A DNA stretch of 39,251 bases, from NCBI GenBank assembly GCA_015064555.1, contig SVRZ01000023.1, positions 1 to 39,251 of the forward strand, in the 5' to 3' direction. Source of the stretch: Oscillospiraceae bacterium (GTDB lineage: Bacteria > Bacillota > Clostridia > Oscillospirales > CAG-272). The position numbers and the translations under genes were made by a program. Below the pieces are notes generated by a model that saw only the letters and a program-made list of their open reading frames with translations, had not been told where the DNA came from and did no database searches. This document shows positions 1 through 39,251 of this stretch, piece after piece; the first letter of the stretch is position 1; the number at the start of each line of letters is the position of its first letter.

Positions 1-110
1 ATAAGCGTACAAGGGTACGCTGAGTGAGGAAACGAGGATAGAATAAAAAACTTTAATAAAGATGAGGAAAAACGGAGTTTTTCAACCTTTAAAATATTAT
101 AAAAGTACGG

Positions 111-139
111 CAGAGGCACTGTGTTTTACAGTGCCTCTG
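111..139. terminator. Hairpin terminator-like repeat, copy 1
   Basis: A perfect 12-bp stem (111-122 with 128-139) closes a GTTTT loop. On the + strand it is followed by a T-rich run (TAGTTTTTTATT). Read on the - strand it is followed by a U-rich tail, so it can also end the M3 peptidase gene that stops at 195. Bases 91-132 match 16167-16208 at 41 of 42 positions, so it is one copy of a repeated element. Confidence 0.75.
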
Positions 140-194
140 TAGTTTTTTATTGGTTACGCCTAAATGACGCAGCCCCACGAAATATTAGCTTAAT

Positions 195-2102
195 TTACGC
201 AGCCAACTCACCCGAGCCGTTATTCTTGAAGAAATGACTGCCGGTTATTATAAAGTGGATCTCATCTGCTATCTTTTGCAGAACACCGCTTTCGAAGGGC
301 GAGCTGAGCCCTGCGGCGACTATAGTTTCCTCGAAGGTCATATCTTCTTCGCTGCGGTCGATGATGCTCTTATAAGCTAAGAGGCTTTCGCCGTTTTCCG
401 TCGGCATAAGATAGAGCTGGAGAGCAGGGACGAGCGAGGTGCAATAGGACTGAACGTAGAAGGGGTAGAGGAAGATATGCGGAATAAATGTCACCGAAAT
501 ATCGTTGACGTACTTTGTATTGAGCTTGAATTCTTCTGCCGCCTTAACTATAAGTTTATTGAGATTTTCCTCGTTTATAGCGTCATAGGGAAGATCGTAT
601 GCCAATGCCTCAAACCTTGCATAGAAGCCCTCATATATGAGCGTTTCCATAGCTGAGGAAAGCTTTTTATAGGTCAGATAGCGCATATCCGAATCCGAAA
701 GGATATCCTCCATATAATGGAGCATTATATATTCGAGCGCCTGAGAGGATACCTCCTTCTGATCTATAGAGGTGGTACCGTTGTCATTGATAAATGCGTC
801 GACGAAATGACCAAACTCGTGATAGAGCGTGGAATAATCCTCGCTCTTACCGCTTGCCGTCATAAATATGAAGGGCGCATCGTAATCATCAATATAGGTC
901 GTGAAGGCACCGTCCTGGCGGTTGAGCTTTTCGGTTTCTATATCAAACAGCTCAAACTGAAGCATATATGCGAATATATCGGCAAGGTCCTGATCGTTTT
1001 TCTTAAGAGTCGAATAGCAGTTGTTTACAAGCGTGTGTAATTCGAGCTTCGACTGCTCTGTAGTTTCAAAGAAGGGATTGAATACGAAATAGCTGAGAGT
1101 CGAATAGACCGGAATGATATAATCGGCAATATCCTTAAGAAATCTCTCAATCTTTTCGGGCTCATAATCCCTCGCATGCGACTTGTATGCATACGTCATA
1201 TAGCTGTCGTCGCCAAGCTCGGTCGCGATAAGACTTCTGACCTTGAAAAGATCGATATATATACTTCTCGATTTCTCCTTTGATATCTTCTGGTATTCCT
1301 GCATACAGTAGGTAAATGCGGTGATATATTCGGTGGATTTTTCACCGTATTTGTCCTTGTGAAAGGCGAGTATACGGTCGACCGTATCGGTCTGATTCTT
1401 ATAGGTTATCTCCACTGTAGCGGTAGAGATAGACGAGTAGTCAGCCTCGAGCTGCTCCTCGGTCTTCCAGAGCTGTATCATCGCCTCGGTGAGAGTGCCG
1501 CCGTCCTTATAGTTCTCTATAAGTCCTTCGCCAAAATATTCTTTCTCAAATCTCTCGGCATGAGGTGAATTAGCCGCCGCCTCAAACATATCCTCGACCT
1601 TACCCGCAAAGGTGGGGTAGTTGGTTGTGATATAGGTGAACTGCGGATTCCAGAATTCGTCGGATGAATCTATGGAGTTGTAAATATTTGTAAAGGCATA
1701 CATAGAACGCACAAGGGAGTATGGTGCTTCTATTTCCTCAATCGCCGCGATCTGCTCCTCAAAGCTTATCTCATTTGCCTTTATCAGCTCGATAACACGG
1801 TCAAATCCGCCTATAACGGCAGCGAAATCAGGTCTTTCGAACTTCATTTCGGAGAACTTGACGGTTCTTCTGTCATATTCCTTATATTCGGGAACGGTAA
1901 TTTTATCTCTGTAATCTTCGTTTTCTGCCGCACCGCTATTATCACCGGCATCTGCACCGCCGTTATTATTGGTGCCGCCGGAGGAGCCGACATCGGTATT
2001 ACCGCCCGTGGTCTGACAGCTGATAAGCAGAGTAAACGATGAACAGAGAAGCGCAATAGTCAATATCAGCGCCGCAATTCTTTTTGCAAAGCCTACGGTC
2101 AT
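195..2102 (-). CDS. M3-family metallopeptidase lipoprotein (oligoendopeptidase F/thimet-like)
   Basis: Probably a zinc oligopeptidase anchored outside the cell membrane, cutting short peptides. The 635-residue product starts with a signal peptide ending in the lipobox L-I-S-C (about residue 29), followed by a Gly/Asn/Ser-rich linker to about residue 60, as in surface lipoproteins. The zinc motif HEFGH is at residues 428-432, and the third ligand is the Glu of SSQALEYI at 457, 25 residues after the second His, as in the M3 family. Length fits the family. The start is supported by an AAGGAAGGA ribosome site. It stands alone: the upstream neighbour on the same strand ends in its own terminator (2219-2258), and the 111-139 hairpin lies 55 bases past the stop. 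The exact substrate cannot be read from sequence. Confidence 0.9.
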   Translation of the reverse strand: MTVGFAKRIAALILTIALLCSSFTLLISCQTTGGNTDVGSSGGTNNNGGADAGDNSGAAENEDYRDKITVPEYKEYDRRTVKFSEMKFERPDFAAVIGGFDRVIELIKANEISFEEQIAAIEEIEAPYSLVRSMYAFTNIYNSIDSSDEFWNPQFTYITTNYPTFAGKVEDMFEAAANSPHAERFEKEYFGEGLIENYKDGGTLTEAMIQLWKTEEQLEADYSSISTATVEITYKNQTDTVDRILAFHKDKYGEKSTEYITAFTYCMQEYQKISKEKSRSIYIDLFKVRSLIATELGDDSYMTYAYKSHARDYEPEKIERFLKDIADYIIPVYSTLSYFVFNPFFETTEQSKLELHTLVNNCYSTLKKNDQDLADIFAYMLQFELFDIETEKLNRQDGAFTTYIDDYDAPFIFMTASGKSEDYSTLYHEFGHFVDAFINDNGTTSIDQKEVSSQALEYIMLHYMEDILSDSDMRYLTYKKLSSAMETLIYEGFYARFEALAYDLPYDAINEENLNKLIVKAAEEFKLNTKYVNDISVTFIPHIFLYPFYVQSYCTSLVPALQLYLMPTENGESLLAYKSIIDRSEEDMTFEETIVAAGLSSPFESGVLQKIADEIHFIITGSHFFKNNGSGELAA

Positions 2103-2218
2103 AAAAGATCCTTCCTTCAGATTTTTTAGGATTAACCAATATTATTTTAACACAACTTTCGTAATAAATAATAAAGTAAATGAAAAGAAATTGTGAACTA
2201 AAGGAAAAAAGGCAATAA

Positions 2219-2258
2219 AGATGCAGGGAAACCGAATTTGCTTCGGTGCCCTGCATCT
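2219..2258 (-). terminator. Rho-independent terminator of the fucosidase/mini-peptide transcript
   Basis: Arms 2219-2228 and 2249-2258 are complementary, with a further inner ACCGAA/TTCGGT stem. Read on the - strand the hairpin is followed by a run containing TTTTTT. It lies 45 bases after the stop of the 43-residue peptide gene. Confidence 0.8.
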
Positions 2259-2302
2259 TGGATTTTATTCTGCTTGAATATGGATTTTATTGATTTGTCG
2301 TG

Positions 2303-2434
2303 TCACGCTAAATCAAGATCCCATATTCCGTCATTTTCCTCCTTGGGAGTGGTTTCGGTTCCCGGAGATGACGTGATAATATCGGCACAACCCGGATCTA
2401 TGATCTCTATAGTCGGGAGCTTATATTTTTTCAT
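2303..2434 (-). CDS. Short orphan peptide (43 aa) co-transcribed with the fucosidase
   Basis: I do not recognise a function. The gene starts at the ATG at 2434, behind a perfect AAGGAGGT site placed 5 bases upstream. The longer reading of the same frame starts inside the preceding gene and has no comparable site. The peptide begins MKKYKLPTIEIID, has one Cys (about residue 15), a Ser/Thr/Glu-rich middle and an acidic end DGIWDLDLA. It has no signal peptide or membrane segment. It lies 16 bases after the fucosidase stop and before the terminator, so the two share a transcript. Short peptides of this flavour (MKxYxxPxIEI..., acidic tail) are, from memory, frequent unnamed products in gut Clostridia. 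It could be a RiPP-like precursor, a regulatory peptide or a small structural protein. Confidence 0.75.
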   Translation of the reverse strand: MKKYKLPTIEIIDPGCADIITSSPGTETTPKEENDGIWDLDLA

Positions 2435-2450
2435 TTTTACCTCCTTGCTC

Positions 2451-5400
2451 TCAAGCGTTGAGTGAATCGTAGTAGTCGAAAATAGCATCAAAGGCGCCGA
2501 TGTCAAACAGTCTTTCGAAGATTATGTTGCCTATTACCGCATATCCTGCAGCATTTGGGTGGCAGCTGTCAGCCAGAAGAAGCTCGCTGACGGTACCGTC
2601 GATTATATTTGCTTGTACCGAGATTATAGCCTCCTCAGAGTAGCCGGCAAGCTCATATGAGCTTCTTGAATTGAGCTCGTTACCCATATTGATATATCTG
2701 TCTCCCCAGCGAGCGCTAAGAGCCTCGGTGATAGCCTTGCGGCTTTCGTTAGAGCCTGAGGTGGTTGAAATTATCAGGTAATATTCGGGATTTCCGCAAG
2801 CGGAAAGTATTTCCTCCTGCTGCTTTATGAGGTTGGAAAAATCGTTATTGAATCCGCCGTTTTCGCCCATAAATATGATAAGCGTCCTTCCGTCGTAAAT
2901 GACAGATGCATTAGTAAGAACTTTTGCTCCTTGCGAAAAATTGATCCTGTCGGTCTTGCCGTCTGTACGGCTGAAGGTATATCTGAGATATTGATAATCG
3001 CAATTCCATATATACTTTCCCTCGGGAATATCCTCAGTCACCGAGCAGCTTAAAATTCCCGTTACAGTCACGGTTTTTCCGTTTTCATCGGTTCCCGTGA
3101 TGGTAACGCTTTGCATCTGCGGATTAACCGATATATCCTTGCGCAAGATGCCTTCGCGACCGCTCATACCGTTCTTGCTTTGCATAAGCGGGAGGATGAT
3201 TGGAGAGTCAGAGATGCTTATCGAATTTCCAAGGTACAGATAATAGCTATCTGTGTTCGCTCTTGCCGCTATCGTGAAGGTGGTTTCACCTCCGACACCG
3301 CAGTTGGCAATGTTGATTCCGCCGTATACCTTGCTTGCTATGAGATTGCGGAGCACCTCTGAGTAAGTACCGCCCGCTGCGGTGCTTCCGAGCGCGGTAA
3401 GATCAAGACCGTGTCGATCTGCAACGGTGGTGTTATAGGCATTCGAGCCCGCGGTGATAGAATCTCCCCAGGCAGCTATATCAGGAAGCATCGTGCCGGC
3501 TACATCCTCGTCTATGTTATTTGGGATAGGCTTGTATACTACATTTATTGCACTGCTTTTCAAAGCTGTTATCTTGAGATAGAGATCGCGCGTATAGTAT
3601 CCCGAAACCGCAGGCGAGGGAATAGATATCTTTTCGCCCTTTACGGCATATACCGTTTTAGGCTCCGCAAGAGTGCGTCCGTTCTCGTCAACATAGCTTA
3701 CGTCAATCTTCACGCTGTTTTTGAAATCTCTTGCGCTCTGACAGTATTTCCAGAAGCGCTCAACGAGATTGACCAGATCCGCATTATTCTCTCCGAGCGC
3801 CCATGCGTGATATGCCGCTATATGGAAGCTTCCTGATTCTCCGTTTGCCGTATATGTGATCGTATCACACATAGCATAGGCATATACGTCGAGTTCAACG
3901 TACGAACCGTATGCATCCTTGCCTTCGGTATAGGTGTATTCTCTGCCGTTTATATAGAAGCGGTATTCGATACTCGCATCCGCACCGTCTGCAATGTAAA
4001 ATCTGAGAGCCGGTGTAGAGTTAAGAGCAAAGGTCGCTGCCTTGAAACCGGGGGTGTTGACCTTTTCAGAGCCCTCCGGATCATAGAGGGAGGTTTCGTC
4101 GTATCTTTCTCCGATCAGCGAATCTATTTTAGCAACTGTACCGTCGGTGTCAGTATCGAAATATCTGTAAGCAGCTCTGACGTATGAAAGAACGTCGCGG
4201 ATCACCTGCTTTTCAACCTCGTTGGAGGTGGCGAACACCTTCTTCGCATATTTGAGGATGGAGAAGGTGAATCGTCCTGTAGCTACAGTAGTTCCATTGG
4301 ATGCCTTAACGGTAAGGATAATGTCTTTTGCGGCTTCCTTTGCATCCAGCTCCTTTTGCACAACGTAATATCTTTTTCCTTCAAGCTCGGTTATAGAATA
4401 CTCGAGGGAGGAAAGATCGGTATAGCCGATTCCGTCAAATACAAAGCTTACTGTTCCATCTACAGGGATATAAACGTTCATTTTTATGCTGGAATCAAGT
4501 GTTATACTTACCTGAGGAATATAACTGCTGAACTGCGCAGCGCTGAGTCCGAATACAGTATTATCTGCCGTTTCCGAAATCTTAACAAACTGCAGCGCAC
4601 CGTTATTGAATAGAGCGCTCGGTGCGGATGAGCCCGCAGGGAGAGTGATAGTGGGATAACTGCCATCGTACTTGCCGAGCATAAGCTTATCCTCAGCATT
4701 TGATACCTTCATTATTGCAGGCGAATCTATTCTGTCTGCTGTGATATTACCGCCGTTTATAGTTATATCGGCATCAATATAATTGGAAACCGAGAGGTCG
4801 AAGAGAAGTCCGTTTCCGCTCTTGAAGGAGCAGTTGTTAAATACTGCCGATACAGAAATATTCTTAGAGCCGGAGCCGGTATCTACAACGTCGAAGGTGC
4901 CGATCGATATCAGCGGCTTATAAGAAGATACGCATTTATCGAAGGTGACGTTATCATACGTGAACCTGAATTCCTTGGTTCCCGCATATCCGAAGTTTCC
5001 GCTCTTTCCCTTGGAGGATATCTGCATCAGCGGCATATCGTTGGTAAGAATAGTTCCGTTTTTGACGTTTATTACAGTAGTATCAAGATAAACGGTTCCG
5101 CCGGACGTAACCGCCTTGCCTACAAGGTCAAAAAGATAATTGCTTTTTTGTGTAATCGTATGATTACCAAGGTCTATGGTAAGAGTTCCGAGAAGCTGAG
5201 CCAGATTAGCAAAGACAGCGTCCTCGTGTATATAATCCTTATTCATATACAGCATCAGACTCTCGCCGTAGAATATTCCGTTTTTATTAGGATAAAGCAG
5301 ATTTTTGATCTTGTTTTCCATAACGTCGCGGTAGGAATCGTACGAGCCTATGTGAAGATCGTTATAGAATAACGAGAAGGTTTTGGAGGATAGGTTCTCG

Positions 5401-8400
5401 GGAATATATCCGTATGGAGTAGAGATTGCCGAGAGCACGTATGTAGTATTGCTCTTGTCGACCGTAAGGCTTGCAAGATGCATATCTCCGTTATCTGTCT
5501 TGAAGGTAGCGGTAGGTGCATGATCGGTATATGGTACGGTGATCTGAGTTCTCGCGCCTGCAGAATTTTTCGAGAAGACAACACTATCCTCTGTTGCAAA
5601 TCCGCTTGTGGGCAGAAAAGCGGATATGCTTTTCGGGGCTACCGTACCGCCTTTTATATTCAGGCTTGTCTCGGATGCACCCTTCGTACATGAATCGTTT
5701 AGCACGGTTATCTTAGTCTGCGAGGAGTAATTGAGATTGCAGTTGATAAGCTCCACGGAGAATTTCAGCTTCTGGGTTGAATTGAATGAGCCGCGTGCCT
5801 TGAACATCGTGTAGTCATTGATAGCGGCATTGGGCATAAAGGTGAGATTCTCAAACTTAAGATTGCAGGTTTTTGTTCCGGTGTATTTACCGGAATTTCC
5901 GAATGCCTCTGCTATGATCTTTGAGGTGCAGAGTGTACCGTTCTTGAAGGTAACAGATGTCACATAATTGTGACCGAGTCCCTCTTTGACTTCAAAGCCG
6001 AGAAGTCTCGGTGCATCAGAGGTAAGCGTTTTACCGCCAAGATCCAATATAACTTCACCGTTCAGTTGGAATGCCGCATTCCAACCGGCACCCGATGCGG
6101 TTCCCTTGGTGTAGCAATCCTTGAGCAGATAAATTACTATTGTTCCGCCTTGGTAGTATTGGCCTTCTTTGAGGTACTGTCTTGCTTTGTCAAGACCGCC
6201 GTCTATAACGGCACTGCCTACGTCTATGAATTTGTAGGTAGAGCTTCCGCGTTGCTTGGCGAAGATTGCGAATTCCGCAGTATCGGTTATACTGCTTGAG
6301 GGGATTTTGCCGTACTCGGTGTCTATCGCCTCAGCGGTGTATGCAAGAGTGCGGTCGCTTTCTGAGCCGTTGACCGCGGTTACCGCATAAGTCGTTCTCA
6401 CGTTTTTGTCAGCTTCATTTGGAGTGTAGCTGAAGTTCGTGGAAGTTGTGCTTCCAATAAGAGTATACGTAGGAGCATTTCCGAGTGCCGCATATACGTT
6501 GTAGGAGCTCGCCTCCGCAGAGGCATTCCAGGTAAGAGTAGACACTCCGGAGCTGTTTTCCGATATCTTCAGATCGAGCGGAGCGCTCGGCTTTTGAATG
6601 CTTCTGAAGTTTTTTATAGTATAGCTTTTTCCTGCTTCTGTGTGGAATGATATAAGATTATCGCCGGATACGGTGTAGCTCACCGGGCTTCCGTTTGAGT
6701 CGGTAACGAGCGCATCGGTTATAGAGGGATAATAAACAGATGCCGTACCCCCCATCTTTGAAGTGATCACAAAGGTGTCTGCAAGTCCGTTTTTCCAGGT
6801 AGCAGAAACCTCAAATCCGCCTCTTGCGACCAGTCCGCTATAAGAGCCGACAGACCACTGAGAGGGAAGTGCCGCGAGCGGCTCGATATAGCCCTCATGA
6901 CTCTGAAGAAGCATTTCGGAAATTCCTGCCGTCGCTCCGAAGCTTCCGTCGATCTGGAAGGGAGGACCTATATTCCAGAGATTATATGCCGTCCTGTCCT
7001 TTATAAGCGACGAGAGAAGCCTGTAAGCATCATCTCCTCTCTTTACTCTTGCAAAGAGGTTCATTCTGTGTGCACGCGCCCAGCCCATAGAGCCAAGACC
7101 GCGATTGTCAAGAACCACCTCTGCCGCATCGAGCCAGGCAGGCGTGCTTGAGTTGATGATATTTCCGGGATAAAGACCTACAAGCTGTGATACGTGCCTG
7201 TGGGTAGGATCGTCGCCAAGCGAGCTGTAATAGCTCTCCTCGCGGAATTCCTTTATCTGTCCCGAAAGACCGACGTTTATAGGATCATACTTATCTATCT
7301 GCTCCATAACGGTCTTAAAGATAGAATATTCCTCGCTAGATAACACCGAGGGATCGTCGAGATTTATTCCGAGCTCTCTTGCTGCCTCGAGCGCGTGGAA
7401 ATTATTGAGATATGCAAAGGTCTGCGCATAGGTTGTGCCGACGGTATAATACCATACTCCGTTTACCTTCATTTCGGGAGAATCGCAGTATGAAACAAGG
7501 TAGTTTCCATCAGCATCCTTCTCAACGCATTTCGTTATGTATTTTGCTGCACCGACCAGCACGTCATATACGTAATTCAGCACTGCGGGATCCTTGGTAA
7601 AGGAATAATAATCCCAGAATACCTGAGTCATAAATCCAAGATGACCTGCAGAGCGGTCGCTTGTATATCGGTATGGATAGGTGTGTGTTCCAACAACCCA
7701 GCCGTTGCCTCCGTCCTTACCGTATGCTGTGGGATTGTATTGCTGGATTATTGAATCGGCGTAAGCCTCTGCTTTATCCATATAAGCCACGTTGTACTGA
7801 ACGTAGGCTTCGAATGTCTCCGCCAGATTGGTAGAGAATGCCGGCCAGTAGTTCATTTCAACGTTGATATTGTGTGTGTAAGCGCTTGCCCACGGAGGAG
7901 TGTTATAGGTGTTCCACGTGCCCTGAAGGTTTGCGGGAAGTGCTCCGCTACGTGAGGAGGCAATAAGCAGATATCTTCCGTACTGGAATATAAGCATTTC
8001 AAGATAACGGCTCGACGTACCGTTTTTATAGTTATCGAGAAGCTTGTCTGTTGTAAGAGAAAGATCGGATTCGGTACATCCGAGATTTAAGCTTACTCTT
8101 CCAAAAAGATCTGAGTAGTCCTCTACATGCGCATCGCGGAGAAGCATATAAGAGTCCTCATAGCTCATATTCGATATTTTTTGGTTGATGGCGTTCATAT
8201 ATCCGCCGATCTTTTTTCTCGTATCCTCGAGTGTTGTGTTTTTTGTAGGCTTTGCGTTGTCATCTGAGGTGAATATTTCGCTTGACAACTCATAGTCTGT
8301 GCCGAGTGTGAGGATGATATATGCATCATCGGCATTTGTAACTGTGATAGTGCCATCGGTATCACCGTCCTTGTTAACAGCGGTGGTTGCGGCAATTTGA

Positions 8401-9152
8401 CCGCCGCTTGTATATACGCGGTAAAGACCGATAAAATCTATGCCGTAATATCCCATGTTACCGGAAAGCTCGATCTCTCCAACTCCGTTGTTGACAGATG
8501 ATATCACGCTTCCGCTCTTGGTAACACCGTCACCTTCAAAGGCTCCGTATGCCTGTTCGTAGGGGATAGTCGGGCGCAGAGTAAATGAGAGCGAACCGTT
8601 CTTGTCTGCGCTGAGGCGTATGACCAGAGCCTTGTCGGGGTATGAAGCAAAGTATTCTCTTGTGTACCTTGTACCCCGGTAAGTGTATTCAACGCCGGAT
8701 ATCGCAGTCTTCAGATCTAAATAACGGCTATACCCCTCAATCTCGGTATTGGTATGATCAAAATCAATGTACGTCTCGGAGAAGCTGTTGAGTCCTCCGA
8801 TGGTATACCAGACGCCGTCCTTCTGAACGCTTGTGGGCTGCATCAGCGTTTTTTCTGTTATTTGTATTCTCTCAGTTTCGGTTCTGCCAAAGATGTTGGC
8901 GCCGAAATACCCGTTTCCGATAGGTAATGACCAGCGCTCCCATCCTATATCCGAATTTGCACCCGTTGTCGATGCGGATGGAGAATTTTCATTTTCCATC
9001 AGTGTCTCTTCGTCATACCATAGCTTCAATGGTATATCCTCGCTTTCAAGGATAGCCGATTCACCGGAGGATGCGCTTGCCGTAAACGCAATCGGTAGAA
9101 TACCTGTGAGCATAGAGCATAGGAAGAGAAGAGAGATAAGCTTCTTCTTCAT
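2451..9152 (-). CDS. Secreted multidomain GH95 alpha-L-fucosidase with C-terminal SGNH esterase-like domain
   Basis: Probably removes alpha-1,2-linked fucose from host or plant glycans outside the cell. The 2,233-residue product has a signal peptide (1-28) and a GH95 catalytic region (about 40-850). GH95 landmarks are WSLPIGNGYFGANIFG, the paired Asn of HNINVEMNYWP (about 428-430), the acid of DSPE (about 560), THRHVSQLVGLYPG, and QIDGSFGATAGISEM (Asp about 735); these align with the Asn/Asn/Glu/Asp catalytic set known from Bifidobacterium AfcA. A fibronectin-III-like domain follows (about 855-940), then two related beta-helix-like modules (about 950-1215 and 1235-1500), a beta-rich linker, and an SGNH domain (about 1890-2233) with GDSI, NCGVGGE, GENGG and DSCHP blocks. 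No sortase motif or dockerin was seen. The start has AAAAGGAGA. A divergent AraC-type gene is the likely regulator. Confidence 0.9.
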   Translation of the reverse strand: MKKKLISLLFLCSMLTGILPIAFTASASSGESAILESEDIPLKLWYDEETLMENENSPSASTTGANSDIGWERWSLPIGNGYFGANIFGRTETERIQITEKTLMQPTSVQKDGVWYTIGGLNSFSETYIDFDHTNTEIEGYSRYLDLKTAISGVEYTYRGTRYTREYFASYPDKALVIRLSADKNGSLSFTLRPTIPYEQAYGAFEGDGVTKSGSVISSVNNGVGEIELSGNMGYYGIDFIGLYRVYTSGGQIAATTAVNKDGDTDGTITVTNADDAYIILTLGTDYELSSEIFTSDDNAKPTKNTTLEDTRKKIGGYMNAINQKISNMSYEDSYMLLRDAHVEDYSDLFGRVSLNLGCTESDLSLTTDKLLDNYKNGTSSRYLEMLIFQYGRYLLIASSRSGALPANLQGTWNTYNTPPWASAYTHNINVEMNYWPAFSTNLAETFEAYVQYNVAYMDKAEAYADSIIQQYNPTAYGKDGGNGWVVGTHTYPYRYTSDRSAGHLGFMTQVFWDYYSFTKDPAVLNYVYDVLVGAAKYITKCVEKDADGNYLVSYCDSPEMKVNGVWYYTVGTTYAQTFAYLNNFHALEAARELGINLDDPSVLSSEEYSIFKTVMEQIDKYDPINVGLSGQIKEFREESYYSSLGDDPTHRHVSQLVGLYPGNIINSSTPAWLDAAEVVLDNRGLGSMGWARAHRMNLFARVKRGDDAYRLLSSLIKDRTAYNLWNIGPPFQIDGSFGATAGISEMLLQSHEGYIEPLAALPSQWSVGSYSGLVARGGFEVSATWKNGLADTFVITSKMGGTASVYYPSITDALVTDSNGSPVSYTVSGDNLISFHTEAGKSYTIKNFRSIQKPSAPLDLKISENSSGVSTLTWNASAEASSYNVYAALGNAPTYTLIGSTTSTNFSYTPNEADKNVRTTYAVTAVNGSESDRTLAYTAEAIDTEYGKIPSSSITDTAEFAIFAKQRGSSTYKFIDVGSAVIDGGLDKARQYLKEGQYYQGGTIVIYLLKDCYTKGTASGAGWNAAFQLNGEVILDLGGKTLTSDAPRLLGFEVKEGLGHNYVTSVTFKNGTLCTSKIIAEAFGNSGKYTGTKTCNLKFENLTFMPNAAINDYTMFKARGSFNSTQKLKFSVELINCNLNYSSQTKITVLNDSCTKGASETSLNIKGGTVAPKSISAFLPTSGFATEDSVVFSKNSAGARTQITVPYTDHAPTATFKTDNGDMHLASLTVDKSNTTYVLSAISTPYGYIPENLSSKTFSLFYNDLHIGSYDSYRDVMENKIKNLLYPNKNGIFYGESLMLYMNKDYIHEDAVFANLAQLLGTLTIDLGNHTITQKSNYLFDLVGKAVTSGGTVYLDTTVINVKNGTILTNDMPLMQISSKGKSGNFGYAGTKEFRFTYDNVTFDKCVSSYKPLISIGTFDVVDTGSGSKNISVSAVFNNCSFKSGNGLLFDLSVSNYIDADITINGGNITADRIDSPAIMKVSNAEDKLMLGKYDGSYPTITLPAGSSAPSALFNNGALQFVKISETADNTVFGLSAAQFSSYIPQVSITLDSSIKMNVYIPVDGTVSFVFDGIGYTDLSSLEYSITELEGKRYYVVQKELDAKEAAKDIILTVKASNGTTVATGRFTFSILKYAKKVFATSNEVEKQVIRDVLSYVRAAYRYFDTDTDGTVAKIDSLIGERYDETSLYDPEGSEKVNTPGFKAATFALNSTPALRFYIADGADASIEYRFYINGREYTYTEGKDAYGSYVELDVYAYAMCDTITYTANGESGSFHIAAYHAWALGENNADLVNLVERFWKYCQSARDFKNSVKIDVSYVDENGRTLAEPKTVYAVKGEKISIPSPAVSGYYTRDLYLKITALKSSAINVVYKPIPNNIDEDVAGTMLPDIAAWGDSITAGSNAYNTTVADRHGLDLTALGSTAAGGTYSEVLRNLIASKVYGGINIANCGVGGETTFTIAARANTDSYYLYLGNSISISDSPIILPLMQSKNGMSGREGILRKDISVNPQMQSVTITGTDENGKTVTVTGILSCSVTEDIPEGKYIWNCDYQYLRYTFSRTDGKTDRINFSQGAKVLTNASVIYDGRTLIIFMGENGGFNNDFSNLIKQQEEILSACGNPEYYLIISTTSGSNESRKAITEALSARWGDRYINMGNELNSRSSYELAGYSEEAIISVQANIIDGTVSELLLADSCHPNAAGYAVIGNIIFERLFDIGAFDAIFDYYDSLNA

Positions 9153-9265
9153 TTTGCGGTTCTCCTTTTGATTTGTTTTTAATGCAAATTCAGCAAAATA
9201 CTCAAAGCAGTTGTAAAAAATAACTAAAACCTATTGAAATATTTTTGCTTAAATTGTATTATACC

Positions 9266-9294
9266 TTGATTTTAACATAAAGATATGCTAAAAT
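9266..9294 (+). promoter_or_regulatory. Promoter of the AraC-type regulator
   Basis: TTGATT (9266-9271), 17-base spacer, TAAAAT (9289-9294). Two further TATAAT-like boxes follow at 9300-9305 and 9325-9330 in this very AT-rich divergent region. On the opposite strand a TATAAT (9259-9264) points toward the fucosidase but lacks a good -35, as expected for an activator-dependent promoter. Confidence 0.55.
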
Positions 9295-9349
9295 GAATGT
9301 ATAATTATACCTTTTTTCATGTATTATAATTTCAAAGGCGGTGGCATAT

Positions 9350-10249
9350 ATGTCAACACTTCCGAATGCCTCAAAATTTTATTATCAAAGTAAGGATACC
9401 TTCAAGAGCGAAATGGATATTGTTCATGCTTTTCCGCGCACAGATTTTGAGACGGGGATGCATATGCAGGAATTCTTTGAGATTAACATAATAACCCGAG
9501 GAAGCGGAAGACATTACATTGAAGACGGATCTGTTGATACGAGAGTCGGAGATGTTTTTGTGATTCCACCAAAGGTAAGTCATGGCTTTGAGGGAGGGAA
9601 TGGCTTTGATGTTTTTCACGTCCTGATAAGCGACAAATTTTTAAATAAGAACATGACCGAGCTTCAGACGTTGCCATCCTTCTTCACTCTTTTCAACGCT
9701 GAGCCCATCATGCGAGGAAATGCAAAGAGCGGATTGCATCTTAGGCTAAACGATTCTCAATTTCAAGATCTTAATGCTATTCTTACGCAAACGCTTAAAT
9801 ATAGAAACCAAAAAGATCCGTTTCATTGCTTTGCGCGGAGTGGTATAGTAATGATGCTCATATCATTTTTGTGCAAGGTTTATACGGGAAATACCGATGC
9901 ATCTGCTAAGATGAGCGGCGAGAGCGATCAGGCGTTTATGAGAGTCATTTCTTATATTCATGAGCACTACTCGGAAAAAATAAGCATAGAAACGCTTGCC
10001 GCAATTGCATATCTTTCCAGGAGTACTTTTATACGTAGATTCAATAAGATCTGTAAAATGTCACCATCCGATTATATAATAAAGTGTAGACTTGAGGCGG
10101 CAGAATATATGCTTATGAATACAAGCTGCACACTTGTTGAAATAGCCTTCAAATGCGGATTTTACGATGCATCACACTTCTCTCATACCTTTAAAAAGAT
10201 TTATGGAGTTTATCCTATAGAGTATCGCACAATAAAGATTAAAAGTTAA
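9350..10249 (+). CDS. AraC-family transcriptional regulator (cupin sensor + HTH)
   Basis: A DNA-binding activator with a sugar-sensing cupin domain in the N-terminal half (about 20-150; motifs MHMQEFFEIN and GDVFVIPPKVSHGF) and a C-terminal double helix-turn-helix (about 195-299; IHEHYSEKISIETLAAIAYLS, then the second helix pair and the GFYDASHFSHTFKKIYGVYP signature). The product is 299 residues from the ATG at 9350; a GTG nine bases upstream is in frame, but AAAGGCGG at 9334-9341 is spaced for the ATG. It is transcribed divergently from the GH95 gene with 197 bases between the starts, so it most likely controls fucosidase expression in response to fucose or a fucosylated sugar. The ligand is inferred from context only. 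Confidence 0.9.
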   Translation: MSTLPNASKFYYQSKDTFKSEMDIVHAFPRTDFETGMHMQEFFEINIITRGSGRHYIEDGSVDTRVGDVFVIPPKVSHGFEGGNGFDVFHVLISDKFLNKNMTELQTLPSFFTLFNAEPIMRGNAKSGLHLRLNDSQFQDLNAILTQTLKYRNQKDPFHCFARSGIVMMLISFLCKVYTGNTDASAKMSGESDQAFMRVISYIHEHYSEKISIETLAAIAYLSRSTFIRRFNKICKMSPSDYIIKCRLEAAEYMLMNTSCTLVEIAFKCGFYDASHFSHTFKKIYGVYPIEYRTIKIKS

Positions 10250-10305
10250 AATACTCGATAAAATACGTAGTAGAAATAATAGAACTTTAAAACTTATTTT
10301 CAAGA

Positions 10306-10350
10306 CAAGGCGAGCCATACGGTGCCGAAAGCACCGTATGGCTCGCCTTG
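10306..10350. terminator. Long perfect hairpin between convergent genes
   Basis: A perfect 20-bp GC-rich stem (10306-10325 with 10331-10350) with loop CGAAA lies between the ends of the araC-type gene (+) and the TIR-MORN gene (-). The flanks are AT-rich but lack a clear U-tract on either strand, so it may be a bidirectional terminator or an mRNA 3' end stabiliser. Confidence 0.6.
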
Positions 10351-10372
10351 ATAGTTAATTATTAAAATCGTA

Positions 10373-13027
10373 TCAGAATAGCTTCTTTTTTGAAGAAATA
10401 AGCTTTCCGTTGTCATAAACGCGGGCTTCCTTTTTGCCGTTGGGGTAGATATAAACTCCGTTTCCGTGGAGCTGACTGTTGAGGAATCCGCCCTCGTAGC
10501 TGCTGCCATCCTTCCAGATATATTTACCCTGACCGGTACGTGCGCCGTTCTTCCAATCTCCGTAATAGGACTCGCCCTTCCATTTTCCTTCGCCCCAGTG
10601 ATAGCTGCCCTTTCCGTCGCGATTGTCATCCTTCCAGGTACCATCGTAAACGTCGCCGTTTTTCCAGGTCATCCGTCCGCTGCCGTGCCTGTTATTATTG
10701 AGGTAATCGCCCTCGTAGACAGAGCCGTCAGCCCAGAAGAATTTGCCCCTGCCGGTACGCATATTGCCTTTCCAATCGCCTTCGTATGAATTGCCGTTAG
10801 CCCAGCGGCACTTACCGTAACCGTTTCGGTCGCCGTCTCTCCATTCACCGTCATAGACCTCTCCGCTTTGGAAGGTGTATTTACCTCTGCCGTGTCTTTT
10901 GTCGTTCAGGAACTGTCCTTCGTAAACACCGTTATTATATGTCTTTTTCTGTATGGGGGCAGAGGAGTTGCTGCTCGTGGATTTTGATGAGGATATAAGC
11001 TTATCGTTATCGTACGTGCGCGTTTCGCGTCTGCCGTCAGGATAGGTGTATATACCTGTTCCGTGGAGCTTACCGTTCAGGAAGCCGCCCTCATAGGAGC
11101 CGCCATCCTTCCAGATGTATTTACCTTGTCCGGTACGTGCACCTTCCAGCCAATCGCCGTAATAGGATTCGCCCTTCCATTTTCCTTCGCCCCAGACGTA
11201 GCGGCCCTTTCCGTGGCGCTTGTCATCCTTCCACGCACCGTCGTAAACGTCGCCGCTTTTCCAGGTCATACGGCCGTTGCCGTGTCTTAAATTATTGAGG
11301 TAATATCCCTCGAAAAAGTCACCTTCTGCCCAGTAGTATTTTCCGTATCCGGTACGGTTACCGTCTTTCCAGTCACCATCGTAGGAGTTTCCGTTTGCCC
11401 AGCGGTATATGCCCTTGCCGTTGCGCTTGTTACTTACAAAATCACCTTCGAAAGTATCTCCGCTTGTCCAGGAGAAGAATCCCTTTCCGTTCTCGCAGTC
11501 ATCCTTCCAATCTCCGTCATAATAGTTTCCGCTGGCGAAGGTGCACTTACCCTTTCCATGGCGCTTGCCATCCTTCAGCTGTCCAACGTATACTGCGCCG
11601 TCGCTATAAGTTTTGCGCTCTACGGGAGCGTTATATGTCGATGTGCTTGTGTTTGCCCTGCGAGTTGCCTCAGCCCGGCGAGCCTCTTCTGCCTTGCGTG
11701 TCTTCTCGGCCTCCTCCATTTCGCGGAGCTTGCGCTCTGCCTCCTCACGGCGGCGAGTCTCCTCTGCGAGGCGGGCATCCTCGGCTTTTCTTGTTTCCTC
11801 AGCCTTTCTCGCCCTTTCAGCCTCCTCCATCTCACGGAGTCTGCGCTCGGCTTCTTCGGCTCTGCGGAGTCTGTCGGCATCCTCGATCTCACGGAGTCTG
11901 CGCTCTGCCTCTTCGCGGCGGCGAGTCTCCTCCGCAAGGCGCTCTGCCTCCTCGTCAACGACGGGAGAATTGAGCACGTCCATGCACTCGCCGAGTCTGT
12001 CTATCAGCTGATCGAACGTTTCTGCATATGTAAGCCCCGAGAAGAAGTCCTTAAGCATTCTGTCTGCAATGGGAGTAGGTCTGTTATCAAGCCTGTATTC
12101 GACCTTGAGCATCTTATATCTGTCGGGCAGCTGTGCGTAGGTCCTTGCCTCGGGATATTTCTGAAGATCTCTCTGTCTTACGTAGGGAATCTCTCTCTTG
12201 AAGGCGTCACAGGACTGATTTCTTGAATTGACAGAAGAGAGAAATACGAATATAGAGGAATTATCTATAGCCGTCTGCAAAGCTCTTTCATAGCTGGCAA
12301 CGGCATCGCGTCCGTGCTGGAGGTTTCTGAATGCCGCAAAGCAGGTAAGACCGCTGTCCTCGATGAAATTCAGTATTTCAACAACCGATTTCATATCTCT
12401 GCTGGAATAAGCAAGGAAAACGTCTCTCGGAGTATTGAGGTCATATAAGCCACCCTGAACCTTGTCGGCTTCCTTTTCAAATTCGGTGAGATGCTTCTGC
12501 TTGTCGGAAGGCGAGAGCACATAGCCGGCACGGTCGAGAAGTGCTGCCACAGGGGTAACGTACGATTCCTTGAGTGATCGGGTAAGGAAATCGAGCACGA
12601 GGTCCAAATAGAGTGCGTTTTCCTTAACGTCGATGCTGCCGATATAATCCGCAACCTCAATATCATCTGCGGAATTTGCTATCTCAAAGAACTCTGCAAG
12701 AAAATCGTGCGGATCTATTCCCTTGATCTCGCGGCATATATTGACTATAGCTCTGCTATCTATGTATTTTGCGGTTATCTTATCCCAGAGCATAGAACGA
12801 AGATTATAGTATTTTTCGGTTTTTTCATTGAGCATCGCCTCGGATACTACCGAGCCAAGGCTGGCTTTAACGGTGGACTCGAGCCTTTCGTACTCGCGCT
12901 CCGTGCTCTCTTCTGTAAATTTACCTGCACAGTGCGCACAGCACCAAAGCACCATGCCGTTTTCTTCTGTTTTGGAAAGCTTACCCTCCGCACCGCACTG
13001 AGGGCATCTCATAACTTTAAGCTCCAT
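10373..13027 (-). CDS. Zinc-ribbon/TIR-domain protein with coiled coil and two MORN-repeat arrays
   Basis: An 884-residue cytosolic protein with, in order: a zinc ribbon (C8-x2-C11 ... C30-x2-C33), a helical region (about 40-190), a TIR domain (about 200-340; DVFLAYSSRDMKSV, FRNLQHGRDA, FVFLSSVNSRNQSCDAFKREI), an E/R-rich coiled coil (about 357-458), and 15 MORN repeats in two arrays (8 at about 478-680, 7 at about 705-875). E279 sits where TIR NADases carry their catalytic Glu. Bacterial TIR domains often hydrolyse NAD in anti-phage systems, and MORN repeats bind membranes or proteins; the role here is unknown. The start at 13027 has AAAGGG. An in-frame ATG at 13123 lies inside the -35 box and is rejected. 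It has its own promoter, with terminator-like hairpins on both sides, so it is a single-gene unit. Confidence 0.85.
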   Translation of the reverse strand: MELKVMRCPQCGAEGKLSKTEENGMVLWCCAHCAGKFTEESTEREYERLESTVKASLGSVVSEAMLNEKTEKYYNLRSMLWDKITAKYIDSRAIVNICREIKGIDPHDFLAEFFEIANSADDIEVADYIGSIDVKENALYLDLVLDFLTRSLKESYVTPVAALLDRAGYVLSPSDKQKHLTEFEKEADKVQGGLYDLNTPRDVFLAYSSRDMKSVVEILNFIEDSGLTCFAAFRNLQHGRDAVASYERALQTAIDNSSIFVFLSSVNSRNQSCDAFKREIPYVRQRDLQKYPEARTYAQLPDRYKMLKVEYRLDNRPTPIADRMLKDFFSGLTYAETFDQLIDRLGECMDVLNSPVVDEEAERLAEETRRREEAERRLREIEDADRLRRAEEAERRLREMEEAERARKAEETRKAEDARLAEETRRREEAERKLREMEEAEKTRKAEEARRAEATRRANTSTSTYNAPVERKTYSDGAVYVGQLKDGKRHGKGKCTFASGNYYDGDWKDDCENGKGFFSWTSGDTFEGDFVSNKRNGKGIYRWANGNSYDGDWKDGNRTGYGKYYWAEGDFFEGYYLNNLRHGNGRMTWKSGDVYDGAWKDDKRHGKGRYVWGEGKWKGESYYGDWLEGARTGQGKYIWKDGGSYEGGFLNGKLHGTGIYTYPDGRRETRTYDNDKLISSSKSTSSNSSAPIQKKTYNNGVYEGQFLNDKRHGRGKYTFQSGEVYDGEWRDGDRNGYGKCRWANGNSYEGDWKGNMRTGRGKFFWADGSVYEGDYLNNNRHGSGRMTWKNGDVYDGTWKDDNRDGKGSYHWGEGKWKGESYYGDWKNGARTGQGKYIWKDGSSYEGGFLNSQLHGNGVYIYPNGKKEARVYDNGKLISSKKKLF

Positions 13028-13094
13028 TATTTTCCCTTTCCGAAATTCCGCTCCGAGCGGAGATTTACCAGATCGATTTTTTTCATACACAGAT

Positions 13095-13123
13095 ATTTTA
13101 TCATACCGAGAGAAATATGTCAA
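13095..13123 (-). promoter_or_regulatory. Promoter of the TIR-MORN gene with nested dyad
   Basis: On the - strand: TTGACA (13118-13123), 17-base spacer, TAAAAT (13095-13100). The -35 box is centred in two nested inverted repeats: outer CATACCG/CGGTATG (13102-13108, 13130-13136) and inner AAATAT/ATATTT (13113-13118, 13123-13128). This looks like an operator. Confidence 0.7.
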
Positions 13124-13151
13124 TATTTGCGGTATGTAATTTTTTTAAAAA

Positions 13152-13185
13152 AAGGTGCCGTCTCAATTTCGTAAGACAACACCTT
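13152..13185 (-). terminator. Terminator after the ROK kinase
   Basis: On the - strand AAGGTG...CACCTT (arms 13180-13185 and 13152-13157) with an inner GTCT/AGAC pair is followed by seven U. It lies about 40 bases past the ROK stop and just upstream of the TIR-MORN promoter. Confidence 0.8.
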
Positions 13186-13226
13186 GAATTATATTTTCGA
13201 ATCGGGTTTAGCTCGTCGAAGAGTAC

Positions 13227-14189
13227 TTATCTGCCCAAGCCTGCGGCACCGATGATGCCGGCATCATTCCCGAGCTCGGCGGTGACGATCCTTGCCTTTC
13301 TCGGATTTGTTCTTGTATACTGATCTCTCTCAACCAGCTTTATAAGCGGAACGGTGAGATTTTCCTTCTCGTTGCAGACTCCGCCGCCGATGGAAAGCAC
13401 CTCGGGCTGGAAGATATTTATCATGTTGGTGATACCCTCTGCAAGGTAGAAGATATACTTGTCAACTATCTCCTTACCGATAGCATCGCCCATCTTCATA
13501 GCCTTGAAGGCCGTTCTGGCGGAAACCTTTCCGTCCTTTTCGGCAATATCAAAGAGCATGGAATGAGCACCCTTGAGCTTAAGCTCGGTCATTTTTTCCT
13601 TAGTCATAGCGGTGAGAGCAGTTGCGGATGAATAAGCCTCCCAGCATCCCAGTCTGCCGCAGGAGCACTGACGGCCACCTACAACTATAACGGTATGGCC
13701 AAGCTCTGCGCCCGCACAGTTAACGCCACCGTCAAATATTTTTCCGTTTATGATAACACCGCCGCCAACACCTGTGCCGAGCGTTATCATAACCGAATTT
13801 TCGGTACCCTTAGCCGCACCGACGAGTGCCTCCGCGAGCGCCGCCGCATTCGCATCGTTAGCAACTATAACGCGCTTGACCGGCATAAATGATTTGAAAA
13901 TTTCAGCTATAGGGAAATCGAGGAATGGAAGATTATTTGCATATTCAACCGTTCCGGTCCTGGAATTGACAGTTCCGGGCGCCGCTATACCAACGTATTC
14001 GATATCCGAAGCCGAAAGGTTATTTCTTTCAAGGATCCGGGAGGCAAGCTCTGCCATATCCTTGATTATAAGCTCGGGCTTTCTGTCTGCCTTGGTGGGA
14101 ACAGAGCCCTTGTCGATAATTCTGAGTTCGTCATCACAAAGACCTATAGCAATATTGGTACCGCCGAGGTCAACGCCTAAAGTATACAT
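13227..14189 (-). CDS. ROK-family sugar kinase (glucokinase-like)
   Basis: An ATP-dependent sugar kinase, most likely glucokinase, acting in the cytosol at the entry to glycolysis. The 320-residue product has the ATP-binding DLGGTN at 7-12, GTGVGGGVI, the sugar-contacting AELGHT, and the ROK zinc motif CSCGRLGCWE with its three Cys. Full length for the family. The start has CAGGCGG and a strong promoter (14219-14247); a terminator follows. It is a stand-alone gene. Hexokinase specificity (glucose, ManNAc, fructose or allose) cannot be told from these motifs, and NagC-type repressors are excluded because there is no N-terminal HTH. Confidence 0.93.
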   Translation of the reverse strand: MYTLGVDLGGTNIAIGLCDDELRIIDKGSVPTKADRKPELIIKDMAELASRILERNNLSASDIEYVGIAAPGTVNSRTGTVEYANNLPFLDFPIAEIFKSFMPVKRVIVANDANAAALAEALVGAAKGTENSVMITLGTGVGGGVIINGKIFDGGVNCAGAELGHTVIVVGGRQCSCGRLGCWEAYSSATALTAMTKEKMTELKLKGAHSMLFDIAEKDGKVSARTAFKAMKMGDAIGKEIVDKYIFYLAEGITNMINIFQPEVLSIGGGVCNEKENLTVPLIKLVERDQYTRTNPRKARIVTAELGNDAGIIGAAGLGR

Positions 14190-14218
14190 ACACTAAACCG
14201 CCTGTTTGATTTTCTTTT

Positions 14219-14247
14219 ATTATATATTATAATCTCCCAAAAGTCAA
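14219..14247 (-). promoter_or_regulatory. Promoter of the ROK kinase
   Basis: On the - strand TTGACT (14242-14247), 17-base spacer, TATAAT (14219-14224), with a second TATAAT-like box inside the spacer. Confidence 0.7.
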
Positions 14248-14299
14248 GTGTTTTATGTAGATTTGTGAGCGAAGATGGTGCGGCTATGCCAGGAATTTT

Positions 14300-14356
14300 C
14301 GCGCGGGATATCCCCTCGAAGCTCCTCTACGCTTTTGTTTTGTGATATACCGCGCG
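14300..14356. repeat. Imperfect inverted repeat upstream of nifS
   Basis: Arms 14300-14312 and 14344-14356 pair at 12 of 13 positions (CGCGCGG core, GATATC-type inner part) around a 31-base loop. It is GC-rich in an AT-rich intergenic stretch, 36 bases before the nifS -35 box. No U-tract follows, so it is not an obvious terminator. Confidence 0.5.
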
Positions 14357-14391
14357 TTCACGAAAAATTAACATATTATTTTTACAACCTA

Positions 14392-14420
14392 TTGAAATCT
14401 ACACAAAAAAGGTATACAAT
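14392..14420 (+). promoter_or_regulatory. Promoter of nifS-nifU
   Basis: TTGAAA (14392-14397), 17-base spacer, TACAAT (14415-14420). The 5' leader is about 45 bases. No IscR-type dyad was recognised over it. Confidence 0.65.
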
Positions 14421-14470
14421 ATAAAAGGAAAAAATTCAAAGCACATTTTCTGAAAGGAAAGCTGAAATAA

Positions 14471-15655
14471 ATGGCAAAATTTGTATATGCAGACAACGCT
14501 GCAACGACCCCTGTCACAAGAGAGGTCATAGAGGCGATGCAGCCCATATTTGAAACTCAGTGGGGCAATCCCTCGAGCCTCCATGCGAAGGGCAGAGAGG
14601 CAAAGGCGATACTTGACGATGCGAGATCCAGGATCGCAGCGGTATTTTCCTGCAAGCCCACCGAGATATACTTCACGTCCTGTGGCTCCGAGTCGGACAA
14701 CTGGGCGATAAGAGGCGCGGTGAAGCGCCTTGCCGCAAAGGGCAGAAATCATATTGTAACCACCAAGATAGAGCATCCCGCGGTTCTCAACACCTGCCGT
14801 GCGCTTGAGAAGGAGGGCTATCCCGTAACCTACGTTGGCGTGGATGAAAACGGAATAGTTCTTATGGACGAGCTTCGCAATGCTATAACCGATAAGACGG
14901 CTATAGTGGCAGTTATGTATGCAAATAATGAGATAGGCACGATAGAGCCTATTGAAGAGATTTGTGAGCTTGCACACGCAAAGGGTGCGCTCATGTTTAC
15001 CGATGCCGTGCAGGCTGTCGGAAATATCGATATCGACCTCTCGAAGCTTCCTGTTGATATGCTTGCTCTTTCGGGTCACAAGATCCACGCGCCAAAGGGC
15101 ATTGGAATGCTCTATATCAGGAAGGGCGTATTCATTGACAATCTTATCTCGGGCGGCGGTCAGGAGCAGCGCCGCAGGGCAGGCACCGAGAATCTGCCTT
15201 ATATCGTCGGACTTGCAAAAGCGCTCGAGGTCGCCAAGGAAAAGCTCGGCGAGCTTGACCGTGTCGTAAAAATGAGAGATAGACTTATTGAGGGACTTGA
15301 AAAGATACCCTACTCACGCCTTAACGGTGACAGAGTGAAGCGTCTGCCGGGCAACGTAAACATCGGCTTCGAATTTATCGAGGGTGAGAGTATGCTTCTT
15401 TGGCTTGATATTGCGGGCATCTGCGCATCGACAGGCTCTGCCTGCTCATCCGCATCTCTCGAGCCCTCGCACGTGCTTCTCTCGATAGGCGTCCCGCATG
15501 AGAAGGCGCACGGCTCCGTCCGTCTGACACTCTCTCACGAGAACACCGAGGAGGACGTTGATTATATTCTTGAAACACTTCCTCCCATTATAGAAAAGCT
15601 CCGTAATATGAGTCCTCTTTGGGAAGAGGTAGTAAAAAATCAGAACAAGGCTTAA
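14471..15655 (+). CDS. nifS: Cysteine desulfurase (NifS/IscS family)
   Basis: A PLP enzyme that converts cysteine to alanine and carries the sulfur as a persulfide for Fe-S cluster assembly and tRNA thiolation. The 394-residue product has the PLP-binding lysine in LSGHKIHAPKG (K204) and the catalytic Cys in TGSACSS (C325); the short SACSSxxxxPSHVL loop fits the NifS/IscS (group I) type. The start has GAAAGGAAAG. It is followed after 26 bases by the nifU-type scaffold, forming a two-gene operon. MnmA, a normal sulfur recipient of such enzymes, is 4 kb away in its own transcript. Confidence 0.96.
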   Translation: MAKFVYADNAATTPVTREVIEAMQPIFETQWGNPSSLHAKGREAKAILDDARSRIAAVFSCKPTEIYFTSCGSESDNWAIRGAVKRLAAKGRNHIVTTKIEHPAVLNTCRALEKEGYPVTYVGVDENGIVLMDELRNAITDKTAIVAVMYANNEIGTIEPIEEICELAHAKGALMFTDAVQAVGNIDIDLSKLPVDMLALSGHKIHAPKGIGMLYIRKGVFIDNLISGGGQEQRRRAGTENLPYIVGLAKALEVAKEKLGELDRVVKMRDRLIEGLEKIPYSRLNGDRVKRLPGNVNIGFEFIEGESMLLWLDIAGICASTGSACSSASLEPSHVLLSIGVPHEKAHGSVRLTLSHENTEEDVDYILETLPPIIEKLRNMSPLWEEVVKNQNKA

Positions 15656-15681
15656 GATGAAAGGTTAGGATAGATAAAATT

Positions 15682-16095
15682 ATGCAGTACAGCGAAAAGG
15701 TAATGGATCACTTTATGAATCCGAGAAATGTCGGTGAGATCGAGAACGCAGACGGTGTCGGAATGGTAGGAAATGCGAAATGCGGCGATATAATGAAGAT
15801 GTATCTCAAGATAGAGGATGACGTTATCACCGATTGCAAATTCAAGACCTTCGGATGCGGTGCGGCTATTGCGACCTCGTCCATGGCTACCGAGCTTATA
15901 AAGGGAAAGACCGTCAAGGAGGCACTCGAGCTTACGAACAGTGCGGTTGTCGAGGCTCTTGAAGGACTTCCCGCAGTAAAGGTGCATTGCTCGGTGCTTG
16001 CCGAGGAGGCGGTAAAGAGTGCTCTTGCGGACTATTATCATAAGATCGGCAGACCTGTCGATTTTGAGATAGAGAAGGATCACGACGAAGAATAA
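15682..16095 (+). CDS. nifU: Fe-S cluster scaffold protein (NifU N-terminal/IscU type)
   Basis: Scaffold on which [2Fe-2S]/[4Fe-4S] clusters are built from NifS sulfur and then handed to apoproteins. The 137-residue product is the single-domain form: YSEKVMDHFMNPRNVGE at the N-terminus, then the three cluster cysteines in NAKCGD, FGCGAA and VHCSVLAEE. It lacks the central ferredoxin and C-terminal NFU domains of nitrogen-fixation NifU. Directly downstream of nifS, and its transcript ends at the hairpin at 16183-16219. The minimal NifS-NifU pair is the usual Fe-S machine of anaerobic Clostridia without SUF. Confidence 0.95.
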   Translation: MQYSEKVMDHFMNPRNVGEIENADGVGMVGNAKCGDIMKMYLKIEDDVITDCKFKTFGCGAAIATSSMATELIKGKTVKEALELTNSAVVEALEGLPAVKVHCSVLAEEAVKSALADYYHKIGRPVDFEIEKDHDEE

Positions 16096-16182
16096 ACCGG
16101 GGCTGCCGCATTCAGGCATAACCGAAAAAACAAAAAAAGAGTCTGAGTCATTAAGAATTCAACGAAAAAATATTATAAAAGT

Positions 16183-16219
16183 ACGGCAAAGGCACTGTGT
16201 TTTACAGTACTTTTGCCGT
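16183..16219. terminator. Bidirectional terminator, repeat copy 2, overlapping a stop codon
   Basis: A 16-bp stem with one G-U and one C-A pair (16183-16198 with 16204-16219) and loop GTTTT ends the nifS-nifU transcript (+, T-rich tail). The right arm also encodes the last codons and stop (16202-16204) of the convergent PaaK-like gene. Bases 16167-16208 match 91-132 at 41 of 42 positions. Confidence 0.8.
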
Positions 16220-17485
16220 TCTTTTAATCAGTTTCATTTTATTTCCGTCAGCGGTATCCAGGACACCGCGGCAAACGAGCTCAAGGTCAAGAGCAACGCC
16301 GAGCATTTTTCGCGAAGCCTCCCTGAATCTCTCTTTTGCGGCGGTATGAGGGATGCTGAATCCATCCTTTGCTTCTGCTGTTACGGTGAGAGTCATATTA
16401 TCGGCAGTCGGAAGTGAGATACGGTATACTCCGCTAAGGAAATCGAATGTTGATACAAGACGGTCTATATCAGATGGGAAGAATTTACATCCCTTGTGGA
16501 TTATCATATCATCGCTTCTTCCGAGAATACGGACGCGCTTTCCGGTTCTTCCGCACGGGCACTCGTCATCATACATAATTGCCAGATCGTGAGTATTGTA
16601 TCTGATCAGGGGCATACCTGTTTTTGTCAGTGTCGTTATAACCAATTCACCGACACTTCCGGCTTGGAGCTGCTCTCCTTTATCGCCTATGATCTCGGCA
16701 AATATCATATCCTCGGGAATGTGCATTCCGGTGTTATAGCTGCAGGATGCAAAAACATTGGTCATTTCGGCATTTCCGTATACGTTGTATGCCTTCACCC
16801 CGCCCAGTGACTCAATGTTGTTCAATTTTTCATCCGTGCAGAGCTCTCCGGCGATAAAGCAGGTGCGGAGCGCCGAATCGGTTGGAGAAATTCCCTCAGA
16901 TCGCATTTTTTTGAAAATGTGCATAGCATACGACGGTGTAGCCGCAAGGCAGGTGGTTCCGAGGTCGCGCATCAGGCTTATCTGTCTTTCGGTGTTTCCT
17001 ACCGAGGTAGGTATAACTGCGGCGCCTATTCTTTCTGCGGCACTCTGTATGCCGATCCCACCTATGAACATGCTGTAGCTGAAGGTGTTTTGTATTACGC
17101 TCTGCTCGTTACACCCCTGCATAATAAGAGCTCGGCAAAGCCCTTCGTTATAGGCGGCTATATCCGCGGCAGTGCAGGGCACGAGTATCATTTTTCCGCT
17201 TGTACCCGAGGTGCCGTGTATGCGGATTATCTCGCTTGCGGGTGCCGCTTGCATTCCGAGTGGATATGCGGCGGCGAGATCTTTTTTATCAATTATCGGA
17301 AGCAGAGGTATCTCTTCCGTTCTCAGCGGCTTTCCAATGGCTATTCCCGAGCTTTCCAGCAGCTTGCGATAGCTCGGATTGCGGTGCATCATGTAATCGT
17401 AAAGCTTGGAAAAGGCATTTTGCTGAAGCTCTGCCAGCTGCTTTCTCGGCAGGCACTCGATCTCTCTGTTGTAATAAGCTTCCAT
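16202..17485 (-). CDS. PaaK-like adenylate-forming enzyme (phenylacetate-CoA ligase family)
   Basis: A member of the ANL superfamily that activates a carboxylic acid with ATP, usually passing it to CoA. The 427-residue product carries the P-loop RIHGTSGTSGK (about 90-100), YNVYGNAEMTN in place of the usual YG-TE motif, the arginine-bearing PLIRYNTHDLA and the hinge GRSDDMIIHKGCKF followed by a PaaK-type C-terminal lid. The family includes phenylacetate-CoA ligase and coenzyme F390 synthetase. The substrate is unknown; with no indolepyruvate oxidoreductase beside it, an aryl-acetate is only one option. It starts 3 bases after the GNAT stop (TGA at 17489) with GGGTGAG, so the two are translated together. 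Its last five codons lie in a terminator hairpin. Confidence 0.85.
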   Translation of the reverse strand: MEAYYNREIECLPRKQLAELQQNAFSKLYDYMMHRNPSYRKLLESSGIAIGKPLRTEEIPLLPIIDKKDLAAAYPLGMQAAPASEIIRIHGTSGTSGKMILVPCTAADIAAYNEGLCRALIMQGCNEQSVIQNTFSYSMFIGGIGIQSAAERIGAAVIPTSVGNTERQISLMRDLGTTCLAATPSYAMHIFKKMRSEGISPTDSALRTCFIAGELCTDEKLNNIESLGGVKAYNVYGNAEMTNVFASCSYNTGMHIPEDMIFAEIIGDKGEQLQAGSVGELVITTLTKTGMPLIRYNTHDLAIMYDDECPCGRTGKRVRILGRSDDMIIHKGCKFFPSDIDRLVSTFDFLSGVYRISLPTADNMTLTVTAEAKDGFSIPHTAAKERFREASRKMLGVALDLELVCRGVLDTADGNKMKLIKRTAKVL

Positions 17486-17488
17486 ATC

Positions 17489-18013
17489 TCACCCGACTCG
17501 TTTTTTGAATTCCTCTTCTGTTACAGAGAAGAGTATCATATCGAAAATTTCGCCGCTGGAATTTTTAACGGCTTCCCTGAGATATCCCTCGCGCACGAAG
17601 CCTATGCTTTCCATCAGACGTACCGACGCCAGATTATCGGAAAATACTCTTGCAGTTAGCCTGGCTATGCCTTCATTGAACAGATTCGGGATAAGCCCCC
17701 TCAATGCTTCGCTCATAAAGCCTTGCTTTGCCACAGACATATCCAGCCATCCGGCAAGCTCCATGGAATCAACGTGATATCTTATGTAGTCCTCCTTGAT
17801 ATGTATCAGCCCGAGAAAGCGTCCGGTATGCTTTTCAAGAAGGATGACCAGATCGTATCTTTCAAGCTCGGCGAGTACGTCCTCGGTTGACGAATCTGTA
17901 TAAAGATTATATCTTTGGACAAAATCCGAATTGCGCACCTTAGAGATGTCAGGTGCATCGGTCGGTATGGGGGAGCGCAAAATAAGGCGCTCGGTTTCAT
18001 AGTATCTTTTCAT
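17489..18013 (-). CDS. GNAT-family N-acetyltransferase (RimJ/RimL-like)
   Basis: Transfers acetyl from acetyl-CoA to an amine; this subfamily contains ribosomal-protein and small-molecule acetylases. The 174-residue product begins MKRYYETERLILRSP, typical of the RimJ/RimL-type fold, and has the later LMESIGFVREGYLREA signature. An upstream ATG (18046) is possible, but GAGG is spaced 7 bases from the ATG at 18013. It is the first gene after the terminator of the radical-SAM gene and is coupled to the PaaK-like gene by a 3-base gap. No promoter is evident in the 44 bases between the hairpin and the start, so read-through from the peptide/radical-SAM transcript is possible. Confidence 0.85.
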   Translation of the reverse strand: MKRYYETERLILRSPIPTDAPDISKVRNSDFVQRYNLYTDSSTEDVLAELERYDLVILLEKHTGRFLGLIHIKEDYIRYHVDSMELAGWLDMSVAKQGFMSEALRGLIPNLFNEGIARLTARVFSDNLASVRLMESIGFVREGYLREAVKNSSGEIFDMILFSVTEEEFKKRVG

Positions 18014-18057
18014 ACAAGACCTCGTAAGGGATATAAGCTGACTCATTTCTGATAATT

Positions 18058-18104
18058 AAAAGCAGGCAGAGGCTTCACGTATAAGAGCGCCTTTACCTGC
18101 TTTT
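18058..18104 (-). terminator. Terminator after the radical-SAM gene
   Basis: Arms 18089-18104 and 18058-18073 pair as AAAAGCAGG...CCTGCTTTT with one wobble and one mismatch. On the - strand the tail is TTTTAATT. It separates the peptide/radical-SAM unit from the GNAT/PaaK pair and may be leaky. Confidence 0.7.
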
Positions 18105-18146
18105 TAGCTTCTTCAAAATAAAGCAGCCGTATTTTATATACTCGTA

Positions 18147-19256
18147 TTACAGCTTCTCATTTATCATAAGTGCCGACTTGAGAATAAGTGCGACTTCGCC
18201 GTTATCCATATCTTCATACTGTCCGAGACGGAATTTTTCGGCGGCAAAATATGCTAAAGCACGGAATTGTATCTTGAATAACGGGCAAAGATTCATATCG
18301 CGCAGATGTATGCTTCCCGTTGCGGAAAAATTCTCTCCGTAGCAGGTCGGACAGATATTTCGCATAACACATTTTCTGCAAACCTCCGGCATGACGTCCT
18401 CTTCAAGGACGTACTCCTTGAAATCTATCTTGAGAGATTCCATTGCCTGCTCGCGTCCTATGCTGAGGGGCAAAAAGTGCTGGCACGGATAGGCAGTACC
18501 GTCAAAGTCATATGCCTTCATAGCATAGCCCGCACCGCAGTATCTGAGATTTTTATCGTCTACAAGACTCATGCTCCTCAGCCTCGTTACGTCCAGCATA
18601 GCGCAGGGCTTAACGGATGGATTCTCCAGATAATACTGTATGAGCTTCATAAGCTCGCGCTCAAACACCGATTTGTTTTCCTCGTCCGACCAGTCTATTC
18701 CGTACGCCAGGTTACAGGAAACGTCAAAGCCCTTTTCGTGGCAGAATATTACTCCCTCGGCAAGATGGGGGAGTGTTTTTGTGGAAACAGTCATCTTTAC
18801 ACCCTGGTCAGGGTAGGTCTTTGCGAAAAATTCCAGGTCTATCTTATCGAATGAGTTGCATCGGTTGATATCCTGCATATATTTATTTCCGTCAAGACTG
18901 AGACCGAGCTGGAGCGTATCGGTATGCTCGGAGAGCCATTTCTTCTGCTCGTCGGTCAGAGTCGTTCCGTTTGTAGTGATAAAGAATATGTAATCCTTAG
19001 GATAACTTCGGGATTCGGCATATTCGATCAGTGCCTTTACCGTTTCGAATTCAAGAAGTGCCTCTCCTCCGAAAAGATCGATCTCCACCTCATCCTTTCC
19101 GTCATCCTCCGTAAGCTCGCGGTCAATTATCTCTTTTGCAAGCTCAATGGACATAACGCTGCTGTCCTTGTGCTTTTCATAGCAATAAATGCACCTGAGA
19201 TTACACTGGTGCGTGAGCACCAGTGTAATACTCTTTGAGTGGATCTCAGGCTGCAT
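18147..19256 (-). CDS. Radical SAM/SPASM peptide maturase
   Basis: Probably installs a radical-made crosslink (thioether in known relatives) on the Cys-rich peptide encoded just before it. The 369-residue product has the radical-SAM cluster motif CNLRCIYC (C18, C22, C25), the SAM-binding FGGEALL, and a C-terminal SPASM region: C-x12-G-x4-C (YCGAGY...DGTAYPC), then C-x2-C-x5-C-x2-C (CRKCVMRNICPTC) and a final Cys in NLCPLF, ligands for two auxiliary clusters. The start at 19256 overlaps the peptide stop as TGATG; the in-frame ATG seven codons earlier lies inside the peptide gene. It is shorter than typical SCIFF maturases as I recall them (about 450). It resembles CXXX-repeat maturases. A 12-bp hairpin covers codons 10-19. 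Confidence 0.9.
   Translation of the reverse strand: MQPEIHSKSITLVLTHQCNLRCIYCYEKHKDSSVMSIELAKEIIDRELTEDDGKDEVEIDLFGGEALLEFETVKALIEYAESRSYPKDYIFFITTNGTTLTDEQKKWLSEHTDTLQLGLSLDGNKYMQDINRCNSFDKIDLEFFAKTYPDQGVKMTVSTKTLPHLAEGVIFCHEKGFDVSCNLAYGIDWSDEENKSVFERELMKLIQYYLENPSVKPCAMLDVTRLRSMSLVDDKNLRYCGAGYAMKAYDFDGTAYPCQHFLPLSIGREQAMESLKIDFKEYVLEEDVMPEVCRKCVMRNICPTCYGENFSATGSIHLRDMNLCPLFKIQFRALAYFAAEKFRLGQYEDMDNGEVALILKSALMINEKL
19200..19229 (-). promoter_or_regulatory. Perfect 12-bp hairpin within the start of the radical-SAM gene
   Basis: Arms 19218-19229 and 19200-19211 are fully complementary around a 6-base loop, starting 27 bases inside the maturase coding region (28 past the peptide stop). No U-tract follows. 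It may lower maturase translation or protect the 3' end of the peptide message, giving more precursor than enzyme. Confidence 0.5.
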
Positions 19257-19423
19257 CAGCCCTTGCTCGCCTTGCACTTTCTTGCGCAGTTTTCAGCGCA
19301 GTGGTTGGAGCAATCCATGCATCCGCCCATAGCAACAACGTGTGCGGCAGCGTTACCGGCATCATGCTCGTTTGCTACGAACTGCATTATGCTTTTTGCG
19401 ATTTCTTCGTTGATCTTGAACAT
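19256..19423 (-). CDS. Cys-rich RiPP precursor peptide (SCIFF/CXXX-repeat-like, 55 aa)
   Basis: A likely precursor of a ribosomally made, radical-SAM-modified peptide. The 55-residue product has a 34-residue leader (MFKINEEIAKSIMQF...) ending in Gly-Gly (33-34), then a core with cysteines at 35, 38, 42, 46 and 50, i.e. C-x2-C-x3-C-x3-C-x3-C. This is the spacing I know from SCIFF ranthipeptides without the sixth Cys, and it also reads as CXXX repeats. Possible thioether acceptors in the core are D37, N40, E44 and N45. The start has AAAGGAGA and the gene has a perfect TTGACA/17/TATAAT promoter. Its TGA overlaps the ATG of the SPASM enzyme. No dedicated peptidase or exporter is adjacent. It was missed by ordinary length cut-offs. 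Confidence 0.85.
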   Translation of the reverse strand: MFKINEEIAKSIMQFVANEHDAGNAAAHVVAMGGCMDCSNHCAENCARKCKASKG

Positions 19424-19494
19424 AATCGTTCTCCTTTGCTTTTTTGCCCATCCGCGAAAGAGTCATACGGCTCCGGACGGTATGGGATAATTAA

Positions 19495-19523
19495 ATTATA
19501 TTCCTTTTTGTTACAAATGTCAA
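19495..19523 (-). promoter_or_regulatory. Consensus promoter of the Cys-rich peptide gene
   Basis: On the - strand TTGACA (19518-19523), 17-base spacer, TATAAT (19495-19500): a full match to the housekeeping consensus. The leader is about 65 bases. It stands back to back with the mnmA promoter. Confidence 0.85.
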
Positions 19524-19570
19524 GTAAAGTGATAAAATTTATGATTTTCGGGCTTTTGAAAAACCTTCTC

Positions 19571-19599
19571 TTGACAATAGAAGGTTGTTAGGGTATAAT
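19571..19599 (+). promoter_or_regulatory. Promoter of mnmA with dyad over the -35 box
   Basis: TTGACA (19571-19576), 17-base spacer, TATAAT (19594-19599), full consensus. An inverted repeat AACCTTCT/AGAAGGTT (19562-19569, 19579-19586) brackets the -35 box and suggests repressor control. Confidence 0.85.
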
Positions 19600-19631
19600 T
19601 TAAGAAAGAATTTTATTTCACGGAGTTGGTA

Positions 19632-20675
19632 ATGAAGATACTATTAGGATTGAGCGGCGGAGTTGATTCCACCTATGCCGCCCTCAGGCTTAAGGCAGAG
19701 GGACATACGGTGGAGGCGGCGGTGCTCGTTATGCACGAATACACCTCGGTTGCCGAGGCGGAGGAATCTGCGCGCTCGCTTGATATCCCCTTGCACGTGG
19801 TGGATTGCCGCGCCCGATTTGACGAGGTCGTCAAGAGGAGCTTTGCCGAGGAATACCTTCGGGGAAGAACTCCGAATCCCTGCGTCGTCTGCAATAGCGA
19901 AATAAAATTCATTTATCTTCTCGAATATGCCGAGAGTGAGGGCTTCGATGCTATTGCCACAGGGCATTATGCATCGGTTGTCTGCCTCACCGACTCGCTC
20001 GGCAGCTACTATGCAGTAAAGCGAGGCCGCGATGTAAAAAAAGACCAGACCTATATGCTCTGGCGGCTTCCGCAGAGGGTGCTCTCGCGCCTTGTTATGC
20101 CGCTTTCGGATATGACAAAAGATGAGATAAGGGAAGGCAGCCGCGAGTCAGGACTCGCCGCTGCAGATCGCCCCGATAGTCAGGAGATATGTTTTTTGCC
20201 GAATGGCGGATATGCCGAATTTATCGAGGATAATTTCGGAAAGAGCGAAAAGGGCAGCTTCATTGACAGCGACGGAAATATTCTGGGTGAGCACAGCGGT
20301 ATTATAAGATATACGGTAGGTCAGCGCAAGGGCTTGGGTATAAGCCTCGGAGCGCGCGCATTTGTCACCGATATCGATCCCGTCGCCAATACGGTGACCC
20401 TCTCGACCGAGGATGCTTATTTTTCTCGTGTACTCATCAGCGGCATAGTCTATTCGGGTATGCGAAGGCCCGGTGAGGGCGAGGAGCTTCGCCTTTCGGT
20501 CAAGCTTCGGTATTCTGCGCCTCCCGTTATGTCGACTGTAAGATTTTTCTCCGACCGAGCCGAGATACTGACCGATACCCCCGTCAGGGCGGTAACACCC
20601 GGTCAATCTGCCGTTCTGTATGACGGTGATATACTCGTCGCAGGCGGATTTATAGATAAGGCTTATCGAGGATAA
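19632..20675 (+). CDS. mnmA: tRNA-specific 2-thiouridylase MnmA
   Basis: Thiolates U34 of tRNA for Lys, Glu and Gln in an ATP-dependent reaction, taking persulfide sulfur from a cysteine desulfurase. The 347-residue product has the PP-loop LLGLSGGVDST at the N-terminus, the catalytic cysteines in TPNPCVVCN (C84) and SQEICFL (C187), the tRNA-contacting KKDQTYMLWRLP, and the TVGQRKGLGI segment before the beta-barrel end. The ATG at 19632 follows GGAG by 6 bases; an in-frame TTG at 19626 is less likely. It has its own strong promoter, 42 bases before the next gene on the same strand. Confidence 0.96.
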   Translation: MKILLGLSGGVDSTYAALRLKAEGHTVEAAVLVMHEYTSVAEAEESARSLDIPLHVVDCRARFDEVVKRSFAEEYLRGRTPNPCVVCNSEIKFIYLLEYAESEGFDAIATGHYASVVCLTDSLGSYYAVKRGRDVKKDQTYMLWRLPQRVLSRLVMPLSDMTKDEIREGSRESGLAAADRPDSQEICFLPNGGYAEFIEDNFGKSEKGSFIDSDGNILGEHSGIIRYTVGQRKGLGISLGARAFVTDIDPVANTVTLSTEDAYFSRVLISGIVYSGMRRPGEGEELRLSVKLRYSAPPVMSTVRFFSDRAEILTDTPVRAVTPGQSAVLYDGDILVAGGFIDKAYRG

Positions 20676-20717
20676 GCAAAATCGCATTCCTTAAAAATAA
20701 GAAATACGGTAAAACAA

Positions 20718-22952
20718 ATGAAAAACAAGAATTCTTTGCTGCGCTCGCAGCTTCAACTGTTAAAGCCATTCATCTCGAGCTGCTCTCTGTCCACGGCACG
20801 CCGAGGACAGGATAAGATCGGAGATCTGATGGTCAGCCTCCATAAAAATTACGTGGATACCGAGTATGTATCTGTGGGTGAGATAAGCTGCGCTATGCTC
20901 ACGCCTAAGGACGAGCTGTCGACAGGAATTATACTCTATCTTCACGGCGGCGGATACACATCGGGAAATCTTTCCTATGCAAAGGGCTTCGGCGCAACCC
21001 TTGCCGCCAAATGCGGCATCCGCGTCTTCTGCGTTGAATACAGGCTCGCTCCCGAGTATATTTATCCCGCCGCGCTGGACGATTGCCTTGAGGCATACGG
21101 ATATCTTCTCTCCAACGGTTACGATCCGTCGCAGATAATCATCTGCGGAGAAAGTGCGGGCGGCGGTCTTGCCTACGCGCTTTGCGAAAAGCTGCACGAT
21201 AAGGGCAGAACTATGCCTGCGGGCATTATTGCGATATCTCCATGGACCGATCTTACCCTTAGCGGAGAATCCTATAAGACAAATGAGAAAAACGATCCTT
21301 CGATGACGAAGGAGCGACTCGCATATTTTGCCAATTGCTATATGTACGGTGCGAAAAGAGAGGGCAAAAAGCTCCATCCTATAGTAAATGAGGACGAGGC
21401 GGAGGATAAGAGAATAAAGAGCGATCCGCGCGTTTCTCCTCTTTTTGCAGAACTTGAAAAGATGCCGCCCTCGCTTATCTTTGCCGGCGGTGACGAGATA
21501 ATGCTCGACGATTCGGTGAGGATGCATAATGCGCTTCTTGAGTCGGGATGCGAGAGCCACCTTATCGTCAGGGAGGATATGTGGCATGCCTACGTGCTTT
21601 ACGGCATTAAGGAGAACGAGGATGACTTCTATAAGATGTCCAAGTTTATAAAGCACTGTGTCCCCGCGCAGAAAAAGCTCCGTTGGATGATGCTTGATAA
21701 TGCCGCAAAAATATTCCCTGCGGCAAGGAGGCGCAATTGGAGCAATGTTTTCCGACTTTCGGCAACGCTCACTGAGCCTATTGACAGGGCACTGATGCAG
21801 ACCGCTCTGGACGTGACTGTCCGCAGATTCCCCTCGATAGCGGTAAGAGTAAAGACGGGAATGTTCTGGTATTTCTTCGAGGAGATACCCTATACCCAAC
21901 CGATCATAGATGAAAAGCCTTATCCGCTCTCCCGAATGCCGTTCGATGATATAAGAAAATGCGCCTTCCGCGTGATAATTTATAAGAACCGAGTGGCGGT
22001 GGAATTCTTCCACGCCCTGACGGACGGTAACGGCGGTCTTATATTTTTGAAAACGCTCGTTGCCGAGTATATATATCAGAAATACAGTGTAAAGGTCCCC
22101 GTAGGTGACGGAATTTTCGATAGACTTGAGGAGCCTATGGAGGAGGAGATGGAGGACAGCTTCCTGAAATATGCCGGAGATCATCCGGCATCCCGCGCGG
22201 CAACCGATGCTTATAAGCTTACGGGAACGCGTGTTGAGGACGGCTTCCGCACGAATACCACCTTCATAATGGACTCTGCCGATGTTATTCGAGCGGCTAA
22301 GGAGAAGGGAATTACCGTAACGGCATACCTTGCCTCGATGCTTATCGTGGCGGCATCGCGGGTTCAGGAGAAGAACGTGGCGAGCAAAAGGCGGCATAAG
22401 CCGATAAAGGTGCTCATCCCCGTAAATCTGCGAAAAATGTTTCCATCAAGGACCTTGCGTAATTTCGTTCTTTATTCAACTCCCGGCATAGATCCCAGGC
22501 TCGGTCAATACTGCTTTGACGAGATCTGCGAGATAGTTCATCATCAGATGAAGCTGGAAATAACAGAAAAGAACCTCGCTGCTATGATGGCAACTAACGT
22601 AAACAGTGAGAAAAATAAGATCTTAAGATGCGTACCTCTGTTCATCAAAAATGTGGTAATGAAGCTTATATTCGATGCGGTAGGCGAGAGAAAGAGCTGC
22701 TTCAGCTTTTCAAATCTCGGCGCCGTCAACGTGCCCGAGGAATTTTCGAGATACGTCGACCGCATTGATTTCGTAATAGGCACTCAGGCATCCGCTCCCT
22801 ATAATACCGCGATCCTCAGCTATAAGGGCAAGATGTATCTGAACGTTATCAGGAATATAGAGGAGCCCAAGCTTGAGTATGAGATTCACGAGGCGTTACG
22901 CGAGCTATCTATTCCCCACGTGGTCGAGAGCAATACAAGAGAGAGGAGATAA
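20718..22952 (+). CDS. Fusion of alpha/beta-hydrolase (HSL-type esterase) and condensation/acyltransferase-like domain
   Basis: A 744-residue two-domain enzyme. Residues about 60-310 are a hormone-sensitive-lipase-type esterase: oxyanion motif HGGGYTSGN (from H76), nucleophile in GESAGGG (S146), acid near GGDEIMLDD, and His in DMWHAY. Residues about 325-740 resemble alcohol acetyltransferase/condensation-type proteins, with HALTDGNGG (H432, D436, G437) and the C-terminal FSNLGAVNVP strand. Together they suggest making or swapping an ester on a hydrophobic alcohol or lipid. No signal peptide. The ribosome site is weak (ACGGTA). It heads a tight set with the zinc-ribbon membrane protein (2-base gap) and the tandem flavoprotein. 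Substrate unknown. Confidence 0.85.
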   Translation: MKNKNSLLRSQLQLLKPFISSCSLSTARRGQDKIGDLMVSLHKNYVDTEYVSVGEISCAMLTPKDELSTGIILYLHGGGYTSGNLSYAKGFGATLAAKCGIRVFCVEYRLAPEYIYPAALDDCLEAYGYLLSNGYDPSQIIICGESAGGGLAYALCEKLHDKGRTMPAGIIAISPWTDLTLSGESYKTNEKNDPSMTKERLAYFANCYMYGAKREGKKLHPIVNEDEAEDKRIKSDPRVSPLFAELEKMPPSLIFAGGDEIMLDDSVRMHNALLESGCESHLIVREDMWHAYVLYGIKENEDDFYKMSKFIKHCVPAQKKLRWMMLDNAAKIFPAARRRNWSNVFRLSATLTEPIDRALMQTALDVTVRRFPSIAVRVKTGMFWYFFEEIPYTQPIIDEKPYPLSRMPFDDIRKCAFRVIIYKNRVAVEFFHALTDGNGGLIFLKTLVAEYIYQKYSVKVPVGDGIFDRLEEPMEEEMEDSFLKYAGDHPASRAATDAYKLTGTRVEDGFRTNTTFIMDSADVIRAAKEKGITVTAYLASMLIVAASRVQEKNVASKRRHKPIKVLIPVNLRKMFPSRTLRNFVLYSTPGIDPRLGQYCFDEICEIVHHQMKLEITEKNLAAMMATNVNSEKNKILRCVPLFIKNVVMKLIFDAVGERKSCFSFSNLGAVNVPEEFSRYVDRIDFVIGTQASAPYNTAILSYKGKMYLNVIRNIEEPKLEYEIHEALRELSIPHVVESNTRERR

Positions 22953-22954
22953 AT

Positions 22955-23650
22955 ATGTACTGTATAAAATGCGGCGTTCAGCTTTCGGATGGGCAGAAGA
23001 TCTGTCCGATCTGCGAAACGCGTGTATACCACCCTGATATAGAGATCCCCGATGATATGCACACATACCCGAAAAAGGACTTCAAATCCGAGGCATTCAA
23101 CCGTAAGGGGCTTATGTTTGCAATAACCATCTTATTCGCCATAGCGGCAATACTCCCTACGATCTTAGAGCTCTCCTGGCATGAGAGAGTGCATTGGTCG
23201 GGCTACGTTGCGGGAGGCGTGATCCTCGCATACCTTATATACGTGCTTCCTTATTGGTTTAAGAATCCAAACCCCGCCATTTTCGTCCCCTGTGATTTTG
23301 CTGGTGTGGGGCTCCTGTTGTTATATATTTCATTGGAAACGGGTGGAAAGTGGTTCTTACCGTTTGCTATGCCGATAGTTATCGCCTTTGGCGCGGTGAT
23401 TTCTGCGATGGCAATACTCCGCCACTACCTGAAGCGCGGTAGACTCTATATATACGGCGGTGGAATTATCGCCCTTGGAATATGCTGTGTGCTTATTGAG
23501 ATACTTTTGAGATCCACCTTCGGAGTAAACACCTCCTTCTATTGGTCTATAGCACCCCTGACCGTATTATTCATCATCGGAATGGCACTCATCGTGATAG
23601 AGATAGTAAAGCCATTCAAGGAGTCGCTTCGCCGTATATTCTTCATTTGA
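22955..23650 (+). CDS. Zinc-ribbon six-helix membrane protein (DUF6320-like)
   Basis: Function unknown. The 231-residue product starts with a zinc ribbon CIKCG...CPICETR (C3, C6, C17, C20) of the cytosolic rubredoxin-like kind. From residue 51 onward there are about six hydrophobic segments, with no catalytic motif that I can see. The ribosome site GAGAGGAG lies in the end of the preceding gene and only two bases separate stop and start, so it is tightly coupled to the esterase/acyltransferase. The match to DUF6320 is from memory of the N-terminal pattern and neighbours. Confidence 0.7.
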   Translation: MYCIKCGVQLSDGQKICPICETRVYHPDIEIPDDMHTYPKKDFKSEAFNRKGLMFAITILFAIAAILPTILELSWHERVHWSGYVAGGVILAYLIYVLPYWFKNPNPAIFVPCDFAGVGLLLLYISLETGGKWFLPFAMPIVIAFGAVISAMAILRHYLKRGRLYIYGGGIIALGICCVLIEILLRSTFGVNTSFYWSIAPLTVLFIIGMALIVIEIVKPFKESLRRIFFI

Positions 23651-23670
23651 TTTGACTAAAGAGGGTTATT

Positions 23671-25032
23671 ATGAATATTCTCATACTTAACGGAAGCCCT
23701 AAGGGCAGATACAGTATAACACTTAAGACCTGCGAATATCTCGAAATACTGCATCCCGAGCATACCTTTGAGGTGATGCACGTGGGTGCGACTATAAAAT
23801 CGCTTGAGAAGGATTTCTCAAAGGCTAAAGAGGCGGTAGAGAAGGCGGATATCCTGCTTTTCTCCTACCCCGTGTATACATTTGTAGCTACCTCGCAGCT
23901 CCATAGATTTATAGAGCTTCTGAAGGCGGAGAAAATGGATCTTTCCGCAAAGGTGGCAACGCAGATCACGACCTCCAAGCACTTCTATGACGTGACCGCT
24001 CATAAATACATTGAGGACAATTGCTCCGACCTCGGTATCCCTTACGTTAAAGGGCTTTCCGCGGATATGGATGATCTTACCACGGAAAAGGGAAGAAAGC
24101 AGGCAGACGGATTCTTCAATTATCTTATCTATTCGATAGAGAACAGATTGTTTGAAAAGCCGCTTGAAAAGCGCGAGCCAACCGCCCCCGTGTTAATTGA
24201 GAGCATACCGGAGGCATCCGAAAAGCGCGGCGGAAACGTGGTAGTGGTCACCGATTGCGAGCCGGATAATCTTTCGCTTTGCGGGATGATAAAATACTTC
24301 TGTGCCGCCCTTCCGTATGAGGTGCGCGTCATAAATATCGCAGAGTATCCGCTTATGGGCGGTTGTCTTGGTTGCTTTAACTGCGCCATAGACGGAAAGT
24401 GCATATACAAGGACGGCTTCGATGAATTTCTTCGCAAGGAGATCCAGAGCTCCGATTCAATAATTAATGCCTTTACCGTGAAGGATCACTCAATGGGCGC
24501 TCGCTTCAAGATGTATGACGATCGCCAATTCTGTAACGGTCACAGAACCGTGACCATAGGTATGCCGATCGGATATCTCGTTTCGGGTAATCTTTCCGCG
24601 GAGGAAAACCTCAGAACCATAATTACCGCCAGGGCAGACGTCGGCTCTAATTTTCTTGCAGGAGTAGCCACAGATGAGCGCGACCCGTGTAAAGAAATTG
24701 ACGACCTCGTTAAAAATCTTACCTATGCTCTTGAGAATAAGTATCAGCCACCGCAGGCATTTTACGGTATAGGAGGAATGAAGATATTCCGTGATCTTAT
24801 CTGGCTTATGCAGGGAATGATGCGTGCAGACCATAAGTTCTATAAGTCGCATAAGCAGTACGATTTTCCACAGAAAAAGCGCGGAAGGATGCTTATGATG
24901 TACCTCGTCGGTGCGCTTCTTGCTTCTCCTAAGCTTAAGGCAAAAATAGGTAACAGGATGAACGAGGGGATGATCGCTCCCTATAAGAAGGTGCTTGACA
25001 AAGCGCGAGAACGTATATCAAGCGATAAATGA
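23671..25032 (+). CDS. Tandem NAD(P)H-dependent flavodoxin-like oxidoreductase
   Basis: A cytosolic flavoprotein of 453 residues made of two flavodoxin-like domains. The first (1-180) opens with ILILNGSPKGRYS, the FMN phosphate loop, and has FSYPVYTF. The second (about 200-400) lacks that loop sequence but has a Cys cluster GGCLGCFNC...GKC (C232, C235, C238, C244), like iron-sulfur flavoproteins and NADPH-dependent FMN reductases. The C-terminal 50 residues are basic and amphipathic. One reading is that one half binds FMN and the other an Fe-S cluster or disulfide. It starts 20 bases after the membrane-protein gene with AGAGGG, third in the set. The electron acceptor is unknown. Confidence 0.8.
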   Translation: MNILILNGSPKGRYSITLKTCEYLEILHPEHTFEVMHVGATIKSLEKDFSKAKEAVEKADILLFSYPVYTFVATSQLHRFIELLKAEKMDLSAKVATQITTSKHFYDVTAHKYIEDNCSDLGIPYVKGLSADMDDLTTEKGRKQADGFFNYLIYSIENRLFEKPLEKREPTAPVLIESIPEASEKRGGNVVVVTDCEPDNLSLCGMIKYFCAALPYEVRVINIAEYPLMGGCLGCFNCAIDGKCIYKDGFDEFLRKEIQSSDSIINAFTVKDHSMGARFKMYDDRQFCNGHRTVTIGMPIGYLVSGNLSAEENLRTIITARADVGSNFLAGVATDERDPCKEIDDLVKNLTYALENKYQPPQAFYGIGGMKIFRDLIWLMQGMMRADHKFYKSHKQYDFPQKKRGRMLMMYLVGALLASPKLKAKIGNRMNEGMIAPYKKVLDKARERISSDK

Positions 25033-25123
25033 GTCATTATGAAGTGTTTATATAATTGGCCTAGCTCCGCTGCTTGGCAACGTGTTTATGATTAATTAAA
25101 TAAAAAATACAGGAGATAAAGAT

Positions 25124-25384
25124 ATGTCGACATTCCTTTTGAAAGCTATGAATTTTATTCTTTTCGCTGCAATCATCATTTATATTTTCGGCGGTCTTAT
25201 TCCGTTTGTTTCCGATATTCCTTACATCAACTTAGTATGTGAGGTTGTTATCGGCCTTATCTGCTTCATCAAGGCATTCCTCTGCTTCGGTCACGGATTG
25301 CGCAAGGACGGTATAACATTCTTGGTATTAGGCTTGATCTATGTAGTACTCCTGGTATTCAGACTAAGAGGTGCAATTGCCTGA
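25124..25384 (+). CDS. Small three-helix membrane protein, unknown function
   Basis: I do not recognise a family. The 86-residue product has three hydrophobic stretches (about 8-30, 32-55, 65-83), few charges and a short basic C-terminus (FRLRGAIA). It starts behind AGGAGAT, 91 bases after the flavoprotein gene, and is followed by a terminator, so it may be the last member of the esterase/DUF6320/flavoprotein transcript. No promoter was recognised in the gap. Confidence 0.7.
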   Translation: MSTFLLKAMNFILFAAIIIYIFGGLIPFVSDIPYINLVCEVVIGLICFIKAFLCFGHGLRKDGITFLVLGLIYVVLLVFRLRGAIA

Positions 25385-25438
25385 TCTTTCGAAAATACAT
25401 AAATTGCGCGGGTCATTCATCCCTGCCTAACAAAAAAA

Positions 25439-25473
25439 AGAGCGAAGATTCCGCCGAACGGTTTCTTCGCTCT
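25439..25473. terminator. Bidirectional terminator
   Basis: Arms AGAGCGAAGA (25439-25448) and TCTTCGCTCT (25464-25473) with an inner CCG/CGG pair. An A8 run precedes it (a U-tract for - strand transcripts) and TGATTTTA follows. It serves the small membrane-protein gene (+) and perhaps the ECF gene (-). Confidence 0.75.
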
Positions 25474-25556
25474 GATTTTATGCTTAGCCTGTTTTTTTAG
25501 TCGGAAATATTGAAAGATCCTCTTTTTGTTTGTCGCCGGGTCCCATTAAAAATACA

Positions 25557-26117
25557 TCATTTCATCCCGGATATTTTATATATGACAGGTGAGAAAATAA
25601 TGCTGACTGTGAGTTCTATAAGGTAATTAAGACCTATTACCACCAGGATAATGAAGGGAACTATGCTCATTGATGCAGTAGCCGAAAGCTCCTCGAAATA
25701 TCCGCGGAAAAATATCATCGAGCCGAGAAAGAATACAGTGCTGTTCACAGTGGGAGCAACCGCTGCCGCGCATATTATAGCGACATAGCGATTGAATTTG
25801 TCAATCACTTTGTATACGACCGCTGCAGCAAGTCCTGCGGCGATCCCCTTTCCCATAACCGTTATAAGCGTGCCGATAAAGGTTATGCCTATAAACACGG
25901 TCGTCTCGGGCATAAGCATAACGGATAATCCGAATACCGCTCCGAGCCATACACCGCCCGTGATACCGCATTTTATGATGCCAATTACCATAACGGTGAG
26001 GCTGAATACAGCAAGACTCAATCCACCCAGGCGAAGAGGGATAAGATTGAATATAAGCATAAGTGCCGTGAGAACTGCAAGGTATACAATTCTTTTAGTG
26101 TCATATGATCTTTTCAC
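25557..26117 (-). CDS. ECF transporter S component (substrate-binding membrane subunit)
   Basis: The substrate-specific subunit of an energy-coupling-factor vitamin transporter; it must borrow shared EcfA/EcfT modules encoded elsewhere. The 186-residue product has six hydrophobic segments beginning VYLAVLTALMLIFNLIP, an N-terminal helix with the small-residue pattern S components use to dock EcfT. It begins with GTG (26117) behind GGAGGT at 7 bases. The 5' leader is only about 26 bases, so no riboswitch is present to reveal the vitamin. It is a single gene, divergent from the flavin reductase. The ligand is unknown. Confidence 0.85.
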   Translation of the reverse strand: MKRSYDTKRIVYLAVLTALMLIFNLIPLRLGGLSLAVFSLTVMVIGIIKCGITGGVWLGAVFGLSVMLMPETTVFIGITFIGTLITVMGKGIAAGLAAAVVYKVIDKFNRYVAIICAAAVAPTVNSTVFFLGSMIFFRGYFEELSATASMSIVPFIILVVIGLNYLIELTVSIIFSPVIYKISGMK

Positions 26118-26149
26118 AAGAAAAAACCTCCATAGTATTTGTCAATCGT

Positions 26150-26178
26150 ATTGTAGCACAAACCGAGCAAAAAATCAA
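26150..26178 (-). promoter_or_regulatory. Promoter of the ECF S-component gene
   Basis: On the - strand TTGATT (26173-26178), 17-base spacer, TACAAT (26150-26155). The stretch between this and the opposing flavin reductase promoter holds a GGCGG/CCGCC inverted repeat (26198-26202, 26221-26225). Confidence 0.65.
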
Positions 26179-26266
26179 GCCTTTTCTGCATTTAGCCGGC
26201 GGTAGCTCGGATGGGGAGTGCCGCCTCGGACAAAATATTTACAAATATAAAATTGCTACTGCGCTC

Positions 26267-26295
26267 TTGACATACCGTTAAAAAACATTTATAAT
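26267..26295 (+). promoter_or_regulatory. Promoter of the flavin reductase-nfnAB transcript
   Basis: TTGACA (26267-26272), 17-base spacer, TATAAT (26290-26295), full consensus. A short ACACTC/GAGTGT hairpin (26304-26309, 26318-26323) lies at the predicted 5' end of the message. Confidence 0.85.
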
Positions 26296-26370
26296 CATAA
26301 TACACACTCAAGCTCAGGAGTGTTTTGCATTTGTCAGTTAAATTGAATACATTTAAGGAGAATTTTTACT

Positions 26371-27309
26371 ATGAGTAGCTTTGAAAATTTGAGAATAGTT
26401 GATAATTTCTATCAGACGTCGTTGTTTTTCCCGATGCCCACGGTTATTATTTCAACCCTCTGTGAGGACGGAATGACCAATCTCGGTCCCTATTCGCTCG
26501 TTCAGCCCTATTACGTAGCAGGCAAGGACTACTACGCGATGCTTCTTTGCTGCCGTAATTCCTCGAATACGGCTCAGAATATCCTGCGCAACGGAAAATG
26601 CACGCTCAATTTCATAGACGATAAGCCTTCAACCTTCAAGGAGGCAGTGAAGCTCTCCTGGCCCGGCGATAAGCCCGAGGAAAAGATGCCAAAGTGCAAC
26701 TTCAAGCTGGAAAAGAGCCTTCTCGAGGAGGAAACCGGCGAGGCAAGACCTATGGTGCTGACCGATGCTATAGAGGCTATAGAATGCACCTGGATGAGAG
26801 AGCTGGACGGCGCGGATAAGGATATGCCCGGAGAGCTGAATGGATATGAGGGTCCGTATCATGATTTTAACGGTATAACCTCTAAATTCGGCGCGCATTT
26901 CATCCTGAGGATAGACAAGATACTTATGAAGAAGAAATACAGCGATGCTATAATAAACGGTGTTAAGGCTAAGGATTTCCCGTCGCTCCCCGTAGATTAC
27001 GGCTACCGCGATTCAAAGAATTTCTGGTTCCACAGAAAGACCAGGATGAGAGCAGAGCTCCTTCAGATGCGTCAGGCATCCCTGGAGTCTGTCCGCTATG
27101 CAGCAGACCGCGTTGATGACGTCGTTAAGTTCACCGATGAGGCACTTATGACAGTGCTCGGAGTTCCGAGAGTGTTCCTGCCTCTTGTCCTTAAGGGATG
27201 CGTGGCATGGGCTAAGGAAAACGGTGTAACCCTTATCACCCCCGAGCATATGCAGATAATCAACGATAAGCGCGCGAAAGAGAAGAGCAAGAAAAACAAC
27301 AATAAATAA
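26371..27309 (+). CDS. Flavin reductase-family protein with PCP-reductase-like C-terminal segment
   Basis: A cytosolic flavoprotein. Residues about 12-200 show the split-barrel flavin reductase pattern (PMPTVIISTLCEDGMTNLGPYS, SSNTAQNILRNGKCTLNF), which binds FMN. The last 75 residues (FTDEALMTVLGVPRVFLPLVLKG...GVTLITPEHM) resemble the small PCP-reductase-like domain found attached to redox proteins. The 312-residue product is therefore a fusion. It has a perfect promoter and AAGGAG site and sits 34 bases ahead of nfnA, so it is likely co-expressed with the electron-bifurcating pair and may use or supply its reducing equivalents. The C-terminal assignment is tentative. Confidence 0.8.
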   Translation: MSSFENLRIVDNFYQTSLFFPMPTVIISTLCEDGMTNLGPYSLVQPYYVAGKDYYAMLLCCRNSSNTAQNILRNGKCTLNFIDDKPSTFKEAVKLSWPGDKPEEKMPKCNFKLEKSLLEEETGEARPMVLTDAIEAIECTWMRELDGADKDMPGELNGYEGPYHDFNGITSKFGAHFILRIDKILMKKKYSDAIINGVKAKDFPSLPVDYGYRDSKNFWFHRKTRMRAELLQMRQASLESVRYAADRVDDVVKFTDEALMTVLGVPRVFLPLVLKGCVAWAKENGVTLITPEHMQIINDKRAKEKSKKNNNK

Positions 27310-27343
27310 ACCTGGTTTTACGAAATTTTGAAAAAGGCAAAAT

Positions 27344-28213
27344 ATGTATAAGGTCATAAAGAAAAGAGTACTTAATCCCACCGTAGTCGAGCTTCATATA
27401 GAAGCACCTCTCGTTTCGGCAAAGGCGCGCCCCGGGCAGTTCATAATTTTGCGCGTGGACGAGGAGGGCGAGCGCATTCCCCTCACGGTAGCCGGAGTCA
27501 ACAGATCCGAGGGAACTGTGAAGATAATATATCAGATAGTAGGCTCCACCACAAAGAAGCTTTCCTTGAAGGAGGAGGGCGATCATATAAGTGATTTTGT
27601 CGGTCCTCTCGGCACCGCCACCCACCTTGAAGGGCTTCGCCGCGTATGTATTGTGGGGGGAGGAGTCGGCTGTGCCATAGCTATGCCTATAGCCGAGGCG
27701 CTTCACGAAATGGGTGCCGAGGTAACCGGAATTATCGGCTTCCGTAACCGCGATCTCGTCATTCTTGAGGACGAGTTCCGCGCCGCCACAGACAGGCTTC
27801 GCATAATGACGGATGACGGCTCGTACGGCGAGCATGGCAACGTTACCGCACCTCTTGCCGAGATGCTTTCGGCAGGCGAGAGCTTCGATATGATAATCAC
27901 GATCGGTCCTCTTATTATGATGAAATATGTAGTAGCCACCGCTCGTCCGTATGGAGTGCCCGTTACCGTATCCATGAATCCCATTATGATAGACGGCACG
28001 GGAATGTGCGGAGGCTGTCGCCTGACACTCAACCGCGGCACAGAGAGAGTCACCGCATTTGCCTGTGTTGACGGTCCTGATTTTAATGGTTATGAGGTCG
28101 ATTTTGATGAGGCTATGACCAGAGGCAGAATGTACGGTAGCTTTGAGCGCCATGCATATGAGGCAACCTGCAATCTCTTTTCGAAGGAGGCAAGCGAAAA
28201 TGGCAAAGGCTAA
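27344..28213 (+). CDS. nfnA: NfnA: FAD/NAD-binding subunit of ferredoxin:NADP+ oxidoreductase
   Basis: Small subunit of the electron-bifurcating NADH-dependent reduced ferredoxin:NADP+ oxidoreductase. The 289-residue product has an FAD domain (RPGQFIILRVD, ERIPLTVAG), a nucleotide-binding GGGVGCAIAMPIAEAL, and the C-terminal [2Fe-2S] segment MCGGCRLTL...FACVDGPDFNG, which in NfnA supplies three Cys and an Asp. The fold is that of the dihydroorotate dehydrogenase electron-transfer subunit (PyrK). Its stop overlaps the nfnB start by 14 bases, so subunits are made together. Identification relies on the pairing with nfnB; without it, a PyrK or sulfide dehydrogenase subunit would be equally possible. 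Confidence 0.9.
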   Translation: MYKVIKKRVLNPTVVELHIEAPLVSAKARPGQFIILRVDEEGERIPLTVAGVNRSEGTVKIIYQIVGSTTKKLSLKEEGDHISDFVGPLGTATHLEGLRRVCIVGGGVGCAIAMPIAEALHEMGAEVTGIIGFRNRDLVILEDEFRAATDRLRIMTDDGSYGEHGNVTAPLAEMLSAGESFDMIITIGPLIMMKYVVATARPYGVPVTVSMNPIMIDGTGMCGGCRLTLNRGTERVTAFACVDGPDFNGYEVDFDEAMTRGRMYGSFERHAYEATCNLFSKEASENGKG

Positions 28214-29621
28214 TATGGATAACAATAGATGCCCGATGCCGACACAGGAGCCCTCCGTCCGTCGGAATAACTTCTCCGAGGTCGCTTTGGGATATACCGA
28301 AGATATGGCGATCAAGGAGGCGGAGCGATGCCTGAACTGCAAAAATATGCCTTGCGTCCAAGGCTGTCCCGTAAATATACGCATCCCCGAATTTATCGCC
28401 AAGGTAAGGGAAGGCGACTTTGAGGGAGCGTATAGAATAATCTCCGAGTCGTCATCTTTGCCTGCGGTCTGTGGCAGAGTATGTCCCCAGGAGGTGCAAT
28501 GTGAGTCGAAATGCATCAGGGGAATAAAGGGCGAGAGTGTCGGAATCGGCAGGCTCGAGCGCTTTGTTGCCGATTGGCATAATACCTTCTCCGAAGAAGA
28601 GCCCACACCCGTGGTAAGTAACGGTCATAGGGTAGCCGTCGTAGGCTCGGGTCCATCGGGGCTTACCTGCGCGGGCGACCTCGCAAAGCGCGGATATAGC
28701 GTAACGGTGTTCGAGGCGCTTCACACCGCAGGCGGTGTGCTTGTATACGGCATTCCCGAATTTCGTCTGCCTAAAAGCATTGTGAAGAAAGAGGTAAATA
28801 CCCTTAAAAAGCTTGGAGTTGAAATACAAACAAACGTTGTAATAGGCAAGACTCTTACTATAGACGAGCTGTTTGCGGCAGGATATGAGGCTGTTTTTAT
28901 CGGCTCGGGCGCAGGTCTTCCCAGCTTTATGGGCATTCCGGGTGAGGGACTCAACGGAGTCTACTCGGCAAACGAATTTCTCACAAGAAGCAATCTTATG
29001 AAGGCATATCTCGATGATTCGGATACTCCGATAATGAAGGGCGGCAGGGTTGCCGTTGTCGGCGGCGGAAACGTTGCCATGGATGCGGCGCGGACTGCGC
29101 TTCGCCTTGGTGCAGAGAAGGTCTACGTCGTATATCGCCGCTCTATGGATGAGCTTCCTGCAAGGCGCGAGGAGGTTCTGCATGCTGAGGAGGAGGGAAT
29201 AGAATTCCATCTGCTTGCAAATCCCGTTGAAATAATCGGCTATAGGAATGAAACAGATCCGCGCGATCCAAAGAACGGATTTGTAACAGCTATAAAATGC
29301 ATAAAAATGGAGCTTGGAGATCCGGATGAGCGCGGCAGACGCCGCCCCGTGTCAATTCCCGGCAGCGAATTTACCTTGGACGTTGATGCCGTTATCATAT
29401 CTATAGGAACAACGCCAAATCCCCTGATAAAATCCACGACCGAGGGACTTACGGTAAATAGTCGCGGCGGCATAGTAATAAATGAAGAAGGGCTCACATC
29501 CAGATATGGAATTTATGCCGGCGGCGATGCTGTAACAGGTGCAGCAACGGTAATATCTGCTATGGGCGCAGGCAAGCTCGCGGCAGGCTCAATAGATGCT
29601 ATGCTTTCTGAAAAGCGGTAA
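28200..29621 (+). CDS. nfnB: NfnB: GltD-like NADPH-binding subunit
   Basis: Large subunit of NfnAB, holding two [4Fe-4S] clusters, the bifurcating FAD and the NADP(H) site; annotated in many genomes as glutamate synthase small chain (gltA/gltD). The 473-residue product begins MAKANMDNNRCPMP. It has CLNCKNMPCVQGCPV and the CGRVCPQEVQCESKC pair for the clusters, VAVVGSGPSGLTCAGDLA for FAD, and VAVVGGGNVAMDAARTALRLGA for NADPH. The start at 28200 has AAGGAGG at 9 bases; a longer frame reading from 28143 lies inside nfnA and is rejected. No glutamate synthase large chain is next to it, which favours Nfn. Confidence 0.92.
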   Translation: MAKANMDNNRCPMPTQEPSVRRNNFSEVALGYTEDMAIKEAERCLNCKNMPCVQGCPVNIRIPEFIAKVREGDFEGAYRIISESSSLPAVCGRVCPQEVQCESKCIRGIKGESVGIGRLERFVADWHNTFSEEEPTPVVSNGHRVAVVGSGPSGLTCAGDLAKRGYSVTVFEALHTAGGVLVYGIPEFRLPKSIVKKEVNTLKKLGVEIQTNVVIGKTLTIDELFAAGYEAVFIGSGAGLPSFMGIPGEGLNGVYSANEFLTRSNLMKAYLDDSDTPIMKGGRVAVVGGGNVAMDAARTALRLGAEKVYVVYRRSMDELPARREEVLHAEEEGIEFHLLANPVEIIGYRNETDPRDPKNGFVTAIKCIKMELGDPDERGRRRPVSIPGSEFTLDVDAVIISIGTTPNPLIKSTTEGLTVNSRGGIVINEEGLTSRYGIYAGGDAVTGAATVISAMGAGKLAAGSIDAMLSEKR

Positions 29622-29642
29622 TTTTACTCAAAGGAATTTAGA

Positions 29643-30182
29643 ATGAAAAACCACACACGCAACCTAAAGATGATATTGTCGGCACTCTTTTTGTCGTTGG
29701 CATACGTTCTTCCGTTTCTGACAGGACAGATACCGGAAATAGGGGCAATGCTTTGCCCGATGCATATACCCGTGTTGCTTTGCGGCTTTATATGTGGCTG
29801 GCAGTGGGGGCTTACGGTCGGCTTTATCGCACCTCTTTTCCGCTCTTTGACTCTTGGTATGCCGCCCCTTTTTCCGGGTGCTGTCTCTATGGCATTTGAG
29901 CTTATGGCATACGGAGCTGTGTCGGGGGGTATGCATAACATCCTTCCCAAAAAGCGACCGTACATATATTGCTCGCTTATATCAGCGATGATAATAGGCA
30001 GACTTTTCTGGGGCGCGGCTATGTTTGTATGCCTCGGTGTCAAGGGCGGGACATTTACGTTTGCTGCATTTATTGCAGGAGCACTCACAAATGCCTTGCC
30101 GGGCATCATTTTGCAGATAGCTCTGGTACCTCTCCTTGTTATGGTGCTGGATAACCCGAAAATCTTGAAGCTAAAGGATTAA
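29643..30182 (+). CDS. ECF transporter S component
   Basis: A second ECF substrate-binding membrane subunit, unlike the one at 25557. The 179-residue product has about six hydrophobic segments and the motif LCPMHIPVLLCGFICGW, then FIAPLFRSLTLGMPPLFPGAVSMAFEL, which I associate with S components found beside uridine-kinase-like genes in Clostridia. It follows nfnB by 21 bases and the kinase starts one base after its stop, so transport and phosphorylation are coupled. A nucleoside or vitamin precursor trapped by phosphorylation is the natural guess, but the ligand is not shown. Confidence 0.85.
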   Translation: MKNHTRNLKMILSALFLSLAYVLPFLTGQIPEIGAMLCPMHIPVLLCGFICGWQWGLTVGFIAPLFRSLTLGMPPLFPGAVSMAFELMAYGAVSGGMHNILPKKRPYIYCSLISAMIIGRLFWGAAMFVCLGVKGGTFTFAAFIAGALTNALPGIILQIALVPLLVMVLDNPKILKLKD

Positions 30183-30183
30183 T

Positions 30184-31281
30184 ATGTGTAAAACGACAGA
30201 TAAAAACAGCTTATCTCACCTTATTAAGGAGCATTTTATCGCCTATCCGCAGTCAATGATAAGAGATATTCTTAAATTCATACACCAAGGCGCATTCGGA
30301 TGCGAGCATATGGTATCGGATGAAGCGTCCGCCATTGAGAGGATAAAGGGCGAATATTCGTCCTCGGCAGACAGTCATCCTTCTGCGGAAAAGCTCAGCG
30401 AGGGCTATAGCCGTGTCTCGCTTTCTTACCTTGATAAGGGGCTTAGCCCACAAACCCTTGGAAGGCTTTTTTACCTATCTGCCAAGAAAGAGCCTCGCGG
30501 AAAGGAAAATCTTATCCTTGCAATCGAGGCGCTGAATGAGCTTGCAGAGGACGGAAACCTGCCGTTTGAAGGCGATGAGCTCAGATCCGTCCTTGCAGAT
30601 TGGGAAGCTCGGGGATACCCGGCTCTCCGTCATACCGATATATTCCGCCAATGCTACAATCCCTCCTACCGAGTAATAGCAAACGAATACGTAAGGCTTC
30701 TTGAGCTATTCATTATTATAGACAGGGCATTGGCAGAGTCTTCCGCCACGGTCACACTTGCCATTGAGGGAGGGAGTGCAAGCGGAAAAACCACTCTCGC
30801 CGCCCTCTTGAAAAGTGTATACGGATGTACCGTATTTCATATGGATGATTTCTTTCTTCGCCCCGAGCAGAGAACTGCCGAGCGATTCGCCGAGCCCGGC
30901 GGTAACGTAGACAGAGAGCGATTTTTATCCGAGGTGCTTCTGCCGCTTTCCGAGGGAAGAGATATCACTTACCGTCCCTTTGATTGCTCGCGCTTGATGC
31001 TGGCAGAGCCTGTCCGAGTAAGTCCTGCACGCCTTGTGGTGGTCGAGGGTGCTTATTCAATGCATCCCGAGCTTTCCGGGTATTATGACCTCTCGGTATT
31101 CCTCGATATATCGGAAGATCTTCAGCGTGAGCGCATAATGCGCCGCAATTCGCCAAAGCATGCCGAGCGATTTTTCAATGAGTGGATCCCACTCGAAAAT
31201 AAATATTTCAAGGCTTTTGATACAAAAAATAAATGTGATATTTCCATTGATTCCAAATTATCAGAACCCAAATTACAATAG
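30184..31281 (+). CDS. P-loop kinase, uridine kinase-like, with unknown N-terminal domain
   Basis: A cytosolic phosphotransferase of 365 residues. The C-terminal half has the Walker A EGGSASGKTTL (about 193-203), HMDDFFLRPEQ, and a lid region RERIMRRN, as in uridine kinase/phosphoribulokinase-type enzymes. Residues 1-180 form a separate helical domain (IRDILKFIHQGAFGCEHMV...) that I cannot name, and that ordinary uridine kinases lack. It begins one base after the ECF S-component stop, so it probably phosphorylates the imported compound. Its stop codon is inside the left arm of the terminator at 31273-31330. Confidence 0.8.
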   Translation: MCKTTDKNSLSHLIKEHFIAYPQSMIRDILKFIHQGAFGCEHMVSDEASAIERIKGEYSSSADSHPSAEKLSEGYSRVSLSYLDKGLSPQTLGRLFYLSAKKEPRGKENLILAIEALNELAEDGNLPFEGDELRSVLADWEARGYPALRHTDIFRQCYNPSYRVIANEYVRLLELFIIIDRALAESSATVTLAIEGGSASGKTTLAALLKSVYGCTVFHMDDFFLRPEQRTAERFAEPGGNVDRERFLSEVLLPLSEGRDITYRPFDCSRLMLAEPVRVSPARLVVVEGAYSMHPELSGYYDLSVFLDISEDLQRERIMRRNSPKHAERFFNEWIPLENKYFKAFDTKNKCDISIDSKLSEPKLQ

Positions 31282-31330
31282 AAAAATCGAGGGACGACAG
31301 AACCGTCAACCCTCGATTTTTCTATTGTAA
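31273..31330. terminator. Strong bidirectional terminator
   Basis: A perfect 21-bp stem (31273-31293 with 31310-31330) around a 16-base loop, with A-rich and T-rich flanks inside the stem. It ends the flavin reductase-to-kinase transcript (+) and the sulfite reductase gene (-, stop at 31341). The kinase stop codon lies in the left arm. Confidence 0.8.
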
Positions 31331-31340
31331 CAAATGAAAA

Positions 31341-32270
31341 CTACTGCCTTTCAAGCAAAGGCTTTGCCAGTATCTCTTCCTTCCTGTCGATAAGATCGCT
31401 TGTCGCAATAGCGGCTTCAAGAGCATCTATGCCGATGCGGTCAACCGTTGCACCGAGTCGCTCCTTAACGTAACCGTTCTCCTTGTACCAGAGGAGGACC
31501 TTTTCGATAACGGTGGGAATTTCATCGACCGGATAGGTATTATTTAAGCGAGTGCCCATGCGCTGGGTCTTTCCCCAGGTTCCGCCAACGAAAATACGGC
31601 AAGCCGATTCGGCTTCCTTAGGAGCTGCACCGAAGGGGCATTTGCCGATGCATACACCGCACTTCGTGCATTTTCCGCCGTCAATAACAGCCCTTCCGTT
31701 CTCAACCGAAACGGCTCTTGAGGGACAGCTTTCGGCAACTGAGCATCTCTTGCAGGCGCGGCATAGCTCGCCGTCAAAGGAGAATAGCTTGCAGCCCTCC
31801 ACACCCACGTCGTTCAGACTCGGCTTCATACAACTGTTCGGACAGCCGCCGACGCCGATCTTGAATTTATGCGGGAGCTTAACGTCGCGCATTCCTATGT
31901 AAAACCTATCGTAAATGACCTTGGCTATCGCCTGAGTATCGATATTGCCGTAAACGCAGGTCGTGCCCTTGCAGGCGGTGATAGGGCGAACCTTCGCGCC
32001 TGTTCCGCCGAAGTACAAGCCGTGCTCTTTCATAAACTGCTCCGCTTCGGGGATCCTCTCGAAGGGAATTCCGCTGATCTCGGCAGCGAGTCTTGCGGTG
32101 AATATCACCCTGCCGTCACCGAATCTCTCGGCGCAATCCGCAATAGTATGAAGCTCGTCGGGAGTGAAAAGACCTGCAACGGTAACTACTCTGCCGGAAA
32201 AACAGTCGGTACCTCTGTTTCGTAAGAATCCGCGCGCCTTCACACTCATTATCTGTTCTTTTGTAAGCAT
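31341..32270 (-). CDS. Siroheme sulfite/nitrite reductase-like protein with 2x[4Fe-4S] ferredoxin domain (AsrC-like)
   Basis: Probably reduces sulfite to sulfide in the cytosol. From the ATG at 32270 (GAGGT 9 bases upstream) the product is 309 residues. It has a ferredoxin-like N-terminal half-domain, then the siroheme-[4Fe-4S] coupling cysteines in CKGTTCVYG and GGCPNSC, two ferredoxin clusters in CRACKRCSVAESCP and CTKCGVCIGKCP, and a C-terminal reductase end. This is the architecture of the anaerobic AsrC subunit. AsrA and AsrB are absent here, so the electron donor must come from elsewhere. An earlier in-frame ATG (32330) lies in the promoter and is rejected. It is transcribed divergently from an ABC transporter through overlapping promoters. 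Confidence 0.88.
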   Translation of the reverse strand: MLTKEQIMSVKARGFLRNRGTDCFSGRVVTVAGLFTPDELHTIADCAERFGDGRVIFTARLAAEISGIPFERIPEAEQFMKEHGLYFGGTGAKVRPITACKGTTCVYGNIDTQAIAKVIYDRFYIGMRDVKLPHKFKIGVGGCPNSCMKPSLNDVGVEGCKLFSFDGELCRACKRCSVAESCPSRAVSVENGRAVIDGGKCTKCGVCIGKCPFGAAPKEAESACRIFVGGTWGKTQRMGTRLNNTYPVDEIPTVIEKVLLWYKENGYVKERLGATVDRIGIDALEAAIATSDLIDRKEEILAKPLLERQ

Positions 32271-32289
32271 AATGTTTACCTCGTTGAAA

Positions 32290-32318
32290 TTGACATAAGA
32301 TGTTTTCTGTGATATAAT
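32290..32318 (+). promoter_or_regulatory. Promoter of the ABC transporter operon
   Basis: TTGACA (32290-32295), 17-base spacer, TATAAT (32313-32318): full consensus on the + strand. Its -10 lies in the palindrome 32309-32330. Confidence 0.85.
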
Positions 32319-32330
32319 ACATTGTATCAC
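32309..32330. promoter_or_regulatory. 22-bp palindromic operator candidate covering both -10 boxes
   Basis: An inverted repeat with 18 of 22 positions symmetrical, ends GTGATA and TATCAC. It contains the -10 boxes of both divergent promoters, so a bound dimer would shut both. It does not match the CRP half-site spacing. A metal or heme-responsive repressor is possible but not shown. Confidence 0.6.
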
Positions 32331-32349
32331 TTTTTTTCGAATAAGTCAA
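32321..32349 (-). promoter_or_regulatory. Promoter of the sulfite reductase gene
   Basis: On the - strand TTGACT (32344-32349), 17-base spacer, TACAAT (32321-32326). Its -10 is two bases from the -10 of the + strand promoter, so polymerase can sit on only one at a time. Confidence 0.8.
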
Positions 32350-32372
32350 TCGGTTTGGAGTTAATAAAGTTT

Positions 32373-33332
32373 ATGGTTAAAAACAGAGCACTTATTTGTA
32401 TTCTGATAGTGGCTATTGCTGTGACATCTGCCGTCGCATTTGCCTCCTGCGGCAAGCAAGACGATATATCGGACTCGGAGGCAGTCGGCTTTACCGATGC
32501 GCTCGGTCGGAAGATAACCGTCCAGAAAAATCCGGAGAGAGTCGCTTCGCTTATAGGAAGCTTTTCGGACGTGTGGCTGTTGTCGGGCGGCGAACTCTGC
32601 GCTTCTGCCGAGGATGCCTGGGATGATTTCGGGCTGGACCTTGGCGATGCAGTTAACCTCGGAGGTGCACATTCTCCGAGCCTTGAGCTTCTTATCTCTG
32701 CCGATCCCGATTTCGTTATTGCAAGCGCATCGACTGCCGCTGACGTAGAAATGAAGGATCTCTTGGAATCTATGGGGATAACCGTCGCATATTTTGACGT
32801 TGATAGCTTTGAGGATTATCTTGCAATGCTCGATATCTGCACCGATATCACCGGCAGAAAGGATCTCTATTTGCAGAATGGACTTGCCCTCAAAACAAAG
32901 ATAGATGAAATAAAAGATGCATATAAAAATGCAGACGTTCCTACAAGCGAGAGGAAAATTCTTCTGCTCCGAGCGGCATCGAGCTTTGTCAGGGCGAAGG
33001 GAAGCTCCGGTACTATCTTAGGCGAAATGCTTGCCGATATGGGCTGCATCAATATTGCCGACAGTAATACGGGCATCCTTGAAAATTTGAGTGTTGAGGC
33101 TATAATTGCCGAAGAGCCGCATGCTATATTCGTAGTAACGATGGGAAGCGATACCGAGGCGGCAAGGCAGTCGCTTGAAAATATGATGAAGGAGAATCCT
33201 GCCTGGGGCACACTCGAGGCGGTAAAAAGCGGAAGATTGTATATTATGGATAAAGCATTATTCAATCTGAAGCCGAATGCGCGCTGGGCAGAGTCATACG
33301 AAATACTTTATGAGAAGCTTACGGAAAAATAG
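32373..33332 (+). CDS. ABC transporter substrate-binding lipoprotein (siderophore/heme/cobalamin type, FecB/BtuF-like)
   Basis: Captures an iron chelate, heme or corrinoid outside the cell and delivers it to the FecCD-type permease. The 319-residue product has a signal peptide ending in the lipobox AFASC (about residue 25), then FTDALGRKITVQKNPERVASL, the usual opening of this family, and two lobes joined by a long helix (about 170-195). The ATG at 32373 is preceded by TTGGAG at 12 bases; the longer frame reading from 32322 starts before the expected transcript start. First gene of a three-gene operon with overlapping ends. Substrate is undetermined. Confidence 0.88.
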   Translation: MVKNRALICILIVAIAVTSAVAFASCGKQDDISDSEAVGFTDALGRKITVQKNPERVASLIGSFSDVWLLSGGELCASAEDAWDDFGLDLGDAVNLGGAHSPSLELLISADPDFVIASASTAADVEMKDLLESMGITVAYFDVDSFEDYLAMLDICTDITGRKDLYLQNGLALKTKIDEIKDAYKNADVPTSERKILLLRAASSFVRAKGSSGTILGEMLADMGCINIADSNTGILENLSVEAIIAEEPHAIFVVTMGSDTEAARQSLENMMKENPAWGTLEAVKSGRLYIMDKALFNLKPNARWAESYEILYEKLTEK

Positions 33333-34317
33333 GATAGCATACGTATACGCGGCGTCTGTTGCAGTCTTGCTTCTTTCCTTGCTCTTGGGAATATTGCTCG
33401 GCTCGACAAAGACGAGTCTTTCGGATATGCTCTCTGCAATTGCGAGAGGTGATCACAGCAGTCCCGCGGCAAGGATCCTGATATACGTGAGGCTGCCCAG
33501 AGTCCTCGGAGGGCTTATTTGCGGCATGGCACTTGCCGTGTCGGGAGCGGTAATACAAGCCACTCTTGCAAACAGACTCGCATCCCCGAGCATCATCGGA
33601 GTGAATGCCGGCGCAGGTCTTGCGGTGGCTCTTTGCTCGGCATTTGGCATTATAGGAGGCTGGCGGCTTTCGCTGCTGTCCTTCTTCGGTGCTTTTATGA
33701 CGGTGATGCTGGTCAGCATCGCAGCAAAAAAATGGGGAGCATCAAGAGGAACCGTTATACTGCTCGGCGTAGCACTGAATGCCTTTCTCGGTGCCGTCAC
33801 CGATACTGTTACGACCTTCGTCCCCGAGATCGGCATCATAAATAATGAATTCAAGGTTGGTGACTTTTCGTCTGTTACCTATCAAAAGGTCATACCTGCT
33901 GCTATTGCAATTGTAATAGCCGTTATAATTCTGCAAACGCTTTCCAACGAGCTTGACCTTCTCACCCTCGGTGATGAGAATGCGCAGGGACTGGGGCTGA
34001 ATACAGGAGTGATGCGCGTCGTATTTCTGATGCTTTCGGCAGTATTGGCAGGCGCGGCGGTGAGCGTTTGCGGCCTTTTGTCATTCGTTGGTCTGCTCGT
34101 TCCGCATGCTGTGAGAAGGATCGCATCTGCGGAATCAAAGCATCTCATCCCATTGAGTGCGATATCCGGAGCAGCCTTCGTCACACTCTGCGACACACTC
34201 TCAAGAGTGCTTTTTGCTCCTTATGAATTACCGGTAGGAATTAACATGGCATTTCTCGGAGCACCATTCTTTGTCTTCATTCTGATAAAAGGGAAGGGAG
34301 GACACCGCAATGCTTGA
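33310..34317 (+). CDS. FecCD-family ABC transporter permease
   Basis: Membrane channel of the metal-chelate/corrinoid importer. From the ATG at 33310 the product is 335 residues, with about ten hydrophobic segments and the family motifs VRLPRVLGGLICGMALAVSG and LASPSIIGVNAGAGLAVAL, and the coupling-helix region LGDENAQGLGLN. It overlaps the end of the binding-protein gene by 23 bases; an alternative ATG at 33277 would extend it by 11 polar residues and overlap by 56. Neither has a clear ribosome site, consistent with translational coupling. Confidence 0.88.
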   Translation: MRSLRKNRIAYVYAASVAVLLLSLLLGILLGSTKTSLSDMLSAIARGDHSSPAARILIYVRLPRVLGGLICGMALAVSGAVIQATLANRLASPSIIGVNAGAGLAVALCSAFGIIGGWRLSLLSFFGAFMTVMLVSIAAKKWGASRGTVILLGVALNAFLGAVTDTVTTFVPEIGIINNEFKVGDFSSVTYQKVIPAAIAIVIAVIILQTLSNELDLLTLGDENAQGLGLNTGVMRVVFLMLSAVLAGAAVSVCGLLSFVGLLVPHAVRRIASAESKHLIPLSAISGAAFVTLCDTLSRVLFAPYELPVGINMAFLGAPFFVFILIKGKGGHRNA

Positions 34318-35077
34318 ATTAAAAAACATATCTCTGTGCTATGGAAAGAAGACGGTGCTTGACGGCATTACGGCTTGCTTCGAAAAAGGGAAGCTCACGA
34401 GCATTATCGGCGTAAACGGATGTGGAAAAACCACGCTCCTGAGATCCGCGCTCGGTATGCTTCCGCTCGCCCGCGGCGAGATCACTCTTGACGGTCGGGA
34501 TCTTCGTTCGATGAGCAGGAATGAGATTGCACGTAAGCTCGCATACCTTCCGCAGGGAAAAAGCACCCCCGATATGACGGTTGAAAAGATGGTTTTGCAC
34601 GGAAGATTCCCGTATCTTTCTTACCCGAGAAGATACTCGGGCAGTGACAGGGAGCTTGCGCGAGCAGCTATGCAGACCGTCGGCATCACCGATCTTGCGC
34701 ATGAGCCGCTCTCTACCTTGTCGGGCGGTATGCGCCAGAATGCGTATATTGCAATGGCACTGGCGCAGGATACCGATTATATCCTTCTGGACGAGCCTAC
34801 CACCTACCTTGATATATCCCATCAGCTCGATCTGATGAAGCTTTTGCGCACACTCACCTCTGACGGAAAAGGAATAGTTACCGTTATGCATGACCTGCCT
34901 ATGGCGTTGAAATTTTCCGATGAGCTGCTCGTTATGGATAATGGCAAGGTAATGATGCAAGCAAAGCCGAGCGAGATATGTAACACCTCGATTATTAAAG
35001 ATGTGTTCGATGTCCGGATCGAAAGTCTTGGTGATGGAAGATACTGTTATTCATCGTCAGATGTAGCATCACGGTAA
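34310..35077 (+). CDS. ABC transporter ATP-binding protein (FecE/BtuD-like)
   Basis: Powers the importer. The 255-residue product has Walker A GVNGCGKTTLL, Q-loop YLPQGK, signature LSGGMRQNAYIAMALAQ, Walker B YILLDEPTTYLD and the switch His in VTVMHDL. The usual signature arginine region reads MRQNAYIA, with Asn in place of the more common Arg. It overlaps the permease stop by 8 bases. It is the last gene of the operon, followed by an interrupted inverted repeat (35057-35126). Confidence 0.92.
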   Translation: MLELKNISLCYGKKTVLDGITACFEKGKLTSIIGVNGCGKTTLLRSALGMLPLARGEITLDGRDLRSMSRNEIARKLAYLPQGKSTPDMTVEKMVLHGRFPYLSYPRRYSGSDRELARAAMQTVGITDLAHEPLSTLSGGMRQNAYIAMALAQDTDYILLDEPTTYLDISHQLDLMKLLRTLTSDGKGIVTVMHDLPMALKFSDELLVMDNGKVMMQAKPSEICNTSIIKDVFDVRIESLGDGRYCYSSSDVASR

Positions 35078-35126
35078 ATATCGCACTAATCGTACACGAT
35101 GCTAAACCTTCCGGCTTTGCATCTGA
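35057..35126. repeat. Interrupted inverted repeat after the ABC operon
   Basis: Outer pair TCAGATG/CATCTGA (35057-35063, 35120-35126) encloses TAGCATC/GATGCTA (35064-35070, 35098-35104). There is no U-tract, so it is a weak candidate for a transcription end or mRNA fold. Confidence 0.35.
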
Positions 35127-35150
35127 GGAAACAAAGAAAAGCCAGATCGG

Positions 35151-35179
35151 TTGAAAAGTTCACAAAAATATGGTATAAT
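35151..35179 (+). promoter_or_regulatory. Promoter of the Crp/Fnr regulator
   Basis: TTGAAA (35151-35156), 17-base spacer, TATAAT (35174-35179). No full GTGAC-N4-GTCAC palindrome is present here, so strong autoregulation is not suggested. Confidence 0.75.
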
Positions 35180-35214
35180 GGTATTAAACAAAACCACGAA
35201 AGGACGGATATATT

Positions 35215-35880
35215 ATGTCTTTATACGCCTTCTACGAACAATACTTTCCGTTCTGGAAAGCACTGAAAGAAGAAGATAAAAACTATCTGTGTGAGAATAC
35301 CGCAGAGGAACACTTTAACAAAGAACAGCCCGTTCACGACAATATGGGCTGCTCGGGGCTTTTTATCGTGCGCTCGGGCAGATTGCGCCTGTATATGCTC
35401 TCGGAGGAGGGTAAGGAGATCACACTCTACCGCCTTGTGCCCGGTGATATCTGTATGTTATCCGCTTCGTGCGTATTGAATAGTATAACCTTTGACGTAT
35501 ATGTGGATGCCGAAGTTCCAAGTGATTGCTACCGCATCAGCGGCGCGGCTTTCGGTGACGTCAGCTCTCGCTATCTTGAGGTGAAGAATTACGCTCTCGA
35601 AACCGCTGTCGGACGCTTCTCGGACGTGATGTGGATCATGCAGCAGGTCGTGTTTATGAGTATGGATAAGCGTCTTGCCATCTTTCTTCTTGAAGAAACG
35701 CAGGCAAACGGGACGGATACCGTCACTCTGACGCACGAAATGATCGCCCGACACCTCGGAACAGCCCGGGAGGTAATTACGAGGATGCTGAAGCATCTTG
35801 CCGCCGACGGCGTAATTGAGGTTACAAGAAAGGGCATCCTGATTGCGGACAAAAAGAAACTGCGGAGTATTGCCTATTGA
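35215..35880 (+). CDS. Crp/Fnr-family transcriptional regulator
   Basis: A dimeric DNA-binding regulator: cyclic-nucleotide-binding-like sensor (about 15-130), long dimer helix (about 130-155) and winged HTH (about 160-221). The recognition helix TAREVITRMLKHL has R185-E186-x3-R190, the same R-E-x3-R set that CRP uses to read TGTGA half-sites, and not the FNR ExxSR set. The sensor has Cys at 26, 46, 82, 88 and 106 (approximate) but no N-terminal FNR Cys cluster, and the cAMP phosphate-binding RxA motif is not evident. It may sense redox, NO or a sulfur species. The 3' end converges on the rhodanese lipoprotein with a 16-base gap. Paired GTGAC-N4-GTCAC sites 3 kb away are likely targets. Confidence 0.92.
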   Translation: MSLYAFYEQYFPFWKALKEEDKNYLCENTAEEHFNKEQPVHDNMGCSGLFIVRSGRLRLYMLSEEGKEITLYRLVPGDICMLSASCVLNSITFDVYVDAEVPSDCYRISGAAFGDVSSRYLEVKNYALETAVGRFSDVMWIMQQVVFMSMDKRLAIFLLEETQANGTDTVTLTHEMIARHLGTAREVITRMLKHLAADGVIEVTRKGILIADKKKLRSIAY

Positions 35881-35896
35881 CAACACCCCACAGGTA

Positions 35897-36289
35897 TTAT
35901 TCTGTTACAGTTCCGTATTCCCAATCATTGATACCGCCGAACTCTTTAATATTCGTATAGCCTAACGTCGCAAGCTCATTTGCGGCGTTTTTGCTTCTCC
36001 TGCCGCTTCGGCAATAGACGAGGATCAGCTGATCCTTGTCGGTCAATATGCCTTCTGCTTTCTCTCCGATCTCATAATCGGGAATAAGGATAGCTCCTTC
36101 GATATGTCTCTCGGCAAACTCCTCGGGGGTTCGCACGTCGAGAATAATGTATCCGTCCTCGCTATCCATAAGAGCCTTTGCCTCGGCAGGAGTGATCTGC
36201 TCATAGGAGCTTTTATTATTACCGTTGCACCCAATAAGCAGCGGAATGAGCATCAGCACGACCGATATGGCAATGAAAATGCGCTTCAT
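35897..36289 (-). CDS. Rhodanese-domain lipoprotein
   Basis: A surface-anchored single-domain sulfurtransferase. The 130-residue product has a signal peptide with lipobox L-I-G-C (about residue 21), a short linker, and a rhodanese domain (about 32-130) with ILDVRTPEEFAERHIEGA and the catalytic loop VYCRSGRRS. The ATG at 36289 overlaps the thioredoxin stop as TGATG; a GTG one codon earlier is an alternative start. Third gene of the CoADR-thioredoxin-rhodanese transcript. Being outside the membrane, it may handle sulfur species arriving from the environment. Confidence 0.9.
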   Translation of the reverse strand: MKRIFIAISVVLMLIPLLIGCNGNNKSSYEQITPAEAKALMDSEDGYIILDVRTPEEFAERHIEGAILIPDYEIGEKAEGILTDKDQLILVYCRSGRRSKNAANELATLGYTNIKEFGGINDWEYGTVTE

Positions 36290-36591
36290 CACACAAGCTT
36301 CGCAAGAATGGCGGCTTTAGGTCTTGCTCCGACAATTCTTGCCGTCTCCTTTCCGTCCTTAAAGACGATCAGCGTGGGAATACTCATCACGCCGTATTTC
36401 ATGGCGAGGGCGTTCTCATCATCTACGTTCACCTTTCCGACGGTAATGTCCCTTCTTTCTTCGGCGATCTCATCCACGATGGGGGAAACCATACGGCAAG
36501 GACCACACCAATCGGCGTAGAAATCCACGAGAGCCGTGCCGCTTGTAATTGCGTTATTAAAATTATTTTGATTCAGTTTTTGTACCGACAT
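36289..36591 (-). CDS. trxA: Thioredoxin
   Basis: A 100-residue dithiol carrier that reduces disulfides and protein persulfides in the cytosol. The active site is YADWCGPCRMVSP, with the cis-proline loop MSIPTLIVF. The start at 36591 has a perfect AAGGAGGT; a 13-residue in-frame extension (36630) lies upstream of that site and is rejected. It lies 29 bases after the CoA-disulfide reductase gene and overlaps the next one. Placed between a persulfide-type reductase and a rhodanese, it probably serves sulfur-relay chemistry here. Confidence 0.95.
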   Translation of the reverse strand: MSVQKLNQNNFNNAITSGTALVDFYADWCGPCRMVSPIVDEIAEERRDITVGKVNVDDENALAMKYGVMSIPTLIVFKDGKETARIVGARPKAAILAKLV

Positions 36592-36620
36592 AAGATATAC
36601 CTCCTTGTTCTTTTTTGTCG

Positions 36621-38303
36621 TCACTTGCATTCGGTGCAGATATATTCAGGCACCGTTCTTTCATTTATGACCGATTCATAGAGCCTCCATCCGCCTGCGA
36701 GATTGTAACATTCAAATCCGTTGCCGGCAAGGATGCGGCAAGCGATATAGGATCGAAGTCCTGAGTGGCAATGCACGTACACGGGCTTGCCTTTTGGGAT
36801 CTCGTGGATGCGCTCGCGCAACGAGTCAAGCGGAATGTGCATAAAGCCGTCGATCCTTCCGCGTGCGACTTCGGTATTGGTTCTGGTGTCGAGCAGGGTC
36901 ACGCTTCCGTCGCGAGGGAGCTTTTCCACGTCGTGCCAGAAGAACTGCCCGATCTTGCCCGTAATAACGTTTTCGGCAACAAATCCTACCATATTCACGG
37001 GATCCTTGGCAGAGCCGAAGGGCGGCGCGTAGCAAAGCTCGAGTTCTGCAAGTTCGGTCACCTTTGCGCCGAGCCGCATCGCAGTGGCAATCACGTCCAT
37101 ACGCTTATCTACGCCGTCAAATCCTACGATCTGTGCACCGAGGATCTTGTGCGTCGTCTTATCCCACAGCAGCTTAACCGACATCATAGACGCTTCGGGA
37201 TAATAGGATGCGTGAGATGCGGAATAGGTGTAGGTCTTGTCATAATCGTAGCCTGCGGCAGCTGCGCTCTTTTCGTTGAGTCCCGCGGTGGCAATCGTCA
37301 TATCAAAGAGCTTCAGCACAGACGAGCCCTGCGTACCCTTATATTCCGAGGGGACACCGCAGATATTGTCCGCTGCGATGCGCCCCTGCTTGTTGGCAGG
37401 CCCCGCAAGCGGAATGAAGGACGGCTCACCCGTTACAAAATTCTTGACGGATACCGCATCGCCAACGGCGTAAACGTCGGGAGCGCTCGTCTGCATTTTC
37501 TCATTCACAATGATACTGCCGCGTTCGCTTGTTTCAATACCGGCTGACTTGATAAAAGCAGTATCCGGTCGAACGCCAACAGACAGAAGAACCATATCCG
37601 TGTCAATCACACCCCTGTTCAACTCTACGTTCATGCCGTTGTCACTATCTTTAATAGCAATCACACCGTTACCAAGCGCGAGCTTGATACCTTTCGACTT
37701 GATATATTTGTGAACGTCCGCCGCCATATCGAAATCAAGGGGAGCAATGAGATGGTCGGAAAGCTCAACGATGGTCACGTCGAGTCCTGCGTTGGCAAGA
37801 TTTTCTGCCATCTCAACTCCAATATATCCGCCACCTACGACTATCGCCGATTTTGGATGATTTTTCTCTATATATTGCTTGATTTTCATCGTGTCGGGAA
37901 TGTTGCGCAGAGTAAATACCTTATCGCTGTCGATTCCATCGATCCTCGGACGAATGGGAGAAGCACCCGGAGAAAGAACCAAGCTGTCATATCGCTCGGT
38001 GTATTCCTCGCCTGATTTCAGATTTCTGACCGTAACGGTCTTGTTTTTTGTGTCTAAGGCAACCGCCTCACTGAGCGTGCGAACGTCGATATTGAAACGA
38101 GCCTTGAAGCTCTCGGGAGTTTGTAACGTGAGATTGGATTTTTCGGTGATCTCACCGCCGATATAATAGGGAAGTCCGCAGTTTGCAAAGGAGATGAACT
38201 CTCCGCGCTCCAAAATAACGATCTCGGCTTTCTCGTTAAGCCTTCTGAGTCTTGCCGCGCAGGATGCACCGCCTGCCACGCCTCCTATGATCAAGGTCTT
38301 CAT
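36621..38303 (-). CDS. CoA-disulfide reductase with C-terminal rhodanese domain
   Basis: An FAD-dependent NAD(P)H oxidoreductase that reduces CoA disulfide, CoA persulfide or polysulfide. The 560-residue product has the FAD loop IIGGVAGGASCAARLRR, the active-site Cys in SFANCGLPYYIGGE (about C43), the NAD loop IVVGGGYIGVEMAENLA, the FAD-binding VYAVGDAV, a dimer domain to about residue 445, and a rhodanese domain (about 465-545) with HCHSGLRS. It ends CTECK. This is the CoADR-Rhod layout known from Bacillus and Shewanella Npsr. The start at 38303 has CGGAGGT; the longer frame (38381) crosses the promoter and is rejected. It heads the three-gene transcript, under a promoter with a CRP-type site. 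Confidence 0.93.
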   Translation of the reverse strand: MKTLIIGGVAGGASCAARLRRLNEKAEIVILERGEFISFANCGLPYYIGGEITEKSNLTLQTPESFKARFNIDVRTLSEAVALDTKNKTVTVRNLKSGEEYTERYDSLVLSPGASPIRPRIDGIDSDKVFTLRNIPDTMKIKQYIEKNHPKSAIVVGGGYIGVEMAENLANAGLDVTIVELSDHLIAPLDFDMAADVHKYIKSKGIKLALGNGVIAIKDSDNGMNVELNRGVIDTDMVLLSVGVRPDTAFIKSAGIETSERGSIIVNEKMQTSAPDVYAVGDAVSVKNFVTGEPSFIPLAGPANKQGRIAADNICGVPSEYKGTQGSSVLKLFDMTIATAGLNEKSAAAAGYDYDKTYTYSASHASYYPEASMMSVKLLWDKTTHKILGAQIVGFDGVDKRMDVIATAMRLGAKVTELAELELCYAPPFGSAKDPVNMVGFVAENVITGKIGQFFWHDVEKLPRDGSVTLLDTRTNTEVARGRIDGFMHIPLDSLRERIHEIPKGKPVYVHCHSGLRSYIACRILAGNGFECYNLAGGWRLYESVINERTVPEYICTECK

Positions 38304-38335
38304 AAGCTTACCTCCGTTTTTTATTCTTTGATTGT

Positions 38336-38378
38336 ATTTTACCATGCTTTTTTCGTGTTCGCTGTGACTTTTGTCACT
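38336..38378 (-). promoter_or_regulatory. Crp/Fnr-dependent promoter of the CoADR operon
   Basis: On the - strand the palindrome GTGACAAAAGTCAC (38364-38377, within TGTGA-N6-TCAC) is followed by exactly 22 bases and TAAAAT (38336-38341). The site centre falls at -41.5 from the predicted start near 38329. There is no good -35, as in class II activator promoters. Confidence 0.75.
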
Positions 38379-38477
38379 CAAGCTATTGTATCACGAGTAA
38401 AAATGCTTGCATCGCAAGACTTTCTGCATGCATTATATCATATTTTGCGCCACATATCAATACAAATACAAAGTGCT

Positions 38478-38520
38478 TGTGACAAAAGTCACGGAAGAAG
38501 TCACGCCTTCGTGTTAAAAT
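38478..38520 (+). promoter_or_regulatory. Crp/Fnr-dependent promoter of the free rhodanese
   Basis: The palindrome GTGACAAAAGTCAC (38479-38492) is followed by exactly 22 bases and TAAAAT (38515-38520), a start near 38527 and the site centre at -41.5. The -35 region (ACGGAA) is far from consensus. An extra GTCAC half-site lies at 38500-38504. Confidence 0.75.
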
Positions 38521-38553
38521 AAAGCCGTAATCAAAACACAAGGAGGATACAAA

Positions 38554-38874
38554 ATGAACATTTTCAATATATTTGCACGCAAGGATATCAACGAGGGGGT
38601 TAGAAGCTTCCGTGAAAGTAAAAACGCAATTCTTCTCGACGTCAGAACGAGAGAGGAATACGCAAGCGGACACATCGAAGATAGCCGAAATCTTCCGCTT
38701 GACGAGATCGACAAAGTGGATTCGGTCATAAAGGATAAAAACACTCCGCTGTACGTCCATTGCCTCAGCGGAGGACGAAGCGCACGCGCAGCGGCTTATC
38801 TGACAGGCAAGGGATATCGGGAGGTTCACGATATCGGAGGTATCGGATCGTACAGAGGCAAGATCGTTGTTTGA
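38554..38874 (+). CDS. Rhodanese-like sulfurtransferase
   Basis: A 106-residue cytosolic single-domain sulfurtransferase moving persulfide sulfur. It has AILLDVRTREEYASGHIEDSRNLPL and the catalytic loop VHCLSGGRS, and lacks a signal peptide. The start has AAGGAGGA. It is divergent from the CoADR-thioredoxin-rhodanese operon and shares the same activator-site layout, so the two units are likely switched on together. A hairpin follows. Confidence 0.93.
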   Translation: MNIFNIFARKDINEGVRSFRESKNAILLDVRTREEYASGHIEDSRNLPLDEIDKVDSVIKDKNTPLYVHCLSGGRSARAAAYLTGKGYREVHDIGGIGSYRGKIVV

Positions 38875-38880
38875 TATACA

Positions 38881-38912
38881 GAGGGCTGACAGAAATCAAT
38901 CTGTCAGCCCTC
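38881..38912. terminator. Bidirectional terminator
   Basis: A perfect 12-bp stem GAGGGCTGACAG/CTGTCAGCCCTC (38881-38892, 38901-38912) with an 8-base loop, followed by a stretch containing TTTTTT at 38926-38931 on the + strand. It separates the rhodanese (+) from the DtxR-like gene (-). Confidence 0.75.
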
Positions 38913-38922
38913 AAGCTATTCA

Positions 38923-39251
38923 TCATTTTTTATAATTCAAATAATGCTCCTTCACGGCGGCAAAAGATTTTTCGCTGATCACGTGTTCAATGCGGCAGGC
39001 ATCCTCTGTGGCGGTTTCTTCATCAATTCCGAGAGCCATTAGCATATTGGTAAGAACGGTGTGACGTTCATACAGTTGTTCCGCCAAGGCTTCACCTTTG
39101 TGTGTCAGTGTAATGTATCCTTCGGAATCAACTAAGATATGCTCACTTTTCTTCAAAAGTCCAACGCCACGGCTTACGGAAGGCTTTGTATATCCAAGGT
39201 ATGCGCCTACGTCTATGGCACGTATCTTATCATTCTTCTGTAATAAAACAT
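38923..39251 (-). CDS. DtxR/MntR-family metal-dependent regulator (5' end outside the window)
   Basis: A transcription regulator controlled by Mn(II) or Fe(II). The open frame runs to the right edge of the window without a stop, so the true start is outside; at least 108 residues are present. The visible part begins in the winged HTH (LLQKNDKIRAIDVGAYLGYTK, then PSVSRGV) and continues with SEGYITLTHKGEALAEQLYERH, and the dimer/metal domain with EDACRIEHVIS. The Glu/Cys/His set of the EDACRIEHV segment provides metal ligands in this family. It ends right after the second domain, without an SH3 domain, as in short MntR-like proteins. A TTG in the middle (39156) is only an internal codon. Confidence 0.88.
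   Translation of the reverse strand, partial: VLLQKNDKIRAIDVGAYLGYTKPSVSRGVGLLKKSEHILVDSEGYITLTHKGEALAEQLYERHTVLTNMLMALGIDEETATEDACRIEHVISEKSFAAVKEHYLNYKK

Follow-up and report, generated by a model that had tools for sequence, protein, structure and literature searches.

A 55-residue cysteine-rich reading frame directly followed by a radical SAM enzyme raises the question of whether both genes produce a modified peptide, which other genes take part in the process and to which of the known families, if any, the system belongs. The pair is located in a stretch of 39,251 nucleotides, here referred to as the window, and was described in a first-pass annotation as a divergent SCIFF- or CXXX-type RiPP unit. 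We propose that the unit consists of a peptide, a radical SAM enzyme and a GNAT acetyltransferase, which together would constitute an RRE-free, thioether-forming (ranthipeptide-like) RiPP cassette that has spread horizontally, a reading whose chances we regard as evenly balanced when taken as a whole. The features on which it is based are the following:

15682 to 16095, plus strand: iscU, left flank of the insertion, outside the cassette (ORF list and congener comparison)
16202 to 17485, minus strand: PaaK-family AMP-forming ligase, an accessory gene present in two of five loci, 46% identical to the copy in locus L003
17489 to 18046, minus strand: cassette-specific RimJ/RimL-like GNAT acetyltransferase, likely start at 18013 (PF13302, 62.4 bits with a cut-off of 25.4)
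18058 to 18104, minus strand: terminator-like hairpin with a short T run between the enzyme and GNAT genes (inverted repeat; fold z of -3.60 for 18040-18160)
18147 to 19256, minus strand: radical SAM peptide maturase, 369 residues from ATG, with CX3CX2C and seven SPASM-type cysteines
19256 to 19423, minus strand: precursor peptide gene, 55 residues, with leader MFKINEEI...AMG and core GCMDCSNHCAENCARKCK
19431 to 19437, minus strand: Shine-Dalgarno sequence AAAGGAG of the peptide gene (CTCCTTT on the plus strand)
19495 to 19523, minus strand: sigma-70-type promoter TTGACA-17-TATAAT (12/12 matches, 17-nt spacer)
19632 to 20675, plus strand: mnmA, right flank of the insertion, outside the cassette (ORF list and congener comparison)

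The peptide gene translates as MFKINEEIAKSIMQFVANEHDAGNAAAHVVAMGGCMDCSNHCAENCARKCKASKG and its stop codon overlaps the start of the enzyme as TGATG. The initial description of this arrangement, including the extent of the 55-residue frame, its ribosome site, the coupling to the enzyme, the spacing of the cysteines and the perfect match of the -35 and -10 elements, was accurate in each respect. A scan of genome contigs with the enzyme revealed relatives at loci L003, in a Clostridia MAG (genome G699), and L004, in a Bacillales MAG (genome G700), and whole-genome searches added L009, in a genome of the same genus (G033), and L031, in one of the same family (G653). The enzymes of these four carriers are 58-64% identical to the window enzyme, and each is immediately preceded by an orthologous peptide of 53-55 residues with the core consensus GCMDC[ST]N[SH]CAENC[AS]xxCK, which is nearly the same as the core of the window. 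When compared in all pairs of these five CMDC loci, the cores share 14-17 of 18 residues and differ silently in 3-7 codons, with several dS values being saturated. Since the four orthologues preserve the core while their codons diverge silently, the window peptide is, by this comparison, a conserved gene and not a chance reading frame, and its core is under strong constraint. The proposed precursor-maturase pair, for which loss of the peptide beside homologous enzymes would have been damaging, is thus retained in five out of five loci. Promoter-like sequences are recognizable by eye at the same position upstream of the peptide in L003, L009 and L031, and none was seen by eye in L004, where the peptide begins 56 bp past an upstream ligase gene.

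All five cores contain five cysteines with the spacing C-x2-C-x3-C-x3-C-x3-C. The residues located two positions after the first, second and third cysteine are invariably Asp, Asn and Glu (D37, N40 and E44 in the window), and those two and five positions after the fourth are R/Y/I/V and Lys. A Gly-Gly motif, which had been emphasized as preceding the core, is found in only two of the five orthologues, with the other three containing a single glycine, and leader cleavage at Gly-Gly was discarded on these grounds.

The assignment of the second gene as radical SAM enzyme is evident from its score for PF04055 (48.1 bits, cut-off 29.5) and its motif C18-C22-C25. The seven-cysteine pattern of SPASM domains reads CX9-15GX4C..CX2CX5CX3C..C. 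In an alignment of 15 enzymes, the cluster and SPASM-type cysteines are invariant in all members, the spacing in the SPASM region is CX2CX5CX2C, and PF13186, the Pfam model for SPASM, gives no match to the enzyme, which counts against our proposal. The radical SAM part of the original designation is thus borne out, and its SPASM part has its basis in the seven conserved cysteines and the fold. An AlphaFold2 model obtained with 13 alignment rows (pLDDT 90.6) most closely resembles structures of CteB (5why, 5wgg), followed by the anaerobic sulfatase maturase (4k36-4k39) and ChlB, whose structure was solved together with its precursor leader. CteB also leads by sequence profile among proteins of known structure. 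With 17 residues preceding the first cluster cysteine, 45 following the last cysteine and no extra domain in the model, the enzyme as predicted leaves no room for an RRE domain. This distinguishes it from ranthipeptide maturases, for which a passage in PMC7470986 states a fused RRE domain. A match to the PADLOC model pVip (52.7 bits, residues 10-135) reflects the shared radical SAM core, and a viperin or defence identity was rejected since peptide maturases score higher.

The relationship to SCIFF peptides, matured in the CteA/CteB system, is close in certain aspects and absent in others. As proposed earlier, the cysteine spacing equals that of SCIFF without its last cysteine, which we verified for the first five cysteines of the SCIFF gene in G699, and CteB is the closest relative of the enzyme by fold and sequence among solved proteins. 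In contrast to SCIFF, the window peptide is devoid of a sixth cysteine and of a threonine acceptor, its leader is unrelated, the enzyme has no space for an RRE and a GNAT gene is attached to the unit. For comparison, the cited part of PMC8326336 describes links in CteA between Cys32 and Thr34/Thr37. A clean match of both proteins to the SCIFF models, which would have spoken against the first-pass annotation, did not occur in HMM searches: the peptide, searched with E values up to 1, shows no match to TIGR03973 (cut-off 50 bits), and the enzyme reaches 101.8 of the 425 bits of TIGR03974, whereas the control pair in G699 scores 57 of 50 bits for the peptide and 557.7 of 425 bits for the maturase. 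Moreover, G033, G653 and G699 each contain a separate SCIFF maturase above the cut-off elsewhere in the genome; none was detected in G700 and in the window's genome, G000, which is 82% complete. Scores, cysteine count and the co-occurrence with a true SCIFF maturase gene thus rule out a canonical SCIFF system.

A similar situation is encountered for CXXX-repeat systems (TIGR04114/04117/04118 with TIGR04115/04119). The core can be read as CXXX units and the peptide shows a weak affinity to TIGR04118 (18.8 of 35 bits, E 0.0011), which supports the CXXX-type reading of the first-pass annotation in kind, but below the family cut-off. The enzyme matches TIGR04115 along the whole model with 134.7 of 350 bits. 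Its listed matches contain no TIGR04119 second domain, for which no sequence would be left, in contrast to a 728-residue enzyme of an Anaerococcus plasmid used as control (TIGR04115 487 bits, TIGR04119 278.8 bits). The highest-scoring NCBIfam model, followed by those for CXXX and SCIFF-type maturases, is that of the PapB family (NF047865), which includes the freyrasin maturase. With 154.2 of 340 bits it also falls short of the cut-off, none of the five cores contains the CX3D/E motif and the lack of space for an RRE constitutes a further difference. Canonical membership in either the CXXX or PapB family was dismissed on account of the cut-offs. All 15 aligned enzymes match the TIGR04115 and NF047865 models; bit scores are available for four and are below the cut-off in each case, and for the remainder the same is implied by the lowest E-values of the whole set (2.2e-58 and 6.7e-52). 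The enzyme tree separates this group from the SCIFF enzyme and from three enzymes of CXXX type, with long branches flagged in this region. Together, these sequence comparisons characterize the unit as related to known peptide systems while it passes as a member of none.

The affinity of the enzyme to ranthipeptide maturases suggested by the first-pass annotation, which is reflected in the PapB model as best match and in CteB as closest fold, bears on the kind of chemistry to be expected. Ranthipeptides are defined by thioethers that connect a sulfur to a carbon other than the alpha-carbon. We consider it very probable that the peptide is modified by the enzyme, and fairly likely that the resulting bonds are thioethers. 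A different modification of the cysteines or their neighbours, such as an alpha-thioether, an epimerization or the oxidation of cysteine as in sulfatase maturation, in which case the product would be no ranthipeptide, appears unlikely: it would agree with the sulfatase maturase as second-best fold family and with the fact that every family HMM match of the enzyme is below its cut-off, but it is opposed by CteB, which forms thioethers in SCIFF maturation and ranks first in both the profile and the fold comparison, and by the top position of PapB among the NCBIfam models. If bonds are thioethers, the enzyme would recognize an MFxIxxEL-like leader without the help of an RRE, abstract hydrogen from core side chains and join core cysteines to nearby residues. 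D37, N40 and E44 would be the likeliest acceptors since they are invariant and located two residues after a cysteine, and since residues of this kind are known acceptors of non-alpha thioethers, being used by PapB, where the acceptors are Asp or Glu according to a passage of PMC9413430, and by NxxcA, where the acceptor is Asn according to the cited part of PMC8326336. By analogy, the Cys-to-Asp/Glu chemistry of PapB may thus serve as model for the proposed bonds. The missing CX3D/E motif of PapB and the missing threonine acceptor of SCIFF count against the proposal, as does the small number of loci. The leader could subsequently be removed by an unlinked protease, a less certain step. In the flanks of the cassettes, no exporter or protease gene was recognized in the ORF lists, with Pfam searches covering selected neighbours, consistent with the earlier remark that neither is adjacent in the window. 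A type I signal-peptidase-like gene is located about 4 kb from the peptide in L009, among unrelated genes.

The view that the unit would comprise only peptide and enzyme had to be revised, since a dedicated GNAT gene, which had been overlooked, directly follows the enzyme in all five CMDC loci (at 1509-2051 in L003, 6116-6628 in L004, 150-674 in L009 and 2488-3006 in L031). These copies are 32-44% identical to the GNAT of the window, whose fold is confirmed by a model with a pLDDT of 89.6, in line with its PF13302 score above the cut-off. When used as query in 12 genomes, the window GNAT retrieves the cassette copies of the four other carriers at E 1.2e-28 to 1.2e-45, with the next match anywhere at only 5.4e-6. 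Of seven cassette-free genomes, two contain a single weak match each (best 5.9e-5) and five contain none, and a tblastn search of 12 loci from more distant relatives of the enzyme, here termed cousins, and from outgroups detected no match, with one of them (L048) saying little on the absence since its contig ends 190 bp past the enzyme. Because strong matches are confined to cassette copies and cousin loci show none, the GNAT, judged from these searches, belongs to the unit within the CMDC clade but not to the enzyme family at large, whose members thus do not need it.

Whether the GNAT works on the peptide is less clear than its association with the cassette. A stable hairpin separates the enzyme and GNAT genes in three of the five loci (z of -3.60 in the window, -2.51 in L003 and -3.40 in L031), which argues against strict co-expression of both and suggests that expression of the GNAT may be reduced or separate in these cases; the hairpin in the window is absent from the listing of a terminator scan. 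In L004 and L009 the two genes overlap. The hairpins, the presence of the ligase in only two loci and the absence of such a GNAT at cousin loci could be taken to indicate that GNAT and ligase are passengers of a working unit of peptide and enzyme. We assign this interpretation a low, still appreciable probability, as the GNAT is kept in five out of five loci despite different outer neighbours and overlaps the enzyme gene in two of them. That the GNAT acts on the peptide, as assumed in our proposal, is conceivable with a likelihood slightly short of even. It would then, in a step that is again less certain, acetylate an amine of the product, either at the new N-terminus or in the lysine-rich tail. 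Its model matches RimL, SpeG, MccE and the lasso-peptide acetyltransferase 9iy3 (named by its PDB title) about equally, the latter belonging to another RiPP class and sharing 18% identity with the window GNAT, so that the fold does not favour a particular substrate.

Directly behind the GNAT, the window and L003 contain the PaaK-family ligase. As the enzymes of these two loci are sister branches of the tree (96/86), the ligase was probably gained later. No match to it was found in L031, no ligase starts within the 149 bases past the GNAT that the contig of L009 offers, and L004 contains a different acyl-CoA ligase upstream of the cassette. Also located upstream of the cassette in L004 is an 832-residue protein (284-2782, plus strand) that appears STAND-type ATPase-like by sequence reading and for which PADLOC reports only weak CasR/Csa3 matches.

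With respect to the role of the product, MccE provides an example of a GNAT-type self-immunity protein, directed against microcin C7. By the same logic, the peptide could be an antimicrobial, bacteriocin-like RiPP that is inactivated by the GNAT inside the producer, which we consider distinctly unlikely. The near-fixed core would, in an argument by analogy, better fit a conserved signal or physiological peptide than a diversifying bacteriocin. A signalling-type role is possible by analogy, if rather doubtful at this stage; a passage in PMC8102284, citing Chen et al. 2020, connects SCIFF-derived peptides of solventogenic clostridia with quorum sensing and sporulation. Improbable in its full extent, a more far-reaching version would describe a distinct, horizontally spread class of signalling RiPPs, where an RRE-independent radical SAM enzyme builds a ladder of Cys(+2) thioethers with Asp, Asn and Glu into the nearly invariant core CMDCxNxCAENC, and a dedicated GNAT caps the product with an acyl group, which in one sub-lineage would be other than acetyl and come from the PaaK-type ligase.

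If our proposal is correct, maturases of a second group, which work without a fused RRE and are paired with an acetyltransferase, would employ a SCIFF-like cysteine spacing, and the cassette would bear on what conserved clostridial thioether peptides do. Surveys demanding an RRE or ruled by TIGR03973, as listed for ranthipeptides in Table 1 of PMC13289728, would be expected to miss it. With a near-fixed core of 18 residues and a set of three small genes, it is directly testable in E. coli. In the literature, the matches listed contained nothing on a unit of peptide, radical SAM enzyme and GNAT, and searches for TIGR04115, TIGR04118, 'CXXX repeat' and Clo7bot returned no papers.

The CMDC core was found at five loci only, all other matches being cousins, a far relative in G546 (36% identity) and two long CXXX-type open frames. 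At E 1e-30, the enzyme is present in 3 of 98 relatives, and at E 1e-50 in one of 394 genomes of the order, 3 of 295 of the family, 4 of 150 genomes related to G699, 2 of 144 related to G700 and, with a four-row profile, 5 of 391 of the class. These counts include the query or centre genome, and the sets, each sampled from a larger group, overlap with one another. In these samples, the cassette is rare and patchy in its distribution. Seven of eight cousin loci (G039, L010; G820, L040; G740, L045; G847, L042; G922, L043; the second locus of G699, L048; and G1218, L079) encode a small peptide whose start is of the MF[x][ILV] type, reading MLNMFVL in G922, and whose core is of the CXXX type, either up- or downstream of the enzyme. 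The eighth (G1303, L080) contains only a two-cysteine peptide with similar start, which counts against a perfect rule. A shared start combined with differing cores would have the look of a recognition leader. In the congener G039, the cousin precursor is located downstream of the enzyme (L010, 4317-4487, plus strand) and contains six cysteines (CFGCSGACASGCDSRCDGSC), thus one CXXX unit more than the window core. A 296-residue protein with a cysteine-rich tail (GSSCGSGHGCMGSHWCSGY), encoded beside a distant relative of the enzyme (L032, 8166-9056, minus strand), is possibly a precursor with a large leader.

As to mobile elements, a tblastn search of plasmids with the peptide (E up to 1) detected no match, nor did viral contigs contain an exact match to the core pattern; the phage collection was searched with the enzyme only. 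Distant enzyme cousins are present in all three collections, and cousins from plasmid (34.8% identity) and phage records (35.7%) were included in the tree, in one alignment and in one family scan. A human-faecal record named 'Bacteriophage sp.' (L038, 615-3780, plus strand) contains two radical SAM enzymes of the broader type close together.

The surroundings of the cassette in the window point to an insertion. It is oriented opposite to the flanking iscU and mnmA genes, which are separated by about 3.5 kb. Within the genus, iscU is present in 42 of 60 genomes, including that of the window. Of the 30 loci returned, 29 belong to other genomes. In 27 of these 29, mnmA adjoins iscU in the same orientation, at a distance of 4 to 235 bp, and the other two show no mnmA match within the fetched stretch. 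The location between both genes and the five cysteines could suggest that the peptide stays unmodified and has a metal- or Fe-S-related role linked to iscU and mnmA. We regard this as highly improbable, given the adjacency of both genes in congeners and the ORF lists of the other four cassettes, which do not show such flanks; a functional link was thus discarded in favour of a local insertion. The five CMDC enzymes form one clade (98/99), in which the window enzyme groups with L003 and the Bacillales-named L004, whereas the enzyme of the congener G033 is placed with that of G653, a genome from another genus, and the enzyme tree is, on this branching, in conflict with taxonomy. A scan of positions 15600-20000 detected no flanking repeat readable as border of a mobile element, and GC and GC3 of the cassette do not stand out. 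The argument for transfer therefore comes from the tree and the insertion only, from which we infer horizontal spread of the cassette.

Further genes in the window were noted beyond this insertion. A 744-residue protein (20718-22952, plus strand) contains a hormone-sensitive-lipase-type hydrolase domain and about 400 further residues covered by no listed Pfam or NCBIfam model. A 916-residue protein (10373-13123, minus strand) contains 12 stretches of MORN repeats (Pfam model MORN) together with a weak TIR_2 match below the cut-off, with no PADLOC match. Finally, a nitrite/sulfite-reductase-type protein with 4Fe-4S domains (31341-32330, minus strand) is encoded upstream of a substrate-binding, permease and ATPase-like ABC set on the plus strand.
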